A DNA stretch of 64,000 nucleotides, taken from Jannaschia sp. S6380 (GTDB taxonomy: Bacteria; Pseudomonadota; Alphaproteobacteria; Rhodobacterales; Rhodobacteraceae). Position 1 is the stretch's first letter. Every line of letters starts with the position of its first letter. The stretch lies in NCBI RefSeq assembly GCF_023015695.1, contig NZ_JALKAS010000001.1, positions 806,001 to 870,000 of the forward strand, read 5' to 3'. Made by a program: the position numbers and the translations under genes. Below the pieces are notes generated by a model. That model was given only the letters and a program-made list of their open reading frames with translations, ran no database searches and was not told where the DNA came from. This document shows positions 1-64,000 of this stretch, piece by piece.

Positions 1-282
1 TATACGGAGCGGCTCGGCGAGGCTGGCATCGAGCCATCCGTCGGCAGTGTGGGCGACAGCTACGACAACGCACTGGCCGAGACAATCAACGGCCTGTTCA
101 AAGCCGAGGTCATACACCGACGCGGCCCGTGGCGCAGCTTTGAGGCCGTGGAATACGCAACCCTCGAATGGGTGGACTGGTTCAACAAACGCCGTCTGCT
201 CGAGCCCATCGGGAACATCCCACCCGCAGAAGCCGAAGCCAACTTCTACGCAGCTCTGGATACCGAAGCCGAGGCTGCGTAG
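1..282 (+). CDS. IS3-family transposase, C-terminal part (5' end outside window)
   Basis: The frame is open from base 1 to the TAG at 280-282. It encodes the end of the DDE integrase (rve) domain: a DSYDNALAET segment, whose glutamate is the expected third catalytic residue, followed by the RRGPWRSFEAVE and WVDWFNKRRLLEPIG segments typical of IS3-type OrfB proteins. About 94 residues are visible, so most of the catalytic domain lies upstream. The protein would cut and join IS ends during transposition. Whether the full gene is intact cannot be seen. Confidence 0.85.
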   Translation, partial: YTERLGEAGIEPSVGSVGDSYDNALAETINGLFKAEVIHRRGPWRSFEAVEYATLEWVDWFNKRRLLEPIGNIPPAEAEANFYAALDTEAEAA

Positions 283-291
283 CTAACGAAA

Positions 292-321
292 CTCAGCCTC
301 CGGCAAACCCGGGGCGGTTCA
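292..321. repeat. Right terminal inverted repeat of the first IS3 element
   Basis: The stretch contains AAACCCGGGGCGGTTCA, whose reverse complement starts TGAACCGCCCCGGG. That matches the usual form of IS3-family termini. It lies ten bases after the transposase stop codon and directly abuts the interrupted second transposase, so it marks the junction. The matching left repeat is outside the window. Confidence 0.6.
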
Positions 322-494
322 AATATCTCAACGAGCACCTGTTCCCAACTCTGCGCCAAGCCCGCCAATTAATTGCGGCATGGCGCGATGACTACAACCA
401 TCACCGCCCGCACTCGAGCCTCGACGGGCTCACCCCGCGGGAGTATCACCAAAGGTCGAGAGATGACCAAACCCTGAACAGAGCTAACATATAG
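322..494 (+). pseudogene. IS3-family (IS407-like) transposase, 3' fragment interrupted by the upstream IS
   Basis: From about base 327 the frame encodes LNEHLFPTLRQARQLI, then WRDDYNHHRPHSSL and LTPREYHQRS, the characteristic C-terminus of an IS407-subgroup OrfB transposase, ending at TAG 492-494. The N-terminal two thirds are absent because the other IS ends at 321. The fragment cannot encode a working transposase: the catalytic core is missing and no start signal precedes it. It differs clearly from the first transposase, so two distinct IS types are nested here. Confidence 0.85.
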
Positions 495-520
495 ACGCGG
501 ACTCCAGGGGGAGCAGGTCA
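495..520. repeat. Right terminal inverted repeat of the second (IS407-like) element
   Basis: Directly after the transposase stop codon the sequence ends in GGGGGAGCAGGTCA. Its reverse complement starts TGACCTGCTCCCC, which looks like an IS407-group terminus. At 521 the reading frame of a prophage endolysin starts in mid-gene, so position 520/521 is the likely IS-host junction. Confidence 0.5.
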
Positions 521-793
521 CTGGCGACGGCCTTCGCGTCGGAGACGCAGCCCGCACGCGAAGTGCTGGTCGACAGCCGCACCATGAAGGGCGGTGGCGC
601 GGCGGGTGTTGCGACGCTGGGTACCGCAGGTGTCGAGGTGGCGCAGAGCGTCCTAGCGGAGACCCAATCCGCGATCCTGCCGCTGGTCCCGTATCTCGAC
701 ACCCTGCGCTGGGTGTTCATCGCCGTCGCGCTCGGGGGCATCGCGGTCACGATCTATGCCCGGCTTGACGACTGGAAGCGGGGGCGTCGGTGA
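521..793 (+). pseudogene. Phage endolysin / peptidoglycan-binding protein, C-terminal fragment
   Basis: The frame runs open from the IS junction at 521 and ends at TGA 791-793. It contains a SRTMKGGGAAGVATLG segment, then a hydrophobic stretch of about 20 residues and a basic C-terminus (RLDDWKRGRR). This layout resembles the C-terminal membrane tail of muramidase or peptidoglycan-binding lysins in alphaproteobacterial prophages. The catalytic part has been removed by the IS. A GTG at 563 could start a 76-residue membrane peptide, but I regard that as residual. The stop overlaps the next start as GTGA. Confidence 0.6.
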
Positions 794-1047
794 TCGGCGG
801 ACTCGTCGCCACGCTCGCCGGATCGGCATGGGCGCGCGCGGCGCTCCGCTACGGCGTAATCGCACTCACGATCCTTCTGTTCCTGCTTTCCCTGCGCCGC
901 TCCGGCGAGCGGGCTGGTCGGCTGGCCGAACGGCTCGAGACCATGGAGAAAACCCATGACGCCCAAAGACGGATGTTCGAGGCGGCGGCGCGTCGCCCTC
1001 GCTCTCGCGATGATCTGGCTCAGCGGCTGCGCGACGGTCAGATCTGA
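790..1047 (+). CDS. Rz-like inner-membrane spanin (i-spanin)
   Basis: An 85-residue protein with a GTG start that overlaps the upstream stop (GTGA). It has one N-terminal transmembrane segment (about residues 18-38, RYGVIALTILLFLLSL) followed by a charged, probably coiled-coil region (RAGRLAERLETMEK) and a basic tail (AAARRPRSRDDLAQRLRDG). This is the topology of phage Rz proteins, which sit in the inner membrane and reach across the periplasm during lysis. It follows an endolysin remnant and overlaps an Rz1-like lipoprotein, the standard lysis-cassette order. Family assignment is by architecture and context, not by an invariant motif. Confidence 0.65.
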   Translation: MIGGLVATLAGSAWARAALRYGVIALTILLFLLSLRRSGERAGRLAERLETMEKTHDAQRRMFEAAARRPRSRDDLAQRLRDGQI

Positions 1048-1213
1048 CGTCGACGAACGCGGGGCCTGTCCTCCTGTCGTCGAGTACAGCCCGGAGTTCC
1101 AGGCGCGAGCCGCCGAGGAACTGGCTCTGGTGCCAGAGGGCTCGGCGATAGCGGGGATGCTGGCGGACTACGCGGTGATGCGGGAGCAAGCGCGAACGTT
1201 TTGGTTGGACTAA
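956..1213 (+). CDS. Rz1-like outer-membrane lipoprotein spanin (o-spanin)
   Basis: An 85-residue lipoprotein starting inside the i-spanin gene in another frame (92-bp overlap) and running past it. The N-terminus has a basic cluster (RRRR at 9-12), a hydrophobic core and the lipobox LSGC with cysteine 25, so signal peptidase II processing is expected. GGAGAA lies upstream of its ATG. Phage o-spanins are typically encoded this way, overlapping or embedded in Rz, and pair with the i-spanin to fuse the two membranes. The pair is probably a prophage relic, since the lysin beside it is broken. Confidence 0.65.
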   Translation: MTPKDGCSRRRRVALALAMIWLSGCATVRSDVDERGACPPVVEYSPEFQARAAEELALVPEGSAIAGMLADYAVMREQARTFWLD

Positions 1214-1728
1214 GTCCCCGAGTGAACGCATTGCGCTGACGTGCGCAAGTCGGCGCTCTCAGTCTCGAGCCGGAACTTGAGGAACTTGGCCCCGTCATAC
1301 TCGATCTCGCCGAGCGACTGAGCACCGATTTTTCGGAGCGCACCGAGGTTCTTTCGGGAGGGTGGCAGAAGAAACGTTACGAAAGGGATTCGAGCATCCG
1401 CAACTGCAAAGTCGATGGCTTTGCCAGAGATCCGCCTCCCGAGCCCGAAAGCGTCCGGCCGCAGCACCAGTCCGAAATCCCACTCGTCTCCTTCCCTCTG
1501 GAAACCGCCCCAGCCGACATATCGGCCATCTGCCAGAAACGCCCAATGGCCGAGCCCGTCTCGCGCCCAGCAGGCTTCCTTCATGGCGACGAACTTGGCT
1601 GCCGCGGCTTCGTCCCAAGCCGCGGTCAGCAGCGGCATGTGCTCTGCCACGCGCGGATCGGACATGTGGTCCGCGATTTCCGCCGGCGCGATCTCCGACA
1701 ACCGAACGAACGCAATTTCACTTCTCAA
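1210..1728 (-). CDS. GNAT-family N-acetyltransferase
   Basis: A 172-residue protein that would transfer an acetyl group from acetyl-CoA to an unknown amine. The acetyl-CoA binding segment LRPDAFGLGRRISGKAI (about residues 89-105) has the R/Q-x-x-G-x-G/A pattern, preceded by the beta strands WAFLADGRYVGWGGF of the GNAT fold. The start codon is probably TTG, with AGAGGA about eight bases upstream. It lies alone, tail-to-tail with the spanin genes (4-bp overlap at the ends). The subfamily resembles RimJ/RimL-type or small-molecule acetyltransferases, but the substrate cannot be read from sequence. Confidence 0.8.
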   Translation of the reverse strand: MRSEIAFVRLSEIAPAEIADHMSDPRVAEHMPLLTAAWDEAAAAKFVAMKEACWARDGLGHWAFLADGRYVGWGGFQREGDEWDFGLVLRPDAFGLGRRISGKAIDFAVADARIPFVTFLLPPSRKNLGALRKIGAQSLGEIEYDGAKFLKFRLETESADLRTSAQCVHSGT

Positions 1729-1833
1729 GATGACGTCCTCTGGTGTCGACGCGTGGAGTCGCTTGTCCTGTAAAGCAGGCTTTCGCGCATGCGCAGGTTA
1801 CGGGTTCCAGGGATGGGTTGAGCGTTCGGTCGG

Positions 1834-2355
1834 TCATGGGGCCGGCGCCTCGGGTATTTCTGCTTCATTGCCATGGCAAAGGATCGTGAACCCTTCATCC
1901 ACCGCCGGTTCCGTGAAGTAGCCGGTCATTTCGTGGAACAGGGCGTCTGTCACAACGAACGGATGATCGCCCGAGTTATTGCGCGCGCGCAGCCTCGCGA
2001 GGCAGACCTTGTCCGGAACGTCGAGTAGGTGCAGCACGTGTGCGACACCGGTGGCCTCGATGATTACCTTGAACCAGCGGCGTTGGCCGTGCGTGTTCGC
2101 CGGGAAATCGAGGACGACCGACACGCCCGCCCGGAGGAGTGCCATGACGTGCGGTTTCATGGCGGCCTTGATCCTGCGCGAGCATGAGACGTAGTCCTCA
2201 CGGGTCTGCAACTCTTCTCCGAACAGGGCGTCGAGCCATGCGTCCTCGGTGATGAGAACGGTGTCCGGCTTCGCGCTCAACCGGGCCGCCAGCGTCGACT
2301 TCCCCGAAGCGATCTTGCCGCAAAGGATGTGCAGTTCAGGCATTCCGCTGGGCAT
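1834..2355 (-). CDS. P-loop ATPase/kinase of the AAA_33 (zeta-toxin-like) type
   Basis: A 173-residue protein with a Walker A motif GKIASGKST at residues 13-21 and a hydrophobic strand ending in aspartate (SVVLDF, about 79-84) that fits Walker B. This layout is that of small nucleoside- or phosphotransfer-type AAA_33 kinases, sometimes linked to antibiotic modification or zeta toxins. I chose the ATG at 2355 because GAGGAGA lies eight bases upstream. A longer frame to 2430 lacks such a site. It is monocistronic, and no antitoxin-like partner is visible. Confidence 0.75.
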   Translation of the reverse strand: MPSGMPELHILCGKIASGKSTLAARLSAKPDTVLITEDAWLDALFGEELQTREDYVSCSRRIKAAMKPHVMALLRAGVSVVLDFPANTHGQRRWFKVIIEATGVAHVLHLLDVPDKVCLARLRARNNSGDHPFVVTDALFHEMTGYFTEPAVDEGFTILCHGNEAEIPEAPAP

Positions 2356-2436
2356 CAATGTCGTCTCCTCTAATCCTGTACCTTCGGCGCAAAGCGCCTT
2401 CGCAATCCCTGCGCGCACCCCGAGTTGCACTGGCGC

Positions 2437-3123
2437 TCAAACGAAGTGTCGTAACCATTGACTCAGTCGCTCCCCGAACCCCGTGACTTCGGCCAGCAAG
2501 ACGAGGGCCGGCACCGGCGCCACGGCGAAAGCCACGCAGGCGAGAAACGCCGGGTAGGTGAAAGTCCGACTGTACCCGACCGCCATCGCGATGCCACCGC
2601 CGCCGCCGATCACGGTATTGCCCGGCATGTTGATCAACAGGGCGAGGGCAAGCCACCGAAAACGCATCAATCCGTGGATCCACGGGCGATTCCGCAGTCC
2701 TTCCAAGAGCGAAGTGACCGCATCCGAGGCCAGCGGCACGTTCCCAAAGGACGCGGGGCTTCGAGATCGGGATGCAAGCCGCCCGACCGCAAAGGCGATC
2801 GACAGCGCCAGCACCGTTGCGGCATAGACTGGCCATGCCATGGCAGCGCCGAACACGAGCAAAAGCGCAAGACCGATCTCCGCACCCGGCACGAAGGGCA
2901 TGACGAGCAGAACGGTGTAGAGCAACAGGAGCGCCCAAACCGTGACCCGCGACGCCGATGCCTCGTCCCGCAATGCCGAGAGCATCGGCGAGACGTCCAG
3001 CTTGATCGCTACGCTCACGGCTGCGGCAAGCGTGAGGACGATGAGAGCCGTGCGCCCGCACCTGCGAAGACTGATGCCGGCCGGTACCGCGCGGATCTCG
3101 TTCGTGGGAACGTTGTGGTTCAT
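2437..3123 (-). CDS. Multi-pass membrane protein, possible TVP38/TMEM64 (VTT/DedA-like)
   Basis: A 228-residue integral membrane protein with about five or six hydrophobic segments. The stretches VMPFVPGAEIGLALLLVFG and NMPGNTVIGGGGGIAMA resemble re-entrant, glycine/proline-rich parts of the VTT (SNARE-associated) fold that scrambles lipids or supports envelope homeostasis. The assignment is tentative because the hallmark arginine motif is not obvious. The start codon overlaps the stop of the upstream DUF6326-like gene as ATGA, indicating translational coupling. Confidence 0.55.
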   Translation of the reverse strand: MNHNVPTNEIRAVPAGISLRRCGRTALIVLTLAAAVSVAIKLDVSPMLSALRDEASASRVTVWALLLLYTVLLVMPFVPGAEIGLALLLVFGAAMAWPVYAATVLALSIAFAVGRLASRSRSPASFGNVPLASDAVTSLLEGLRNRPWIHGLMRFRWLALALLINMPGNTVIGGGGGIAMAVGYSRTFTYPAFLACVAFAVAPVPALVLLAEVTGFGERLSQWLRHFV

Positions 3124-3524
3124 GGGTGCGCCGGTTCGGACTGGTCTTCCCGCCAGCGCCACGCGATCCAGGATATGGAAGCGAGGGCGCAGAACGCGAC
3201 GCCGAAATGGAGCACATCGTCCATGTCGATGGGCGGCGCCATCAGGGCCGGGCCTGCGGTGAAGATCACCCCGAACGCGCTCACCGGCCGCAGCCAGCGC
3301 CGCTCGAGTACCAGCGAGAACAGGACCATCGAGATGGGCACGAGCGCGAAGAAGCCGCCCATCAGCATCAGTTCGTCCGTGATCAGAATCCCGTTGTAGT
3401 AGCCCGTCAGCAGCATCTCGAGGTGAGACTTCAGCACGAACTGGTGGATGTCGCGGAAGATGATGTTCAGCAGGATGAACAGCCAGAGCGCGGACAGGAG
3501 TGTGTGAGGGTCGAGTTTTCGCAT
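3120..3524 (-). CDS. Four-helix membrane protein, DUF6326-like
   Basis: A 134-residue protein with four predicted transmembrane helices (roughly residues 9-25, 45-70, 78-98 and 104-122). The N-terminal LLNIIFRDIHQFV segment matches what I recall of DUF6326 proteins, whose function is not established. It is the first gene of a two-gene unit with the VTT-like protein downstream (4-bp overlap). A second small membrane protein gene lies 45 bp upstream in the same direction, so the three may form one transcript. Confidence 0.6.
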   Translation of the reverse strand: MRKLDPHTLLSALWLFILLNIIFRDIHQFVLKSHLEMLLTGYYNGILITDELMLMGGFFALVPISMVLFSLVLERRWLRPVSAFGVIFTAGPALMAPPIDMDDVLHFGVAFCALASISWIAWRWREDQSEPAHP

Positions 3525-3569
3525 TTCGGTTTCTTCTTTGTTCGGAGTTTTCTGGCATTTGGCTTGGGG

Positions 3570-4238
3570 TCACGGCCCGCTGGAGATCGCCGCAGGCTGC
3601 TTACGCGTTGCGAAGATACGCCCGATGAGGAACTCCGCGACCGCAAGGTTGATGACCCACGCGCCAACCATCAGGAGGTCGCGATCAAGGCCGAGCGGCT
3701 CGGTCTTCATGAAGATCATGGCAAACAGGAAAAGCGCCGTCTGTGTCGAGGCTCCCTGGCCGATCGCATAGGCGCGCAGCATCGCGGCGCGATGCGGAGC
3801 GGTCTCTCTCGCGCGGATCGCGACGACGGCCCACACGATGAAGGCGACCATCGCGAGGCTGAGCGTGACCCGGGCCCAGTAGAGCAGCGGTCCCTGCAGG
3901 GCGTCCGGAAACGCGTAGGCCATGGTCATCCAGAGCCCGGTGAGAGCGCTGACGCATCCCGCTAGCGCCACGATCCGCCCGAGGATCCGATGCAGAACCG
4001 GGCGGTGGCGCCGCAGGCTCGGCAGGAACTGCAACGCTCCGACCAGGCAGAAGATCGAAGTGCCGAGGATGTGCAGGGTGATCGGTGTGGGATCGATCAC
4101 CGCGCGCGGGTTCGGCGGGATGACCATAGGACCGCCGAGAAGCTCGGGAATCCGGAGCAGACCGAACGCCGCCGGGATGAAGGAGTAGAGGACGATCAGG
4201 ACGAGGAATGCCCATTCGCGACGGCTGATGAAATGCAT
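3570..4238 (-). CDS. DUF2306-family membrane protein
   Basis: A 222-residue protein with about six or seven transmembrane helices. The segment LHILGTSIFCLVGALQF followed by RRHRPVLHRILGRI (about residues 53-90) is typical of DUF2306, a family of uncharacterised membrane proteins with conserved histidines that could bind heme or metal. It lies between a methyltransferase gene and the DUF6326-like gene on the same strand, with 34-bp and 45-bp gaps. No role can be assigned beyond an inner-membrane location. Confidence 0.7.
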   Translation of the reverse strand: MHFISRREWAFLVLIVLYSFIPAAFGLLRIPELLGGPMVIPPNPRAVIDPTPITLHILGTSIFCLVGALQFLPSLRRHRPVLHRILGRIVALAGCVSALTGLWMTMAYAFPDALQGPLLYWARVTLSLAMVAFIVWAVVAIRARETAPHRAAMLRAYAIGQGASTQTALFLFAMIFMKTEPLGLDRDLLMVGAWVINLAVAEFLIGRIFATRKQPAAISSGP

Positions 4239-4272
4239 GCTTAGGTCTTTCAGAAGAGCGGCTCGGACTGCG

Positions 4273-4893
4273 TCAAGCGGGCTTGCACGCGACGAAGATC
4301 GGGCTCATGCGCCTCGAGCCGAGGTGCGACGTGCGCTCGATCGTGAAACCTGCGTCCTCAAGATATCGGACGAGGTCCGCCTCGCTCAGGGGCGTCACGC
4401 GCGGTGCGATACGGAGCGCGGTCAGCGCGGGTATCATCGCGCGGATCGGCCAAGCGGCGGCCTTCGTGCACACCGTCTTGGACAGGAACAGACCGTCCGG
4501 TTTCAACTGTGCGACGACGGCTGCCAGAACCCCGGGCACGTCCTCCACGAGGTGCAGCAGGCTGAACGCGAAAATCGCGTTGAAGGGCGCCCCGGCGACA
4601 GACTCGGCCGCGTCTGCGTGGAAGAACGCGACGTTCGCCGGAGCGTCGGCGCCGAGCTTCGCATTGGCGATGCCGATCATGGCGCTGGAGCCGTCGGTGG
4701 CGGTGTAATGGGCGGCGTTGGGCGCGAGGCGCAGGGCGGTGGTCCCTGTGCCGCAGCCGATCTCGAGCACGCGATCACCGGGCTTCAGGAGCGACGCGGC
4801 GAGCGCAAGCTTTTCCTCGTAGGCATTGGGATCGTCCACGGGCTTGCGGGCGTATTTGGGCGCGATGCGGTCCCAGAAGAGTTGAGTAGCCAT
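4273..4893 (-). CDS. Class I SAM-dependent methyltransferase
   Basis: A 206-residue protein with the methyltransferase motif I VLEIGCGTG at residues 42-50, motif II TATDGSSAM and the motif III/IV region FNAIFAFSLLHLV. The substrate is unknown; the short, single-domain form suits small-molecule methyltransferases. I placed the start at ATG 4893 because the protein then begins just before the conserved helix FWDRIAPKY. It is divergent from a LysR regulator at 5043, whose probable operator lies in the 149-bp gap, so it is a candidate target of that regulator. Confidence 0.85.
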   Translation of the reverse strand: MATQLFWDRIAPKYARKPVDDPNAYEEKLALAASLLKPGDRVLEIGCGTGTTALRLAPNAAHYTATDGSSAMIGIANAKLGADAPANVAFFHADAAESVAGAPFNAIFAFSLLHLVEDVPGVLAAVVAQLKPDGLFLSKTVCTKAAAWPIRAMIPALTALRIAPRVTPLSEADLVRYLEDAGFTIERTSHLGSRRMSPIFVACKPA

Positions 4894-5029
4894 AGGTCGA
4901 TCCGTCGGAGAGCTTGTTTTCAGATGGACGGGGCGGCGCGCCGAAGCTGTTGACGGGTCGCTTCCCGGTGTCGCGAGCGGTATCGCCATGCACGCGCGAT
5001 TGGTCGATTGCCGAAATTCATCCATCTGC

Positions 5030-5043
5030 TATACGCGGATATA
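5030..5043. promoter_or_regulatory. Candidate LysR operator overlapping the regulator's own start
   Basis: TATACGCGGATATA is an interrupted inverted repeat (TATA-N6-TATA) that touches the ATG of the LysR gene at 5043. A related arrangement occurs at the paralogous LysR gene near 13.37 kb. Autorepression through a site over the start is a common LysR design. This is inferred from position and symmetry only. Confidence 0.35.
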
Positions 5044-5957
5044 TGAACTGGCAGGCTATCTCCTTCGACTGGAACCAGGTGCGCGCCTTTCTCGCGACGG
5101 CCGAGGAAGGCTCCTTCAGCGGCGCGGCGCGCGTTCTGAAGACGACCCAGCCGACCGTCGGGCGTCAGATCGGCGGTCTCGAACAGGCGCTCGGCGTGAC
5201 CCTCGTTGAACGCAGCGTCCGGGGGCTCACTCTCACCGAAGCGGGACGTGACTTGCTCGACCATGTCCGCGCGATGGGCGAGGCGGCCACGCTGATCTCT
5301 ATGGTCGCCGACGGCGTGTCCCAGGACGTCTCCGGCGAGGTCACGGTCACGGGGACCGACCTGCTGTCCGCTGTAGTGCTTCCAAGTGTCTTGAAACCGT
5401 TGCGGGAGGCTGCGCCGGGCGTCCGGGTCCGCATCCTCGCGTCGAGCGAGATGGAGAACCTGACGCAGCGCGACGCCGACATCGCGATCCGCCATGTCCG
5501 GCCCGACCAACCGGATCTGATCGCGCGGCATCTCGGGGACTTCCGCGCCAACCTCTATGCCGCATCGGACTACCTTGACAGGGCGGGCCGCCCGCGCACG
5601 GCGCGCGACATTGCCGACCATGACTTCGTCGGCAACGCCGATCCGGAACGCCTGATGGCCCCGTTGCACAACATGGGCGCACCTGTCCGCACCGACAGTT
5701 TCGTCATGTCGAGCGCGAACGGCATTGTCGCGTGGGAACTGCTGAAGTCAGGCTACGGCGTCACCATGGTGCCCGAAGTGCTCGCTGACGCCGAGCCCGG
5801 ACTCGAGAGAGTCTTGCCCGCCTTTCCGTCGCTCGAGTTCCCGATCTGGCTCGTCACGCACCGGGAGTTGCAGACCAGCCGCCGCATCAGGGTGGTCTTC
5901 GACCTGCTGGCGCGTGGGCTTGCCGAGCGCGTGGGGCGTAAAAGCCGTTCCGCTTGA
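5043..5957 (+). CDS. LysR-family transcriptional regulator
   Basis: A 304-residue regulator. Residues about 10-65 form the winged helix-turn-helix (GSFSGAARVLKTTQPTVGRQ), and residues about 90-290 form the LysR substrate-binding domain. ATG 5043 is preferred over more upstream starts because the protein then begins, like its paralogue at 12476-13372, with MNW and then FDW before the DNA-binding helix. It is divergent from the methyltransferase and lies 183 bp before a MATE exporter gene, so either could be its target. The inducer is unknown. Confidence 0.9.
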   Translation: MNWQAISFDWNQVRAFLATAEEGSFSGAARVLKTTQPTVGRQIGGLEQALGVTLVERSVRGLTLTEAGRDLLDHVRAMGEAATLISMVADGVSQDVSGEVTVTGTDLLSAVVLPSVLKPLREAAPGVRVRILASSEMENLTQRDADIAIRHVRPDQPDLIARHLGDFRANLYAASDYLDRAGRPRTARDIADHDFVGNADPERLMAPLHNMGAPVRTDSFVMSSANGIVAWELLKSGYGVTMVPEVLADAEPGLERVLPAFPSLEFPIWLVTHRELQTSRRIRVVFDLLARGLAERVGRKSRSA

Positions 5958-6140
5958 CAAGAGTGCGTCGGCCCCTCTAGCAGGCGCGCAGATAACAGAC
6001 GTCTGCCGCCCGCCGACATTCGTCACGGTGAAGTTCTGTAAGCTGACACGATCTTCGTCATCCTCGGCACCTGTCGCGCGGATGGTAATGCGGGCCCCGT
6101 CCAGTCCTTGCGCGACCTGAGCCGGAAGGAAAACGGGGTC

Positions 6141-7529
6141 ATGTCGTCCCAGACAAGTTCTTTTCTTACAGGGCCGCTCGGCCCGATCTACGCGCGCACG
6201 GCGCTTCCCATCATCTTCGTCATGGGCATGAACGGCGCGCTCGCCGTGGTCGATGCCCTGTTCCTGGGGCATTTCGCGGGACCGGAGGCGCTGGCCGCCG
6301 TCACGCTGATGTCTCCGCCTTACATGCTGATCGTGGCGCTGGCGACGCTGGTGTCCTCGGGCATGTCGAGCATCCTCGCCCGCCAACTCGGCGCTTGGCG
6401 GGTGAACGAGGCGCGCGCCACGTTTTCCGCAGCGCACGGGCTTGCGACTTTCATGGGGCTGTTCCTCATCGTGCTTTTCCTGGCCTTCGGGAAACCCGTC
6501 GCGCTTCTCGCGGCCGGCGGATCGGAGACGTTCGCCGCGATGCGACTGATCTATCTTCGCATCACCGTCTTCGCCGCGCCCTTGATCTTCGTCCTCTCGG
6601 TCAATTCCGACGCCCTGCGCAACGAGGGGCTGGTGATATTCATGGCCACGATGAGCCTGCTGGTCTCACTCAGCAACATGGCGTTCAACTACGTGTTGAT
6701 CGGTCTTCTGGACATGGGCGTGGCGGGGTCTGCCTATGGCACGGCGCTGGCACAGGCCCTGGCGCTCGCCATCATCCTGAGCTTCCGCATCTTCGGCGAT
6801 ACAGGGCTCACGCCGTCCGCGCTCTGGCACCATTCGCCGCTGTCGGGTTGGCGGGGAATCCTCGCGCTCGGCGCGCCGCAGAGCCTCAACTTCTTCGGGC
6901 TGGCGCTCGGGTCGGCGGCGATCATAGCGGCCCTCCAATAGGTGGAGGCGCCGGACTACGACGCGACCGTCTCGGCCTATGGCATCGTCACGCGGCTGAT
7001 CACCTTCGCCTTCCTGCCGCTTCTTGGTCTCGCCCATGCGATGCAGACGATCACGGGCAACAACTACGGCGCGGGCGCCTTCCAGCGCAGCGACGCGAGC
7101 CTACGGACAGCGGTTATCGCGGCCTTCGGCTATTGCCTGGCGCTGCAGATCGTCATGACGGTCTTCGCGGAACCGATCGGTGCGGCCTTCGTCTCGGACC
7201 CGGTCGTTATCGGAGAGGTCGCGCGCATTTTGCCGGTGATCTCGGCGGGGTTCTTCGCCGCCGGGCCGCTGATGATGATCGCCATGCATTTCCAGGCCAT
7301 CGGTGACGCGGGCTGCGCGGCGATCCTCGGACTGTCCAAGCCCTATCTCTTCGCGATGCCGCTGACGTTCGCGCTGGCCGCGGCGGTCGGTGAGAAGGGC
7401 AACTGGCTGGCCGCGCCGGTCGCGGAGGTTCTGCTTCTCGGGCTGACCGGCCTCGTCCAAGCGCAAGTGGCCCGGGCGCAAGCCCTGCGCTGGGGTCTCT
7501 TCACTAGAACTGAGGGGGTGCGGGCATGA
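6141..7529 (+). pseudogene. MATE-family efflux transporter, interrupted by an in-frame TAG
   Basis: The combined frame would encode about 462 residues with 12 transmembrane helices, a normal MATE length, extruding drugs or metabolites against Na+ or H+. Codon 267 (6939-6941) is TAG in the context CAA-TAG-GTG, and the same frame continues to 7529 with clear MATE sequence (TGNNYGAG, SAGFFAAGPL). A single C-to-T change from CAG explains it. The start at 6141 follows GGAAGG. The half proteins are unlikely to transport. The two genes downstream are also broken, which suggests relaxed selection or strain-specific decay. Confidence 0.85.
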
Positions 7530-7989
7530 CACGCGACCTGCCGACGATCTCGGAGGCGAAGCAGGAAGCTAAACACCTGCGTGCCACCCTCGCCGAACGG
7601 GGCGAGGCGATCGGCCACGCGCAGGCGCTGGAGCGGACAGCGCAAGCCCACGGCTACCGCGACTGGAACGCGTTTCACGCCGCGTTGCGCGACCAGCCGC
7701 CGCAAGGCTGGGAGATCGGCGGGCGGGTGACCGGGCGCTACCTCGCGCACCCCTTCGCCGCGACGGTGCTGGCCGCCGACCAGTTTCGGCCCGGGTGGTT
7801 CCGGCTGGTGCTCGACCTGGACGCAGCCGTGGACGTGGTCCGCTTCAAAAGTTCTCGAACCTGCGCAAGCGGATCCGGGTCGAGGTCGGGCCGGAAGGTA
7901 ACTCGAAGGAGCGAACATCGGACGGCACGCCGCATGTCCTGCTGGATCTCACGCAACCGGGTTCTGTGAGGACATCCCATGAACCATGA
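7526..7989 (+). pseudogene. Glyoxalase-superfamily-like protein, frameshifted
   Basis: The gene starts at ATG 7526, overlapping the MATE stop. Its first ~107 residues contain ISEAKQEAKHLRA and HGYRDWNAFHAAL, as in small 'glyoxalase superfamily' proteins of this order. At 7847-7850 the run AAAA appears one base short: translation leaves frame +2, while the expected ending (KFSNLRKRIRVEVGPEG and DGTPHVLLDL) continues in frame +1 to TGA 7987-7989. Without repair the product ends in an unrelated arginine/serine-rich tail at 7969. A programmed shift is possible but unlikely, since both neighbours are broken too. Confidence 0.75.
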
Positions 7990-8407
7990 GTTGATCTTCT
8001 CGCTCGCCGGGCTGATGGCGATGGCCGGTTGGGCCGCGCTCCTGCTGTCGCCACTCATTCCGGTCTGGTCGGACCGGATCGCGGGATTTGCCGTTCCCGG
8101 CATTCTCTCTGCAGGCTACGTCGTGATCCTGTTCGCCTTTCCTGCCCCTAGTGGCGGGTTTGGCAGCTTCGCCGACGTGAGGGAGCTCTTCTCACACGCC
8201 GATGCGCTCATCGCGGGGTGGATCCATTTCCTCGCCTTCGACCTCCTGATCGGCGCGTGGATCTGCCGGCGCGGGCGGCAGGAGGGTCTGCCCTTCTGAC
8301 CGGTCGCGCCGTGCCTGCCCGTGACCTTTCTGTTCGGACCGGCGGGGTTCCTGCTGCTCCAACTGGTCCGGGCCGGTCATGGCTTGGCGGTCACCCGTCA
8401 TCCATGA
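7979..8407 (+). pseudogene. Aba4-like (DUF4281) membrane protein, interrupted by an in-frame TGA
   Basis: From ATG 7979 the protein has four transmembrane helices and the family-typical WIHFLAFDLLIGAWI segment. Codon 107 (8297-8299) is TGA, but the same frame goes on with PVAPCLPVTFLFGPAGFLLL to a second TGA at 8405-8407, restoring the conserved last helix of the family. TGG (tryptophan) to TGA is the simplest cause. The truncated 106-residue product would lack the final helix. Aba4 in plants acts in xanthophyll (neoxanthin) formation; the bacterial role is not established. Confidence 0.75.
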
Positions 8408-8595
8408 CGCCCGTCGCAAAGCCTGACCGTCACCACCTCAACATCGCAGTGCATTTCTGAATGCTGCCAGCAACAACGCTTGGTGGAACAGGGGTTCGCC
8501 TCCAAGCTTCCCCGGCTGTTGGAAAGGCCTTGCCGCCATCTTGGCAGCGATCGGCTTGCTTGGAACTCGCGCCCATTCCGCGTAGAGTTTCGATC

Positions 8596-9600
8596 GTGGG
8601 CTACGTCACCTCTCTCTTCGCGCGCAAGGTCGTCGCCGCGGCGAGCTATGCCGTCGACGGCGCCGCGCTCCTGCGAGGGGCGGGTGTCGATCCGGAAGGG
8701 CCATGGGACCCGAAGGCGATGCTGCCCGATACCGCCTATTATGACCTGCTCGAACGGATCGCGGCGCTGACCGATGTGGCCGACTTGCCGCTGCGGACGG
8801 GGGAGTCCATGCGGCTCGACGAGTACGGTGCCCTCGGCCTCGCGTTCAAGGCGGCAACGACGCTGGGCGGGTCCTACGCCCGGGTCGAGCGCTATGCGCG
8901 GCTCTGGACCAGTGTTGTCGAATACGAGCTTCGGCCCGATCCCGATGGCACGCTCTTCATCCTGCACAGGGCCGGCGAACGACGGCTGGGCCTGCGTCTG
9001 TCCAACGAGGCGACGCTTGCAAGCGCGATCTCTCTCGCCCGGCAAGTCAGCCCGGTTCCGGTGACGCCGCTGCAGGTTTTCCTGCGCCACGGCGGGCCCG
9101 GATCCGTTGCCGCGCACGAGGACTGGTTCGGCTGCCCGGTCCGGTTCAACGCCGGGGCCGATGCGATCCTGTTTTCGCCCGAGACGCTGGCGCAGCCCAA
9201 CATCCTCGGTGACGAGGGGATTTCTAGGTATCTCGCGTCGCACCTCGATGCCGAGCTTGCCGAGATCGCCGAGGAGGTCACGCTGGTCGGCCGCGCGAAG
9301 GACGCCATCGCGCAAGCGCTGAACGAAGGGCCTCCGCGGATGGCGGATATCGCGCGCACACTCGCCCTGAGCGCGCGGTCCTTTCACCGAAAGCTGTCGG
9401 AGCATGGGGTAAGCTTCCAGACCCTGACCGAGGAAACCCGCCGCGACTTGGCGATCGGGCTTCTGCGCGACGACCGGCATTCCCTGGCCGAGATCGCCTT
9501 CCTGACCGGCTTCGCCGAGCAGAGCTCCTTCACCCGGGCGTTCAAGCGATGGGTCGGCGATACCCCGGCCAGCTACCGGAGAGGAAGGGCCGGACTGTGA
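8596..9600 (+). CDS. AraC-family transcriptional regulator
   Basis: About 334 residues from a GTG at 8596. An in-frame ATG at 8461 exists, but its extra 45 residues look non-coding. The N-terminal half resembles the arabinose-binding-like domain of AraC/OruR-type regulators (YYDLLERIAALTDVADLPL, EDWFGCPVRFNA). The C-terminal ~100 residues carry two helix-turn-helices (MADIARTLALSARSFHRKL and LAEIAFLTGFAEQSSFTRAF), ending with the usual P.SYR motif. It may control the DUF1330 or NmrA-type genes just downstream, but no operator was recognised. Confidence 0.85.
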   Translation: MGYVTSLFARKVVAAASYAVDGAALLRGAGVDPEGPWDPKAMLPDTAYYDLLERIAALTDVADLPLRTGESMRLDEYGALGLAFKAATTLGGSYARVERYARLWTSVVEYELRPDPDGTLFILHRAGERRLGLRLSNEATLASAISLARQVSPVPVTPLQVFLRHGGPGSVAAHEDWFGCPVRFNAGADAILFSPETLAQPNILGDEGISRYLASHLDAELAEIAEEVTLVGRAKDAIAQALNEGPPRMADIARTLALSARSFHRKLSEHGVSFQTLTEETRRDLAIGLLRDDRHSLAEIAFLTGFAEQSSFTRAFKRWVGDTPASYRRGRAGL

Positions 9601-9708
9601 GCTTCGCTTTGGCGGCGGGGAGCAAAAGCATGGCAGATGCAGTCAAGCGGGGACCCCGCGAAACGTGCGAAATCTGAGGACGCAACACGTCACTCATGGA
9701 GGTTTCCT

Positions 9709-9996
9709 ATGACCGCATTTCTCGTCGCAAACGTCACCGTTCGGAATGCCGAACAGATGGAAGCCTATGCCGTCGCTGCTGGCCCCACGCTCGAAGCGTA
9801 TGGTGGAGAACTGATCCTCGACGGCCAGCTTTCTGAGACGCTTTCAGGCTCCTGGGACGCGCCGGGCGTGGCGCTCGTCCGCTTTCCCAGCGTCGAGGCC
9901 GCGCAGATCTGGTACAACTCGCCGGAGTATCAGGCGCTGGCTCCGCTCAGGACCTCGGCGGCCGACATGGACATCGCGCTGTTCGCGACCGCCTGA
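9709..9996 (+). CDS. DUF1330-family protein (dimeric alpha-beta barrel)
   Basis: A 95-residue cytosolic protein. It starts with a beta strand (AFLVANVTV), has a central glycine (AYGGELILDGQ) and ends with FPSVEAAQIWYNSPEYQAL, the conserved C-terminal helix of DUF1330 ferredoxin-like proteins. No enzymatic activity is established for the family. GGAGG sits eight bases before ATG 9709. It is followed by a strong intrinsic terminator at 10023-10055, so it is transcribed separately from the next gene. Confidence 0.85.
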   Translation: MTAFLVANVTVRNAEQMEAYAVAAGPTLEAYGGELILDGQLSETLSGSWDAPGVALVRFPSVEAAQIWYNSPEYQALAPLRTSAADMDIALFATA

Positions 9997-10022
9997 GCCT
10001 TTCCGATCCATCACAGGAAGTA

Positions 10023-10055
10023 GCGGCGCCGGTGATTCCGGCGTCGCTTTCGTTT
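10023..10055 (+). terminator. Rho-independent terminator after the DUF1330 gene
   Basis: A 10-bp stem (GCGGCGCCGG with CCGGCGTCGC, one G-U pair) around the loop TGATT is followed by TTTCGTTT. It lies 26 bases after the stop codon on the plus strand and is one of the clearest intrinsic terminators in the window. Confidence 0.8.
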
Positions 10056-10176
10056 GACTTGGTGCTCCGACCAAACGCTTGGCAATGTAGGTCAAGTCTC
10101 TGGCATCTCCGGTCAAGAACGCGGGCGGTCAGTCCCCTTACTCTTTGGGCATCAACTCGAACCTAGGGAGAGACCC

Positions 10177-11004
10177 ATGCAAGACCAACCCATCCTCGTC
10201 ATCGGCGCCACCGGCAAGACCGGAGCCCGCGTCGCCGCCAAGCTGGAGGCCAAGGGCCTTCCTGTCCGCCGCGGCTCGCGCAGCTCCTCCACGCCCTTTG
10301 ATTGGGAGGCGCCGGAGACCTGGGCGCCCGCGCTGACGGGCGCGCGCGCCGCCTACGTCACCTACTTCCCCGATCTCGCCTTCCCCGGCGCGGTCGAGAA
10401 GCTTGAGTCGTTCGTCGAAACGGCGAGGGACGTCGGCGTCCCGCATCTCGTCCTGCTCTCGGGCCGGGGGGAGCATCACGCACGGCTGGGTGAAGAGGTC
10501 GTTCGCGCCTCCGGCATCGACTTCACCCTCGTTCGCGCCGCTTGGTTCGCGCAGAACTTCTCGGAAGGCTACCTGCGCGACCCGATCCTCGCGGGCGTCC
10601 TGCCTATGCCGGGGGGCGATATCCGCGAGCCGATCATCGACATCGAGGACATCGCCGACGTCGCCGTCGCCGCGCTGACCCAGGACGGCCACCGGGGTAA
10701 GCTCTACGAGGTTACGGGGCCGCGGCTGATGACCTTCGCCGAGATGGCGGACGTGCTGGGCCACGCCACGGGCCGACCGATCCGGTACATCCCCATCGGC
10801 TTCGACGACTTCTACGCGAATGTTGCCGCCTCGGGCGGCAGCTTCGTCGCGGATGTCTTTACCGCCATCGCGCGGGAAACGCTCGACGGGCGGAATGCCC
10901 ACACCACCGATGGCGTGATGCAGGCCTTGGGCCGTCCCCCGCGCGACTTCGCCGAGTTCGCCGCTGACGCCGCCCGGGCGGGCGTCTGGTCCAGCGCCGC
11001 CTGA
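10177..11004 (+). CDS. NmrA-like NAD(P)-binding Rossmann protein
   Basis: A 275-residue protein with the dinucleotide-binding loop GATGKTGARVA at residues 9-19, and later DIEDIADVAVAALTQDGH, typical of NmrA/ergot-alkaloid-type atypical short-chain dehydrogenases. A YxxxK catalytic pair is not evident, so it may sense redox state or reduce a small substrate. It starts at ATG 10177 behind AGGGAGAG. A DUF1772 gene follows 62 bp later in the same direction, a pairing often seen next to AraC- or LysR-type regulators. Confidence 0.8.
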   Translation: MQDQPILVIGATGKTGARVAAKLEAKGLPVRRGSRSSSTPFDWEAPETWAPALTGARAAYVTYFPDLAFPGAVEKLESFVETARDVGVPHLVLLSGRGEHHARLGEEVVRASGIDFTLVRAAWFAQNFSEGYLRDPILAGVLPMPGGDIREPIIDIEDIADVAVAALTQDGHRGKLYEVTGPRLMTFAEMADVLGHATGRPIRYIPIGFDDFYANVAASGGSFVADVFTAIARETLDGRNAHTTDGVMQALGRPPRDFAEFAADAARAGVWSSAA

Positions 11005-11066
11005 TCTCCGGGAGCGTGGGGGCGGTCCGTTCCCGCGTCTTCCTTCAACCCCTGAAAGGAAACGCC

Positions 11067-11576
11067 ATGTCCACCACCTTCTTCGTCCTCCTGCAGCTCT
11101 CGATCCTCGCCTATGCGCTGGTCGCAGGTGTCTTTCTCGCCTTCTCGGACTTCATCATGCGCTCGCTCGCGCTGACTGGCGGCATGGGCGGCGTCGAGGC
11201 CATGCAGGTCATCAACCGCGAGGTCTTTCGCTGGGTCTTCATGGCCCTGTTCCTCGGCATGGCCGCGGTGTCGGTCCTGATCGCAGGCTATGCCTGGGTC
11301 GCGCTATCCGGCCCGGCGGGAACGCTGATCGGCCTTGCGGCGCTGGTTTATCTCATCGGCTGCTTTGGCGTCACGGTCGCTTTCAACGTTCCAATGAACG
11401 AGGCGCTGGCCGGGATGGAACTGAGAAAAGAGACCACGCGCGACTACTGGCTGCAGACCTACGTGCCGCGCTGGACCTTCTGGAACTCGGTCCGCACGGG
11501 GGCCGCCGCGCTCTCGGCCGCGCTCCTGCTGTTCGGGCTGCTGTGGATGACCCAGATCCAGTCGCAGCCTGCCTGA
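11067..11576 (+). CDS. DUF1772-family membrane protein
   Basis: A 169-residue protein with four transmembrane helices (about residues 5-27, 51-75, 77-103 and 143-163). The central NVPMNEALAGM motif and the W.FWN..R segment (TFWNSVRTGAAAL) are the family hallmarks of DUF1772 (anthrone-oxygenase-like). Some relatives act with short-chain dehydrogenases on small aromatic compounds, but no activity can be claimed here. The start has AAAGGA upstream. It follows the NmrA-like gene and is probably co-transcribed with it. Confidence 0.8.
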   Translation: MSTTFFVLLQLSILAYALVAGVFLAFSDFIMRSLALTGGMGGVEAMQVINREVFRWVFMALFLGMAAVSVLIAGYAWVALSGPAGTLIGLAALVYLIGCFGVTVAFNVPMNEALAGMELRKETTRDYWLQTYVPRWTFWNSVRTGAAALSAALLLFGLLWMTQIQSQPA

Positions 11577-11583
11577 CGACCCC

Positions 11584-11621
11584 GCGGCGGAGCGGAACGA
11601 CCCCGGGTTCCGCCCCGCCGC
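11584..11621 (+). terminator. Long imperfect hairpin after the DUF1772 gene
   Basis: Two nested stems, GCGGCGG with CCGCCGC outside and CGGAAC with GTTCCG inside, start eight bases after the stop codon. There is no clear T tract behind the hairpin, so it may stop transcription poorly or act as a 3'-end stabiliser. Confidence 0.5.
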
Positions 11622-11666
11622 CAAGGCCCCCTACATTCCCACACATCCGCCCAGCGAGGCCATCGG

Positions 11667-12371
11667 ATGAACGCGCTCGAAAAGGTCAATATTGCCATCC
11701 TGCTGGCGACGATCACCTACATCATCGCCATCAACAGCCTCCTGAGCGGGACGGACCAGATCGGCCCGGGGATGCGCTGGTTCATCACCTTCCTGACGAG
11801 CGTCGGCCTCTTTCGGCTGCTCATCATTCTGGTCTACTGGATCATCCGTGCCTCGGACACGCTTCTGGCCATCTACCACCAGGGGCGCTTCCTCAAGGGG
11901 CTCTGGACCTACCGCTACGAGGTCGACGGGGTGCCGCACACGGGGATCTGGCGGATCTCGCAGGACCTCGCGTCGATCTCGATCACCGGCTACGGCATCG
12001 ACGCGAAAGGCCGGATCGACAGCCATTTCCGCAGCGTCAGTCCACTTTTCGAGCATCAGGGCGTCGAAGAGATCATGTTCGCCCGCACCGACACGACGAC
12101 CGGCGACGAGCATTTCGCCAAGACGACGCTCTACGTCGATCGCCTCGGCCGCCCGAACTGGCGCTCCGGCCCGACGTTCATGCGGGCCCAATCGGTGCTC
12201 TACGGCCACGACGAGGACGGCGCCCGTCACGCAGACATCATCCTGCGGGGGGCAAACCTAGGCCAGAGCGAAGCCCGGATAGTCGAGGAGATGTGCGGCG
12301 CGGCGCGGGCCGGGCTCCTCGCACTGGACGCGAGCCGACCGCCCGCAGACCGACCGGCGCTCGTGTCCTGA
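11667..12371 (+). CDS. Two-helix membrane protein with a C-terminal beta-rich domain
   Basis: A 234-residue protein of unknown function. Residues about 9-28 and 43-65 are transmembrane helices. From about residue 77 a beta-rich cytosolic domain follows, with LWTYRYEVDG, GIWRISQDLASISITGY and DSHFRSVSPLF. The spacing of W, Q, repeated I/S and the short loop is reminiscent of the two-helix plus beta-barrel effectors of CBASS defence (Cap15-like). No cyclase or other defence gene is adjacent, so this is only a structural suggestion. It lies alone after a hairpin, 46 bp upstream of its start. Confidence 0.6.
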   Translation: MNALEKVNIAILLATITYIIAINSLLSGTDQIGPGMRWFITFLTSVGLFRLLIILVYWIIRASDTLLAIYHQGRFLKGLWTYRYEVDGVPHTGIWRISQDLASISITGYGIDAKGRIDSHFRSVSPLFEHQGVEEIMFARTDTTTGDEHFAKTTLYVDRLGRPNWRSGPTFMRAQSVLYGHDEDGARHADIILRGANLGQSEARIVEEMCGAARAGLLALDASRPPADRPALVS

Positions 12372-12475
12372 ACCGAGCTGCGCGCCGCGATCGCCGCCTC
12401 TCGCTTGTTCGCGGCCATGTTGATCCAGACCCAGCCATACGTCTCCACACCGCTCGCTCCGGCGTGGAATGTGCC

Positions 12476-13372
12476 TTACGCCAGTGGTGCGGCAGACTTT
12501 GGTGGACGGCTGAGCGCCTCGGCCAGCATGTCGAACACCACCCGCACGCGGCGGGATGTGCGTAGCTCGCGATGGGTGAGCAGCCACATCGGCACCGGCA
12601 CGCTGAAGCCCGGCGCCGCGCGCGCGATATCAGGGTCGGCCAGCGCGATCTCGTCCATCATCAGCCCCACGCCCATGCCGCGCCGGACATAGGCCCATTG
12701 CACAAGATGCGCCTCGCACAGGATGCGGAACTGGCGTGCCTCGATGGGATAGCCCCGCTCGGTCAGGGCGCGTGCCATGTTGGCGCTGCCCTCGAAACCG
12801 ATGAAATCGGCGCGCGAGAGGTCACCGCCGAGCCGCTCGAGGTAGTCGCGCCGGGCAAACAAACCCGCAGAGCGGTCGGGCGTGCGGCGCGCGATCAGGT
12901 CGCCTTGAGTGGGCTCGGCGTTGCGGATCGCGATATCGGCCTCGCGCAGTTGCAAATCGCTCTGCTGGCCGGTGGCGACGATGGTGATCTCGATATCGGG
13001 ATGGGCGGCGCGCAGGCTCTCCAGCACGGGGGGCAGGATGAACGCGCTGACCGCCTCTCCGGCGGTGATGCGGATTGGGCCATCGAGGCTCTGGCTCCGC
13101 CCCGAGGCCGTCAGCACCACCCTCTGCGCGGCCTCGCCCATGGCGCGCACATGCTCGAGCAGGTCCAGCCCGGCGGGGGTGACGATGAGGCGCTTGCCGA
13201 TCCGCTCGAATAGCGTCACGTCCAGCTCGCGCTCCAGCGCCTCGACCTGCCTGCCCACAGTGGGCTGAGCCAGTTTCAGCACCCGCGCCGCAGCCGAGAG
13301 ACTGCCGGTCTCGGCTGTGGCGAGAAAGGCCCGAGCGCGGGCCCAGTCGAAGCGCAAGATGTCCCAATTCAT
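12476..13372 (-). CDS. LysR-family transcriptional regulator
   Basis: A 298-residue regulator with an N-terminal winged helix (GSLSAAARVLKLAQPTVGRQ, about 24-43) and a LysR effector domain. It is a clear paralogue of the regulator at 5043-5957: both begin MNW, then FDW, and share RAFLATAE and RTSRR.RVVFD near their ends. Three in-frame ATGs are available; 13372 matches the paralogue. It is divergent from a zinc-free alcohol dehydrogenase gene, which is its probable target, with palindromes in the 99-bp gap. Confidence 0.9.
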   Translation of the reverse strand: MNWDILRFDWARARAFLATAETGSLSAAARVLKLAQPTVGRQVEALERELDVTLFERIGKRLIVTPAGLDLLEHVRAMGEAAQRVVLTASGRSQSLDGPIRITAGEAVSAFILPPVLESLRAAHPDIEITIVATGQQSDLQLREADIAIRNAEPTQGDLIARRTPDRSAGLFARRDYLERLGGDLSRADFIGFEGSANMARALTERGYPIEARQFRILCEAHLVQWAYVRRGMGVGLMMDEIALADPDIARAAPGFSVPVPMWLLTHRELRTSRRVRVVFDMLAEALSRPPKSAAPLA

Positions 13373-13425
13373 GCATATATGCATAAACGTAAAGCCATTT
13401 TGGTCAATTCATCATGCGTATATGA
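13371..13425. promoter_or_regulatory. Two candidate LysR operators between regulator and dehydrogenase
   Basis: ATGCATATATGCAT (13371-13384) is a perfect 14-bp palindrome that overlaps the LysR start codon. TCATGCGTATATGA (13412-13425) is an interrupted relative 28 bp further on, toward the dehydrogenase. The paired layout, one site over the regulator's start and one nearer the target promoter, fits LysR control. It is inferred, not demonstrated. Confidence 0.5.
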
Positions 13426-13471
13426 AGGTGTATTCCGGGGTCGGTCGCAACGCCATCCCCACGGAGCCCCC

Positions 13472-14518
13472 ATGCACTTCCAGTCCCAAACCCCGACCCA
13501 ATCCCTTCCCGCCACTATGACCGCCGCCACCACCCGTCGCTATGGCGGGCCGGAGGCGATCGCGCTTGAAACAATGCCCGTCCCGCGCCCCGCTCCGGGC
13601 GAGGTGCTGGTGCGCATTCATGCCTCCGCCGTCACCACGGGCGACTGGCGCTTGCGCGGCGCGGCCTACCCGAAGGGTCTGCGTTTTGTCGGGCGGCTGG
13701 CAACGGGCCTCTTCCGCCCCCGCCATGTCGTGCCAGGCGTGACCTTCTCGGGAATCGTGGTCGCCACCGGCGAGGGCACGGCACGGTTCGCGGTTGGCGA
13801 GCCGGTCTTCGGCGCGCTTAACCGGGGCGGGCACGCGGAATACATCGCCGTGCCCGAGACCGCCGCCATCGCCGCCAAACCGCTGAGTCTGACCCATGCG
13901 CAGGCCGCCGCGCTGCCCTTCGGCGCCGCCACCGCCGATCACTTCCTGCGCCATCTGGGCCAAGTCCAGCCTGGCGAGCGGGTGCTGATCACCGGCGCCT
14001 CGGGCGCGGTCGGCCATGCCGGCATTCAGATCGCGAGGGCGCTGGGCGCGCATGTAACGGCGCTGACCTCGCCCGGGAACGTCGATTTCGTGCGCGACCT
14101 CGGCGCGGACGAGGTGATCGACTACACCCGCCAGGACGTCGCGCAAGCGGGTGCCAGGTTCGACGCAGTGTTCGACACGATCGGCCACCTGGATTTCGGT
14201 CGGGCGCGCGGGCTCCTGCGGCGCGGTGGGCGCTATCTCACGAACGAGGGCGGCTGGCGCGAGGGGCGGCAGATGCTGGTCCCGTGGCGGCGCCATGGCC
14301 ATGCGGTGCGCTTCGGTATCTCCGAGCCGGATTCAGTACAGCTGACGCGCCTCGCGGAGCTGGCCGAGGCGGGCAAGCTGGCCCCTGTGATCGAGCGAAG
14401 CTTTCCGCTGGAACAGATCGCCCGCGCGCATGAAGCGGTCGAGACCCGCCGCCGCCGTGGCGTGATCGCTTTGGACATGCGCCCGTCCGAGGCGCAGCCG
14501 GTACCCGCGGCTGCCTGA
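13472..14518 (+). CDS. MDR-superfamily NAD(P)-dependent alcohol dehydrogenase / quinone oxidoreductase
   Basis: A 348-residue medium-chain reductase. A GroES-like N-terminal domain (APGEVLVRIHASAVTTGDWRL) is followed by a Rossmann domain with LITGASGAVGHAGIQ (about residues 171-185). The cysteine/histidine zinc ligands of classical alcohol dehydrogenases are absent, so it belongs with the zinc-free quinone oxidoreductase or reticulon-4-interacting group. The start at 13472 follows CGGAG; a shorter start at 13517 is possible. It is divergent from a LysR gene and probably induced by it in response to a carbonyl or quinone compound. Confidence 0.85.
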   Translation: MHFQSQTPTQSLPATMTAATTRRYGGPEAIALETMPVPRPAPGEVLVRIHASAVTTGDWRLRGAAYPKGLRFVGRLATGLFRPRHVVPGVTFSGIVVATGEGTARFAVGEPVFGALNRGGHAEYIAVPETAAIAAKPLSLTHAQAAALPFGAATADHFLRHLGQVQPGERVLITGASGAVGHAGIQIARALGAHVTALTSPGNVDFVRDLGADEVIDYTRQDVAQAGARFDAVFDTIGHLDFGRARGLLRRGGRYLTNEGGWREGRQMLVPWRRHGHAVRFGISEPDSVQLTRLAELAEAGKLAPVIERSFPLEQIARAHEAVETRRRRGVIALDMRPSEAQPVPAAA

Positions 14519-14803
14519 CCTTGCGTGGCTTCTCTAAGCAAATACTTCGGTCACAACCTCGAGCGCGGCAACGTCGTCCAGAACATGGGCCTGCGGGCAG
14601 GGCAACATCACCAAGCTGCGCGTTGGGTGGCTGGTCTGACATGTCTGCTTCCCTGCCATGCTCTGGCATCAGGCGCATAATCGAGTTGACCGTTGGTACA
14701 AAGACCCCTCGTTTTCCGTCAGTTTTGGCGGTTTGGGATGGAGGCTCGGAGCGCGCCGGGCGAAACCGGAGCGCATCGAGTCCCTCATTCCGCGAGGCAC
14801 GGG
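14519..14803. other. Intergenic stretch with no recognised gene
   Basis: 285 bases between the dehydrogenase and a minus-strand membrane protein gene. Short open frames exist on both strands, but none has a good start signal or recognisable motif. Base composition is somewhat lower in GC than the flanks, so it may be gene debris. Confidence 0.5.
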
Positions 14804-15334
14804 TCAAGCGCGCTGCCTCGACATGCGCCTGAGCAGGACCGATGCCACAGCGGCAACGACGGCAAGTATAGCAGCCGACGTCAGAGCGGACTTCAGCATC
14901 GTCGCTGTGCTTGAGGCCTGTACCAGCGTAGGGTCCGCCCCAACGAGCAGCATCAGGCCTATCCCGAGGTTTTCCAGATAGTCGAAGGTCGCGGCCAGGA
15001 TAGCCAATGGTACGCCCATCCTGGTCATCAACGTCGGCCCGAACTTGGCGGCACGCCATCGCAGCGTTGATATCAGGGTCAGCGCCAGCAATGCCGGGTA
15101 GAGCGTATCCAGAGGGAGCTGGCGCATGAGATAGTATTGGCGCCCGGCCTCACCAAGCGCCTCCAGCAGCACCGCGGCATCGACCTGTGAATACCCTGTG
15201 GGTCGCAGATCGAACGGCAGCACCACTGCGAGATCGGTCAGATATCGGAGCGGTCCCAGCACCATGACGAGGTAGATCATAATGGCACCCAGCCCAAATA
15301 GGATTGCCAGCTTGCCGCTATGCCCAATTTTCAT
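14804..15334 (-). CDS. Small multi-pass membrane protein of unknown function
   Basis: A 176-residue protein with about four transmembrane helices (roughly 8-30, 80-95, 108-130 and 142-165). An extended polar loop after the first helix contains LPFDLRPTGYS. I do not recognise the family. ATG 15334 has AGGAG at good spacing, which argues for a real gene. It is divergent from a Crp/Fnr regulator only 90 bp away, so the two may form a regulator-target pair. Confidence 0.65.
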   Translation of the reverse strand: MKIGHSGKLAILFGLGAIMIYLVMVLGPLRYLTDLAVVLPFDLRPTGYSQVDAAVLLEALGEAGRQYYLMRQLPLDTLYPALLALTLISTLRWRAAKFGPTLMTRMGVPLAILAATFDYLENLGIGLMLLVGADPTLVQASSTATMLKSALTSAAILAVVAAVASVLLRRMSRQRA

Positions 15335-15424
15335 TTGAAGAACTCCTGTCGCGCTTGGGATATGAGTGTTTGGTAGGGGCACCTTGCTGGCGAGGCATTG
15401 TCTTTTGTTAACGGGGCGGCAGAC

Positions 15425-16006
15425 ATGCAGATTGCAAGCAACCATGCACAGGACCCACGGGTTTTCGGCCGCTTGGCCACCGCCGATGCGCACACCTTGG
15501 CCGGAGCGTTCGAGGCCAAGGCCGTTGCGAAAGCCCATCACCTCGCGCGACAGGGTGATCCCGATGACAAGGAATACATCCTGTTGTCGGGGAAGATGGT
15601 CAGTCTGATCGGTGACGCCGAAGGGCACGAAGTGTGCGTTGGCTTTTTCATCGGGCCGTGTGTGATCACGCCCAATCTGGCGCGCACTGCCGCCGGCAAG
15701 TCGCTTGTCAGCCTGAGAGCAGAGACAGAGGGACAAGCCGCATCAGTGAAAGCCGCGGTCCTGCTGGACCTGATGCGTGGGTCGCCCGCGATCGAGGATT
15801 GGGCCGATGCCGTCTTGCGTGCCGAACTGGAGCGCAAGACAAGCCGGGAATGGAGCCTCGCCGCACTCAAAGCCAAGGAGAGGCTCGAGTGGTTTCGCAG
15901 GTTCTATCCTGATCACGAAACCCTGTTCACTCACAGTCAGATCGCGTCGTTCCTCGGAATGACGCCCGTGACGTTGAGCCGACTACGAAATCCGAGCGGA
16001 TCATAG
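15425..16006 (+). CDS. Crp/Fnr-family transcriptional regulator
   Basis: A 193-residue protein. The N-terminal ~110 residues form a cyclic-nucleotide-binding-like beta roll (ILLSGKMVSLIGDAEGHE), followed by a long helix (LERKTSREWSLAALKAKERLEWF) and a C-terminal helix-turn-helix (THSQIASFLGMTPVTLSRLR, about 167-186). No cysteine cluster for an Fe-S centre is seen, so the signal is unlikely to be oxygen through an FNR-type cluster. ATG 15425 is chosen over a TTG nine codons upstream. It probably regulates itself and the divergent membrane protein. Confidence 0.8.
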   Translation: MQIASNHAQDPRVFGRLATADAHTLAGAFEAKAVAKAHHLARQGDPDDKEYILLSGKMVSLIGDAEGHEVCVGFFIGPCVITPNLARTAAGKSLVSLRAETEGQAASVKAAVLLDLMRGSPAIEDWADAVLRAELERKTSREWSLAALKAKERLEWFRRFYPDHETLFTHSQIASFLGMTPVTLSRLRNPSGS

Positions 16007-16012
16007 TAATCT

Positions 16013-16342
16013 TTATATATTCCAGTATCTTAAGGAACAGAGAAAGTTGGACGTCAGGCCCATCCCCTCCGCCACTATTTCCCGACAGAATGCGCCCGTC
16101 TCCTCCGGGAGCAGGAGATTGAAGCAGCTTGGGCCTGCGGCGCGCAGATCGTGCCGCGCCAGCGACTGCCACGCGTTCGTCCACGTATAGTGGCGCAGTC
16201 GAGCGGGCTCGAGGTGAGGCGCATTGGCACGCATGAGCGTGGAAATCTGCCACGCAGGCTCCCTCGCAGCGGTCAGAGCGGGTCCTTCAGCCGGCCCAAC
16301 CAATTCCAGCCGATCGATTGTCGGAACTGATCCGGCAGACAT
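16013..16342 (-). CDS. Doubtful 109-residue reading frame
   Basis: An open frame whose middle part (MRANAPHLEPARLRHYTW, NAWQSLARHDLRAAG) has plausible amino-acid composition but no motif I recognise. Its first 70 bases overlap the decayed L-idonate dehydrogenase in another frame, so the apparent start is probably accidental. It may be the remains of a further gene fused by deletion to that pseudogene. It is listed only because it fills an otherwise empty stretch. Confidence 0.25.
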   Translation of the reverse strand: MSAGSVPTIDRLELVGPAEGPALTAAREPAWQISTLMRANAPHLEPARLRHYTWTNAWQSLARHDLRAAGPSCFNLLLPEETGAFCREIVAEGMGLTSNFLCSLRYWNI

Positions 16343-16641
16343 TCGACCGTTTGCCCGCAGTCGGCGGAAGGATGACTGGGCTTCGCGGCCACCGGATCGC
16401 GTTCGGAGAGATCGCCGACGCCCTCTCCCAAGGCGACGACATGGCCCGCCGCCTTGCGGCCCCGGATGATCGGCTCCCGCACGCGGATCGTGCCGATGTC
16501 GCCTTTCTGCCGGTGATGCAGGTCCGATCCGCAGATTCCGCCCGCGCCGATTGCGACGGTGACCCCGCCCTGTCCCGTCGGTGTCGGGCCCTGCCTTTCG
16601 ATCCTCAGGTCGCCCTTGGCGTGGAGACGGCAGATGCGGAC
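16273..16641 (-). pseudogene. L-idonate 5-dehydrogenase / sorbitol dehydrogenase family, N-terminal remnant
   Basis: About 120 codons correspond to the N-terminal GroES-like domain of zinc-dependent polyol/idonate dehydrogenases: CRLHAKGDLRIE, GAGGICGSDLHHRQKGD and AAGHVVALGEGVGDL. The usual GHE zinc motif reads GRK, the cysteine cluster after PSHP is eroded, no start codon lies in frame, and the Rossmann domain is missing. It begins 31 bp after the dctM stop on the same strand, so it was probably the fourth gene of the TRAP operon and linked it to idonate or related acid use. Confidence 0.75.
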
Positions 16642-16671
16642 ATGTCGGTCACGGAAGTTCCGATGCGGGGA

Positions 16672-17949
16672 TCAATTGGCCACGAGGCGGGGCAGCCAGG
16701 TCGAAAGGGCCGGGATGTAGCTGACCGCCAGCAGAACCAGGATGTTGGTGGCGAGAAACGGCAAGATGGCGCGGATCACCGGTGCCAGGGGAAGCCGTGC
16801 GATGCCCGCACAGACGAAGAGGCAGACACCCACCGGGGGCGTGGTCAAGCCGATCATCAGGTTCAGAACGGCGAAGGTTGCGAAATGGATCGGATCGATG
16901 CCCACGGCCGACGCGAGCTGGAACAGCGGCACGAAGAGAATGATGAGCGCGGCGATGGTCTCCATGAACATGCCGACGAAGAGCAGAAGCAGGTTGATGA
17001 CGAGGATCACGAAGAACGGATTGTCCGAGATCGACAGGACCCCGTCCGCGATCATCTGCGGAATGTGCTCCGACACGAGGATCCAGCCGAAGACGTTGGC
17101 GAAACCGACCAGCGCCAGGATACCGGCCGAGGCGACGGCGCTGTCGATGACGATCCCCGGCACGGCGCGCCAGGGAAGCTCGCGGTAGATGATACCGCCG
17201 ACGAGAAGCGCATAGACCGACGCGACGATCGCGGTCTCGGTCGGCGTGGCGAGACCCGAAAGCAGCCCGTAGATGATCAGCCCGGTCATCGCCAATGCCC
17301 AGGAAGCCGATCCGAAGGAGCGAACGACCTCGCCCCAACCCCGCCATTCCTGGCGCGGGAAGTTCTTGCGCTTGGCGATGATGTAGGCCGTGACCATCAT
17401 GGCCAGCCCCATGAGGATGCCCGGGATCGCGCCGGCCACGAACATCTGCCCGACCGAGATACCCGCAAGCGAGCCCACGATGATCATCGGCACCGAGGGC
17501 GGAATGATCGGCCCCACGGTCGACGACGCCGCCGTGACGGCCGCCGAGAAATCCGCCGGGTATCCCGCCTTCTTCATGCCGGGGATCATCACGCCCCCGA
17601 TCGAAGCCGCATCGGCCACAGCCGTGCCGGTGATGCCGCCGAACAGCATGGACGCCGCAATGTTCGTCAGACCCAGGCCGCCCCGGACCCAGCCGACAAG
17701 CGCCGAGGCGAAACGGATGATGCGATTGGTGATGCCGCCCCGGTTCATGAGGTTCCCGGCGAGGATGAAGCCCGGGATGGACAGCAGAACGAAGATATCC
17801 ATCCCCGCATACATCTTCTGCGGTATCGCCACGGGGTTCAGGCCCGCGGCGAGGATATAGGCCAGCGAGGACAGCCCCAGCGTGATGGCCACGGGCACCC
17901 CGATGACCAGGCCCCCGACGAACACCAGAAACAGGATTGTCACGTCCAA
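16672..17949 (-). CDS. dctM: TRAP transporter large permease (DctM type)
   Basis: A 425-residue inner-membrane protein with about 11-12 transmembrane helices, the transport subunit of a tripartite ATP-independent periplasmic system. SIGGVMIPGMKKAGY, STVGPIIPPSVPMIIVG and GLTTPPVGVCLFV are hallmark DctM segments that include the ion/substrate site. The start lies four bases after the dctQ stop. Given the adjacent GntR-controlled uxuAB genes, I infer a hexuronate or related sugar acid as substrate. Confidence 0.95.
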   Translation of the reverse strand: MDVTILFLVFVGGLVIGVPVAITLGLSSLAYILAAGLNPVAIPQKMYAGMDIFVLLSIPGFILAGNLMNRGGITNRIIRFASALVGWVRGGLGLTNIAASMLFGGITGTAVADAASIGGVMIPGMKKAGYPADFSAAVTAASSTVGPIIPPSVPMIIVGSLAGISVGQMFVAGAIPGILMGLAMMVTAYIIAKRKNFPRQEWRGWGEVVRSFGSASWALAMTGLIIYGLLSGLATPTETAIVASVYALLVGGIIYRELPWRAVPGIVIDSAVASAGILALVGFANVFGWILVSEHIPQMIADGVLSISDNPFFVILVINLLLLFVGMFMETIAALIILFVPLFQLASAVGIDPIHFATFAVLNLMIGLTTPPVGVCLFVCAGIARLPLAPVIRAILPFLATNILVLLAVSYIPALSTWLPRLVAN

Positions 17950-17953
17950 GGTG

Positions 17954-18463
17954 TCAGTCCTCCCGCGGAACGAGGGTGTTGGGGCGGCCGTCGTTCGCGC
18001 CTGCGATCATGCCGACGATGCGCAACACGGCAAAGAAAGCCAGAAGCGCAAGCATGACAAGCATCGTGACATGCACGTAACTCATGCGCAGGCCAAGCGC
18101 GGGGGACGTCTGGAAGTTGCCGATCCTGGTGTATTGCCAAGCCATCGGCAGCAGGTAGATCCCCAGTGCGGCGACCAGCGTTGCCGAGACGAGGCGCAGC
18201 CACCACGAGGCACGTTCGGGCAGCGCCTCGCATATGATGTCCACGTTCACGAGGTCTCCGGTCCGCAGCGCGAGGCCCGCGCCGATCGCAGCAAGATAGA
18301 GCAGCGCGAAACGGGTCAGTTCCTCGGTCCAGACGGGCGAGGCCCCGCTGAAGCGGCCGACGACCTGTATCAGCACCGCGACGATGAGAACCACGAACGC
18401 CAGACCGACCAGCAGCCGGAATAAGACGACGACCGCGTTTTCGAGCATCTGAACGAACCGCAT
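17954..18463 (-). CDS. dctQ: TRAP transporter small permease (DctQ type)
   Basis: A 169-residue protein with four transmembrane helices. The WTEELTRFALLYLAAIGAG segment (about 46-64) is the DctQ signature, and it pairs with DctM. ATG 18463 is supported by CGGAGG eight bases upstream; a start at 18508 would add residues without a ribosome site. A strong hairpin lies between it and dctP, which could set a higher dctP dose. Confidence 0.93.
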   Translation of the reverse strand: MRFVQMLENAVVVLFRLLVGLAFVVLIVAVLIQVVGRFSGASPVWTEELTRFALLYLAAIGAGLALRTGDLVNVDIICEALPERASWWLRLVSATLVAALGIYLLPMAWQYTRIGNFQTSPALGLRMSYVHVTMLVMLALLAFFAVLRIVGMIAGANDGRPNTLVPRED

Positions 18464-18494
18464 GATACGCGCCTCCGACAATCGGGATTGAAAC

Positions 18495-18527
18495 GGGGCC
18501 GCCGACAATGGCGGTTTCGGCGGCCCC
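18495..18527 (-). promoter_or_regulatory. Intercistronic hairpin between dctP and dctQ
   Basis: GGGGCCGCCG pairs perfectly with CGGCGGCCCC (10-bp stem, 13-base loop) 13 bases after the dctP stop codon on the minus strand. It has no T tract. Such hairpins commonly protect the upstream message so that binding protein outnumbers permease. Confidence 0.65.
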
Positions 18528-18540
18528 GGTTGCGCTCGGC

Positions 18541-19515
18541 CTATTGCGACTGGGTCTCGAAGAGCTCCTCGACGGTCGGCCGGATTTCGTCGCTGACATT
18601 CGACAGGACCGCATCGCGGGCGGCGTCGGCGAAGGCGGCGCCATCGACCTCGACGAAGGTCATGCCTTGCTCCTCGAGATACGCACGGTCGGCTTCGAGG
18701 CTCTCGTTGAAGAGCTCGCGCTCATACTCCTGGGCAATCTCTGCCGCCTCCCGGAGCGCCTGCTTGTCCTCGTCGGAAAGCTGGTTCCAGGTCTGCTCCG
18801 CAATGGCAAGATATATCCAGGACCGCACATGGTCGGTCAGGTTCACGTGGCTTTGGACCTCGTCGAAGCTGGCGGACCGGATCAGGGCCAGCGGGTTTTC
18901 CTGCGCGTCGATGGTGCCGTTCTGAAGCGACGTGAAGACCTCGGAGAACGCCATCGGCGTGGGCTGGGCACCCAGCGCGGACCAGACATCCACGAACAGA
19001 GGCACATTGGGAACGCGCATCTTGAGGCCCTGAAGATCGTCCGGGCTCTCGATCGGGCGATTGGATGTCAACTCCCGCGGGCCACGGGCGAAATAGGCCA
19101 GAGGGCGGATCTGCGCGTTGTCGATGATCTGCTGCTCGATCGCGTCGCCGATCTCGCCGCTCGCGATCTCATCCATCTGCTCGAGCGAGCCATAGGCGTA
19201 TGGCACGGCGAGGAGGGCAGCCATCGGGGCCCAGTTCTGAAGCGACTCGCCGGTGATCGTCATGTCCACGGTGCCGAGTTGCATGCCGTTGATGAGGTCG
19301 ATCTCCTTGCCGAGGGACTCGTTGGGAAAGACCTCGACGGCGATGCGCCCCTCGGTAAGCCGGTCGACCTCCTCGGCGAAGCGCAACGATGCCTGATGCC
19401 AGGAATTGTCCTCGTTGGCCAGGTGGCCGAGTTGCAGCGTGCGTTCCTGCGCCGCAAGTGGGCCCGACAGGGCGACAAGGGCCGCGATCGCGCAAAGCGT
19501 TCTGGTAAAGTTCAT
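18541..19515 (-). CDS. dctP: TRAP transporter substrate-binding protein (DctP type)
   Basis: A 324-residue periplasmic protein with a signal peptide (residues 1-22, cleavage after PLAAQ). It contains RFAEEVDRLTEGRIAVEVFP, the conserved arginine region ALGAQPTPMAFSEVFTSLQ that binds the carboxylate, and GTIDAQENP. GGAGGAG precedes the ATG, which overlaps the GntR stop by four bases. It would capture a sugar acid, probably glucuronate, galacturonate or similar, and deliver it to DctQM. Substrate is inferred from the uxuAB neighbours. Confidence 0.93.
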   Translation of the reverse strand: MNFTRTLCAIAALVALSGPLAAQERTLQLGHLANEDNSWHQASLRFAEEVDRLTEGRIAVEVFPNESLGKEIDLINGMQLGTVDMTITGESLQNWAPMAALLAVPYAYGSLEQMDEIASGEIGDAIEQQIIDNAQIRPLAYFARGPRELTSNRPIESPDDLQGLKMRVPNVPLFVDVWSALGAQPTPMAFSEVFTSLQNGTIDAQENPLALIRSASFDEVQSHVNLTDHVRSWIYLAIAEQTWNQLSDEDKQALREAAEIAQEYERELFNESLEADRAYLEEQGMTFVEVDGAAFADAARDAVLSNVSDEIRPTVEELFETQSQ

Positions 19516-20258
19516 TCTGGGTCTCCTCCTTTGAGTCTTACCACCCGCTCCTCGCTGCCTTCCGGAAGGGCGTCGAAGACGTCGGGGTTTTCCTTTGCGA
19601 TGAAGGGCAAGTCCTTCAGGACCTCGCGCAGATGCAGTCGAAGGGCGCGCTGGGCCGCGGCGACATGGCCCGCGGCGATGCCGTCGACGATGGCCTCGTG
19701 CTGGTCGATGAGCTTTCGGACGTGGAATCGTTCGAGCGACAGGAAACGCACGCGGTCCATCTGCGCCTTCAACCCCTGCACCCGCTGCCAGATACCCGCC
19801 TTGCCCGCGGCTTCGGCCAACGTCCGGTGGAACGCCTCGTCGGACGCGATGAAGTCCCGCGGATCAGCACCGGCGATACGCCGCTGGTCGGCCAGAATGG
19901 CGCGCAGGTCGGCCACGGGGACCAGACCCGGTCGCTCGGCCAGCAAGGTGACGATATCGGCTTCGACCGCCTCGCGGATGAACCGTGCATCGTGCACTGC
20001 AGCCAGACCGATCCGCCGGATCCGGGTCCCGCGCTGCGGCAGGACGGTGACGAGGCCCTCGTCGACCAGCCTGATGAACGCCTCCCGCACGGGCTGTCGG
20101 CTCACGCCGTACTGCTCGGCAATCTCGGACTCGGAGATCTTCTGATCGGCGCTCAGTTCGTTACGAATGATCCGCTCGCGCAGCAGCCGACGCAGTTGCG
20201 GGGCAATCGGCCGCATCGGGTCGATTTCAATCGCCGCAAGGGCCGGCTCCTTGAGCAT
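19512..20258 (-). CDS. GntR-family (FCD subfamily) regulator of hexuronate genes
   Basis: A 248-residue regulator with an N-terminal winged helix-turn-helix (SESEIAEQYGVSRQPVREAF, about 43-62) and an all-helical FCD ligand domain with conserved aspartate/histidine metal-site candidates. It is the first gene of the GntR-dctPQM operon and is divergent from uxuAB across an 89-bp gap. FCD regulators of this context (UxuR/ExuR type) usually respond to fructuronate or similar acids and repress both sides. A motif in the gap recurs upstream of uxaC, which fits regulon control. Confidence 0.9.
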   Translation of the reverse strand: MLKEPALAAIEIDPMRPIAPQLRRLLRERIIRNELSADQKISESEIAEQYGVSRQPVREAFIRLVDEGLVTVLPQRGTRIRRIGLAAVHDARFIREAVEADIVTLLAERPGLVPVADLRAILADQRRIAGADPRDFIASDEAFHRTLAEAAGKAGIWQRVQGLKAQMDRVRFLSLERFHVRKLIDQHEAIVDGIAAGHVAAAQRALRLHLREVLKDLPFIAKENPDVFDALPEGSEERVVRLKGGDPE

Positions 20259-20284
20259 CGATCATTCCTCCCCCGGGCTTGCTA

Positions 20285-20298
20285 CCATACTGCCATAC
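20285..20298. promoter_or_regulatory. Candidate operator in the GntR-uxuA divergent promoter
   Basis: CCATACTGCCATAC is a direct repeat of CCATAC with 8-base spacing, midway between the GntR and uxuA starts, and is followed by the palindrome GTTAAC at 20301. The core CATACTGC is repeated before uxaC at 31925-31932. The shared core suggests one regulator for the split glucuronate pathway. No experimental match is known to me. Confidence 0.4.
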
Positions 20299-20347
20299 AA
20301 GTTAACAACGGTAATGTCGGACGACTGCGGGATCACGGGAGGATGGC

Positions 20348-21559
20348 ATGCGCGAAACCTGGAGATGGTTCGGACCGAAGGACCTCGTCAGTATCGACGA
20401 CGTGCGTGAAGCCGGGGCGGCCGGCATCGTCACGGCGCTGCACCACGTTCCGACCGGCCAGGTCTGGTCACGCGAGGCGATCGCCACCCGCAAGGCCGAG
20501 ATCGCGCAACGCCGCGATGGCCGCCCCTCGATGCTCGATTGGGCCGTCGTGGAAAGCCTCCCGGTCTCGGAAGACATCAAGACGCGCTCGGGCGCCTGGC
20601 GCACGCATGTGGACACCTATATCCAAAGCCTGCGCAATCTTGCCACCGAAGGCATCGAGACGGTCTGCTACAATTTCATGCCCGTGCTCGACTGGACCCG
20701 GACGGACCTGGCCTACGAGGTCGAAAGCGGTGCGACCTGCATGCGCTTCGATCTGGCCGACTTCGCCGCCTTCGATCTCTACATCTTGGAACGGGAAGAC
20801 GCCGAACTGGATTTCGACGCCGAACTGCGGGCGGAGGCCAGGCGCCGGTTCGATGCGATGTCGGCCGATGATCGCGAGGCGATGGCGCGCAATGTCGTCT
20901 TCGGACTGCCCGGCGCTGCGGAGTCTTTTTCGCTGGCCGATGTGAGGGCCCTTCTTCGGGACTATGCGCAGATCGGTCCCGATGCCTTGCGCCAGAACCT
21001 TGCGGCGTTCCTTTCCGTAGTGGCGCCTGTCGCCGAGGATCTGGGCATGCGCCTGTGCTGTCATCCCGACGACCCGCCCTTCCCGCTTCTGGGTCTTCCG
21101 CGCATCATGTCGACAGAGGACGATTACGCCCGGATCATGGATGCGGTGCCGAGCCCCGCCTCGGGGATCACGCTTTGCACCGGATCGCTGGGCGCGCGGG
21201 GCGACAACGATCTGCCCGGCATGATCGACCGCCTTGGCGACCGCATCCACTTCCTGCACCTGCGCAACGTCTCGCGCGAGGGCCGGATCATACCCGGCTC
21301 CTTTCACGAGGCCGAGCATCTGGGCGGCGACACCGACATGGTGGCCGTCGTCGCGTCCGTTCTGCGGGAGGAGGAGCGGCGTCGGCAGGCCGGGCGCGCC
21401 GACGCGTCGATCCCGTTCCGCCCCGATCACGGGCAGGACATTCTCGACGACAAATCCCGCAAGGCCCAGCCGGGCTATCCCGCGATCGGTCGGCTCAAGG
21501 GCCTTGCCGAACTTCGGGGGGTGATCGCGGCGCTCAGCCGCGAAAGGACGCACGCGTGA
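20348..21559 (+). CDS. uxuA: Mannonate dehydratase
   Basis: A 403-residue TIM-barrel enzyme that dehydrates D-mannonate to 2-keto-3-deoxy-D-gluconate. The start METWRWFG-like segment (RETWRWFGPKD), YNFMPVLDWTRTDL, LCCHPDDPPFPLLGLPRI and HFLHLRNV are family signatures; the histidine, cysteine and aspartate residues there bind the Mn2+/Fe2+. Length agrees with the E. coli enzyme (394). A good GGGAGGA site precedes ATG 20348. The stop overlaps the uxuB GTG (GTGA), so the two are translationally coupled. Confidence 0.95.
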   Translation: MRETWRWFGPKDLVSIDDVREAGAAGIVTALHHVPTGQVWSREAIATRKAEIAQRRDGRPSMLDWAVVESLPVSEDIKTRSGAWRTHVDTYIQSLRNLATEGIETVCYNFMPVLDWTRTDLAYEVESGATCMRFDLADFAAFDLYILEREDAELDFDAELRAEARRRFDAMSADDREAMARNVVFGLPGAAESFSLADVRALLRDYAQIGPDALRQNLAAFLSVVAPVAEDLGMRLCCHPDDPPFPLLGLPRIMSTEDDYARIMDAVPSPASGITLCTGSLGARGDNDLPGMIDRLGDRIHFLHLRNVSREGRIIPGSFHEAEHLGGDTDMVAVVASVLREEERRRQAGRADASIPFRPDHGQDILDDKSRKAQPGYPAIGRLKGLAELRGVIAALSRERTHA

Positions 21560-23016
21560 CCCGGCTCAGCCGGCGGGACGACATTGCCGACGACATCGCC
21601 GTCCCGGCCTACGACCGCGACGCACATGGCGTGGGCATCGTTCATCTGGGGCTCGGCGCGTTCCACAAGGCCCACCAGGCGGTCTATACCGACGATGCGC
21701 TCGCGGCCGAGGGCGGCGACTGGCGTATTGCGGCGGTCAGCCTGCGCTCGGCCCGCGCGGTGGAGGAACTCCGCGCGCAGAACGGGCTCTTCACGGTGAT
21801 CTCGTCGGGGGTTTCGGGCAGTACGGCCCGCGTGGTCGGCTCCGTCGCGCGCGCCCTCGCCCACGCCCATGGGGACGCCGAGGCGGTGCGCGCGGCGCTG
21901 ACCGAACCGGCAACGCGGATCGTGACGATCACCGTCACCGAAAAGGGCTATGGCATCGATCGCGCGACGGGCGGCGCGGACCTGTCGCATCCCGCGATCG
22001 CCCACGACCTCGCTTATCCCGATGCGCCCACCGGCCTCGCAGGTCTCTTGGTGCGGGCCCTGGCCCGCCGCCGTGACGCAGGTGTGGAACCGTTCACGGT
22101 GCTGAGTTGCGACAACCTTCCCGGCAATGGCGCGCTGACCCGCGGGCTGATCCTTGATTTCGCGGGGCGGCGCGATGCCCGACTTCGCGACTGGATCGCC
22201 GGCACGGTGGCTTTCCCTTCGTCGATGGTCGATCGCATCACACCGGCGCCCGGCGACGACCTTCCGGTGCGGGTTCGCCGGATGTTGGGTTGCGACGATC
22301 ACGCCGCTGTCGAAGCCGAAACGTTCTCGCAATGGGTGATCGAGGACCGCTTTCCTGCCGGTCGTCCAGCCTGGGAGGCTGGCGGCGCCCTGTTCGTCGA
22401 GGACGTCGCCCCGTACGAAAGGATGAAACTGAGGATGCTGAACGGCACGCATTCGATGCTGGCCTATGGGGGCTTCCTTACCGGAAAGACCCATGTTCGG
22501 GACGTCATGCGGGATCCGGCGCTGTCCGCGATGGTGCGCCGGCATCTGGACGCGGCGGCCAGGACGCTCGATCCCCTCGATGGCATCGACTTTCACGAAT
22601 ACGCGCAGGAACTGGCCCGCCGGTTCGAGAACCCGAACCTCGCGCACGAGACCTATCAGATCGCGATGGACGGGACCGAAAAGCTCCCCCAGCGCATCCT
22701 TGCGCCCGCGATGGACGGACTCCGCACCGGAGGCGATCCGCGACCCTTCGCGCATGCGACGGCCTTGTGGATGCGGTACTGCCTGGGACGACATGACGAC
22801 GGAGCGCGCTACGCCCTTCGCGATCCGCGCGAGAGCGAGATCGCACGCAAGCTCGAAGGCCTGGGCGATGCCGACGCGATCGCAGGCGCCTTGTTCGATC
22901 TGCCGGCGCTCTTCCCGAAGGGGTTGAGGCAGAGTGCGCCGTATCGCCATGAGGTGCGAAAGACCCTGAGCGAAATGATGGCGCAATCCGTCGCCGGCTG
23001 GCTGGCGCATCAGTGA
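21556..23016 (+). CDS. uxuB: D-mannonate oxidoreductase (fructuronate reductase), mannitol dehydrogenase family
   Basis: A 486-residue NAD-dependent enzyme, the same length as E. coli UxuB, that interconverts D-fructuronate and D-mannonate. It has GIVHLGLGAFHKAHQAVYTDD (nucleotide site, about 27-47), SCDNLPGNGALTRGLIL, and the catalytic lysine motif KLRMLNGTHS. The GTG start at 21556 overlaps the uxuA stop. With UxuA and UxaC it completes the branch from glucuronate to 2-keto-3-deoxygluconate. No kinase or aldolase for that product is certain in the window. Confidence 0.93.
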   Translation: MTRLSRRDDIADDIAVPAYDRDAHGVGIVHLGLGAFHKAHQAVYTDDALAAEGGDWRIAAVSLRSARAVEELRAQNGLFTVISSGVSGSTARVVGSVARALAHAHGDAEAVRAALTEPATRIVTITVTEKGYGIDRATGGADLSHPAIAHDLAYPDAPTGLAGLLVRALARRRDAGVEPFTVLSCDNLPGNGALTRGLILDFAGRRDARLRDWIAGTVAFPSSMVDRITPAPGDDLPVRVRRMLGCDDHAAVEAETFSQWVIEDRFPAGRPAWEAGGALFVEDVAPYERMKLRMLNGTHSMLAYGGFLTGKTHVRDVMRDPALSAMVRRHLDAAARTLDPLDGIDFHEYAQELARRFENPNLAHETYQIAMDGTEKLPQRILAPAMDGLRTGGDPRPFAHATALWMRYCLGRHDDGARYALRDPRESEIARKLEGLGDADAIAGALFDLPALFPKGLRQSAPYRHEVRKTLSEMMAQSVAGWLAHQ

Positions 23017-23291
23017 ATGTTATCCACCGAAGCTGGGCAGTATGGCCCCCGCATGAGAAAAATCGCCGTTCTATCGTGATCATCGGTCTGGCAAGTCACG
23101 CATAGGAGGAGACCTTTGCGCTGGTCCAGTGCCGTGGTCTCAATGAACCATCCCGGGCTGCACCTTGGCCCGCCGGCGCGAAATCGCGTCGGATTGCTTT
23201 CGGTGACCATGGGCGTCGCGGTCAAACCCGCGCGGTGCAATCGGTCCGGCCGCCGCCCCGGAACAGCGGCTCAGGTTCCTTCGCTCGTGGC
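23017..23291. other. Intergenic stretch after uxuB with no recognised gene
   Basis: 275 bases between convergent genes. An AGGAGGAG run is present near 23105, but the frame behind it is not convincing. No clear terminator hairpin with a T tract is seen. It may contain decayed coding sequence. Confidence 0.45.
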
Positions 23292-24239
23292 TTATCGGCC
23301 CTCTTCGGCGGGTGGCGTGCCGCGGCGGCCCAACGCACGCTCCAGCGCCGGGCGGTCCCAGCCGGCGGTGTCGGCTGCCGCGTCATAGGTCGATTGCAGG
23401 AATGCCAAGAGCGTGCCAGCCGGATCGTCGGCCGTTCGCACGGCGTCATAGGGCAGAAGGAACTCGCCCAGTTCGGCGTTCCAGACCGCGGCCTTCGGCG
23501 TCACAGGTCGGTCCGACATGCCGCTCGGCGTCGGATAGGCGTAGGAATAGAACATCGCCTCGCCGGCGCCGGCGCCGGGCCAGAATCCCGCCGACGAGAC
23601 TTCGTGGCTGTAGGCCTCGCGCGTGATGATGTCGGGAAGATAGGGCATGCCGCCCGGATGCGGCGGGGCCCTGCGACCCGAAAACCGCGTCACGGCAAGA
23701 TCGAAGGACCCCCAGAACAGATGCACGGGCGAGACCTTGCCGTGAAACCCGGTTCGGAACCGCTCGAAGACGTCTTGGACGCAGAGCAGCGCCCGATGAA
23801 ACCGCTGCACCGCCTCGGCGTCATAGGGCCGGGTCGCGGTGTCCTCCGCGAACGGGATCGGGTCGGGCAGTTCGTTCGGACGCCCGTGAATGTCGCAATC
23901 GCCGCCAAGCGCCTCGACCGCCGCCCCGAAACGGGCGCGGAATTCAGCGACGCTCATGGCCTCGAGGTCGAACGCGGACCTTTGCCCACCGGCCGCCTCG
24001 ACGACCAGGTGATGATCGCAGAAATCGAAGGAGACCGTGACGGGAACTTGGCGGTCGGGGATCGGCCCGGTCGTCAGGCCCCGCGACGTGACATAGAGCG
24101 TGGCATGCCAAGAATGGTTGACCCAAGGGGCGTGCCGCAGCCGGTACTTGCCGACGATCTGACACCATAGGTGCAGCGCGCCGCAAGTCTCCTGCCATGC
24201 GTCGTACGGGATATCCGGCCACGGAGCGACAGCGTTCAT
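23292..24239 (-). CDS. DUF5996-family protein
   Basis: A 315-residue cytosolic protein of unknown function. It begins WPDIPYDAWQETCGALHLW and contains LRHAPWVNHSWHATLYV, HDLVVEA-like FCDHHLVVEAAGG, PVHLFWGSFDLAVTRFSGR and YSHEVSSAGFWPG, which together mark the DUF5996 family. Conserved histidines and tryptophans suggest a binding pocket, but no activity is known. ATG 24239 has AAGGGGAG upstream, so I prefer it to a start at 24293. It stands between uxuB and the peptide transporter operon, both in different transcription units. Confidence 0.85.
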   Translation of the reverse strand: MNAVAPWPDIPYDAWQETCGALHLWCQIVGKYRLRHAPWVNHSWHATLYVTSRGLTTGPIPDRQVPVTVSFDFCDHHLVVEAAGGQRSAFDLEAMSVAEFRARFGAAVEALGGDCDIHGRPNELPDPIPFAEDTATRPYDAEAVQRFHRALLCVQDVFERFRTGFHGKVSPVHLFWGSFDLAVTRFSGRRAPPHPGGMPYLPDIITREAYSHEVSSAGFWPGAGAGEAMFYSYAYPTPSGMSDRPVTPKAAVWNAELGEFLLPYDAVRTADDPAGTLLAFLQSTYDAAADTAGWDRPALERALGRRGTPPAEEGR

Positions 24240-24365
24240 CAATGGCTCCCCTTCTTCCGATCCACAGGCTGATGGGCGGGACATCGTCGTCACCGTATCA
24301 CGTCACCCGCCCATTCGCCCATCGACACGCGTCACAGCACCCTGCCTCCGCGCGCCCGGCTTCGA

Positions 24366-25112
24366 TTAAGTCACCGAGGCGGCGATCAGATCCCGGGTAT
24401 ACGGATGCGACGGCGTCATGTTGCGTAGCTGCGCGACGTCCATGACCTCCACGATCTCGCCGCCGCGCATGACCGCGAGTTCGTCGCACATGTGCCCCAC
24501 CACCGGCAGGTCGTGCGAGACCATGAGGTAGGTCAGCCCCCGTTCCGCCCGCAGGTCGGTCAGCAGGTTCAGGACCTCGGCCTGCACTGACACGTCGAGG
24601 GCCGAAGTCGGCTCGTCCAGCAGCAGGATATCCGGCTCGCCGGCCAGGGCACGGGCAATGGCCACGCGCTGGCGCTGCCCACCGGAGAGCTGGTGCGGAT
24701 AGCGGAACCGGAATCGGGGCCCGAGCCCCACATCGTCCAAAAGCTTCGGAACGCGACGGTCGATATCGGCGATGCCGTGCAGGTGCAGCGTCTCGGACAG
24801 GACCTGGTCGACCGAATGGCGGGGATGCAGCGAGGCATAGGGATCCTGGAACACCATCTGTACGCGCTTGTAGAAGTCCCGGTTTCGACGGGCGCCCGAC
24901 AGCACAATCCCCTCGATCCCGATCCGCCCCGACCAGTTCGGCGCCAGGCCGGTGATCGCCCGCAGGATGGTGGACTTGCCCGACCCGCTTTCGCCCACCA
25001 GGCCGAAGCTGCGCCCCTCCGCCACCGTGAACGTGGCGCCTCGCACGGCATCGACGCGGTCGCGCCCCTCGCCGAACCAGACGTTCAGCCCGTCGATCTC
25101 GATCGCGGTCAC
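24366..25112 (-). CDS. Peptide ABC transporter ATP-binding protein (DppF/OppF type)
   Basis: A 248-residue ATPase with Walker [10 protein letters not shown] (40-48), Q-loop [13 protein letters not shown], signature [15 protein letters not shown] and Walker [15 protein letters not shown]. It lacks the C-terminal peptide-transporter extension that longer DppF proteins have, so it is shorter than usual (about 330). The GTG at 25112 overlaps the stop of the other ATPase gene (GTGA). It energises uptake together with the adjacent DppD-type ATPase and two permeases. Confidence 0.92.
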
Positions 25113-25966
25113 GACGCCACCGACGGCGCGTCGGCCCAGGCCGCGTCGCGTTCCAGCACCGACAGTTTCGCAACCGGCCGATCCAGCCGCGGCAGGGCGT
25201 TCAGCAGGCCGCGCGTATAGGGATGCGTCGCCTCGTGCAGGTGGTTCGCATCGCAGGTTTCGACCACGCGACCGGCATACATGATCAGCACGCGGTCGCA
25301 GAAATCGGCGACCAGGTTCAGGTCGTGGCTGATGAAGATCAGGCCCATGCCCCGGTCGCGCACCAGATCGTCCATGATCGTCAGCACCTGCCGCTGGACC
25401 GAGACGTCGAGCGCGCTGGTCGGTTCGTCCGCGATCAGGATCTGCGGATCGGGGATCAGCATCATCGCGATCATGATGCGTTGGCCCATCCCGCCCGAGA
25501 CCTCGTGCGGATAGGCACGCATGACGCGGTCGGGATCGTTGATCGACACCGCCTCCAGCATCTCGACGGCCTTGGCATGGGCGTCGCGACGGCTGCCACG
25601 CGCGTGCAGGCGGTAGGCTTCGATCAACTGGTCGCCCACCCGCATCACCGGATTCAGACTGAATTTCGGGTCCTGCATGACCATGCTGATGCGCTGACCG
25701 CGCACGCGGCGCATCTCGGCCTCGGACAGGTCCGGCAGGTTCATCCCTTCGAGTGCGATGCGGTCGGCCTCGACCCGGCCCGGCGGACGGATCAGGCGCA
25801 GGATGGCGCGACCGGTCATGGATTTTCCCGACCCGCTCTCGCCGACGATGCCCAGGCGCTCCCGCCCCAGCGTGAAGGAGACCCCCCGGACGGCGTCGAA
25901 CAGTCCCTGACGGGTGGGAAAGCGAACGCGGAGGTTCTCTACCTCCAGCAGCGGATCGGCGGTCAT
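25109..25966 (-). CDS. Peptide ABC transporter ATP-binding protein (DppD/OppD type)
   Basis: A 285-residue ATPase. Walker A is [10 protein letters not shown] (42-51), the Q-loop MVMQDPKFSLNPVM, the signature VSGGMGQRIMIAMML (the usual form is LSGGMRQR) and Walker [15 protein letters not shown]. The C-terminus carries HPYTRGLLNALPRLDRP, the oligopeptide-transporter extension. The gene overlaps both neighbours by four bases, so stoichiometric production is expected. It acts on the cytosolic face of the inner membrane. Confidence 0.93.
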   Translation of the reverse strand: MTADPLLEVENLRVRFPTRQGLFDAVRGVSFTLGRERLGIVGESGSGKSMTGRAILRLIRPPGRVEADRIALEGMNLPDLSEAEMRRVRGQRISMVMQDPKFSLNPVMRVGDQLIEAYRLHARGSRRDAHAKAVEMLEAVSINDPDRVMRAYPHEVSGGMGQRIMIAMMLIPDPQILIADEPTSALDVSVQRQVLTIMDDLVRDRGMGLIFISHDLNLVADFCDRVLIMYAGRVVETCDANHLHEATHPYTRGLLNALPRLDRPVAKLSVLERDAAWADAPSVAS

Positions 25967-26892
25967 GAATGCCCCCCGCTCTTGGGATCCAGGACGTCGC
26001 GCAGGCCGTCACCCAGCAGGTTGAAGGCAAGGCTGACCGTGAAGATGGCGAGCCCCGGCATGGTGGCCACCCACCAATGATCGAGGATGAAGCGCCGCCC
26101 CTCGGCGATCATGGCGCCCCATTCGGGGCTGGGCGGCTGCGCGCCGAGGCCGAGGAACCCGAGGCCGGCCGCGGCCAGGATGATCCCCGCCATGTCCAGC
26201 GTCACCCGGATGATCAGCGACGAGACGCAAAGCGGCCAGATATGCTTGGTGATGATGCGAAGCGGCCCCGCGCCCTGCAGACGGATCGCGCTGATGTAGT
26301 CCGACGACCGGATCGTCAGCGTCTCGGCCCGCGCGATGCGGGCATAGGGTGGCCAGGCGGTCAGTGAGATGGCGATCACGGCGTTCTCGATCCCCGCCCC
26401 CAGGGCCGCGACGAAGGCGAGCGCCAGCACGAGGCGCGGAAAGGCCAGGAAGATATCCGTGATCCGCATCAGCACGGTGTCCGTCCACCCGCCGACATAC
26501 CCCGCGACGGTGCCGACCAGCAGCCCCGCGACCGGCGCGATCAGCGCGACCAGCGCGACGATGTAGAGCGTGATCCGGCTGCCGTAGATCAGGCGGCTGA
26601 GGATGTCGCGCCCCAAGCTGTCTGTGCCCAGCGGGTGGCCTGGCGTGCCCAGCGGCTGCAACCGGTTGCCCAGGTCCTGCGCCATCCAGTCATGCGGCGC
26701 CAGAAGCGGCGCGAAGGCCGCGACAGCCAGCAACAGGACAAGGATGCCCAGCCCGATCATGGCCAGCGTGTTCGACCGGAAGTTCAGCCAGCCCTGGTAG
26801 ATCGCCGCCGCCTTCGCCTGCCTGCGCGAGGCGGGCGTGTCGGTCGTCAGCCAGGCACGCCATCCGGTATGGATCGTGGATACGTCGCTCAT
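25963..26892 (-). CDS. Peptide ABC transporter permease (DppC type)
   Basis: A 309-residue protein with six transmembrane helices. It has the N-terminal extension, the HPLGTDSLGRDILSRLIYGS segment and the EAA loop around RLQGAGPLRIITKHI, all typical of DppC/OppC. A conserved GLGFLGLGAQPPSPEWG segment follows. ATG 26892 overlaps the stop of the dppB-type gene. It forms the membrane channel with the next upstream permease. Confidence 0.93.
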   Translation of the reverse strand: MSDVSTIHTGWRAWLTTDTPASRRQAKAAAIYQGWLNFRSNTLAMIGLGILVLLLAVAAFAPLLAPHDWMAQDLGNRLQPLGTPGHPLGTDSLGRDILSRLIYGSRITLYIVALVALIAPVAGLLVGTVAGYVGGWTDTVLMRITDIFLAFPRLVLALAFVAALGAGIENAVIAISLTAWPPYARIARAETLTIRSSDYISAIRLQGAGPLRIITKHIWPLCVSSLIIRVTLDMAGIILAAAGLGFLGLGAQPPSPEWGAMIAEGRRFILDHWWVATMPGLAIFTVSLAFNLLGDGLRDVLDPKSGGHS

Positions 26893-27944
26893 TTCGACCT
26901 CGGATCGAAGACCCGGTAGAGCAGGTCCGAGAAGATGTTGAGGCAGATGAAGATCAAACCGACCACGACCGTCCCGCCGAGCACCGCGTTCATGTCCGCC
27001 GACAGAAGCGCGGTCGTGATGTAGCTGCCGATGCCGGGCCAGGCGAAGATGATTTCCGTCAGGACCGACCCTTCCAGAAGGTTCGCATAGCTCAGCGCGA
27101 TGACGGTGATCAGCTGGACGCGGATGTTGCGGAAGGCGTGGCCCCAGATGACGGACCATTCCGACATGCCCTTCACGCGGGCCGTCGTCACGTATTCCGC
27201 GCTCAGCTGCTCCAGCATGAAGGACCGCGTCATACGGCTGATATAGGCCAGCGAGTAGTAGCCCAGCAGCGATGCCGGCAGGACGATGTGGCTAAACGCG
27301 TTGCGGAAAACGTCCCAGTTTCCGGCGATGGCGCTGTCGATCAGGATCATGCCGGTCCGGTCGGGGACGATGCCCTGATAGAAGATGTCGAGCCGCCCCG
27401 GCCCGCCGACCCAGCCCAGGATGCCGTAGAAGATCAGCAGACCGATCAGGCCCAGCCAGAAGATCGGCATCGAATAGCCCACCAGCGCCACGACGCGTGC
27501 GATCTGGTCGATCCAGCTGCCTTGGCGCACGGCCGAGATCACGCCCAGCGGGATGCCGAAGACGATGCCGATGAGGACGCCGATCGTCGCCAATTCCAGC
27601 GTGGCGGGAAAGACGCGGGCGATGTCCTCAGCCACGGGGCGCGCGTTAAGGAGCGACATGCCGAATTCGCCGCGCACCACGTCCCAGATGTAGTAGGCGA
27701 ACTGCACGATCATCGGCTGGTCGAGGCCCAGTTGCCGATAGACCTGGTCGTAGGTCTCCTGCGAGGCGCGCTCGCCCACGATGGCGAGGACCGGATCGAT
27801 GGGCATGACGCGCCCGATGAGGAACGTCACGAAAAGCAGCCCCAGCATCGTCGCCGCGATGGATCCCAGCGTCCGCAACGCGCCGGTGAACCAGGGGGCG
27901 AGGGGCGCGCGCCTGCGTCGCGGGGCGTCGGGGGTGGCGGTCAT
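26889..27944 (-). CDS. Peptide ABC transporter permease (DppB type)
   Basis: A 351-residue permease with six transmembrane helices. LLFVTFLIGRVMPIDPV near the N-terminus and YSMPIFWLGLIGLLIFYG in the middle are DppB/OppB features, and the EAA loop is at TARVKGMSEWSVIWGHA. ATG 27944 follows GGAG; the apparent frame extends upstream without a better site. It lies 91 bp after the binding-protein gene, with two hairpins between. Confidence 0.92.
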   Translation of the reverse strand: MTATPDAPRRRRAPLAPWFTGALRTLGSIAATMLGLLFVTFLIGRVMPIDPVLAIVGERASQETYDQVYRQLGLDQPMIVQFAYYIWDVVRGEFGMSLLNARPVAEDIARVFPATLELATIGVLIGIVFGIPLGVISAVRQGSWIDQIARVVALVGYSMPIFWLGLIGLLIFYGILGWVGGPGRLDIFYQGIVPDRTGMILIDSAIAGNWDVFRNAFSHIVLPASLLGYYSLAYISRMTRSFMLEQLSAEYVTTARVKGMSEWSVIWGHAFRNIRVQLITVIALSYANLLEGSVLTEIIFAWPGIGSYITTALLSADMNAVLGGTVVVGLIFICLNIFSDLLYRVFDPRSK

Positions 27945-27970
27945 GGGGCTCCGTCCCAATGGCGTCGGGA

Positions 27971-28024
27971 AAGGGGCGCGGACGCCCCCTTCGATGTCTG
28001 GAGTGGCGGGGGCCCCACGGCCCC
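27971..28024 (-). promoter_or_regulatory. Two intercistronic hairpins between peptide-binding protein and permease genes
   Basis: One hairpin pairs GGGGCG with CGCCCC (27973-27988, loop CGGA). A second pairs GGGGCC with GGCCCC (28009-28024, loop CCAC). Both lie in the 91-bp gap after the binding-protein stop on the minus strand and lack strong T tracts. They probably stabilise the binding-protein message or reduce read-through into the permeases. Confidence 0.55.
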
Positions 28025-28035
28025 TGCCCACGGGA

Positions 28036-29634
28036 TCACTTCTCGATCACCCAATAGCTGACGGCGGTGGTCGCGCCGCCGAGGTTCACGTTCTCGACGT
28101 TGTCACGCATCGCGGCCTGTTCGATCTTCTGGAACATAATCGCGAAGGGCGAGGTCTCCCGGAACTCGGCCTGAATGTCCGCGTACATCTGTTGGCGCAT
28201 CTCGCGGTCGTTCTCGACCACGGCGGCCTCGACCTTCTCGGTCAGCCCGCCCGTGTCCCAGGCGTTGCGCCAGGCCAGCAGGCCGGTGGCATTGGCCTCG
28301 TCGCTGTTGTCGGGATTGTAGGCGAAGGTGCCGGCATTGGTGTGCGGGTCCGGGTAATCCGGCCCCCAGGCGCCGAGATAGACGTCGAGTTCGCGTGCCC
28401 GGTAGCGGCCGAGGATCTGCTTGGCCGTCCCAACCGTGATGTTCAGCGTGATGCCCGCCTGCGCGAAGGTGTTCTGCAGCGTCTGGGCGATCTCGATCCG
28501 CTCCTGCGCCTCGCGAACGCCGACCTCCAGCTCCATGCTTTCGACGCCGGCCTCGGCCAGCAGTTCCTTCGCGCGCTCGACATTCAGGCTGAACGGGTTT
28601 TCGTCCACCGCGCCCAGAAAGGTCTGGGGCAGGAAGTTCTGGTGGATCGTGTACTGCCCGTCGAGGAAGCTGCCCTCCATGCCCTCGTAGTCGATCAGGT
28701 ACTTGATGGCCTGGCGCACCTCGGGCTTTGACAGCTCGGGATGCTTCTGGTTCAAAGCCACGTACATCAGACGACCGCGCAACTCGTCGTGGATCTTGAC
28801 GCCCTCGGCCTCGCGGGCGCCGGCGATGTCCTCGGGGTTGAGGTTGCGCGCCATGTCGATGTCGCCCCGCTCCAGCAGCAGACGCTGTGACGCGCTTTCC
28901 TGGACGTGGCGCACGATGACCCGCTCCATCGAGGGCGAGCCGAGGTAGTAATCGGGATTGGATTCGAGCGTTACGCTCTCGTTCGGGGTCCAGGAGACGA
29001 GCTTGTAGGCCCCCGACCCGGCGGAGTTGGTCTTGAGCCAGTTGTTGCCCAGGTCGCCGTCCTGCTCGTTGGCCAGCACCAGCTCCTTGTCGACGATACC
29101 GCCGATGGTCGCGGTCAGGCAGTTGAGCACGAACGACGTCGCGTAGGGCTTGTCGGTGACGATTGTCACGGTGTTGCCGTCCGCCACGATCGTCTCCTCG
29201 ACGTTGTCGGCGGTGAAACCGAACTGCGTGAGGATGAAGGCCGGCGTCAGGTTCAGCTCGACCACCCGGCGCAGCGAGAACTCGACATCCTCGGCCCGGA
29301 CCGGGTTGCCCGAATGGAAGGTCAGCCCGTCGCGGATGGTGAAGGTGATGGTGCGGCCGTCCTCGCTCACCTCCCAGCTCTCGGCCACCTCGGGCTGGTA
29401 GCCCGCGTCCAGGTCGCCGGGATCGAAGTTCACCAGCTTCTGGTAGATGTTGCGGCTGACGTCGGAGCCGGCGAACTCGAAGCTCTCGGCCGGGTCGAGC
29501 GACGTGATGTCGTCGATGCGGTTGGCGATGACCAGCATGTTGTCGGGCGTCTGCGCCAGCGTCAGCGTGGCCGTTCCCGTCAGAAGCGTGGCCGCCAGGC
29601 CGACCCCCGCGAGTGTGCGTGTGAAGAACGTCAT
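28036..29634 (-). CDS. Peptide ABC transporter substrate-binding protein (SBP family 5)
   Basis: A 532-residue periplasmic protein with a Sec signal peptide (about residues 1-27, ending TLTLAQ). SBP5 features include SFEFAGSDVSRNIYQKLVNF, AESWEVSEDGRTITFTIRDGLTFHSG-like spacing (seen as DGLTFHSGNPVRAEDVEFSL) and YDPDNSDE-type loops. It binds peptides or peptide-like compounds. It is second in an operon after an M19 dipeptidase, with a 4-bp overlap, so uptake may be joined to hydrolysis of the same compound. Confidence 0.92.
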   Translation of the reverse strand: MTFFTRTLAGVGLAATLLTGTATLTLAQTPDNMLVIANRIDDITSLDPAESFEFAGSDVSRNIYQKLVNFDPGDLDAGYQPEVAESWEVSEDGRTITFTIRDGLTFHSGNPVRAEDVEFSLRRVVELNLTPAFILTQFGFTADNVEETIVADGNTVTIVTDKPYATSFVLNCLTATIGGIVDKELVLANEQDGDLGNNWLKTNSAGSGAYKLVSWTPNESVTLESNPDYYLGSPSMERVIVRHVQESASQRLLLERGDIDMARNLNPEDIAGAREAEGVKIHDELRGRLMYVALNQKHPELSKPEVRQAIKYLIDYEGMEGSFLDGQYTIHQNFLPQTFLGAVDENPFSLNVERAKELLAEAGVESMELEVGVREAQERIEIAQTLQNTFAQAGITLNITVGTAKQILGRYRARELDVYLGAWGPDYPDPHTNAGTFAYNPDNSDEANATGLLAWRNAWDTGGLTEKVEAAVVENDREMRQQMYADIQAEFRETSPFAIMFQKIEQAAMRDNVENVNLGGATTAVSYWVIEK

Positions 29635-30734
29635 TCTCTCTCTCCTTGTTGTTGGTCGCGTCCGGGGTCTTCGGTGCCCCAGGTCCGCGCGAGCAGCCGC
29701 AGCCAGTTGCCGTGGCAGATCTTCTCGATAAGGTCCTCGCCGTATCCGTGGTCGCGCATGGCTCGCCGCAGGATGGGCAGCGTCGAGACGTCGTCCAACG
29801 CCTCCGGCACCATCGCCCCGTCATAGTCCGAGCCGAGGCCGACCCGGTCTTCGCCCAGCCCGTCCAGCAGATGGTCGAGATGGCGCAACATCGTCTCGAC
29901 CGGCGTGTCGGCGATCTTGCGGCCGTCCTCCCGCAGGAACGACACGGCGAAGTTCAGGCCCACCATGCCGTCGCTGTCGCGGATCGCGGCCAGCTGACCG
30001 TCGGTCAGGTTGCGCGAATGCGTGCACAGCGCGTGGGCGTTGGAATGGGTCGCGACCAGCGGCTTCGTCGAATGGCGTGCCACGTCCCAGAACCCCGCCT
30101 CGTTCAGGTGGCTGAGGTCGACCATGATCCCCAGCTCGTCGCAGCGGCGCACCAGGCGCAGGCCGTGATCCGTCAGGCCGGTGCCGATATCGGGGCCTGA
30201 CGGGTAGCGGAAGGGCACGCCGTGGCCATACATGGTCGACCGCGACCAGACCGGCCCCAGCGACCGCAGCCCCGCGGCATGGAACACGTCCAGCGCGTGC
30301 AGGTCCACGTCGATGGCCTCGGCCCCCTCCATGTGCAGGATCGCCGCCATGACGCCCTGTGCCCGCGCCGCGCGGATGTCGGCGACGCTTCGGCAGACCC
30401 GCACGACGCCCTTGCGTTCCAAGGCGAACAGCACGGCCATCTGGCCCAGGACGACGGGCAGCGCGTCTTCGCATTCGACCGGGTCGGGCAGCGCGATATC
30501 GTAGGAGGGCTGGCGCATCAGCTCGAACAGGGCTTCGAGGTCCATCGCCGCCGGCGAAGGAACCCAGACGGCGAAGAACCCTCCGCCGAACCCGCCGGCG
30601 CGTGCCTTGATCGCGTCGATGGCGCCGTCACGCCCCGTCGACACCTCGTCGAGTGCCGCCATGCTGCCCGCGCGCCACAGCTTGGACAGCAGGTCATTGT
30701 GGCCGTCGAAGATGAATGGCGCCGTGTCGTCCAT
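29631..30734 (-). CDS. Membrane dipeptidase (peptidase family M19, renal dipeptidase type)
   Basis: A 367-residue zinc dipeptidase. Metal ligands are visible in the DGHNDLLSK motif near residue 10, in HMEGAEAID, in MVDLSHLNEAGFWDVA and in ATHSNAHALCTHSRNL, plus GSDYDGA near the end. It hydrolyses dipeptides, often with a D-amino acid at the second position. No signal peptide is seen, so it acts in the cytosol on imported peptides. ATG 30734 is chosen because the protein then begins at the first metal strand. It heads the operon with the peptide transporter. Confidence 0.92.
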   Translation of the reverse strand: MDDTAPFIFDGHNDLLSKLWRAGSMAALDEVSTGRDGAIDAIKARAGGFGGGFFAVWVPSPAAMDLEALFELMRQPSYDIALPDPVECEDALPVVLGQMAVLFALERKGVVRVCRSVADIRAARAQGVMAAILHMEGAEAIDVDLHALDVFHAAGLRSLGPVWSRSTMYGHGVPFRYPSGPDIGTGLTDHGLRLVRRCDELGIMVDLSHLNEAGFWDVARHSTKPLVATHSNAHALCTHSRNLTDGQLAAIRDSDGMVGLNFAVSFLREDGRKIADTPVETMLRHLDHLLDGLGEDRVGLGSDYDGAMVPEALDDVSTLPILRRAMRDHGYGEDLIEKICHGNWLRLLARTWGTEDPGRDQQQGERE

Positions 30735-30783
30735 GGAATCCCCACCCCTCGGAGAGAGCCTAGACGACATTCGCCGCATAACG

Positions 30784-30801
30784 TCATAGTAAATGCCATG
30801 A
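30784..30801. promoter_or_regulatory. Candidate LysR operator between dipeptidase and LysR genes
   Basis: TCAT-N10-ATGA is an inverted repeat in the 91-bp divergent gap. It has the T-N11-A core expected for LysR sites and an AT-rich stretch beside it. The position suits control of both the dipeptidase-transporter operon and the regulator itself. Confidence 0.4.
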
Positions 30802-30825
30802 GTTTTTATCATTGACCTAGTCGCC

Positions 30826-31776
30826 ATGCCCGATCGTCACGACACGTCCGCCCCCCGTCGCTGGCACAGTCTGCGCGAATACGACGCCCTGCGCGCCGTT
30901 CTTCAGACCGGAACCACGGCCGAGGCCGCGCGTCGTCTGGGCCTGTCGCAATCGGCGGTGAGCCGGTCCATCTCGAACCTGGAGGCACGCCAGTCGGTGA
31001 CGCTGTTCACCCGCGAGGCCGGCCGCCTGCAGCCCACGCAGGAGGCGGTGCGCCTGAACCTTCGGCTGGATCCGCTCTTCGAGGCGCTGTCGCGGATCGA
31101 CGGCCCCGAGGAGAACGTGCAGGAGACGCTCCGCCTCATCGCGCCACCGAGCTATGCCCACCGCTTCCTGGTCGAGCAGATCGGGACCTTTCTGAAGGCC
31201 AACCGCAGCTTCTTCGTAAGCCTGGAGGTCGCCTCCTCGGACGATCTCGCCCGCGAGATCATCGCCGACCGCTTCGACCTCGGGCTGATCGGCACGGAAC
31301 TGACCCGTGCCGACCTCAAGCAGGTGCCCTTTCGCCAGAGCAGCGCGGTCTGCGTGATGGCCGCCGGTCATCCGCTCGCCGGCCGGTCGGTCGTGACGCC
31401 CGCCGACCTCGACGGGCAGGACCTGATCGCGCTCGCCGCCCGTCACGCCCGCCGCGGCCAACTCGAACGCGTCCTCGCGCGCGCGGGCGCCACCCCCCGG
31501 ATCGTGGCCGAGGTCACGACATCCTTCGCCGCCGCCGACCTGGCCGGCGCGGGGCTTGGCCTGTCCGTGGTCAACCCGTTTCCCCTTCACCTCTACCGCT
31601 CGCGGGACCTGGCCTTCGTGCCCTTCGACAGCCCGATCCGCTATCGCACCCATTTCGTCATCAGCAGTCGCCGCCCCCTGCCGCGGATCGCGCGCGCCTT
31701 CATCCGCCACCTCCGACTCCACACACCGACGGACCCGTATTCGCGACAGGTCGAACGGACGGAGGATCGCGACTGA
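30826..31776 (+). CDS. LysR-family transcriptional regulator
   Basis: A 316-residue regulator. The helix-turn-helix spans about residues 28-47 (GTTAEAARRLGLSQSAVSRS), followed by the effector-binding domain. It is divergent from the dipeptidase-peptide transporter operon and is its likely activator. The effector is unknown but could be an imported peptide or released amino acid. It is unrelated in detail to the two LysR paralogues near 5 and 13 kb. Confidence 0.9.
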   Translation: MPDRHDTSAPRRWHSLREYDALRAVLQTGTTAEAARRLGLSQSAVSRSISNLEARQSVTLFTREAGRLQPTQEAVRLNLRLDPLFEALSRIDGPEENVQETLRLIAPPSYAHRFLVEQIGTFLKANRSFFVSLEVASSDDLAREIIADRFDLGLIGTELTRADLKQVPFRQSSAVCVMAAGHPLAGRSVVTPADLDGQDLIALAARHARRGQLERVLARAGATPRIVAEVTTSFAAADLAGAGLGLSVVNPFPLHLYRSRDLAFVPFDSPIRYRTHFVISSRRPLPRIARAFIRHLRLHTPTDPYSRQVERTEDRD

Positions 31777-31924
31777 CCGGGCGTCGGGTCGCATCGGCAT
31801 AGGGACCGGCATGCCATCGCGCCGGGCCGAACCTTGACGCTGCCGTCCGTCCGGGCCGTCCTGCGCCTGTCGATCATCCCCACGTGTCGTGCCGCTGCGG
31901 TTGTTCCCGGCCGGCCCGTTCGAA

Positions 31925-31932
31925 CATACTGC
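31925..31932. promoter_or_regulatory. CATACTGC motif upstream of uxaC
   Basis: The octamer recurs from the GntR-uxuA promoter (20286-20293), and in both places GTAATRTCG follows within 30 bases. It starts 57 bp before the uxaC GTG. It is suggested as part of an operator for the hexuronate GntR regulator. Confidence 0.35.
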
Positions 31933-31981
31933 ATCCGTAATATCGCCCTGAACGCGTGGGGCCAATCGCGGAAGGACCGCC

Positions 31982-33358
31982 GTGCCGCAGCCAATCGACC
32001 TCTCGCCCGCCGAACGCGACATCTATGAACCGCTCGCCAATCTGCCGATCGTGTCGCCGCACGGCCATACCAACCCGGCCTGGTTTGCGCGCGATGCCCC
32101 GTTCGGCGATCCGGCCAGCCTGCTGGTGACGCCGGACCACTACGTGTTCCGCATGCTCTACAGCCGGGGCGTCGATCTGGCGGAGCTCGGCATCGGCGGC
32201 GCCCCGTTCGAGCCGCGGCGTGCCTTCGCCCGCTTGGCCGAACACTGGGACGCCTTCCTCGGCACGCCCAGCCGAAGCTGGATGGAACACGCCCTGCGCC
32301 AGTGCTTTAACGTGGATCAACCGCTGACCCCGGCGACTGCAATGGATATCTACGACCAGATCGACGCGCGCCTGAAGGATCCGGCCTTCCGCCCGCGCGC
32401 GCTCCTCGACCGGTTCGGGATCGAGATTCTGGCGACGACCGACGGCGCACTCGACGACCTGCAACACCACCGCGAGTTCGCCAGCACGGGCCACGCGACC
32501 CGGCTGATCCCGACCTTCCGGCCGGACGCCGTCCTGAACCCGGCACGGCCGGGCTTTGCCGAGGGGATCGTGCGGCTCGGAGAATGCGTCGGGCAGGACA
32601 TCACGGACTACGACGCCTATATGGATGCGCTGCGCGAACGGCGGCGCCAATTTATCGAAGCCGGCGCCACAGCCACCGACCATGACGTGCCGGTCCTCGC
32701 GACCCGCTGGCTTTCGTGTGCGGACGTCACGGCGCTGTTCGACGACGCGCGCCGCGGCACGATCGATGCGAACGGGGCCGCCCGTTTCTACGGCCACGTG
32801 TTGATCGAGATGGCGCAGATGTCTTTGGACGACGGGCTTGTCATGCAGATCCACGCCGGATCGCGCCGATCCACCAACCATGCACTGCGCGACCGGTTCG
32901 GTGCCGACATGGGCGCCGACATTCCGCAGCGGACGGATTGGGTCGGGGGCCTGGACGCGCTGTTGAACCGCGTCGGCAACGACGCATCCCTGACGATCAT
33001 CGCCTTCACCCTGGACGAAACCGCCTATGCGCGCGAACTGGCCCCGATGGCGGGGCATTGGCCGGCACTCCGGCTCGGTCCGCCATGGTGGTTCCACGAC
33101 AGCCTGAACGGCATCCTGCGCTACTTCGACCAGGTCGTCGAAACGGCCGGCTATCGCAACCTCGCAGGGTTCAACGACGACACGCGGGCTTTCCTGTCGA
33201 TCCCGGCGCGTCACGACCTGTGGCGGCGCGCGGTTGCAATCCACCTGGCCCGCCAGGTCGGGCGTGGCTTGTTCGATCGCAGGGACGCCGCACGATTGGG
33301 GCAGCTTCTCGCCCGCGACCTGGCCGTCGAGGCCTATCGCCTGGGGTCGCGCGCATGA
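31982..33358 (+). CDS. uxaC: Glucuronate isomerase
   Basis: A 458-residue enzyme that converts D-glucuronate to D-fructuronate (and galacturonate to tagaturonate). It is a TIM-barrel member of the amidohydrolase superfamily; SPHGHTNPAWFA holds the first metal histidines, FGIEILATTDGALDDL and MQIHAGSRRSTN are conserved, and LRLGPPWWFHDSLNG is the typical C-terminal signature. The GTG at 31982 follows GGAAGGA. It is about 9 kb from uxuAB, with the peptide operon inserted between. Length fits the family (about 470). Confidence 0.95.
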   Translation: MPQPIDLSPAERDIYEPLANLPIVSPHGHTNPAWFARDAPFGDPASLLVTPDHYVFRMLYSRGVDLAELGIGGAPFEPRRAFARLAEHWDAFLGTPSRSWMEHALRQCFNVDQPLTPATAMDIYDQIDARLKDPAFRPRALLDRFGIEILATTDGALDDLQHHREFASTGHATRLIPTFRPDAVLNPARPGFAEGIVRLGECVGQDITDYDAYMDALRERRRQFIEAGATATDHDVPVLATRWLSCADVTALFDDARRGTIDANGAARFYGHVLIEMAQMSLDDGLVMQIHAGSRRSTNHALRDRFGADMGADIPQRTDWVGGLDALLNRVGNDASLTIIAFTLDETAYARELAPMAGHWPALRLGPPWWFHDSLNGILRYFDQVVETAGYRNLAGFNDDTRAFLSIPARHDLWRRAVAIHLARQVGRGLFDRRDAARLGQLLARDLAVEAYRLGSRA

Positions 33359-33565
33359 TCGCCTCAAAGGCAAGCGGGCGCGGACCGGATCGGCAGGTTG
33401 CGCGCGGAGGACGGACTCCCTGACACGGCGCCTCGCCGCAAGTCGGCGCGATAACCGCGCGACGCTCATCGTCCTGCTGGATGCGGTCCACGGGCGGGAA
33501 TGGCCTGAAACCATCGTCGCCGGGATCGCGGATGCCCGCCCTGACCGCGCGCCATGCCCGATGCG

Positions 33566-34633
33566 TTATCCCGGCCGCCACGACGCATAGAGCGGATGCG
33601 CCGGCGTGATCGGCAGTGCGTGCGGAATGCCGTCGCGATGCGAGGCATAGGCCGCCGTCACCAGCTCCATCGAGGCGCGCGCATCGGCGATGGTCACCGG
33701 CGGCGGGCGGCCCCCGGCCAGCGCCTCGGCCAGAAGTTCGAACTGACGTGTATAGCCGTCTTCCTTCGCCTCGTACGTCGCCAGCGCGGCATCCACGCGT
33801 TCCTGATGCGCCGCATCGCCGCAGACGAAGGTCCAGGGATCGCGCTGCGCATGATAGGGCGCGCGGATGCTCTCGGCGGTCAGGTCGCGAAAGGCAAAGC
33901 GCAGGCGGCTGACCTCCTCGCGCGAGCCCAGTGTCATCGACAGCGCCGCCAGCGAGCCGTTCGCCATCCGGATCGACAACGCGGCGGTATCTTCCACCTC
34001 GATCTCATTCACCAGCGTCGCGACGTGTGCGAACACCTGATCGCACGGCCCGTGGATATAGGTCAGCATGTCATGTGCATGGATCGCGTGGCCCAGCAGC
34101 CCGCCCCCCAGCTCGCCCGCCCAATGGCCACGCCAGTCGACGGCATAGTAATCGGCGTCGCGCCACCAATGGGTCTCGATCGTGGTCAGGAAAGGCTGGC
34201 CCGTCAGACCCGCTCGGACCAGCATCCGCAGCTTCTGCAACCCGCTGCCGTAGCGGTACTGGAAGATCGGCATCAGGCGCCGTCCGCTCTCGCGCTCGAT
34301 CTCGGACATCCGGTCGCATTCGGCCACCGATCCGAACAGCGGCTTTTCGCAGATGACGTGCTTGCCTGCGCGCAGTGCCTTCTCGCACATCGCGAAATGG
34401 CGATCGGGGGGCGTGCAGATGTCGATGACATCGATATCCGCACGCGTCAGAAGGGCGTCGAAATCCTCCACATGCTCGGGGATCCCGTATTCCTGCATCA
34501 GGCCGCCCGCCCGGGGGTCGTCGCGCGTGCACAGGACCCGCACGTCGAAGAACCGCTCGGTCCAGCGGAACGCGGCCAGGTGCAGCGCGGCGATGCCCGC
34601 GCCGACGACCGCGACGTTCAACCTGTCGGTCAT
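33566..34633 (-). CDS. Gfo/Idh/MocA-family dehydrogenase (first of a pair)
   Basis: A 355-residue NAD(P)-dependent oxidoreductase. The N-terminal Rossmann fold has NVAVVGAGIAALHLAAF (6-22), and the EKP catalytic lysine motif appears as CEKPLFGS near residue 97. The C-terminal alpha/beta domain contains GGGLLGHAIHAHDML, with a histidine typical of the active site. Its ATG overlaps the stop of the second dehydrogenase. Family members oxidise or epimerise sugars, inositols or sugar acids; the substrate here is inferred only from the neighbouring sugar genes. Confidence 0.9.
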   Translation of the reverse strand: MTDRLNVAVVGAGIAALHLAAFRWTERFFDVRVLCTRDDPRAGGLMQEYGIPEHVEDFDALLTRADIDVIDICTPPDRHFAMCEKALRAGKHVICEKPLFGSVAECDRMSEIERESGRRLMPIFQYRYGSGLQKLRMLVRAGLTGQPFLTTIETHWWRDADYYAVDWRGHWAGELGGGLLGHAIHAHDMLTYIHGPCDQVFAHVATLVNEIEVEDTAALSIRMANGSLAALSMTLGSREEVSRLRFAFRDLTAESIRAPYHAQRDPWTFVCGDAAHQERVDAALATYEAKEDGYTRQFELLAEALAGGRPPPVTIADARASMELVTAAYASHRDGIPHALPITPAHPLYASWRPG

Positions 34634-35649
34634 GGAATCCCTCCGGTGATGACCTGCGCGCGGGCCTGCGCCTCCAGCGCGATGCGGCAGACGTCGAAGA
34701 CGTGCCGCTGGGTCATCGCCGTTTCGGTCCGATCGCGCACATCGGCCAGAAAGGCGTCGAAATACTCCAGCGGGGTGTCCGCGCAATCCACGCGGTCAAC
34801 ACCTTCGGCATCGACGAGGAAGAGGTGATCGCCCCCTGCCCGCCCGCCGATATCGACGTATTTGCGCATCTCGATATACCCCTCCGTCCCAAGAATCGTC
34901 AGCCGCCCGTCGCCCCAGACCGACAGACCCGCAGGTGTGTACCAGTCGACGCGGACGTATCCCGTCGCGCGATCCGACCGCAGCACGAAATCCCCGAAAT
35001 CCTGGAACCCCGGATGGTCCGGCGTGGCAAAGTTGCCGACCTGGGCCGTCACGACTTCGGCATCGTCCGAACCGGTGTAGTGCAGGAACTGGTCCACCTG
35101 GTGGCTGGCGATGTCGTTGATGATGCCGCCGATGGCGTCCATGTCCCAGAACCAGTCGGGCCGGGCGTTCATCGTGGCCTTGCGGTGGGGGCCCAGTCCG
35201 ACGGTCTGGACCACCCGGCCGATCCGTCCCTCGGCCACCAGATGCCCGGCCTTCACCGCCGCGCGCACGCAGTGCCGCTCCGAAAAGCAGACCGAGAAGA
35301 TGCGCCCCGTCTCGGCGACTGCCGCGCGCGCCTGGTCCAGATGGACGAAGGTGGTGACGGCGGGCTTGTCCAGCATCACGTCCTTGCCCGCCCGCATGGC
35401 CCGGACCGCTAGCGCCGTCCGATCGCGCGGTACGGCGCAGATGCTGACCACCTCGATCCCCGGATCGGCCAGCAGGGTCTCCGCATCGATCTGCGGCACG
35501 TCGGGATAGGCCTGCGCCAGCGCCGCGATCAGGTCGGGCGCCGTGCTGACCGGGTCGTAGCCCGCGAAGGTGGCCCCCGCCGCGACCAGGCCCGCGATAT
35601 GGTTGAAGACGTGGCCGTGGTCGATGCCGATGGCGGCGAAACGGGTCAT
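34630..35649 (-). CDS. Gfo/Idh/MocA-family dehydrogenase (second of a pair)
   Basis: A 339-residue member of the same superfamily but diverged from its neighbour. The nucleotide site reads FAAIGIDHGHVFNHIAG, which lacks the usual GxGxxG, and the catalytic lysine motif is LDKPAVTT. NDIASHQVDQFLHYTG holds the conserved histidine. AGGA precedes ATG 35649. It is the first gene of the minus-strand pair and is divergent from the GntR gene, with an operator-like palindrome between. The altered nucleotide loop may mean weaker or different cofactor binding. Confidence 0.88.
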   Translation of the reverse strand: MTRFAAIGIDHGHVFNHIAGLVAAGATFAGYDPVSTAPDLIAALAQAYPDVPQIDAETLLADPGIEVVSICAVPRDRTALAVRAMRAGKDVMLDKPAVTTFVHLDQARAAVAETGRIFSVCFSERHCVRAAVKAGHLVAEGRIGRVVQTVGLGPHRKATMNARPDWFWDMDAIGGIINDIASHQVDQFLHYTGSDDAEVVTAQVGNFATPDHPGFQDFGDFVLRSDRATGYVRVDWYTPAGLSVWGDGRLTILGTEGYIEMRKYVDIGGRAGGDHLFLVDAEGVDRVDCADTPLEYFDAFLADVRDRTETAMTQRHVFDVCRIALEAQARAQVITGGIP

Positions 35650-35790
35650 GTGATGTCCTGCCTTCGAAATGCGATCACCGGCGCCATGCGGGCCACCGTC
35701 ATCTGGAACCTTAGCCAGCGAAGCCGCATGGACGCAAAGCATGCGTCGCGGCCCGGGCCGCACGATTGCCGCGTCCGGGCCGCACGGCTA

Positions 35791-35804
35791 ATATGCTAGC
35801 ATGT
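35791..35804. promoter_or_regulatory. Operator copy A of the sugar regulon (over the GntR start)
   Basis: ATATGCTAGCATGT contains the perfect palindrome ATGCTAGCAT and overlaps the GntR ATG at 35801. Closely related 14-mers lie at 40206-40219 and 45621-45634, each in a divergent promoter of the same sugar island. Position over its own start codon suggests autorepression by the GntR protein. Confidence 0.7.
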
Positions 35805-36526
35805 CGCGCGCGCCTCCCGCCTTCGATCCGACCGCGCTGCGGCGGTTGGACCACTATGACGGAACGCTTGCGCGTCGGACCTACCTTGCCCTGCGCGAGG
35901 CGATCGTGGCTTTGCGCATCGCACCGGGCAGCGCCCTTCGGAAGGAGGAAATCTGTCGACAGCTGGGCGTGTCCCGCTCGCCCGTCAGCGAGGCCGTCAC
36001 CCGCCTCGCGGCCGAGGGCCTGATCGACATCGTTCCCCAGGCCGGCAGTTTCGTCGCCCGCCTGTCCATGCGCGAGATCCGCGAGGGCGCCTTCCTGCGC
36101 GAGGCGATCGAGGTCGCAGCGATCGAACACCTCGTCCCGATCATCAAAGAGGACCAATTGCGCACGCTGCGCCGCAACCTGTCGATGCAGGCGGTGATCC
36201 TCGACGATGGCGATATCGCGGGGTTCTACGAACTCGACGGCCGGATGCACGCGCTCCTGCTGGATTTCACCGGCTTCCGGCGCATCGCCCGCATCGCCGA
36301 GAGCGCTTGGGTCCATGTCGACCGCGCGCGTCAACTGATCCTGCCGATGGGCGACCGCGTCCGTCGCACGCTGGACGAACACCGCGCCATCCTGACCGCG
36401 CTCGAAGCCCGCGATGCCCCCGCGGCGCGCGAGGCGATGCGCAGCCATCTTCGGCAATTGATGACCGTCCTGGCCCCGCTGGAGATGGAACGCCCCGATC
36501 TATTCCACCCGGAGGACTACGGATGA
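35801..36526 (+). CDS. GntR-family (FCD) regulator, probable local regulator of the sugar island
   Basis: A 241-residue regulator with winged helix-turn-helix (KEEICRQLGVSRSPVSEAV, about 48-66) and an FCD domain rich in helix, with metal-site candidates in FYELDGRMHALL and WVHVDRARQL. It is first in an operon with an isomerase and a PfkB kinase (4-bp overlap). Palindromes of one type lie over its start and in two other divergent promoters within 10 kb, so it probably represses all three units until a sugar intermediate binds. It is distinct from the hexuronate GntR at 19512-20258. Confidence 0.9.
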   Translation: MSRAPPAFDPTALRRLDHYDGTLARRTYLALREAIVALRIAPGSALRKEEICRQLGVSRSPVSEAVTRLAAEGLIDIVPQAGSFVARLSMREIREGAFLREAIEVAAIEHLVPIIKEDQLRTLRRNLSMQAVILDDGDIAGFYELDGRMHALLLDFTGFRRIARIAESAWVHVDRARQLILPMGDRVRRTLDEHRAILTALEARDAPAAREAMRSHLRQLMTVLAPLEMERPDLFHPEDYG

Positions 36527-37500
36527 CCCTTGCAAATCGCCCGCGATACGCGGCGCGGCTCAACGCATTCAAGCCGCTGGCCGAGGCGCGGGGCGGCGGC
36601 ATCGCGGGCATGATCGCCGCGGCGGGCGAGGTCAGCGGGCTGGACGCGGCCGACCTGAACTATCCCGACCATTTCCGCGATCACGATCCCGCCCGGATGT
36701 CAGACATGCTGGGCAGGGCGGGCCTGTCGCTGAACGGGCTCGCCATGCGTTATTATACCGAGCCGGCCATGATGATCGGCGCCTTCACCAACCCCGATAT
36801 CGACATCCGCCGGAAGGCCATCGACCTGACGCGCCGGGGCATGGATGCCTGCCGCGCGATGGGCGGCACGGTCATGACGCTGTGGATGGGGCAGGATGGC
36901 TTCGACTACGCGTTGCAGGCCGACTATGCCCGGATGTGGGACGACACGATTGGGGCGCTGCGCGAGGTGGCCGACCACGACCCCGGACTGGACATCGCCG
37001 TCGAATACAAACCGAACGAGCCGCGCGCCTATGCCTTGATGCCGGATGTCGGCACCACGCTGCTGGGCGTGCGCGAGGCGGACCGCCCGAACCTCGGCGT
37101 GACGCTGGACTTCGCCCATGTCCTCTATGCCGACGAGATGCCGGCCCACGCCGCGCATCTGATCGCGCGGCATTCCCGGCTTCTGGGGGTTCACCTGAAC
37201 GACGGCTACGGCAAGCGCGACGATGGGTTGATGGTGGGCACCGTCCACCCGGTCGCAACGGTGGAGCTGTTCGCGGAGCTGGACCGGATCGGCTATGACG
37301 GCGCGATCTATTTCGACACCTTCCCCGATCATGGCGGCCTCGACCCGTTGGAGGAAGCGCGCACGAACCTCGCCCTGGTCGAACGCCTGCGCACGCTCGC
37401 CGGCGAGTTGGGCAGGGACCCCGTCCTTCACGCCGCGATCGACCGGCAGGACGCAGCGACGTCGCAGCGGATCGTGGCGCGCGCCCTCTACGGCCTGTGA
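36523..37500 (+). CDS. TIM-barrel sugar isomerase/epimerase (xylose isomerase-like)
   Basis: A 325-residue AP-endonuclease-2-type TIM barrel. Metal-binding candidates are the glutamate in IAVEYKPNEPR, aspartate/histidine in VTLDFAHVLYADE, and the late VHLNDGYGKRDD and YFDTFPDHGG segments. This resembles L-rhamnose-isomerase-like or ketose 3-epimerase proteins. GGAGGAC precedes ATG 36523, which overlaps the GntR stop. In this operon it would interconvert the sugar before phosphorylation by a kinase. Exact substrate cannot be read. Confidence 0.8.
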   Translation: MTLANRPRYAARLNAFKPLAEARGGGIAGMIAAAGEVSGLDAADLNYPDHFRDHDPARMSDMLGRAGLSLNGLAMRYYTEPAMMIGAFTNPDIDIRRKAIDLTRRGMDACRAMGGTVMTLWMGQDGFDYALQADYARMWDDTIGALREVADHDPGLDIAVEYKPNEPRAYALMPDVGTTLLGVREADRPNLGVTLDFAHVLYADEMPAHAAHLIARHSRLLGVHLNDGYGKRDDGLMVGTVHPVATVELFAELDRIGYDGAIYFDTFPDHGGLDPLEEARTNLALVERLRTLAGELGRDPVLHAAIDRQDAATSQRIVARALYGL

Positions 37501-38285
37501 CGGTTCTCGTCTTCGGATCGCTGCATTGGGATGCGATCGTCGCCGCCCCGCGCCTGCCCGCGCCGGACGAGACGCTGATGGGCACGGATGCCACCTACCG
37601 CTTCGGCGGCAAGGGCGGCAATCAGGCGCTCGCCGCCGCGGCGGCCGGCGCACGGGTCGCTTTCGCGGGCGCCGTCGGCACCGACGAGGCTGCACCGCGC
37701 CTTCTTGCGCGACTGGACGGGGCCGGCATCGATCGCAGTCGGGTGGCCACCGTCAACGGTCCGTCAGGCATGTCGGTCGCCATCGACACCGGCGCGGATT
37801 ACGGCGCGGTGGTGGTGTCCGGCGCCAACCTGCACGCGACGCCCGGCGACCAGCCCACAGACCTGCGCGTCGCGCTGATCCAGAACGAGGTGCCGGCAGC
37901 CGCGAACCTCGCACTCGCCCGCGCCTTGCCTGCGCATGCGACGCTGATCCTCAACGCGGCCCCCTTCCGCCCGCTCGACCCGGCCCTACTGGCCCGGGTC
38001 GACATCCTGGTCGTCAACCGCGTCGAGGCCGCGCAGATGGGCGCCGACGCGTTCGGCGACCATGTCACCGTTGTGACCCGCGGCGGCGACGGCGCGGACC
38101 TGCATCGCGACGGCACCACGACATACCATCCCGCCGAAAAGGTCGAAGTATTCTCGACCCACGGCGCCGGCGACGTCTTTTGCGGAGTGCTGGCCGCCGG
38201 TCTCGCCATCGAACAATCGTTGCCCGACGCCATCGCGCGGGCCCAGACCGCGGCCGCGGTTCACGTCTCGAACCGGCGACGGTGA
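37497..38285 (+). CDS. PfkB-family carbohydrate kinase (ribokinase-like)
   Basis: A 262-residue kinase with the N-terminal signature FGGKGGNQALAAAAAG (36-51) and the C-terminal signature FSTHGAGDVFCG, in which aspartate 226 is the catalytic base. It is shorter than typical ribokinases (about 305), lacking part of the lid region or C-terminus. The GTG start overlaps the isomerase stop. A second ribokinase-like gene lies at 47190 in the same putative regulon. The substrate may be a ketose, ribose or nucleoside-type sugar. Confidence 0.85.
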   Translation: MTVLVFGSLHWDAIVAAPRLPAPDETLMGTDATYRFGGKGGNQALAAAAAGARVAFAGAVGTDEAAPRLLARLDGAGIDRSRVATVNGPSGMSVAIDTGADYGAVVVSGANLHATPGDQPTDLRVALIQNEVPAAANLALARALPAHATLILNAAPFRPLDPALLARVDILVVNRVEAAQMGADAFGDHVTVVTRGGDGADLHRDGTTTYHPAEKVEVFSTHGAGDVFCGVLAAGLAIEQSLPDAIARAQTAAAVHVSNRRR

Positions 38286-38319
38286 CCCTTGCCTCATCTT
38301 GCCGGAAATACCTCGGGGT

Positions 38320-38336
38320 CCGGGGCAGCGCCCCGG
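38320..38336. terminator. Short hairpin between convergent genes
   Basis: CCGGGGC pairs with GCCCCGG around a three-base loop in the 54-bp gap between the PfkB kinase and the convergent amidohydrolase gene. No T tract follows. The preceding GGAAATACCTCGGGG resembles short intergenic repeats I associate with this order, which could be tested by counting copies. Confidence 0.5.
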
Positions 38337-38339
38337 TCG

Positions 38340-39161
38340 TCAGATCCGGTAGAACACCGCCGCCGTTCCACCGAATATCCGGTCGCGGTCCACCTCGGAC
38401 AGATGCGCCGTCAAGTCCTCCGTCGCGCGCATCCAATCCCCGTATTCCGCCCGCAGACGGCAGACCGGCCAATCCGAACCCCACATCATCCGTTCCGGCC
38501 CGAAATGCGCGATCAGGTGGTCGACATAAGGCTGCAGGGCATCCGGCGACCAGTCGGGCGCGGCCTCCGTCACAAGCCCCGAAAGCTTGACGCAGGCGTC
38601 GGTATCGCGGGCCAGGCGCGCCATTCCTTCGGCCCATTCATCAAGAGCCTGCGCCGCAACGTCGGGCTTCATGCAATGGTCGATGACGGCGCGCATCCGG
38701 TGCCGCGTCAGGATCGTGTGAAAGTTGTCGAGGTGGCGCGGGAAGCCGAGCGCGTCGAAAGCCAGGTCCAGGTCGGCGACGGCCTCGAACCCCCATTGAA
38801 CGTCGTCGCGCAGCATCCAGTCGGTGTCGACGATGTCCTGGATCATCGGGCGCACCCCACGAAACTTCGGATGACCGGCGAGACGCTTCAGCGTCGCGCG
38901 GTCGGACGGATCCTCGAAATCGATCCAACCGACCACTCCGGCGATCCAGGGCGTGGCATCGGCGAGGCCCAGCATGTATTCCGTCTCGGCCACGCTGGGG
39001 GCGGCCTGTACGATCACCGTTTTTTCAATTCCGTGCTCGCGCAGTGTGTCCGCCAGATCGCCGGGCCCATAGGCGCGGTTCAGGATCGGCTCGTCCTTCG
39101 GCATCCAGCCATAATCGCCCCGCCCCGGGTGCCAGAGGTGATGATGTGCATCGACCTTCAC
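38340..39161 (-). CDS. Amidohydrolase family protein, L-fuconolactonase-like
   Basis: A 273-residue metal-dependent hydrolase of the COG3618 type. KVDAHHHLWHP at the N-terminus gives the first metal histidines, VIVQAAPSVAETEYML and GVVGWIDFEDP follow, and MMWGSDWPVCR near residue 230 gives the aspartate. Relatives open L-fucono- or L-rhamnono-lactones. The GTG at 39161 overlaps the aldo/keto reductase stop (GTGA). The pair suggests oxidation of an aldose to a lactone, then hydrolysis to the acid. Confidence 0.85.
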   Translation of the reverse strand: MKVDAHHHLWHPGRGDYGWMPKDEPILNRAYGPGDLADTLREHGIEKTVIVQAAPSVAETEYMLGLADATPWIAGVVGWIDFEDPSDRATLKRLAGHPKFRGVRPMIQDIVDTDWMLRDDVQWGFEAVADLDLAFDALGFPRHLDNFHTILTRHRMRAVIDHCMKPDVAAQALDEWAEGMARLARDTDACVKLSGLVTEAAPDWSPDALQPYVDHLIAHFGPERMMWGSDWPVCRLRAEYGDWMRATEDLTAHLSEVDRDRIFGGTAAVFYRI

Positions 39162-40180
39162 ACCGGCGCGTCCTGCCGCAGAAGCCCTTCGGCCTTCAGA
39201 TCGGACCACAACGCCGCCGGGATGTCCGCATCCGCTGCGGCGATGTTGCCTTCCATCTCGGACACGCCCTGCCCGCCCGGGATCACGCTGACGGTGCAGG
39301 GATGGAGCAGCGGGAAACGGAACGCCGCGTCGACGAGCTTCACGCCATGGCTGTCGCAGACCCGCTCGATCCGGGCGACGCGGTCCAGCACGTCCTGATC
39401 CGCCACCTCGTAATTATAGTAGGCACCCGCCTTCGGACCGGTCGCGAGGATGCCCGAGTTGTAGGGCCCGCCCGTCACGATGCCGATGCCCCGCGCCTCG
39501 CAAAGCGGAAGGAACGAGGTCAGCGCCTCCTGTTCCAGGAGCGTGTAGCGGCCCGCCAAAAGGAACAGGTCGTAATCCCCGCGCTCCGCCAGTTGCTGGC
39601 AGACCTCCCATTCGTTGACCCCGGCGCCGAAGGCCTTGATGGCCCCCTCCCGCCGCATCCGCTCCAACGCGTGATAGCCGCCGGCCATCAACTGATCGAC
39701 CTTGGCGTCCACATTCGCGCGCGATCCCTGGTTCGGCACGTCGATGTCATGGGCGAACAGGATGTCGATCCGGTCGACGCCCAGCCTCTCGAACGACGCC
39801 TCGAGCGAACGCATCACGCCCTCATAGCTGTAGTCGTAGACCTCGCGCCGATTGGGCACTTCGAACCATTTGCCGTGGCCGTCGCGGGTTTCTGCCGTCG
39901 CGCGCGCCAGGTAGCGCCCGACCTTCGTCGACAGGACGTATTCGTCGCGCGGCTTGTCGCGCAGGAATCGGTTCAGCCGCGTCTCCGACAGGCCCAGCCC
40001 GTAGAGCGGGGCCGTATCGTAGTAGCGCACCCCCGCCGCCCAGGCCCGATCGAGGATCGCGTCGGCCTCCGCATCGGTGATGGCCCGATAGAGGTTGCCG
40101 AGCGGCGCCGTGCCGAAGCCCAGCTCCGTGAAGGTCAGCCCGCCATTGCCAAGCCTGTCCCAATGTCGCGTCGCCAGCAT
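39158..40180 (-). CDS. Aldo/keto reductase, D-threo-aldose 1-dehydrogenase (L-fucose dehydrogenase) like
   Basis: A 340-residue AKR. LGFGTAPLGNLY starts the barrel; the catalytic aspartate and tyrosine lie in YYDTAPLYGLGLSE, the lysine in VLSTKVGRYL and the histidine in ILFAHDIDVP. These are close to aldose dehydrogenases that oxidise L-fucose or similar sugars to the 1,5-lactone with NAD(P). Coupled to the lactonase by a 4-bp overlap. Its promoter is shared with the divergent FGGY kinase and holds operator copy B. Confidence 0.88.
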   Translation of the reverse strand: MLATRHWDRLGNGGLTFTELGFGTAPLGNLYRAITDAEADAILDRAWAAGVRYYDTAPLYGLGLSETRLNRFLRDKPRDEYVLSTKVGRYLARATAETRDGHGKWFEVPNRREVYDYSYEGVMRSLEASFERLGVDRIDILFAHDIDVPNQGSRANVDAKVDQLMAGGYHALERMRREGAIKAFGAGVNEWEVCQQLAERGDYDLFLLAGRYTLLEQEALTSFLPLCEARGIGIVTGGPYNSGILATGPKAGAYYNYEVADQDVLDRVARIERVCDSHGVKLVDAAFRFPLLHPCTVSVIPGGQGVSEMEGNIAAADADIPAALWSDLKAEGLLRQDAPV

Positions 40181-40205
40181 CCTGCATCCCCCTGCCCTGA
40201 TGGCG

Positions 40206-40219
40206 ACATGCTAGAATGT
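40206..40219. promoter_or_regulatory. Operator copy B of the sugar regulon
   Basis: ACATGCTAGAATGT differs by two or three bases from copies A and C, and like copy A is followed by CGCGCG. It lies between the aldo/keto reductase and FGGY kinase genes. A further GCTAGCGTCG at 40233-40242 recurs near copy C (45662-45671), possibly a second half-site or promoter element. Confidence 0.7.
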
Positions 40220-40263
40220 CGCGCGTCCCGGCGCTAGCGTCGCAGTCGGGGGGATCAATCGCG

Positions 40264-41739
40264 ATGACCTATCTGCTCGGGATCGATATCGGCACGTTCG
40301 AGGGCAAGGCCACGCTGACGCGCCCCGACGGGGAAATCGTGGCACGGGCCACCCGCCCGCACCAGATGGACGTGCCGCATCCCGGCTGGGCCGAACACGA
40401 TGCCGAAGCCGTCTGGTGGGACGGTCTGACCGCGCTTTGCCGGGACGTGCTGTCTGGGGTCGATGCGGACAAGGTGGCGTGCCTTGCCGTCAGCGGGATC
40501 GGCCCTTGCGTCCTGCCGGTCGACGCGGCGGGCGATCCGCTGGCGCCGGCCATCCTCTACGGCGTCGACGCGCGCGCAACGGCCGAGATCGCGGAGATGA
40601 CCGAACGGTTCGGTGCCGATGCGATGCTGGCCAACTCGGGCAACGTGCTGACGACGCAGTCGGTCGGGCCCAAGGTCCTGTGGCTGGTCCGCAACCGGTC
40701 GGAGGTCTGGGCCCGGACCGAGGCGATCGAGACCTGCACGACCTTCCTCGTTCGGCGACTGACCGGGGCGCGGGTGCTCGACCACCATTCCGCCGGCCAA
40801 TGGACGCCCTTCTACGACGCACGGGCGAACGCCTGGTCGCCGGCGATGTGCGACGGCATCGTCGATCCCGCGATGCTGCCCCGTCTGGTCTGGACGACCG
40901 ATATCGCCGGCACGGTCACGCCGGATGCCGCCGCGCGCACCGGCCTCGTCCCTGGCACGCCGGTCACCGCAGGCACGATCGACGCGGCGATCGAGGCGGT
41001 CAGCGTGGGCGTGCGCGATCCGGGCGACATGATGCTGATGTACGGGTCCAGCACCTTCATGATCCAGGTCACGCCCGACCGCCTGGTCGATGCGTCGCTC
41101 TGGTCGGCGCCGTGGCTGACACCCGGCAGCTGGTGCAGCATGGCCGGTCAGGGCACGGCGGGCACGCTGACCCGCTGGTTTCGCGACACCTTCGCCCGCG
41201 AAATGGGCGACGACGCCTTCGCGCGCCTGACGGCCGAGGCACGGGACGTGCCGCCGGGGGCGCGGGGCCTTCTGTGCCTGCCTTACCTTTCGGGCGAGCG
41301 CACGCCGATCCAGGACCCGAAGGCCAAAGGCGCGTTCTTCGGCCTCGACCTGCGGCACGACCGGGGCGCGATGTTCCGCGCGGTCTGCGAAGGCGTGGCC
41401 ATGGGGACGGTCCATATCGTCGAGGCATTCCGCGCCGGCGGCGCCGACCCTGCCCGGGTGCTGGCCGTCGGCGGCGGCGTCCAGAACGACGTCTGGTTGC
41501 AGGCGACGTCGGATCTGGCGGGGGTGGCGCAGTCGGTCTGCCGGTCCAGCGTCGGCGCGTCGTTGGGCGATGCGTTCCTGGCCGGCTGCGCCGTGGGCCT
41601 TTGCGCGCCGGGGGACATCGCGAACTGGAATCCGGTGGACCGGGTGGTGGAGCCCGTGGCGCGCAACGTCTACGCCCGGCAATACCCCCTCTGGCGCGCC
41701 CTCTACGAGACGACGAAGGACATCGCGCACGACCTCTGA
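40264..41739 (+). CDS. FGGY-family carbohydrate kinase (xylulokinase/fuculokinase-like)
   Basis: A 491-residue sugar kinase. The phosphate loop is LGIDIGTFEGKATL (the usual form is DxGTxxxK, and D, G, T and K are kept). GYLSGERTP-like LPYLSGERTPIQDPKAKGAFFGL and LAVGGGVQNDVWLQ are the second FGGY signature region. It would phosphorylate a keto-sugar or polyol made by the adjacent enzymes. It is alone on its strand, divergent from the aldo/keto reductase, and ends four bases before the convergent ABC permease gene. Confidence 0.92.
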   Translation: MTYLLGIDIGTFEGKATLTRPDGEIVARATRPHQMDVPHPGWAEHDAEAVWWDGLTALCRDVLSGVDADKVACLAVSGIGPCVLPVDAAGDPLAPAILYGVDARATAEIAEMTERFGADAMLANSGNVLTTQSVGPKVLWLVRNRSEVWARTEAIETCTTFLVRRLTGARVLDHHSAGQWTPFYDARANAWSPAMCDGIVDPAMLPRLVWTTDIAGTVTPDAAARTGLVPGTPVTAGTIDAAIEAVSVGVRDPGDMMLMYGSSTFMIQVTPDRLVDASLWSAPWLTPGSWCSMAGQGTAGTLTRWFRDTFAREMGDDAFARLTAEARDVPPGARGLLCLPYLSGERTPIQDPKAKGAFFGLDLRHDRGAMFRAVCEGVAMGTVHIVEAFRAGGADPARVLAVGGGVQNDVWLQATSDLAGVAQSVCRSSVGASLGDAFLAGCAVGLCAPGDIANWNPVDRVVEPVARNVYARQYPLWRALYETTKDIAHDL

Positions 41740-41743
41740 CGGC

Positions 41744-42667
41744 TCATTTCACCGCGCCCGCCGCCATCCCCTTGATGATGTAGCGTTCCAGCAGGATCCC
41801 GATGACGATCAGCGGCAGGATGGCCGCGAAGCTGAGCGCCGCCATCGACCACCAGGAAATGCCCTGCGACCCGGTCTGCGACGCCACCATCACCGGAAGC
41901 GTGTTCGCGTGGGTCGAGGTCAGCAGCGCCGCGAAGAAATATTCGTTCCAGGTCAGAACCAGCGCCAGGATGAAGGCCGCCACCATCCCCGGCAGCGCGA
42001 TCGGCAGGATGATCGTCAGGAACGCGCCCCAGATGCCCAGGCCGTCGACCATCGCCGCCTCCTCCAGCTCGGTCGGAATGGCGCCGAACTGGTCGCGCAT
42101 GATCCAGATGACGATGGGCAGCACGGTGAGGGTATAGAGGAGGATCAGGCCGATCCGGCTGTCGAGCAGGGCAAGCGACTTGTAGAGGACGAGGAACGGC
42201 AGCGCGAGCACCACCGGCGGCAGGATCAACTGACTGAGGAAGAAGAACGAGATGTCGCCGTTCTTCATCGGCCCGAAGCGATAGTCGAACCGCGACAGGC
42301 CATAGGCCGCGCAGGCGCCCAGCATCGTCGCCAGGATCGAGGCCGAGACCGAGATGATGGTGGAGTTCCAGAACCGCTTGAGGAACTCGTCGCGCACGGT
42401 GCTGACCTGGCCGATCGTGTCCGGCGACAGGCCGAGCGCGCGCCAGCCCAGGCGCTTCGGCTCGAAATCGACGTAAGGAATCATGTTGCCCTGCATCACG
42501 TCGGGCGCCGCCTTGAAGCTGGTGGTGACGGTCCAGTAGATCGGAAACAGGCAGACGACGGCCCAGGCGATCAGCAGGGCGTAGATGCCCAGCTTGCCCA
42601 GCACGAAGCCGGGGCGGAAGGCGCGGTCTACGGGATGGTCGTGGAATATCTGCGTCTCGGTCGTCAC
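41744..42667 (-). CDS. Sugar ABC transporter permease (MalG type, CUT1 family)
   Basis: A 307-residue inner-membrane protein with six transmembrane helices. The EAA loop reads ELEEAAMVDGLGIWGAFLTI, as in carbohydrate uptake CUT1 permeases, and LTWNEYFFAALLT follows. It starts seven bases after the stop of the MalF-type permease, so the two are coupled and would form a heterodimeric channel. Confidence 0.93.
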   Translation of the reverse strand: MTTETQIFHDHPVDRAFRPGFVLGKLGIYALLIAWAVVCLFPIYWTVTTSFKAAPDVMQGNMIPYVDFEPKRLGWRALGLSPDTIGQVSTVRDEFLKRFWNSTIISVSASILATMLGACAAYGLSRFDYRFGPMKNGDISFFFLSQLILPPVVLALPFLVLYKSLALLDSRIGLILLYTLTVLPIVIWIMRDQFGAIPTELEEAAMVDGLGIWGAFLTIILPIALPGMVAAFILALVLTWNEYFFAALLTSTHANTLPVMVASQTGSQGISWWSMAALSFAAILPLIVIGILLERYIIKGMAAGAVK

Positions 42668-42674
42668 GGCATCC

Positions 42675-43766
42675 TCAGGTCTGGGGTCGGGTCCAGCGTT
42701 CGGTGACCTTCATCAACACGGTCATCGCGATGACGATCAGGATAAGGTAGATGAAGGCCAGCATCGTGCCATAGCCCACGTTCGAGCGGTCGCGGTATTC
42801 GCGGAATATGAAGCTGGTCACCGTGTCGGTCGCGCCGCCCGGCCCGCCCGAGGTGATGTTGATGATGATGTCCGCGAGTTTCAGCTTGAAGATGATGCGG
42901 ATCAGGATCGCGGTGATCGACACCGGCAGCATCAGCGGAAACGTCACTTCCCAGAAGCGCCGCCAGCCGCTCGCGCCGTCGACCTTGGCCGCCTCGATCA
43001 ATTCGCGCGGCACGGCCTGGAGGCCGGCCAGCAGCATGATCATCATGAAGGGGATGAAGGTCCAGGCGTCCATGACCATGATCATCAGGCGCGCGATCTC
43101 GGGCGATCCGAAGAAGCTGGGCGTGTCCCAGCCCAGTTCGCGCGCGAGCCGGGCCATCGGGCCGAAGCGCGGCTCGAACATCGATTTGCCAACCATCCAG
43201 GACACGGCGACGGGGCTCAGCATCAGGGGCAGCAGGAACGCCACGCGAAAGAACTTCCGCGCCCGGATCTCGGCGTTGAGCAGCAAGGCCAACCCGAAGG
43301 CGATCACGTATTCCACCAGGATGGCAGCGGTATAGAGGACCATGTTCCAGAGCGCGTTCAAATAGAACGGGTCCCGCCATGCCTGCCGAAAGTTGTCGAG
43401 CCCGTTGAACTGCCGCCCGTCGGGCGAGGCCAGGTTCCAGTCGCTGAGCGCGATCCCTACGCCGAAGATCAGCGGGAACACCACCATCGCGCCCACGAAC
43501 AGCGCCGCCGGCAGGACGAACAGCGCGCGCTTGCCCTGCTCGCCGCGTCGCACCACCTGCGCCCAGCAAAGCAGCGTGGCGAAGACCATGAAGGCATAGA
43601 GCGTCGGGCGCCATGTCGTCAGGCCCAGGTCCAACCGGCCGGTCTGGTCGAGATATTGCGCCCCCGCCACGACGACCAGCAGCGCCAGCCCGCCCCAGAC
43701 CATCGCCCGACCCGCCCGCATCCGCGCGGGCGTGATATTGTCATCGGTGACGATGTGAAGGCTCAT
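42675..43766 (-). CDS. Sugar ABC transporter permease (MalF type, CUT1 family)
   Basis: A 363-residue permease with about eight hydrophobic segments; two extra N-terminal helices precede the six-helix core. The EAA loop is ELIEAAKVDGASGWRRFWEV. ATG 43766 is chosen because upstream in-frame sequence is GC-rich without a ribosome site. A hairpin separates it from the binding-protein gene. It imports the sugar bound by that protein. Confidence 0.92.
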   Translation of the reverse strand: MSLHIVTDDNITPARMRAGRAMVWGGLALLVVVAGAQYLDQTGRLDLGLTTWRPTLYAFMVFATLLCWAQVVRRGEQGKRALFVLPAALFVGAMVVFPLIFGVGIALSDWNLASPDGRQFNGLDNFRQAWRDPFYLNALWNMVLYTAAILVEYVIAFGLALLLNAEIRARKFFRVAFLLPLMLSPVAVSWMVGKSMFEPRFGPMARLARELGWDTPSFFGSPEIARLMIMVMDAWTFIPFMMIMLLAGLQAVPRELIEAAKVDGASGWRRFWEVTFPLMLPVSITAILIRIIFKLKLADIIINITSGGPGGATDTVTSFIFREYRDRSNVGYGTMLAFIYLILIVIAMTVLMKVTERWTRPQT

Positions 43767-43788
43767 GCGCGGCGGTCCGGTCCTGTAT

Positions 43789-43814
43789 CGCGCCGCCCCA
43801 CGGGGGACGGCGCG
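43789..43814 (-). promoter_or_regulatory. Intercistronic hairpin between sugar-binding protein and permease
   Basis: CGCGCCG-CCCC pairs with GGGG-(A)-CGGCGCG, an 11-bp stem with one bulged A, 17 bases after the binding-protein stop. It resembles in placement the hairpins after dctP and the peptide-binding protein, and probably raises binding-protein output. Confidence 0.6.
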
Positions 43815-43830
43815 GCGTCTCTGGCGCGGG

Positions 43831-45501
43831 TCACATGCCCAGCGACGCCTTATAGAGCGCGATTTGACTGTCGCGGCCGATCTGATCGGTGATCTCCTCC
43901 CATGCGGCGGCGATGGCGTCGGCCGTCTCCTGCGCGCTGCCGTATTGTCCGGCATAGCCCTTGGCCAACTCGTCCTCGGCCACGGAATAATACTGGAAGA
44001 TGCCGGGGATCCGCGGCTCGATGGCGCCGTTGGGGTGATTGTAGCTGTCGAGGTTCGCGCCCAGGAAGTCCTCGATATATGCGCGGTCGTAGCCCGCCGC
44101 CTCCCATTCCTCGTACTGGAAATGCGAGTTGCGGTAGGGCTGGAAGCCCGACGGATAGGCCGAAGCCCAGAGCGACAGGTCCTTGCCGCCCAGATGCGCC
44201 GCCGCCGACCAGGCCGCCTTGTTCTTCTTCGCGTCCTCCTCGGTCTTGGCCATCACGTAGACGCCCCAGCCGATATAGGCGAGGTTCGGGCTCTCGTTGC
44301 GCCCCTCTTCCCACTCGCCCGATTGCGCGTTGTAGACACGCTCCGCCGCCGGGTTGGTCGAGAAGGCCGCGACGTCGCCCACGACCGACGTGTCCGACGT
44401 CCGCGCCGCCGCGCCCACGTCGCCCCACCAGGTCAGCGCGCCGCCGGTGCCGGCGAGGAATTGCTGAAACGCGGTCGTGCCGGGATCGGCGTTGATCTGG
44501 TCGGCCGGATAGGCGCCTTCGGTCGCGATCAGGTCCATGACGTCCTGGATCGCCTGCACGAAGGCCGGGTTGTTGACGCGCGGCTTCATCGTGTCGGGGT
44601 CGAACAGCCAGGCCGGGTCGTCGGGATGCTTGGCATAGGGCGTCGCGCGGTCCTCCAGGAAGTAGAACCCGAACCCGCCCCAACCCTTTAACGGGTCGAG
44701 GAAACCATGCGCGGGCAGCCCGGTCAGCGGATCGGTCTTGCCAGCCAGGAACTTGGAATGGGCGTTCACCTGCTCCCACGTCTCGGGCGGGGCCCAGGGA
44801 CCTTCGTTCCCGGCTTCGGCCCAGGCTGCGGCCAACTCCTCGCTGTCGTAGTAGTCCTTGCGGTAGGCGAAGGTGTGGCAGTCGCCGTCGATCGACACGC
44901 GATAGGTCTTGCCGTCCCAGGTGCCGACGGGGGCCTTCAGGTAATCGACGTAATCGTCCATGTCGATGATGTCGGCGACCCACCCGGGCATCTCGGACGC
45001 CATGCCGCGACCCAGCACGTCGCCCTCGAACGGTGCGCCCATCTCGATGATGTCGAAATCGACGGTGCCGGTGGCGATGCTCTGCTGCAGGCGGGCGTTG
45101 TAGTCGGCCTGCGCCAGATCGATCCAGTTGATCCTGGCGCCGGTGTAATCCTCCCACGACTTCAGGAAGCCGCGGAACAGGAAGTTGTGCGTGTTCTGGT
45201 TGTTCAGCCCCATGAAGGTCAGCTCGACCCCCTCGAACTCGCCTTCCTCCACCGTCTCGCGGGTGGAGCCGAGGCACATCTCGCCCACGCGCTGCCAGTC
45301 GGCGTCGGTCGGACTGCCGGACCCCACGCCGGGGATCTGCAGGATCTCGGCGCGCAGGTTGCCATGCGCGTCGGCCATGGCGGCGCGCGGCGCAAGCCCG
45401 CCCGCGGCGGCCAGGCCCGCGGTCGCCGCGGCCCCCCGCAGAACGGTCCGGCGGCTGATCTTGCCGGTGCGCAGCATGTGGTCGAAGATGTCATGTCTCA
45501 T
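43831..45501 (-). CDS. Sugar ABC transporter substrate-binding protein, Tat-exported
   Basis: A 556-residue extracellular solute-binding protein with a twin-arginine signal ([20 protein letters not shown], about residues 16-35), so it is probably folded before export. The mature part has [28 protein letters not shown] and [13 protein letters not shown] typical of large CUT1 binding proteins. ATG 45501 follows GGGAGG. It is larger than maltose-type binding proteins (about 400) but in range for family 1 proteins of this order. Sugar unknown. Confidence 0.9.
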
Positions 45502-45620
45502 GGGTCTCGCGTCCTCCCTGACGATGCCCCGGGCGGGGCGTGACCGGCGCCGGACCCTCCTCCCCGAAGACCTGACGCAAGGGAACAGTCGCCGCCGCCC
45601 CGCCACCTGTCAAGGGACTG

Positions 45621-45634
45621 GCATGTTAGCATGT
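45621..45634. promoter_or_regulatory. Operator copy C of the sugar regulon
   Basis: GCATGTTAGCATGT in the 190-bp divergent gap between the binding-protein gene and the ABC ATPase. Like copies A and B it is followed by CG. With GCTAGCGTCG at 45662-45671 it mirrors the arrangement near copy B. Confidence 0.7.
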
Positions 45635-45691
45635 CGGGGCGTGACAGCCGGGGACGGGGCCGCTAGCGTCGGGCGCAGGACGGGGGAGCAC

Positions 45692-46738
45692 ATGGCCGAA
45701 GTCACGATCCGCAACCTGCGCAAGAGCTATGGCGCGGTGGAGGTCATCCACGGTCTCGACATCGACATCGCGGACGGGGAATTCGTCGTCCTGGTCGGCC
45801 CGTCGGGCTGCGGCAAGTCCACCCTGCTGCGGATGATCGCGGGGCTGGAGGGCGTGACCGGCGGCACCATCGCGATCGGCGACAAGGTGGTGAACAACCT
45901 CGCCCCCGCACGGCGCGACATCGCGATGGTGTTCCAGAACTACGCGCTCTACCCCCACAAGACCGTCGGCGCGAACATGGCCTTCGCGCTGCGCATGTCG
46001 AAGATGCCCAAGGCCGAGATCGAGGACCGCGTGGCCCGCGCGGCCGAGGTGCTGGGCCTGACGCCCTATCTCGACCGCTATCCCCGCGCCCTTTCGGGCG
46101 GCCAGCGGCAGCGCGTGGCCATGGGCCGCGCCATCGTGCGCGACCCGCAGGTGTTCCTGTTCGACGAGCCCTTGTCGAACCTCGACGCCAAGCTGCGCGT
46201 GCAGATGCGGGCCGAAATCCGGGAGCTGCACCAGCGCCTGGCCACGACCACCGTCTATGTCACCCACGACCAGATCGAGGCGATGACGATGGCCGACAAG
46301 ATCGTCGTCCTGCAGGGCGGGAACGTGGAACAGATCGGCTCACCCCTTGATCTCTATGACCGGCCGGCGAACACCTTCGTCGCGGGCTTCATCGGTTCGC
46401 CGTCGATGAACCTGCTGCCGGCCGAAGGGACGGATGGCGGCGCGACCGTCGACGGCACCGCCCTGCCCGTCCCCGGCGTCGCACCGGGGCGGCGCGTGAC
46501 GCTGGGCCTGCGCCCCGAACATCTGACCCTGGCCGACACGGGCCTGCCTGCGAAGGTCTCGGTCGTGGAGCCGACGGGATCCGAGACCCACATCATCGCC
46601 CGCGCCGGCGACCGCGAGGTCACCGCCGTCACCCGCGACCGGCCCGCCGTCCGGCCGGGCGAGACGATCCACCTGATGCCCGCCCCCGGCAGCGTCCACG
46701 TCTTCGACGGCGAGACCGGCGCGCGCATCGCCAACTGA
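45692..46738 (+). CDS. Sugar ABC transporter ATP-binding protein (MsmK/UgpC/MalK type)
   Basis: A 348-residue ATPase with Walker [10 protein letters not shown] (36-44), Q-loop [14 protein letters not shown], signature LSGGQ (134-138), Walker B VFLFDEP (154-160) and switch histidine in [15 protein letters not shown]. The C-terminal ~100 residues form the TOBE/OB regulatory domain (GLRPEHLTL). It energises the permeases on the opposite strand, which share its divergent promoter. It is the first gene of an operon with FucU-type and PfkB genes. Confidence 0.94.
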
Positions 46739-46750
46739 GAGGAGACCCGG

Positions 46751-47197
46751 ATGCTGAAAGGTCTGGACCCGATCCTGAACGCCGACGTGCTCTATGCGCT
46801 GCGGGCCATGGGGCATGGCGACATGCTGATCCTGGCGGACACGAACTTTCCGTCCGACGCCATCGCACAGGCGACCGTGCATGGGGAGCTTTTGCGCATC
46901 GACCGCCCCATGGCCGAGGTCGCGCGCGCCGTCCTGTCGGTCCTGCCGCTCGACACGTTCGTCGACGATTTCGCCGGACGCATGCAGATCGTGGACGACC
47001 CCGACGCCATCCCCGACGTGCAGACCGAGGTGCAGGACGCCATCGCCGCGACCGGCGAGACGCGGCCCATGGTCGGGATCGAACGCTTCGCCTTCTACGA
47101 CCTCGCGCGCGAGGCCTATGCGGTGATACAGACGGGCGAGCGGCGGTTCTACGGCTGCATCATGCTGCGCAAGGGAGTGATCGCACCCGATGAGTGA
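46751..47197 (+). CDS. RbsD/FucU-family mutarotase (FucU-like)
   Basis: A 148-residue protein that interconverts alpha and beta anomers of a sugar. MGHGDMLILADTNFP (20-34) contains the catalytic histidine 22 and aspartate, and the C-terminal FYDLAREAYAVIQTGERRFYGCIML is closer to FucU than to RbsD. FucU acts on L-fucose and some other sugars, so this supports a fucose-like substrate. It overlaps the PfkB kinase gene by eight bases and follows the ABC ATPase by 12. Confidence 0.88.
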   Translation: MLKGLDPILNADVLYALRAMGHGDMLILADTNFPSDAIAQATVHGELLRIDRPMAEVARAVLSVLPLDTFVDDFAGRMQIVDDPDAIPDVQTEVQDAIAATGETRPMVGIERFAFYDLAREAYAVIQTGERRFYGCIMLRKGVIAPDE

Positions 47198-48107
47198 CAT
47201 CGTCATCCTGGGCGTCTTCGTCGCCGACACGTCCTATCGCGCCGACCGCCAGCCCCGCATGGGCGAGACGATCATGGGCCGGTCCTTCGCGCTCGGCCCC
47301 GGCGGCAAGGGGTCGAACCAAGCCGTCGCGGCGGCCCGCGCGGGCGGGGCCGTGACCTTCGTGTCGAAGCTGGGCCGCGACACGTTCGGCGACATGGCCA
47401 TGGCCGCTTGGGCCGAGGCCGGCGTGACGCCCGCCGTGGAACGCGGCGACGGCTATACCGGTGCCGCCTACATCTTCGTCGAGGAGTCGACGGGCAACAA
47501 CGCGATCATCATTGCCCCCGGCGCTGCGGCCGGAATCGACGCGACCTTCATCGACGCACATGCCGACGCGATCCGGCGGGCGAAGGTCTTCGTCACGCAG
47601 CTGGAGCAGCCGATGGACGCGGCCCATCGCGCGCTGCGCCTGGCACGCGACGGCGGGGCAACCACGATATTGAACCCCGCACCGGCGGCGGAACTGCCGG
47701 ACGGGATGTTGGCGCTCTGCGACTACGTGACTCCGAACGAGACCGAGGCGGAGGCCCTGACCGGCATCGCCGTCACCGACGTGGCGAGCGCCCGGCGCGC
47801 GGGCGACGCGCTGCTGGCGGCGGGGGTGGCGCGCGCGGCCGTCCTGACGCTCGGCGACAAGGGCGCGCTCTACCATGACGGCGACACCAGCCTTCTGGTC
47901 CCGCCCTACAATGCGGGCGCCGTGGTCGAGACGACCGGCGCCGGCGATGCCTTCAACGGTGGCTTCGCGACCGCACTGGCCGAAGGCATGGACCCGCAGG
48001 ATGCCGTGCGCTTCGGCTGCGCCACCGCCTCGATCAGCGTCACGCGGCCGGGGACGGCGCCGTCGATGCCCGACCGGTCCGAGATCGACGCCCTGCTGGC
48101 GGGCTGA
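47190..48107 (+). CDS. Ribokinase (PfkB family)
   Basis: A 305-residue sugar kinase of standard ribokinase length. The N-terminal signature is GPGGKGSNQAVAAARAGG (37-54), and the C-terminal signature VVETTGAGDAFNGGF has the catalytic aspartate 253. It is more ribokinase-like than the PfkB kinase at 37497. With the mutarotase and transporter it could phosphorylate the imported sugar or a later intermediate. It ends the plus-strand operon, convergent with a TRAP binding protein 33 bp away. Confidence 0.9.
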   Translation: MSDIVILGVFVADTSYRADRQPRMGETIMGRSFALGPGGKGSNQAVAAARAGGAVTFVSKLGRDTFGDMAMAAWAEAGVTPAVERGDGYTGAAYIFVEESTGNNAIIIAPGAAAGIDATFIDAHADAIRRAKVFVTQLEQPMDAAHRALRLARDGGATTILNPAPAAELPDGMLALCDYVTPNETEAEALTGIAVTDVASARRAGDALLAAGVARAAVLTLGDKGALYHDGDTSLLVPPYNAGAVVETTGAGDAFNGGFATALAEGMDPQDAVRFGCATASISVTRPGTAPSMPDRSEIDALLAG

Positions 48108-48140
48108 CCGCCGCCTGCGCGGGGCGACGGCCGCACCGGC

Positions 48141-49163
48141 CTATTCCTCCGACAGGCCGATCCGCGCGATGAAATCCCGATGGCTCTGCACGATCTCGGC
48201 CGCCTCGGGCGTCTTGGAGGCCCAATCCTCCCACGCCGTCTGCGCGGCCTCGCGGAAGGCGGCGCGGTCCTCGGCCGACCAGTCATAGATCGTCACGCCC
48301 TGTTCGGGCAAGTCGCGCAGCGCCTCGCCGTTCTCGACCAGGGTCAGCATCATCAGGTCCATCGCCATGGCCTTGTGCGCCGTCTCGATGATCGCGCGAT
48401 GGGCCTCGGGCATACCTTCCCAGACGTCGGTGCGACAGGCCAGATGGTCCGACGACATCGAATGGAAGCCCGGAAACGTCGTGTGCTTGGCGATGTCGTA
48501 GATGCCCAAACCGACGTTCACCGCAAGCGACGAGGCATCCGCCCCGTCGATGATCCCGGTTTCGAGCGCGGTGAAGATCTCGGTGAAGTCCATCACCACC
48601 GGCGAGGCACCGAGCGAGGCGAAGATCTCGGTCTGCATGCCCGGGGGTGAGCGGAACTTGAAGTCCTTCAGGTCGTCGATCCCGTTCAGCGGACGGGTGG
48701 AGTTCAGCGATTCCTGACCCCCGATCGCGGCACCGATGAAGGTCATCCCCTGGGGGTTGTACAGCGAATTGATCACCTCGCGCCCGCCGCCCACATTCAC
48801 CCAAGCCTGGTACTGCAAGGGCGTGTCATATCCGCCCATCGTGTCGGCCACGAACTGGAACGCCGGGTTCTTGCCGGTCTGATAGCTGCCGTTGGTCATG
48901 TCGCAGTCGAGGATGCCACTGGCCGCCGCGTCGAACGTCTCGACCGACTTCACGACGCTGGCGGAATAGAACATCTCGATCTCGATATCGCCGCCTGACA
49001 TGGTGTGCACGTCCTCGACGAAATCGGCGATCACCCGGCCGGAAGTGGATTCCGGCGACTGATGGTTCTGGATCCGCAACGTCGTGGTCTGCGCGACCGC
49101 ACCCCCCGCCGTCAGGACAAGCGTCAGAACGGACGCACCTGCGAGTCGATTGCCGAATGTCAT
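48141..49163 (-). CDS. dctP: TRAP transporter substrate-binding protein, orphan
   Basis: A 340-residue periplasmic protein with a signal peptide (about 1-24, GGAVAQ). It contains the DctP binding region SLGASPVVMDFTEIFTALE and GIIDGADA. No dctQ or dctM gene lies next to it in the window. It belongs to the subgroup used for larger carboxylates or keto acids. Same strand and 129 bp after hyuB, with a hairpin between, so it may serve uptake of a hydantoin, oxoproline or related compound. Confidence 0.9.
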   Translation of the reverse strand: MTFGNRLAGASVLTLVLTAGGAVAQTTTLRIQNHQSPESTSGRVIADFVEDVHTMSGGDIEIEMFYSASVVKSVETFDAAASGILDCDMTNGSYQTGKNPAFQFVADTMGGYDTPLQYQAWVNVGGGREVINSLYNPQGMTFIGAAIGGQESLNSTRPLNGIDDLKDFKFRSPPGMQTEIFASLGASPVVMDFTEIFTALETGIIDGADASSLAVNVGLGIYDIAKHTTFPGFHSMSSDHLACRTDVWEGMPEAHRAIIETAHKAMAMDLMMLTLVENGEALRDLPEQGVTIYDWSAEDRAAFREAAQTAWEDWASKTPEAAEIVQSHRDFIARIGLSEE

Positions 49164-49213
49164 GTGATTTCCTCCCTGGATATCGGTAATGGGCCACGCC
49201 GTGCGTGATCCTG

Positions 49214-49232
49214 CCCGCCCCAGCGGGGCGGG
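49214..49232 (-). terminator. Hairpin between hyuB and the orphan TRAP binding protein
   Basis: CCCGCCCC pairs perfectly with GGGGCGGG around the loop AGC, 60 bases past the hyuB stop. No T tract follows on the minus strand. It may end the hyuAB transcript or stabilise it while allowing some read-through to dctP. Confidence 0.5.
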
Positions 49233-49292
49233 TCACCCTCAGGCTAGCCCATGCAAGGCGCGAGGCACCCACAAAAAAGCGGGGGACCTACT

Positions 49293-50996
49293 TCAATCGA
49301 CGGAACGCCCCGCGCGCACGCGGGCCAACACGCCGGCGATGGTCTCTTCGTCCAGGCCATAATCGCGTGCCGCCGCCTCGGCCGAGATGTAGCCGCGCGC
49401 CAGGTCCCGCCGGATGAGCGCCGGATCGCGGTCGCGCGCCGGACCATAGCCGCCGCCACCGGGGAACGCCATCAGGACGCGTCGGCCATGCGGCACGAAC
49501 TGCTTTCCCTTGCCGCGCATGGCGGCGCCGTCTTCGCGGGCGATCGTGGTCGGCGCACCCGCCGCCCCGCCCTGGCGCCCGCGGGCCGGATGATCGACGC
49601 GGTCGAACATCGCCTGCAGGTCGAATTCGTGTCCGTCGCGCGCGCCCACCTCCATGAACTGCCCCAGCCCGCCGCGCAGACGCCCCGCGCCGCCGGAATC
49701 GGGGCGCAATTCCTTGCGCCAGATGACGACGGGGCCGGCATGTTCCGTCGCCTCCACCGGCATGGTCATCACACCCGAGGGGAACGCGGTCGCGTTCAGC
49801 CCGTCGCATGTCGGCCGCGCGCCCGAGCCGCCCGAATTGAACGCCAGCACTTCGGCCCGTACGGCACCCCGCGGCGCCGGCGCATCCCTGCGCGGTCGCA
49901 GCGAGACCTGGAAGTTGCACAGACAGCCCGCCCCCTCGGCCGGGACGGTATCCGGCAGGATCCGGTCGAGCGCGTCATAGACGGCGTCCGGCACGAAATG
50001 CCCGACGATATGGCGCAAGGCCACGGGCGCGGGGTGGACGGCATTGACGATGGTGTCCCGCGGCGCGGTGACGCGAAACGGCGCCAGCGAGCCCGCGTTG
50101 TTCGGAATCTCGGGCGCGATCGCGCATTTCAGAGCATAGCAGGCATAGGCCTTGGCATAGACCATCGGGCAGTTGATGCCCTTGGGATCGATCCCGCTGG
50201 TGCCGTCGAAATCGCACAGGATATGGTCGGCCGCCGTCGTCAGACGCACCGCCAGCGTGATCGGCGTGTCGAACCCGTCGATGGTCATGCTCCCCTGCGC
50301 GGTGGCGCGGGGCAGCGCGGCGATGCGTTCCAGCGTCGCGCGTTCCGAGTTCTCCAGGATGAACCGGGCGATCCCCGACAGGTCGTCCAGCCCGAATTCG
50401 TCCATCATGTCGGCCAGCCGCCGGTCGCCGATGCCGTTGCAGGCGGCCAGGGCATGGATGTCGCCGATCAGCTGATCGGGCTGGCGCACGTTGCTGCGCA
50501 GCATCCGCACCAGGGTCACGTCGACCTCGCCCCGATCGGCGAACTTCATGATCGGGATATGGATGCCTTCCTCGTAGACGCTGGCCGCGTCGGCGCCGAA
50601 GCCCCGCCCGCCGATATCGACGACATGCGCGGTGCAGGCGAAGAACCCGACAAGCCGTCCGGCACGGAACGACGGCGTGACCATCGTGATGTCGTGCAGG
50701 TGGCCCGTCCCCTCCCATGGATCGTTGGTGATGTAGACGTCGCCATCGTGGATATCGTTGCGCCCGATCCGGCGGATGAAATGGGCCACGGCGTCCGCCA
50801 TCGCGTTGACGTGGCCGGGCGTGCCCGTCACCGCCTGCGCCAGCATCCGACCGCCTTCGTCGTAGACGCCGGCCGACAGGTCCCCCGCCTCGCGCACGGA
50901 GGTCGAGAACGCGGTTCGGATCAACGCCTGCGCCTGCTCCTCCACCACCGAGATCAGGCGGTTCCACATGACCTGATACGCGACATCTGTGGTCAT
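49293..50996 (-). CDS. hyuB: Hydantoinase B / oxoprolinase B-type subunit
   Basis: A 567-residue protein of the HyuB family. QVMWNRLISVVEEQAQALIR, FSTSVREAGDLSAGVYD and NDPWEGTGHLHDI are conserved near the N-terminus, and GGSGARPTCDGLNATAFPSG marks the C-terminal domain. With HyuA it forms an ATP-dependent hydrolase of cyclic amides such as N-methylhydantoin or 5-oxoproline, or an acetone/acetophenone carboxylase-type enzyme. ATG 50996 overlaps the hyuA stop by four bases. Substrate is not decided by sequence. Confidence 0.92.
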   Translation of the reverse strand: MTTDVAYQVMWNRLISVVEEQAQALIRTAFSTSVREAGDLSAGVYDEGGRMLAQAVTGTPGHVNAMADAVAHFIRRIGRNDIHDGDVYITNDPWEGTGHLHDITMVTPSFRAGRLVGFFACTAHVVDIGGRGFGADAASVYEEGIHIPIMKFADRGEVDVTLVRMLRSNVRQPDQLIGDIHALAACNGIGDRRLADMMDEFGLDDLSGIARFILENSERATLERIAALPRATAQGSMTIDGFDTPITLAVRLTTAADHILCDFDGTSGIDPKGINCPMVYAKAYACYALKCAIAPEIPNNAGSLAPFRVTAPRDTIVNAVHPAPVALRHIVGHFVPDAVYDALDRILPDTVPAEGAGCLCNFQVSLRPRRDAPAPRGAVRAEVLAFNSGGSGARPTCDGLNATAFPSGVMTMPVEATEHAGPVVIWRKELRPDSGGAGRLRGGLGQFMEVGARDGHEFDLQAMFDRVDHPARGRQGGAAGAPTTIAREDGAAMRGKGKQFVPHGRRVLMAFPGGGGYGPARDRDPALIRRDLARGYISAEAAARDYGLDEETIAGVLARVRAGRSVD

Positions 50997-53077
50997 GGCG
51001 TCCCCTCCGGCGTGATGTCGATGCAGCCATCGGCCTGGCACAGCGCATGGCGGCCCGGCGGCACGACGATGGTGGTCTCGTCCTCGGTGATGACGGCGGG
51101 ACCGGCGACGGTCGCCCCCGGCGTCAGGGCGTCGCGCGACACGACCCGCGCCTCGGCGAAGGCGCCCGCCGCCGGGTCGAACAGCCGGCGGCGTCCCTGC
51201 TCGGGCGCGGGCTTGCCCCGTGGTGCAGGCGTGACCGGGTCGACCGGTGCGGGGCGCGTGGTGGCGTTGACGGCCCAGACGGTGATTTCGACATCCAGCC
51301 CCGCGACCGGCCGGCCGAACAGATGTGCGTAGTCATCCTCGAACAGCTGCCGGAACATCGCGGCATCAGGCTCCGCCGCCTGTTCGGGCGTCAGCGCGAC
51401 GGGAATCTCCCACCCCTGACCGACATAGCGCATGTATGTCTTGAACTCGGTCAGGATCTCCTCGGTCGTCTCGCAGCTTCGCACGAAATCCACCGCCTCG
51501 GCCCGCAACTCCGACAGGAGCGCGGTGACGCGCGCGGGCTCGAATTCCGACAGGCGCATGTAGACGCTGCGGTTCGCCTCGAAGCTGAACGGCGCGCGCA
51601 GGAAACCGATGGCCGAGCCGACGCCGGCCCCCGGCGGCACCAGCAGGCGTTCGATCCCCAGCTTCTGACACAGGCGCGCGGCATGCAGCGGCGCGGCGCC
51701 CCCGAAGGCGATCATGGTATAGCCTGCCAGGTCCTCGCCATTCTCGACGGCATGAACGCGGGCGGCGTTGGCCATGTTCTCGTCCACCACCTCGGCCAGA
51801 CCGAAGGCGGCCGTCTCTTCGTCCATGCCCAGCGGTTTGCCCAACGCCTGCCCCAGCGCCTCCGTCGAGGCCCGGGGGTCGAGCGTGATGGCCCCGCCCG
51901 CGAACCCGTCGGGGTCCAGCTTGCCGAGGATCAGGTCGGCATCGGTGACCGCCGGCCGGTCGCCGCCCCGGCCATAGCAGGCGGGTCCGGGTTCGGACCC
52001 TGCGCTTTCGGGGCCCACGCGGATCTGGCGCATCGCATCGACATGCGCCAGCGAGCCGCCGCCCGCCCCGATCTCGACCATGTCGATCACCGGGATGGAG
52101 ATCGGCATGCCGGACCCCTTCTTGAAGCGGTAGGTGCGCGCGACCTCGAACACGCGGCTGGTGCGGGGGGTGCGGTTCTTGATGAGGCAGATCTTCGCGG
52201 TCGTGCCCCCCATGTCGAAGGACAGGACCCGGTCCAGCCCGTGCCGTGCCGCGATATCGGCCGCGAAGACCGCACCCCCGGCGGGACCGGATTCGACGAG
52301 GCGCACCGGAAATTCGGCCGCGCTGTCCAGTGAGATGATCCCGCCCCCGGAATGCATCAGGAAGACCGGGCATTCCGCCCCTTCGGCGGTCAGGCGCCCG
52401 CGCAGGCGCCCCAGATAGGACCGGATTAGCGGTTTGATATAGGCGTTCGCGACGACGGTGTTGAACCGTTCGTACTCGCGCATCTGCGGGCTGACCTCGG
52501 CCGAGAGCGAGACCATCGCCTCCGGCAGGCGCTCGGCCAGCACGTCGCGGATCATCCGTTCATGAGCGTCGTTCAGGTAGGAATGCAGCAGACCCACGGC
52601 CACGCTCTCGACGCCCGCCTCGGCAAGCCGATCCGCGACCGTTTCCACCTCGGCCCGATCCAGCGGGATCAGGACGGCACCGGTGGCGTCGACGCGTTCG
52701 CGAACGGTATGGCGCATCTGCCGCTCCAGCAACGGCTCGGGCAGGACGAGGTTCAGGTCGTATTGCTCGAACCGCGACTCGGTGCGCATCTCGATCACGT
52801 CGCGAAAGCCCTGCGTCGTGATCAGCGCCGTCTTCGCGCCGCGACGTTCGATCAGCGCATTCGTGGCCAGCGTCGTTCCGTGCACGATCTGGGCGATGCC
52901 GGAGGGCGCGATGCCCGCCCGGTCGCAGACCTGGCGCATCCCCTCGACGATCGCATTCTCGGGCGCGGCATAGGTCGTCAGGACCTTGGTGGAATGGATC
53001 ACGCCATCCCGTTCCAGCGCGACATCGGTGAACGTCCCGCCGATATCCACGCCCAGCCGCGCCGTGCCGTCCGTCAT
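50993..53077 (-). CDS. hyuA: Hydantoinase A / oxoprolinase A-type subunit
   Basis: A 694-residue ATP-binding subunit of the actin-like fold. GVDIGGTFTDVALERDG (8-24) is the first phosphate loop, VHGTTLATNALIERRG and SFDMGGTTAKICLI follow, and FGGAAPLHAARL is near the C-terminus. AGGGGG precedes ATG 53077. It activates the amide substrate for HyuB. The two-gene unit plus a TRAP binding protein suggests uptake and use of a lactam or hydantoin-like nitrogen source. Confidence 0.93.
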   Translation of the reverse strand: MTDGTARLGVDIGGTFTDVALERDGVIHSTKVLTTYAAPENAIVEGMRQVCDRAGIAPSGIAQIVHGTTLATNALIERRGAKTALITTQGFRDVIEMRTESRFEQYDLNLVLPEPLLERQMRHTVRERVDATGAVLIPLDRAEVETVADRLAEAGVESVAVGLLHSYLNDAHERMIRDVLAERLPEAMVSLSAEVSPQMREYERFNTVVANAYIKPLIRSYLGRLRGRLTAEGAECPVFLMHSGGGIISLDSAAEFPVRLVESGPAGGAVFAADIAARHGLDRVLSFDMGGTTAKICLIKNRTPRTSRVFEVARTYRFKKGSGMPISIPVIDMVEIGAGGGSLAHVDAMRQIRVGPESAGSEPGPACYGRGGDRPAVTDADLILGKLDPDGFAGGAITLDPRASTEALGQALGKPLGMDEETAAFGLAEVVDENMANAARVHAVENGEDLAGYTMIAFGGAAPLHAARLCQKLGIERLLVPPGAGVGSAIGFLRAPFSFEANRSVYMRLSEFEPARVTALLSELRAEAVDFVRSCETTEEILTEFKTYMRYVGQGWEIPVALTPEQAAEPDAAMFRQLFEDDYAHLFGRPVAGLDVEITVWAVNATTRPAPVDPVTPAPRGKPAPEQGRRRLFDPAAGAFAEARVVSRDALTPGATVAGPAVITEDETTIVVPPGRHALCQADGCIDITPEGTP

Positions 53078-53152
53078 CGCCACCCCCTGCAATCGTCGCC
53101 GACTAGAGGATATCGGCGCGGCAGTGCCAACCCGGAAAGTGCCGCGCCCGCA

Positions 53153-54172
53153 TCAGCGGGCCAGAAAGCCCCGCGCCGCACGTCCGCGCAGGTCCGACGC
53201 GGCCGCGGGACCATAGGCCATCGGGTCGTGGCGCAGGCGCGGGCAGCGATCGAGAAGCGATTGCCGCGCGGACCCCGTCAGCGTGGGAAGCGACGTCGCA
53301 CCGGGCTGAAAGCTCTCGGTCGGGACACCTTCGGACAGGATCACATTGTGTCGGTCGAACAAAAGGTGATGATACGTGACGGTGCCGCCCGAGCGGATCC
53401 GCGCCTGGCCGGCGCGCGCGAAATCCCGGGCCGGGATCAGGACCGCCTCGGCGCCCTGCAGGACCTGCGCGCGCCAGTCCGAAACCCAGATGCGATGCTG
53501 TGGCGAGACGAGCAGCGGACGGGCATTTCCGAAGGTGCCCGGCGCGAAGACGATGGGCGCGTGGTCGCCCAGGGCGGGGACGGTGCGCCGTGCCGTCCAG
53601 CGCAGCGGCTGCGGCCCCTGCCCCAACGTAGTGACCATGTCGCCGGGGCTGAGCATCTCGACGGGGATCGCACCGGAGGGTGTCGCGATCAGCGTTCCCG
53701 CGGCGAAGCAGATCGGCGTGGCATAGGACGAGGCGGCGAAGTTCGGGCCCTCGATCGCCTGCGTCACGGTCAACGGGACGCCGGCCGGTGGGAACCCGCC
53801 CGCCGGGCCCAGCACCGCCAACCCCTCGACCGTCCCGTAGGCGGGGCTGGAGTTGTTCACGTTGAAGCCGATCAACGTGTATTCGTTTCCGTCCGGATCC
53901 TCGACGATCAGGGCGTATTCCGCCTCCACCCGGGTGCCGTCGGGATAGGTTACCCCGTCGATGGTCTGCGCACCGTCCAGGGTCTGGCTGGCGTCGCTGT
54001 CCCCGAAGGAGGCATCGTTGTCGTCAACCTCGACCGCCCCAAAGTCGCGGTTCGCCAATGTCAGCGTCTCGCCGACCAGATGGCTGCCGTCGCCCTGCGT
54101 GACGCCCGACAGCTGGGCGCCGCCGCTGACGGCGACGTCACTCTCGCCAAGGGTGTAGATCGTATAGGGCAT
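53153..54172 (-). CDS. Hint-domain (hedgehog/intein-type) protein
   Basis: A 339-residue protein. Residues about 1-150 form a beta-rich, acidic region without a clear signal peptide. From about 153 a Hint_2 domain starts, CFAAGTLIATPSG, whose cysteine would be the splicing-type nucleophile, followed by VEMLSPGDMV and LVSPQHRIWV, in which the histidine matches block F. Such proteins are common and often secreted in Rhodobacterales; they may cleave or attach themselves to surfaces. The true function is unknown. Confidence 0.85.
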   Translation of the reverse strand: MPYTIYTLGESDVAVSGGAQLSGVTQGDGSHLVGETLTLANRDFGAVEVDDNDASFGDSDASQTLDGAQTIDGVTYPDGTRVEAEYALIVEDPDGNEYTLIGFNVNNSSPAYGTVEGLAVLGPAGGFPPAGVPLTVTQAIEGPNFAASSYATPICFAAGTLIATPSGAIPVEMLSPGDMVTTLGQGPQPLRWTARRTVPALGDHAPIVFAPGTFGNARPLLVSPQHRIWVSDWRAQVLQGAEAVLIPARDFARAGQARIRSGGTVTYHHLLFDRHNVILSEGVPTESFQPGATSLPTLTGSARQSLLDRCPRLRHDPMAYGPAAASDLRGRAARGFLAR

Positions 54173-54258
54173 TGGGTCCGGCCGGGTCCGTTCACGTACA
54201 GTTTACACGGCCCCAGTAACGGCGACATATGGCAAAAGTTGCAAAGGTTAACGGAATG

Positions 54259-55017
54259 TTAATGTCCGTGACCTGTCGGCATCGGATCGCCCGTCGCTTC
54301 GCCGTTCAGCGTGATCGAGATGCGCCGGTTCGCGCGACCCTTGTTCTCGATCTTGCCCACGCTGACCGCGCCGATCTCGGCCGTGGATCGCACATGCGTC
54401 CCGCCGCAGGGCTGCAGGTCGACGGGCACGGGGCCGGAGCCGATGCGCACCAGCCGGATATGCCCCGCACCGCGCGGGGGCTGGACCGACAGCGTCTTGA
54501 CGAGGTTGGGGGACGCGTCCAGCTCCGCCTCGGTGATCCATTCGTCCGACACCGGGTGGTCCTGTTCGATCAGTTCCGTCAAGCGTGCCTGGATCGCCTC
54601 GCGTTCGAATGTCGGCTCGGGCATGTCGAAATCGAGCCGCGACTTCTCGGCCCCGATCTGGCCGCCGGTGACCGGCAACGGTACCACGGCCGACAGCAGG
54701 TGCAGCGCGGTATGCATGCGCATGAACCTGTGCCGCCGTTCCCAGTCGAGGCGGGTTTCCACAAGCGTTCCGATTGGGGGCAGCGGCGCCTCTTCGGCCG
54801 GTACGAGGACAATCGACGTCTCGTCCGCCTTGGTCGCGCCGGCAATGTCGCAGGCACCGCCGTCCCAGGTCACGCGCCCGCTGTCGCCCGGCTGTCCGCC
54901 GCCCTTCGGATAGAAGATGGTCCGATCCAGGACGATCCCGCCCTCGGGCGTGAGCGCGGTCACCGTCCCGCCGGCGGAGGTGAGGTACGGGTCGGTGCGG
55001 AACAGGCGCTCGGTCAT
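54259..55017 (-). CDS. alaX: Alanyl-tRNA editing protein (AlaX family)
   Basis: A 252-residue protein homologous to the editing domain of alanyl-tRNA synthetase. It hydrolyses mischarged Ser-tRNA(Ala) (or Gly-). IFYPKGGGQPGDSG is the glycine-rich strand. Zinc ligands are visible as HTALH (about 101-105) and CGGTH (about 202-206). Its stop is near the end of a long minus-strand run, and its start overlaps the stop of the MscS-like gene by four bases. Confidence 0.93.
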   Translation of the reverse strand: MTERLFRTDPYLTSAGGTVTALTPEGGIVLDRTIFYPKGGGQPGDSGRVTWDGGACDIAGATKADETSIVLVPAEEAPLPPIGTLVETRLDWERRHRFMRMHTALHLLSAVVPLPVTGGQIGAEKSRLDFDMPEPTFEREAIQARLTELIEQDHPVSDEWITEAELDASPNLVKTLSVQPPRGAGHIRLVRIGSGPVPVDLQPCGGTHVRSTAEIGAVSVGKIENKGRANRRISITLNGEATGDPMPTGHGH

Positions 55018-57317
55018 GGATCATCGGCCTTTTCGGGTCTCAGGGCTTCGGGATTTCGCAGCCAGATGTCGCGCTGCGCGAAGGGTATCTCCAGCCCCTC
55101 GGCCGCGAAACGCTCGGCGATGGCGTGGTTGAGTTCGGAGGCGACGATGACCTTGAAGAGGATGTCGCGCAGGACGACGCGGACCGTGAAGTTCAGGCTG
55201 TCCGCCCCGAACCCGTCGAAGGTCACGAGCGGCGGCGGGTTCAGGATGACCATCGGATGCGCCTCCGCGACCTCCTGCAGGATCGCCTCGACCCTGCGGG
55301 TGTCGGTGCCGTAGGCGACGCCCACCGTCAGGACGACCCGCCCCGAGGAATTGGCCAGCGTGTAGTTCGTGACCACGCCCGAGATCAGATCCGCGTTCGG
55401 CACGATCACGTCCTGGCGGTCGAACGTCTCGATCCGGGTGGAGCGGACGCTAATCTCGCGCACGAAGCCCTCGGTCCCGCTGGCCTGGACCAGGACCCAG
55501 TCCCCGATCTTGATGGGCCGCTCGATCAGCAGGATGATGCCCGAGACGAAGTTCTGCACGATGTTCTGCAGACCGAAGCCCAGACCCACCGACAGGGCGC
55601 CGGCGATGATGGCCAGCCCGCTCAGGTCGATGCCGGCCGCCGTGATCGCGATCAGCGCCGCCAGCGTGATGCCGACATAGCTGGTGCCCGAGAGGATCGC
55701 GTTGGTGCCGCCGGAATCGAGCTTGGTCTTTGGCAGGACGCTCGTCCGCAGCACGCCTTTGATCAGCCGAACCGCCAGCCAACCCAGCAGGAAGATAACC
55801 GCGAAGATCAGGAAGACCTCGGGCGAGATGCGCGTCTCGCCGATGGTAAAGCCGCGCAGGAAAGTGGCCCACCATTCACCCAGTCGCGACGCGCGGATAC
55901 CCCAGATCAACGCCACGACGGGCAGCGCCGCGATTGCCAGTGCAAAACCGACCAGCGTGGGCGTCAGCGCATCGCGCCCCGCATCCGCACGCCGGGTCAC
56001 GGCGGCGTAGATGTCGAAGACCACGCCCTGCAGCACCCCGATCAGCATGATGAGCGCGAGCGTCAGGACGGAGGACCACAGGACCGCGTTGCCCAGTGTC
56101 ACATATCCGAAAGCGGCCGCGAGCGGCGCGGCCAGGCCGACGAAGAACAGCGCCCGCCCGAGCAGACGCAGGATCTGGGCCCAGAAGCCGTCGTCCTCCT
56201 CGCCCCGCGCGGCCTGTCCTTCGATCAGGAAGATCCGACCCATCCGGACCATGCTGAAGCCCGCGGCGATCAGGATCACGAAATGCGACACCGCACGGCT
56301 GACGACCGGGTCGTCGGAGGAGGGCGCGATCACCTCGACGGCGAAGGCGCAGGCCAGAAGCACACCCAGCGTCAGCGCGTGCCGTCGCCCGGCGGCCCGC
56401 CGCTCGGCCGCGACGGGCAGGAAGGCCGGCGCGGTATCGCGTTGCGGCAATGCCTGCAGCGCCAGCCAACGGGCGGCCAGGATGACGAAACCCATGATCG
56501 GCAGCAGCACCGTCGCCGCCTCGACGCGCAGACCTTCGGCCCCCATCAGCTGCAGGATGCGGACGATGGCGACCAGACCCAGGACCGGAAGGCCCAGCCG
56601 ACCCAGCGAGATCGCCAGCAGGGTCAGGCGGATCACCGCGCTTTCCCCCTCGCGTCCGGCAATGCGGTCGCGCAGACTGCTGAGCCAGACGCCCGAGCGC
56701 CAGAGCAGAAGCGTGGCCACCAGGATCAGGACGCCCAGTTCGACCCCGCGCGCCTGCCAGACCGCCCGTGCCGTGGGCGAGGCAAAGGGCGCCCAGAGTT
56801 CCCGCCCGAAGGCCGCCAGCCACGCGCCTATGGCCCCCAGTGTCGGCAGCCAGTGAAGCGGATTCAGCGGCGCGGGCGCCTTGGCCAACAGCTCGTCGGC
56901 GCGCGCCGCCTCGATCAAGCGGTCCGTTTCGGCGATCAGGCCGTCGGCGGTGCTGAACGCGGTCTGCGCCTCGCGCGAGGGTTGGCGCAGATCGTCCAGG
57001 CGGGCCTCGATCTCGGCACGCTGGGCGGCCGTCGCGGGCGTCTCCGTCTCCCCCTCGGCGGGCGGCGGGCCCAGGGCATCGAGCTGCGCCTCCAGCGTTT
57101 CAATCCGCGTGTCGTTGGTGCTAAGCCCCTCCTCGAACCGGGCGCGCCAGCCGACCAGTTCCTCGCGCAGCGCCTCGAGCGCGTCGACCGAGGCGGCACC
57201 GTCGGCCAGCACCTCCTCCGTCCGGGTGACGACGACCGGCCATTCGGGGTCGACGACCTGTGCCAGGGCCGGCATGGCCGCCCATAGCGTCAGGAGAAGG
57301 ACGGCAAGGCGGATCAT
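55014..57317 (-). CDS. DUF3772 / MscS-family mechanosensitive channel
   Basis: A 767-residue membrane protein. A signal peptide (1-19) is followed by a periplasmic coiled-coil region and DUF3772 (about 20-190), then about ten transmembrane helices, and a C-terminal MscS core. The pore helix is around SVGLGFGLQNIVQNFVSG, and IERPIKIGDWVLVQASGTEG plus RSTRIETFDRQDVIVPNA belong to the beta domain. It releases solutes on hypo-osmotic shock. Large MscS forms of this type are common in Rhodobacterales. It ends seven bases from the cysK stop-start gap. Confidence 0.92.
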   Translation of the reverse strand: MIRLAVLLLTLWAAMPALAQVVDPEWPVVVTRTEEVLADGAASVDALEALREELVGWRARFEEGLSTNDTRIETLEAQLDALGPPPAEGETETPATAAQRAEIEARLDDLRQPSREAQTAFSTADGLIAETDRLIEAARADELLAKAPAPLNPLHWLPTLGAIGAWLAAFGRELWAPFASPTARAVWQARGVELGVLILVATLLLWRSGVWLSSLRDRIAGREGESAVIRLTLLAISLGRLGLPVLGLVAIVRILQLMGAEGLRVEAATVLLPIMGFVILAARWLALQALPQRDTAPAFLPVAAERRAAGRRHALTLGVLLACAFAVEVIAPSSDDPVVSRAVSHFVILIAAGFSMVRMGRIFLIEGQAARGEEDDGFWAQILRLLGRALFFVGLAAPLAAAFGYVTLGNAVLWSSVLTLALIMLIGVLQGVVFDIYAAVTRRADAGRDALTPTLVGFALAIAALPVVALIWGIRASRLGEWWATFLRGFTIGETRISPEVFLIFAVIFLLGWLAVRLIKGVLRTSVLPKTKLDSGGTNAILSGTSYVGITLAALIAITAAGIDLSGLAIIAGALSVGLGFGLQNIVQNFVSGIILLIERPIKIGDWVLVQASGTEGFVREISVRSTRIETFDRQDVIVPNADLISGVVTNYTLANSSGRVVLTVGVAYGTDTRRVEAILQEVAEAHPMVILNPPPLVTFDGFGADSLNFTVRVVLRDILFKVIVASELNHAIAERFAAEGLEIPFAQRDIWLRNPEALRPEKADDP

Positions 57318-57324
57318 CCGAGAC

Positions 57325-58353
57325 TCACTCGAAGACCGCGGGAACCTCGGGCGACGGCCCGTCGAGCCAATGTGGCACCGGAAGGCCCTTGTCGCGCAGG
57401 AAATCCGGATCCCATAGCTTCGACTGATACCGCGATCCGTAGTCGCACAGGATTGTCACGATCACATGCCCCGGCCCCATGGCCCACGCCATCTTGACGG
57501 CGCCGCCGATGTTGATGCCGGTCGATCCGCCCATGCACAGCCCCTCATGCTCCAGCAGGTCGAAGACGATGGGCAGCGCCTCCGCGTCGGTAACCTGACA
57601 GGCGAAATCGGGCGTGAACCCCTCCAGGTTCGCGGTGATCCGGCCCTGCCCGATCCCCTCGCTGATCGAAGACCCCTCCGACGCCAGCTCGCCATGTTCG
57701 TAGAAATTGTAGAGCGCGGCCCCCATCGGATCGGCCAGCCCGACCTTGACGCCCTTGGGCTGAAGCACCTGCGCCACGCCGGCCACGGTGCCACCGGACC
57801 CGGCGGCGCAGATGAAGCCGTCGATGCGGCCGTCCGTCTGCTCCCAGATCTCGGGTCCTGTCGTTTCGACATGCGCCTGCCGGTTGGCGGTGTTGTCGAA
57901 CTGGTTGGCGAAGATCGCGCCGTTCGGTTCCGTCTCGGCCAGTTTCCCGGCCAGACGCGCGGCGTATTTGATGTAGTTGTTGGGGTCGCGATACGGCTTC
58001 GGCGGCACTTCGACCAGCGTGGCGCCGGCCAGACGCAGCATGTCCTTCTTCTCGCGGCTCTGGCTGTCGGGAATGACGATGACCGACTTGAAACCCATGG
58101 ACGCGCCGACCAGCGACAGGCCGATGCCGGTGTTGCCTGCCGTCCCCTCGACGATGGTCCCGCCGGGGCGCAAGGCGCCCGACGCCATGGCCTCGCGGAT
58201 GATGTAGAGTGCGGCGCGGTCCTTGACCGACTGCCCGGGGTTCAGAAACTCCGCCTTTCCCAGGATCTCGCAGCCGGTTTCGTCGCTGACGCGGTTCAGC
58301 CGGATCAGGGGCGTGTTGCCGATCGCCTCGGCAAGGTTCTGGTGGATGGTCAC
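57325..58353 (-). CDS. cysK: Cysteine synthase (O-acetylserine sulfhydrylase)
   Basis: A 342-residue PLP enzyme making L-cysteine from O-acetylserine and sulfide. The PLP lysine is K44 in NPGQSVKDRAA, and the phosphate loop is CAAGSGGTVAG. EGTAGNTGIGLSLVG is the conserved substrate loop. It is somewhat longer than E. coli CysK (about 320) at the C-terminus. It follows trgB by 55 bp, the same order as the trgAB-cysK tellurite resistance locus described from Rhodobacter sphaeroides, where cysteine supply aids thiol defence. Confidence 0.93.
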   Translation of the reverse strand: MTIHQNLAEAIGNTPLIRLNRVSDETGCEILGKAEFLNPGQSVKDRAALYIIREAMASGALRPGGTIVEGTAGNTGIGLSLVGASMGFKSVIVIPDSQSREKKDMLRLAGATLVEVPPKPYRDPNNYIKYAARLAGKLAETEPNGAIFANQFDNTANRQAHVETTGPEIWEQTDGRIDGFICAAGSGGTVAGVAQVLQPKGVKVGLADPMGAALYNFYEHGELASEGSSISEGIGQGRITANLEGFTPDFACQVTDAEALPIVFDLLEHEGLCMGGSTGINIGGAVKMAWAMGPGHVIVTILCDYGSRYQSKLWDPDFLRDKGLPVPHWLDGPSPEVPAVFE

Positions 58354-58408
58354 GGGTGGCCTCCGGGCGCGCTGTTCCGCTCAGGTCTATTCTCCGCCGG
58401 GTGGGCCT

Positions 58409-59524
58409 TCAACCGCGCAGGCGTTCGGCATGATGCGCCAGCCAGAGTGCCGAGACGATCAGCGGCGCGTTCGCCGCCTCGCCCGAGGCGACCATCGCCA
58501 TCAGGTCCGCGCGCGGGACGAGATGGGCCCGGATGTCCTCGTGCTCCTCGTCCAGGCCGTGCAGGCCGTCGCTCCCGTTTGGCAGATCGCAGAGCGCGAC
58601 ATAGGAATTGATGACCTGCGCCAGACCGCCCGGACTGGGATAATAGCGTCCGACGAAGTGCAGCGCGTCCGGCGCAACGGTCAGCCCCGCCTCCTCCTCC
58701 ATCTCCCGAAGGGCGGTGGTGGTGGGCGTCTCGCCCGCGTCGATCAGACCGGCCACAGGCTCCAGCATCCAGGGCAGCGGGTCGCCCTTGGCCAGAGCAC
58801 CGATGCGGATCTGCTCCACCACCAAGACGCGGTCGCGCGCCGGATCCCAGGGCAGAACCGTCGCGGCATCGGTCACATGGCTGATGGCGCGTTGCATCCG
58901 CTCGGACCGGGTGCCGTCGAAACGCGGGTGGTCCAGGTGCCATTCCTCGACCCGGTGAAACCCTTCGTAGGGATAGTCGACGCGGTGCACGGCGACTTCG
59001 GTCGCGTCATGTTCGCCGCCCACGGTCGCCGGCCGCCGCGTCCGCCGGGCGGTGACGATGCCCTGGGCACGCGCATGGATCACCCCGCGGCGGGCCGCGA
59101 TCCCCTGGGGCGCGACGCGACCGTGCCCGCGCATCACCTCGGCGGCGGCGAGCCGTGTCCGCTCGCCGTGCCGGGCGATCCAGTCATCGAGCGACCATGC
59201 CTCGCCCGATCCGCCCGACGGTGCCGCCTCGCGGTAAACGAGCGCCGCGACGGGCCCGTCCGGCCCCGCGACCTGCACCGCGTCGGGGACGTAGCCGAAC
59301 GCGGTCTCGTACCAGTCGAGTCGGGCCTTGGCGTCTTCGGGCAGATCCCCGGTCAGACCCCCCTCGCAGCGCCCGCCCTCGACCAGAACGGGCCAGTCGC
59401 CGGCGGCCGCCCGCTCCACCCGCCACCCGGAAAGGGTCGCGGGCACGATGTCGACGGCGCGGCCCGCCACATCCGCCAGTAGCGAATCCCAGACCAACGT
59501 GCCGAACAGGAAATACCGGCTCAC
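58409..59524 (-). CDS. trgB: NUDIX hydrolase with N-terminal AIG2/GGCT-like domain (TrgB)
   Basis: A 371-residue fusion. Residues about 1-150 resemble a gamma-glutamylcyclotransferase-like fold (YFLFGTLVWDSLL). Residues about 195-360 form a NUDIX domain with an exact box, GLIDAGETPTTTALREMEEE followed by AGL (G-x5-E-x7-REUxEExGU), as in ADP-ribose pyrophosphatases. The GTG at 59524 overlaps the trgA stop. Gene order trgA-trgB-cysK supports TrgB. It may recycle ADP-ribose or glutathione-related compounds under oxyanion stress. Confidence 0.88.
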   Translation of the reverse strand: MSRYFLFGTLVWDSLLADVAGRAVDIVPATLSGWRVERAAAGDWPVLVEGGRCEGGLTGDLPEDAKARLDWYETAFGYVPDAVQVAGPDGPVAALVYREAAPSGGSGEAWSLDDWIARHGERTRLAAAEVMRGHGRVAPQGIAARRGVIHARAQGIVTARRTRRPATVGGEHDATEVAVHRVDYPYEGFHRVEEWHLDHPRFDGTRSERMQRAISHVTDAATVLPWDPARDRVLVVEQIRIGALAKGDPLPWMLEPVAGLIDAGETPTTTALREMEEEAGLTVAPDALHFVGRYYPSPGGLAQVINSYVALCDLPNGSDGLHGLDEEHEDIRAHLVPRADLMAMVASGEAANAPLIVSALWLAHHAERLRG

Positions 59525-59982
59525 CGGGTGACGCGGCCCGTGATGCCCGCGATCAGGCCGACCACCGCCGCGCCCACGAAGAACACGCCCAGAACCAGCG
59601 GGTCGGCGATGGTCAGGATGTCCTTCCACAGGAAATCCATCCAGGCCGACGCGGCCGTGCCCACGGCCGTGTACTTCCGGTCGAGCGAATTCATGATCAT
59701 CACCCCGAAGGAGTGCAGCAGGACCGCCAGCACCAGCAGGATCGCCGCACCCGCGATGCCCGCGGTGACCGACCGTGTCATCGTGGTGCCCCGCCCCGTC
59801 GGGCCCGTCGCCTCACGTCCGATATAGCGCCAGCCGACGATCAGGGCGCCGAAGGCCAGGATCTCGCGGAAGCGTCCGACGCGCACGCCCTCCTCCAGGA
59901 CGGTCCGGACGATGACCTCGGCGGTGAACCACGCCAGGGCGGCGAACAGCAGGGCGGCGACGAGCTTGGCGGGTGTAGGCAT
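59521..59982 (-). CDS. trgA: TrgA-type membrane protein (tellurite resistance locus)
   Basis: A 153-residue protein with about four transmembrane helices (roughly 6-26, 43-56, 70-98 and 124-149). Sequence alone is not diagnostic, but its size, membrane topology and place immediately before trgB and cysK agree with TrgA of Rhodobacter sphaeroides. The start overlaps the stop of the cyclopropane fatty acid synthase gene by one base, so it belongs to that operon. It may alter metal oxyanion entry or membrane state. Confidence 0.75.
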   Translation of the reverse strand: MPTPAKLVAALLFAALAWFTAEVIVRTVLEEGVRVGRFREILAFGALIVGWRYIGREATGPTGRGTTMTRSVTAGIAGAAILLVLAVLLHSFGVMIMNSLDRKYTAVGTAASAWMDFLWKDILTIADPLVLGVFFVGAAVVGLIAGITGRVTR

Positions 59983-61193
59983 CAGGCGGGCTTTCGTACC
60001 GTCATCTGGATCACGTCACACATGCCATACTCGAACGCGCCCGCACAGCCCGTCAGGTAAAGGTTCCACATCTTGCGGAACCGCTCGTCGAAGCCCTGCG
60101 CGGCAACCTCGGGCCAGCGACGGTTGAAGCGGTCGTACCAGCGGCGCAGCGTGATCGAATAGCTCTTGTCGATGCTGAACGATCCGCCGTGTTCCAGCCC
60201 CGCGCGCGAAAGCTGTTCGGTCAGCTTGTGGGGCGCGGGCAGCATGCCGCCGGGGAAGATGTACTTCTGGATGAAATCGACCTGCTTGGAGTAGGTCCGC
60301 CAGCGTTCGTCCGGCACCGTGATGATCTGGAGCGAGGCCTGGCGGCCGGGCCGCAGGCGATCGCGCAGCGTATCGAAATAGATCGGCCAATAGGCCCGCC
60401 CCACCGCCTCGAACATCTCGATCGAGGCGATGCCGTCATAATCCCCCGTCTCGTCGCGGTAATCCTGCAGCTTGAAATCGACCTGGCCGGACAATCCGGC
60501 CCGATCAATACGTTCCCGGGCGAAGTTCAACTGCTCGCGGCTCAGCGTCAGGCCGGTCACGTTCAGGCCCCGCTCGCGCGCGGCGTATTCGGCGAAGCCG
60601 CCCCAACCGCAGCCGATCTCCAGCACGTGCTCGCCGGGGCGCACATCCATCCGGTCCACGATCGACTTGTACTTGGCGGTCTGCGCGGCCTCCAGATCCT
60701 CCTGCCCGGTCTCGAACAGGCCTGCGGAATAGGTCATCGTGTCGTCCAGCCACAGGCCGTAGAAGGCGTTGCCCAGATCGTAGTGGCGCGAGATGTTGCG
60801 CCGGGCCTGCGACTTGGTGTTGCGCTGCAGCCAGAAGCGCAGCTTCTCGTAGGCCTGGATGAAGACCAGACCGGGGAACTGCTGGATCAGCATGTCCCCC
60901 TCCTTGTTGATGTAGTCGAACACCGCCTGCAGGTCGGGCGTCGTCCATGACCCGTCCATGTAGCTTTCCATGAAACCGATGTCGCCCTCGCGGACCAGGC
61001 GGGCGAAGACGTCGGCGTTGTGGACGTCGATCTCGGCCACGGGGCCGGGTTCGGGGCCTTCGTGGCGGAACCGGCGCCCGTCGGGCAGGCGCACGTCCAT
61101 CCGTCCCGATCGCGCGCCCTGCGCCATCGCGAAGGCCTGCTTGAAGTACCGCGGCAGGTCGGCCTGCCCATCGGTCGTGGTCATGACGTCCAT
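59982..61193 (-). CDS. cfa: Cyclopropane-fatty-acyl-phospholipid synthase family protein
   Basis: A 403-residue SAM-dependent enzyme that adds a methylene group across unsaturated phospholipid acyl chains. The SAM site is VLEIGCGWGGFAEYAA. SRHYDLGNAFYGLWLDDTMT and FPGGMLPAPHKLTE are CFA synthase segments. ATG 61193 follows GGGGGAC. In Rhodobacter sphaeroides a cfa gene is placed with the photolyase phrA in the singlet-oxygen (RpoE) regulon; the same neighbours occur here, but I could not find a convincing RpoE promoter. Confidence 0.93.
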   Translation of the reverse strand: MDVMTTTDGQADLPRYFKQAFAMAQGARSGRMDVRLPDGRRFRHEGPEPGPVAEIDVHNADVFARLVREGDIGFMESYMDGSWTTPDLQAVFDYINKEGDMLIQQFPGLVFIQAYEKLRFWLQRNTKSQARRNISRHYDLGNAFYGLWLDDTMTYSAGLFETGQEDLEAAQTAKYKSIVDRMDVRPGEHVLEIGCGWGGFAEYAARERGLNVTGLTLSREQLNFARERIDRAGLSGQVDFKLQDYRDETGDYDGIASIEMFEAVGRAYWPIYFDTLRDRLRPGRQASLQIITVPDERWRTYSKQVDFIQKYIFPGGMLPAPHKLTEQLSRAGLEHGGSFSIDKSYSITLRRWYDRFNRRWPEVAAQGFDERFRKMWNLYLTGCAGAFEYGMCDVIQMTVRKPA

Positions 61194-61262
61194 GCGTCCC
61201 CCGTCAAATTGTCGCGAAGAAGACCACCCCCATGGCCCCGCAGGCAAGTCCCGTCGCGATGT

Positions 61263-62648
61263 TTACTCTGCGTCGCGTGACCGATACGCCTCCAGCGCGC
61301 GCGTGCGGCCTTCGGCCAGGCCGACCACGGGCGCATCCGGATAGGTATCGCCCGGTGCCATGTCCCAGCTTCGCGGGATCGCGTCGTAGAACGACGCATC
61401 CTCCAGCCACCTACGGCGATAGCGCGCCTTCGGATCGAACTTTTCGGCCTGCGTCTGGGGATTGAAGATGCGGAAGAACGGCGTGGCGTCCGGGCCGGAC
61501 CCCGCGACCCATTGCCAACCAAGCGCGTTCGAGGCCGGATCCCAGTCGACCAACGTATCGGCGAACCAGTCGCAGCCGATCCGCCAGTGCGTCATCAGAT
61601 GCTTGGTCAGATAGGAGGCGACGAGCATCCGCGCGCGGTTGTGCATCCGCCCCGTGACGTAGAGTTCGCGCATCGCCGCGTCCACGACCTCGACCCCCGT
61701 GATCCCGCGGCGCCAGGCCTCGGCCTCGGGGTTGTCGTCGCGCCAGGGGAACGCGTCCCATTCCTCGCGCCAATTCGACGTGGTCAGGCGTGGCGTGTGA
61801 TAGGCCAGGTGATGGGCGAAGTCGCGCCAGACGAGTTCCTTCAGAAAGGTCTCGGCGTCGCCCACCCCGTCATGCAGGACCTTCTGTCCGGCGAACCAGC
61901 ATTCGCGCGTGCTGATCTCGCCATAGGTCAGGTTCTCGCTCAGCCCGCTGGTGCCGTCCACGTCCAGGCGGTCGCGTCCGGTGACGTAGTCCTGCGCCTT
62001 CTCCTCGATGAAGGTGACAAGCCGATCCCGCGCGGCCAGTTCGCCGACATGGACGTGGTCGGCCACCACTTCGGCTCCGCGCCGCATCGCGTGCCCGAGA
62101 TTCCAGTCGCCGAGGTCGTCCGAGGCGGGCCAGTCCGACGGGGCCGCAAGTGTCGCCACCGGGGCCAACGGCGTGTCCAGCGCCCGATCGCGCACGTTCT
62201 TCCAGAACGGCGTATAGACCTTGTAATAGCCGCCCGTGCCGGTCTTGACCGTCCATGGCTCGAACAGGACGTGGCTCTGGAAGGAATTCGCCGTCAGCCC
62301 GTCCTCGCGCAGCGCCTCTTTGACGCCGGTGTCGCGCGCGCGCTCGTCCGCGACGTAGAGGCGGTTCCACGCCACGGTATCGGCCCCCGTTTCCGCCACG
62401 AGGTCGCGCAGTACATCGAGTGCCCGGCCCCGCCGCAGGATCAGGCGCGACCCGATCCCTTCCAGCCGGTCCGCGATCGTCGTCAGACCCAGCCCCAGTC
62501 GCCAAGCCGGCGCGGCGCCCCAGCCCTCGACCACCTCGTCCAGGATAAAGACGGGAACGACGGGTCGGTCCTGCGCGGCGGCCCAGTCCATCGCCGGGTT
62601 GTCGGTCAACCGGAAGTCCCGGCGCATCCACAGAAGTATCGGTGCCAT
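61263..62648 (-). CDS. phrA: Deoxyribodipyrimidine photolyase (class I CPD photolyase/cryptochrome family)
   Basis: A 461-residue flavoprotein that repairs UV pyrimidine dimers with blue light. The N-terminal domain (LLWMRRDFRLTDNPAMDWA) binds an antenna chromophore. FAD contacts are in TSGLSENLTYGEIS and ASNALGWQWVAGSGPDA, which keeps the asparagine typical of photolyases, and PFFRIFNPQTQAEKFDP follows. It is first in a minus-strand run with cfa, trgA, trgB and cysK; 69 bp separate it from cfa. Light and oxidative damage repair is the common theme. Confidence 0.94.
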   Translation of the reverse strand: MAPILLWMRRDFRLTDNPAMDWAAAQDRPVVPVFILDEVVEGWGAAPAWRLGLGLTTIADRLEGIGSRLILRRGRALDVLRDLVAETGADTVAWNRLYVADERARDTGVKEALREDGLTANSFQSHVLFEPWTVKTGTGGYYKVYTPFWKNVRDRALDTPLAPVATLAAPSDWPASDDLGDWNLGHAMRRGAEVVADHVHVGELAARDRLVTFIEEKAQDYVTGRDRLDVDGTSGLSENLTYGEISTRECWFAGQKVLHDGVGDAETFLKELVWRDFAHHLAYHTPRLTTSNWREEWDAFPWRDDNPEAEAWRRGITGVEVVDAAMRELYVTGRMHNRARMLVASYLTKHLMTHWRIGCDWFADTLVDWDPASNALGWQWVAGSGPDATPFFRIFNPQTQAEKFDPKARYRRRWLEDASFYDAIPRSWDMAPGDTYPDAPVVGLAEGRTRALEAYRSRDAE

Positions 62649-62696
62649 GCCGCGTCATCTAGGACGGGTCCGATCAAGGCAAGCCCGGAACGGAAA

Positions 62697-62716
62697 CGGG
62701 GGCCCGAAGGCCCCCG
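62697..62716 (-). terminator. Rho-independent terminator after the BCCT transporter gene
   Basis: CGGGGGCC pairs perfectly with GGCCCCCG around a CGAA tetraloop, followed on the minus strand by TTTCCGTTCC. It lies 21 bases after the BCCT stop and before the photolyase gene, separating the two minus-strand units. Confidence 0.75.
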
Positions 62717-62737
62717 CTCGCATCGGTCGGTCGCGGC

Positions 62738-64000
62738 CTATTCGGCGGCGACGGGGTCCTTGGTCACGCGCCGCTCGGACGCGAGGCCCATGGCGATCGC
62801 CACGCACATCACCAGCAGCACGGCGCAGAACAGCAGGCCGGTCGAGATGACCATGGCCTGAAGGCTCTGCAATCCGGCGGTTCCGGTGGCGCCCAGCAGC
62901 AGCACCGCGGCCACGAGCCCCTCGAAGATGCACCAGAAGACCCGCTGGATCACCGGCGCATCGACCTTGCCGCCCGCGGTGATCGTGTCGATCACCAGCG
63001 ACCCCGAGTCCGACGAGGTGACGAAGAACACGATCACCAGCACGACCGCCAGGGTCGAGGTGATCGCCGCCAGAGGCAGATCCGCCAGCATCGCGAACAG
63101 CGCGATCTCGGGCTTGTAGGACGCGATGACGTTCTGGAACACACCGCTTTCGGCGCCGTTGCCGATGACCTGGCTGATCGCCGTGCCGCCGAAGGTGGAC
63201 ATCCAGAACACGCAGACGAGCGACGGGATCAGCAGGACGCAGACCACGAACTCGCGCACCGTGCGCCCCCGGCTGACGCGGGCGATGAACATGCCGACGA
63301 AGGGGGACCAGCTGATCCACCAGGCCCAGTAGAAGGTCGTCCAGCCATGCAGGAAACCCGTGTCCTCGCGTCCGAACGGGTTCGACAGCGGCACGATGTT
63401 CGCCGCATAGGCGCCGAGGCCCCCGAAGAAATCGGCCAGGATGTCGCCGGTTGGCCCGACCAGGAACACGAACAGCAGCAGCAGACCCGCCAGGACCATG
63501 TTGATCTCCGACAGGACCTTCACGCCGCCGTCCAGCCCGCGCACGACCGACACCAGCGCGATGAGCGTGATGCCCGCGATGATCAGCGCCAGCAGGGCCG
63601 AGCTGTCGTTCGTCGTCTCGACATTGCCCCAGAGGAAGCCCAGGAAGTTGCGCGTCCCGTCCTCGGGCACGCCGCCGCCGAACACCTCGGTCAGGCCGGA
63701 TGCGACCTGCGTGGCGCCGATGCCGAGCGACGTGGCCAAGCCGAACAGCGTGGCGAAAGCCGCGATCGTGTCGATGGCGTTGCCCCAGAAGCCCCAGATC
63801 CGTTCACCCAGGAGCGGATAGAAGGCCGAACGGAGCGTCAGCGGCAGGCCTTTGTTGTAGGCAAACAGCGCCAGCGCCAGCGCGACGATGGCGTAGATCG
63901 CCCAAGGGTGAAGGCCCCAGTGGAAGATCGTTGCGGCCATCGCCATCGAGCGCGCGGCCTCGACCGTGGCGGCGTCCTGCACCGCACCGTCGACCACGCC
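62738..64000 (-). CDS. BCCT-family transporter (betaine/choline/carnitine), 5' end outside window
   Basis: About 420 residues are visible and the frame is open to the window edge, so roughly the first 100 residues are missing. HGWTTFYWAWWISWSPFVG is the BCCT signature with the tryptophan box for quaternary ammonium compounds, and ARVSRGRTVREF follows. It imports betaine, choline, DMSP or a related osmolyte with Na+ or H+. It is closed by a strong terminator. The next gene downstream is a photolyase, which is in a separate unit. Confidence 0.93.
   Translation of the reverse strand, partial: GVVDGAVQDAATVEAARSMAMAATIFHWGLHPWAIYAIVALALALFAYNKGLPLTLRSAFYPLLGERIWGFWGNAIDTIAAFATLFGLATSLGIGATQVASGLTEVFGGGVPEDGTRNFLGFLWGNVETTNDSSALLALIIAGITLIALVSVVRGLDGGVKVLSEINMVLAGLLLLFVFLVGPTGDILADFFGGLGAYAANIVPLSNPFGREDTGFLHGWTTFYWAWWISWSPFVGMFIARVSRGRTVREFVVCVLLIPSLVCVFWMSTFGGTAISQVIGNGAESGVFQNVIASYKPEIALFAMLADLPLAAITSTLAVVLVIVFFVTSSDSGSLVIDTITAGGKVDAPVIQRVFWCIFEGLVAAVLLLGATGTAGLQSLQAMVISTGLLFCAVLLVMCVAIAMGLASERRVTKDPVAAE

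Follow-up and report, generated by a model that had tools for sequence, protein, structure and literature searches.

A twelve-gene island in Jannaschia sp. S6380, apparently for the uptake and breakdown of one sugar or related sugars under one regulator

The Xanthomonas-type oxidative L-fucose pathway consists of a mutarotase, a dehydrogenase, a fuconolactonase and an L-fuconate dehydratase, while the BtpA protein of cyanobacteria has a role in the photosystem. The isomerase route for D-apiose is encoded by a cluster composed of apsI, aplK, aptA and aptB, as given in the available part of its source (PMC13001218), and the role of the E. coli sgc genes is still open in the available part of a 2026 paper (PMC13343008). 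Within the open-licence literature (titles and the starts of abstracts; most subscription papers lie outside it), we recognised nothing on the locus described here or on BtpA/SgcQ proteins beside FGGY kinases.

We compared these systems with an island of Jannaschia sp. S6380, located in a stretch of 64,000 nucleotides that was analysed as a whole (the window). Twelve genes between 35801 and 48107 apparently form one unit for the uptake and breakdown of one sugar or of related sugars under one regulator (Table 1). The unit is held in common with relatives, and 13 genes in the same order were found in 20 of the 80 best related loci, these being the 80 best of at least 528 stretches with a gene related to that of the binding protein (E <= 1e-3; not every one an orthologue) in a collection of one genome per species. 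All 12 genes are intact and, by comparison with one genome of the same genus (G002), are under purifying selection (dN/dS 0.10-0.29). Every gene class listed in the initial annotation was present: two Gfo/Idh/MocA enzymes, an FCD-type GntR, a xylose-isomerase-like TIM barrel, two PfkB kinases, an Amidohydro_2 protein, an aldo/keto reductase (AKR), an FGGY kinase, an RbsD/FucU protein and, for the transporter, two BPD_transp_1 permeases, a 556-aa binding protein and UgpC. Oxidative and phosphorylative sets do stand side by side in the window, a dehydratase or aldolase is indeed missing from it, and the description of an island with no assigned substrate is upheld. Other points did not survive the comparison. 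The Gfo/Idh/MocA pair (33566-35649) had been counted in the island but was found in no relative examined, having no match in 16 relative stretches, four of which (G002, G043, G064, G075) extend beyond gntR, and none in the 80 related loci, most of which stop short of that point. The pair was rejected as not conserved, and the conserved unit is 35792-48107 rather than 33566-48107; the start of gfo2 lies 142 bases from operator copy 1, and control by this copy is possible in the window's strain. The two routes had also been thought not normally to be needed together, but their joint presence is common in relatives: FGGY, M42, BtpA, AKR, lactonase, PfkB1 and TIM occur all together in 24 of 62 right-complete related loci, and 15 of the 62 have none of them.

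Table 1. Genes and operator copies of the island, with positions in the window.
Feature	Position	Strand	Description
operator copy 1	35792..35803	.	TATGCTAGCATG; overlaps annotated gntR start
gntR	35801..36526	+	FCD-type GntR; PF07729 84 bits, PF00392 57 bits; proposed operator-acting regulator
tim	36523..37500	+	xylose-isomerase-like TIM barrel; PF01261 84 bits
pfkB1	37497..38285	+	short ribokinase-like kinase; PF00294 119 bits
amh	38340..39161	-	fuconolactonase-like amidohydrolase, GTG start; PF04909 148 bits
akr	39158..40180	-	L-galactose-dehydrogenase-like aldo/keto reductase; PF00248 166 bits
operator copy 2	40207..40218	.	CATGCTAGAATG; between akr and fggy
fggy	40264..41739	+	FGGY carbohydrate kinase; PF00370/PF02782; best in PDB 3ifr
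malG	41744..42667	-	CUT1 permease; PF00528 48 bits; 73-92% identical in related loci
malF	42675..43766	-	CUT1 permease; PF00528 62 bits; 57-88% identical in related loci
sbp	43831..45501	-	probable Tat-exported CUT1 binding protein, 556 aa
operator copy 3	45622..45633	.	CATGTTAGCATG; between sbp and ugpC
ugpC	45692..46738	+	ABC ATPase; NF008653 506 bits, over cut-off 432; PF00005 112 bits
fucU	46751..47197	+	RbsD/FucU-family mutarotase; PF05025 118 bits
pfkB2	47190..48107	+	ribokinase-family kinase, V at RbsK N14 position

The shared operator of the initial annotation proved to be one palindrome in three copies, located in the three promoter gaps of the island. Each copy is one mismatch away from CATGCTAGCATG, centred on TA, and the three sites in the window compare with a mean of 0.05 and a maximum of 1 in 200 first-order Markov simulations of its 64 kb. 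At two mismatches there was no excess (7 matches in the window vs 7.8 in shuffles). Operator and gntR go together across relatives: the operator was present in all eight related loci with a visible gntR, in 12 of 61 measured loci without one (many of which end first) and in none of the three loci that have at least 750 bases beyond tim and no gntR. Among operator-bearing relatives, a site lies upstream of gntR in all five that could be measured, and the akr-fggy gap holds a site within two mismatches in 7 of 10. The sbp-ugpC gap has an operator within two mismatches in 20 of 69 relatives, and the 49 with no recognisable operator there imply that this regulator is not universal. Elsewhere in the genome of the window, the four other one-mismatch places gave 5 rows, below the 8 of a backwards-pattern control; three of the four lie inside stop-to-stop open frames of more than 1.8 kb, and no convincing site in that genome pointed to a missing dehydratase or aldolase.

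Akin to the Xanthomonas-type pathway, the window encodes FucU, an AKR and an L-fuconolactonase-like amidohydrolase. The lactonase and the mutarotase score below the NCBIfam cut-offs (192 bits against the L-fuconolactonase model NF052480, cut-off 400; 86 bits against the fucose mutarotase model NF011949, cut-off 141), and the AKR is assigned by Pfam only. FucU also stays below the cut-off of the RbsD-type ribose pyranase model NF008761 (32 bits; cut-off 93). The nearest solved relative of the lactonase is 4dlf (111 bits), and the five best PDB matches of the AKR are L-galactose dehydrogenases, at up to 100 bits. As opposed to the window, the pathway has no place for FGGY, TIM or two PfkB kinases, and it includes a dehydratase of which the window's genome has no close form: no L-fuconate dehydratase was found there at 1e-60, and the best match, at 63.7 bits, covered the protein in part. 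The suggestion that a missing dehydratase might lie under the same operator was borne out in two relatives, not in this genome. In G064 and G075 an L-fuconate dehydratase (537 bits to 1yey) is located inside the island with a one-mismatch operator just upstream. The enzyme lies downstream of pfkB2 in three of the 80 best related loci and outside the island in G059 and G087, in each case with no operator within 200 bases upstream. It occurs in 4 of 15 island-bearing genomes and is absent from the other 11, the window's included (several assemblies are incomplete). A fucose isomerase-like protein of 527 aa was detected in one of 20 genomes (G064) and not in the window's own, with the G064 protein rather than E. 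coli FucI as the query; it is called a fucose isomerase only from the annotation of plasmid relatives, and had no NCBIfam match at 1e-15 and no solved relative.

The phosphorylative set shares with the D-apiose route a TIM-barrel isomerase and a sugar kinase, but no transketolase family, and so no transketolase-like pair, turned up when the 14 proteins of 33566-48107 and that of the following gene were compared with family models (sbp matches no family). TIM reaches 84 bits against the xylose isomerase model TIGR02631 (cut-off 447), and its nearest solved relative, a distant one at 157 bits, is 3ktc, which we take to be a Pectobacterium protein, possibly ApsI. PfkB1 has His at the position of RbsK N14 and keeps D255, and its relatives have His there in 34 of 36 cases (Asn in one, a gap in one). 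PfkB2 passes the ribokinase model TIGR02152 (304.7 bits; cut-off 299.65). The position of RbsK N14, presumably the contact to the ribose 2-hydroxyl, is Val rather than Asn in PfkB2 and in 60 of 60 aligned related proteins; a Met10/Asn14 rule separating deoxyribokinase from ribokinase was reportedly put forward by Tourneux and others in 2000. This one residue is weak evidence, because the ribokinase cut-off is passed and because ribokinase and deoxyribokinase overlap in substrate, according to the available part of one source (PMC13432705). A 57% relative of PfkB2 adjoins deoC in G021; DeoC is encoded in 16 of 16 genomes (in the window's own at C2:644818, outside the island), but 10 of 14 control genomes encode it too, and its presence is permissive only for a 2-deoxyribose kinase/aldolase route. 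FGGY is nearest to xylulokinase, yet scores 275 bits against TIGR01312 (cut-off 380). As sole substrate, D-apiose, D-xylose and D-ribose were not supported, given the missed model cut-offs, the Val at N14 and the lack of a transketolase.

Blocks of the island occur apart in other bacteria. Rhizobium etli p42c has the same CUT1 importer (binding protein 73% identical) with FucU and a ribokinase, a PfkB protein that likewise lacks Asn at RbsK 14, having Ala there; unlike the island, this cluster has LacI in place of GntR, and the other island enzymes are missing from its neighbourhood. TIM-CUT2-RpiR-PfkB cassettes are found in Pantoea, Vibrio nigripulchritudo, Sinorhizobium (S. meliloti) and Agrobacterium vitis, with TIM 54-59% identical and, in the three checked, a PfkB with His at RbsK 14, but with their own CUT2 importer and RpiR regulator; for the CUT2 binding protein of A. 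vitis the highest scores (127-141 bits) came from MSD proteins, 5dte and D-allose binders. FGGY-BtpA-SDR-CUT1 occurs in Thermus and Rhizobium, and FGGY adjoins an annotated fucose isomerase in Deinococcus. Because the blocks occur apart with other importers and regulators, several substrates are favoured, and so, of the two alternatives first offered, the two-substrate side gains, while a single undescribed pathway is still compatible with the data.

We give about equal credence and doubt to the proposal that the island is one GntR-controlled regulon with one Tat-exported CUT1 importer of free sugars and several short routes; the sugars may belong to the L-fucose/D-arabinose or 2-deoxypentose type. 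The CUT1 system, with its putatively Tat-exported binding protein, would import free sugars, whose anomers would be interconverted by FucU. The AKR and the lactonase would convert a D-threo-type aldose (of the L-fucose, D-arabinose or L-galactose kind) to the aldonate, PfkB2 may phosphorylate a pentose in which the ribose 2-hydroxyl is missing or inverted (2-deoxyribose or D-arabinose), and TIM and PfkB1 may isomerise and then phosphorylate a further aldose. FGGY would phosphorylate a ketose, with a product that may pass to BtpA in many relatives, and the inducing sugar would free the three palindromes from GntR.

It seems unlikely, though it is the strongest of the other explanations, that a single sugar is handled by all the enzymes in one undescribed linear or branched pathway, with mutarotation, isomerisation, two to three phosphorylations and oxidation of part of the flux. 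Such a pathway would suit the 13 genes kept in order in 20 of 80 loci and the seven right-hand genes kept together in 24 of 62, but the blocks are also found separately, served by importers and regulators of their own, and we know of no chemistry in which one monosaccharide is processed by a lactonase together with an FGGY and two PfkB kinases. As points for the proposed regulon with several routes we counted the operators, the gntR-operator link, conservation, dN/dS, the modules found apart, the L-fuconate dehydratase and the Val of PfkB2; as points against, the 24 loci just mentioned, explicable by one pathway too, the dehydratase missing from 11 of 15 genomes, the operator missing at the sbp gap in 49 of 69 relatives and a tied binding-protein model.

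The probable role of Sbp is assigned from gene order, from the way relatives are annotated and from the predicted fold, because no Pfam model matched it at 1e-5; R17 and R18 of its twin-arginine stretch do not vary across 37 aligned sequences, among them that of the window. No solved relative was found by sequence and, when the predicted model was compared, many glycoside binders were tied, with no family clearly ahead. We therefore rejected the binding protein as a guide to the identity of the substrate. That the imported substrate is a glycoside or disaccharide, of which the modules process both halves, is in our view improbable; glycoside binders and free-sugar binders were equally indicated by the tied model matches.

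In relatives, an M42 hydrolase and a BtpA/SgcQ protein accompany the FGGY kinase in 41 of 62 right-complete loci. Akin to E. coli sgcABCEQX, these relatives encode a BtpA with 45% identity to SgcQ and an M42 protein with 36% identity to SgcX, but they have an ABC importer and FGGY as opposed to the PTS importer and SgcE epimerase of E. coli, and the window has neither BtpA nor M42. Of 18 alphaproteobacterial places with BtpA/SgcQ, 16 have a sugar kinase next to it, which suggests that BtpA/SgcQ acts on phosphorylated sugars. Tentatively, and with rather more doubt than belief, we consider that non-photosynthetic BtpA/SgcQ may be a phosphosugar aldolase/epimerase acting on the product of the neighbouring kinase, that the Roseobacter FGGY-M42-BtpA island, in which one regulator also governs the AKR-lactonase and TIM-PfkB operons, may be an undescribed widespread pathway, and that the window's genus may have a cut-down version with another outlet for the FGGY product. 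Decay of the island in this genus to a non-working remnant, after loss of BtpA, M42 and the dehydratase, is very improbable and was rejected on dN/dS: the window's genome does lack BtpA and M42, a close fuconate dehydratase and the fucose isomerase-like protein, and of six same-genus genomes searched M42 is absent from all and BtpA from five, but the 12 genes are intact and under the selection noted above against G002, and the operators are intact as well.

Most of the 80 best loci carry the names of Rhodobacteraceae or kindred genera, and many of these names we read as marine. Given this distribution and the at least 528 stretches with a relative of the binding protein, the substrate is probably common in the sea. 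Extra genes (BtpA/SgcQ, M42) are kept in the islands of many relatives; since the SgcQ- and SgcX-like proteins stand there beside a kinase and an importer, their function would be testable by growth phenotype, and the context of the island provides a handle on it.

All the gene classes named in the initial annotation are present, in fourteen genes, and twelve of these, from gntR to pfkB2, hold as members of the island; the Gfo/Idh/MocA pair was seen in no related locus examined, nor was the neighbouring uronate isomerase, few of those loci extending past gntR. The island is a real, conserved sugar-catabolic set that combines known families in a new way, and its genes are probably co-regulated. 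Close relatives of the binding protein (E <= 1e-250) occur in 14 of 146 related genomes, the window's own genome apart, and a distant one (30% identity) in genome G021. Searching a collection with a single genome for each species gave at least 528 stretches encoding a relative, of which the best 80 were mapped (these loci overlap the related genomes, on the same contigs: L151 is G075, L164 is G043 and L152 is G041, among others). The usual order is pfkB2-fucU-ugpC / sbp-malF-malG / fggy-M42-BtpA / akr-amh / pfkB1-tim-gntR, M42 being an SgcX-like hydrolase and BtpA an SgcQ-like protein. Thirteen genes, gntR left out, stand in this order in 20 of the best 80 loci, many others ending at contig ends or at the 10-kb flank.

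Coordinates of features in the window and in related loci
Location	Feature	Context
33566-48107	Island as first delimited
35792-48107	Conserved unit
35792-35803	Operator copy 1	gfo2/gntR gap; overlaps annotated gntR start codon at 35801, three bases into gntR
	Operator copy	akr/fggy gap
	Operator copy	sbp/ugpC gap
31982-33358	Glucuronate (uronate) isomerase, above its NCBIfam cut-off	adjoins LysR regulator, M19 dipeptidase, Opp-type peptide importer (25109-30827)
48141-53092	TRAP-transporter binding protein	adjoins hydantoinase/oxoprolinase B and A genes
L057 7870-16817 (G021)	Distant importer relative	grouped with deoC, aldehyde dehydrogenase, PfkB2-like kinase
G064:C1:688801-690057 (L087)	Second L-fuconate dehydratase-like gene	one in-frame stop; outside island
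L047 17764-18834; L053 13822-14892	Fatty-acid-desaturase-like protein (from translation)	within or adjoining island, in G075 and G064

Of these 80 loci, 62 include 9.5 kb or more on the right-hand side of sbp; among these 62, fggy is found in 43, M42 and BtpA in 41 each, akr in 39, amh in 37, pfkB1 in 35 and tim in 34; all seven are present in 24 and none in 15. We found no close fuconate dehydratase, fucose-isomerase-like protein, BtpA or M42 in the window's own genome. Judged by substitution rates, the shorter island form of this genus is probably maintained and not decaying, because dN/dS against the same-genus genome G002 is 0.10-0.29 in all twelve genes (dS 0.45-0.92).

The operator is a palindrome whose three copies, in gaps totalling 424 bases, each have a central TA and depart from CATGCTAGCATG at a single position. 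When the window was simulated 200 times with a first-order Markov model, such strict sites numbered 0.05 on average and never more than 1. Allowing two mismatches removes the excess over shuffles (7 vs 7.8), so that only the strict form is informative. The true gntR start may lie downstream of 35801. Elsewhere in the genome, one-mismatch places gave 5 rows against 8 for a reversed-pattern control, and three of four fall in stop-to-stop open frames longer than 1.8 kb, for which reasons the regulon appears confined to the island. In relatives, the sbp/ugpC gap contains a site at up to two mismatches in 20 of 69 loci (8/8 with a visible gntR, 12/61 without) and none in 49, which presumably have a different regulator or a diverged site. 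Among the 20 operator-bearing loci, a site was also present in the btpA/akr gap in 7 of 10 measured and upstream of gntR in 5 of 5.

The islands of G064 and G075 contain an enolase-superfamily gene scoring 537 bits to the Xanthomonas L-fuconate dehydratase 1yey, with a one-mismatch operator just upstream or overlapping its longest possible start. A homologue lies 3' of pfkB2 on the same strand in 3 of the best 80 loci (L102, L113 and L160), with no operator within 200 bases upstream; its expression there would therefore need read-through from the ugpC promoter, which carries a site in L102 and L113 and none in L160. The gene is not common: a close fuconate dehydratase is encoded anywhere in 4 of 15 island-bearing genomes (some incomplete assemblies), and in two of these four, G059 and G087, it lies outside the island, without operator. 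G064 and locus L168 encode a protein with plasmid-borne relatives that carry the annotation fucose isomerase, a name for which curated families and solved structures gave no support, and an HxlB-like SIS protein (142 bits, just below the 160-bit cut-off) occurs in 8 of the best 80 loci.

BtpA exceeds the Pfam cut-off in 17 of 385 genomes of the class, at 18 places that are not independent (four genomes from one genus, two from another, one counted twice). Using neighbour probes chosen after the Thermus and Rhizobium examples had been seen, we found that the 1.5-kb flanks include an FGGY kinase at 13 places (one weak, 25% identity), a PfkB-like kinase (27-39%) at three others, an AKR as in the island at one adjoining a contig end, and none of the probes at one. 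The predicted L168 BtpA model is a TIM barrel (mean pLDDT 85) with Foldseek top matches, at 11-18% identity, to phosphoribosylanthranilate isomerase, dihydropteroate synthase, PcrB, thiamin phosphate synthase, ribulose-phosphate epimerase and a KDPG-type aldolase; it fits a phosphate-binding barrel, as a candidate. The relatives' BtpA is 45% identical to E. coli SgcQ and their M42 36% to SgcX. A 2026 study of the sgc operon (PMC13343008) suggests pentitol-like chemistry, notes chaperone-like features of SgcQ and reports that sgc mutants grew normally, which neither supports nor excludes an enzymatic role for BtpA.

PfkB2 lies narrowly above the ribokinase cut-off (304.7 vs 299.65) and retains the catalytic Asp. 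Asn14 of E. coli RbsK recognises the 2-hydroxyl of ribose, and deoxyribokinase has Met in its place; at this position all 60 PfkB2 of the related loci aligned have Val, and 34 of 36 PfkB1 have His. In G021, a 57% identical kinase adjoins deoC and an aldehyde dehydrogenase, at what is likely a 2-deoxyribose locus. That context fits 2-deoxyribose as the PfkB2 substrate. DeoC is present in 16 of 16 genomes tested, a permissive result only. D-arabinose, with its inverted 2-hydroxyl, is an equal candidate and one that would be more in keeping with the AKR and fuconate dehydratase. Against both readings, ribokinase and deoxyribokinase specificities overlap, since Salmonella RbsK from a plasmid allows growth on deoxyribose and DeoK accepts ribose (PMC13432705).

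Parts of the island recur apart from one another. R. etli p42c has the importer (binding protein 73% identical), a LacI regulator, FucU and one ribokinase, with no further island enzyme alongside in its incomplete plasmid gene tables. This importer also adjoins a TIM-CUT2-RpiR-PfkB cassette in A. vitis and R. leguminosarum, and the cassette occurs without it in Pantoea, Vibrio and S. meliloti; the A. vitis CUT2 binding protein scores highest (127-141 bits) to MSD proteins, 5dte and D-allose binders. In Pseudoprimorskyibacter insulae (L147) the CUT1 importer directly adjoins the TIM-CUT2-RpiR-PfkB1 cassette, with no pfkB2 in the locus. In the Vibrio nigripulchritudo plasmid locus L072, an FGGY kinase 42% identical to that of the window has a transketolase-like pair and a RuBisCO-like protein as neighbours, which suggests another pathway. 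The window's FGGY kinase is 49% identical to a Deinococcus kinase adjoining an annotated fucose isomerase; in Thermus and Rhizobium, FGGY and BtpA accompany an SDR enzyme and a CUT1 importer, and in Labrenzia the two are separated by some genes. Because the modules are thus assembled separately elsewhere, we favour an island serving several related substrates over one encoding a single pathway, and give this reading about an even chance.
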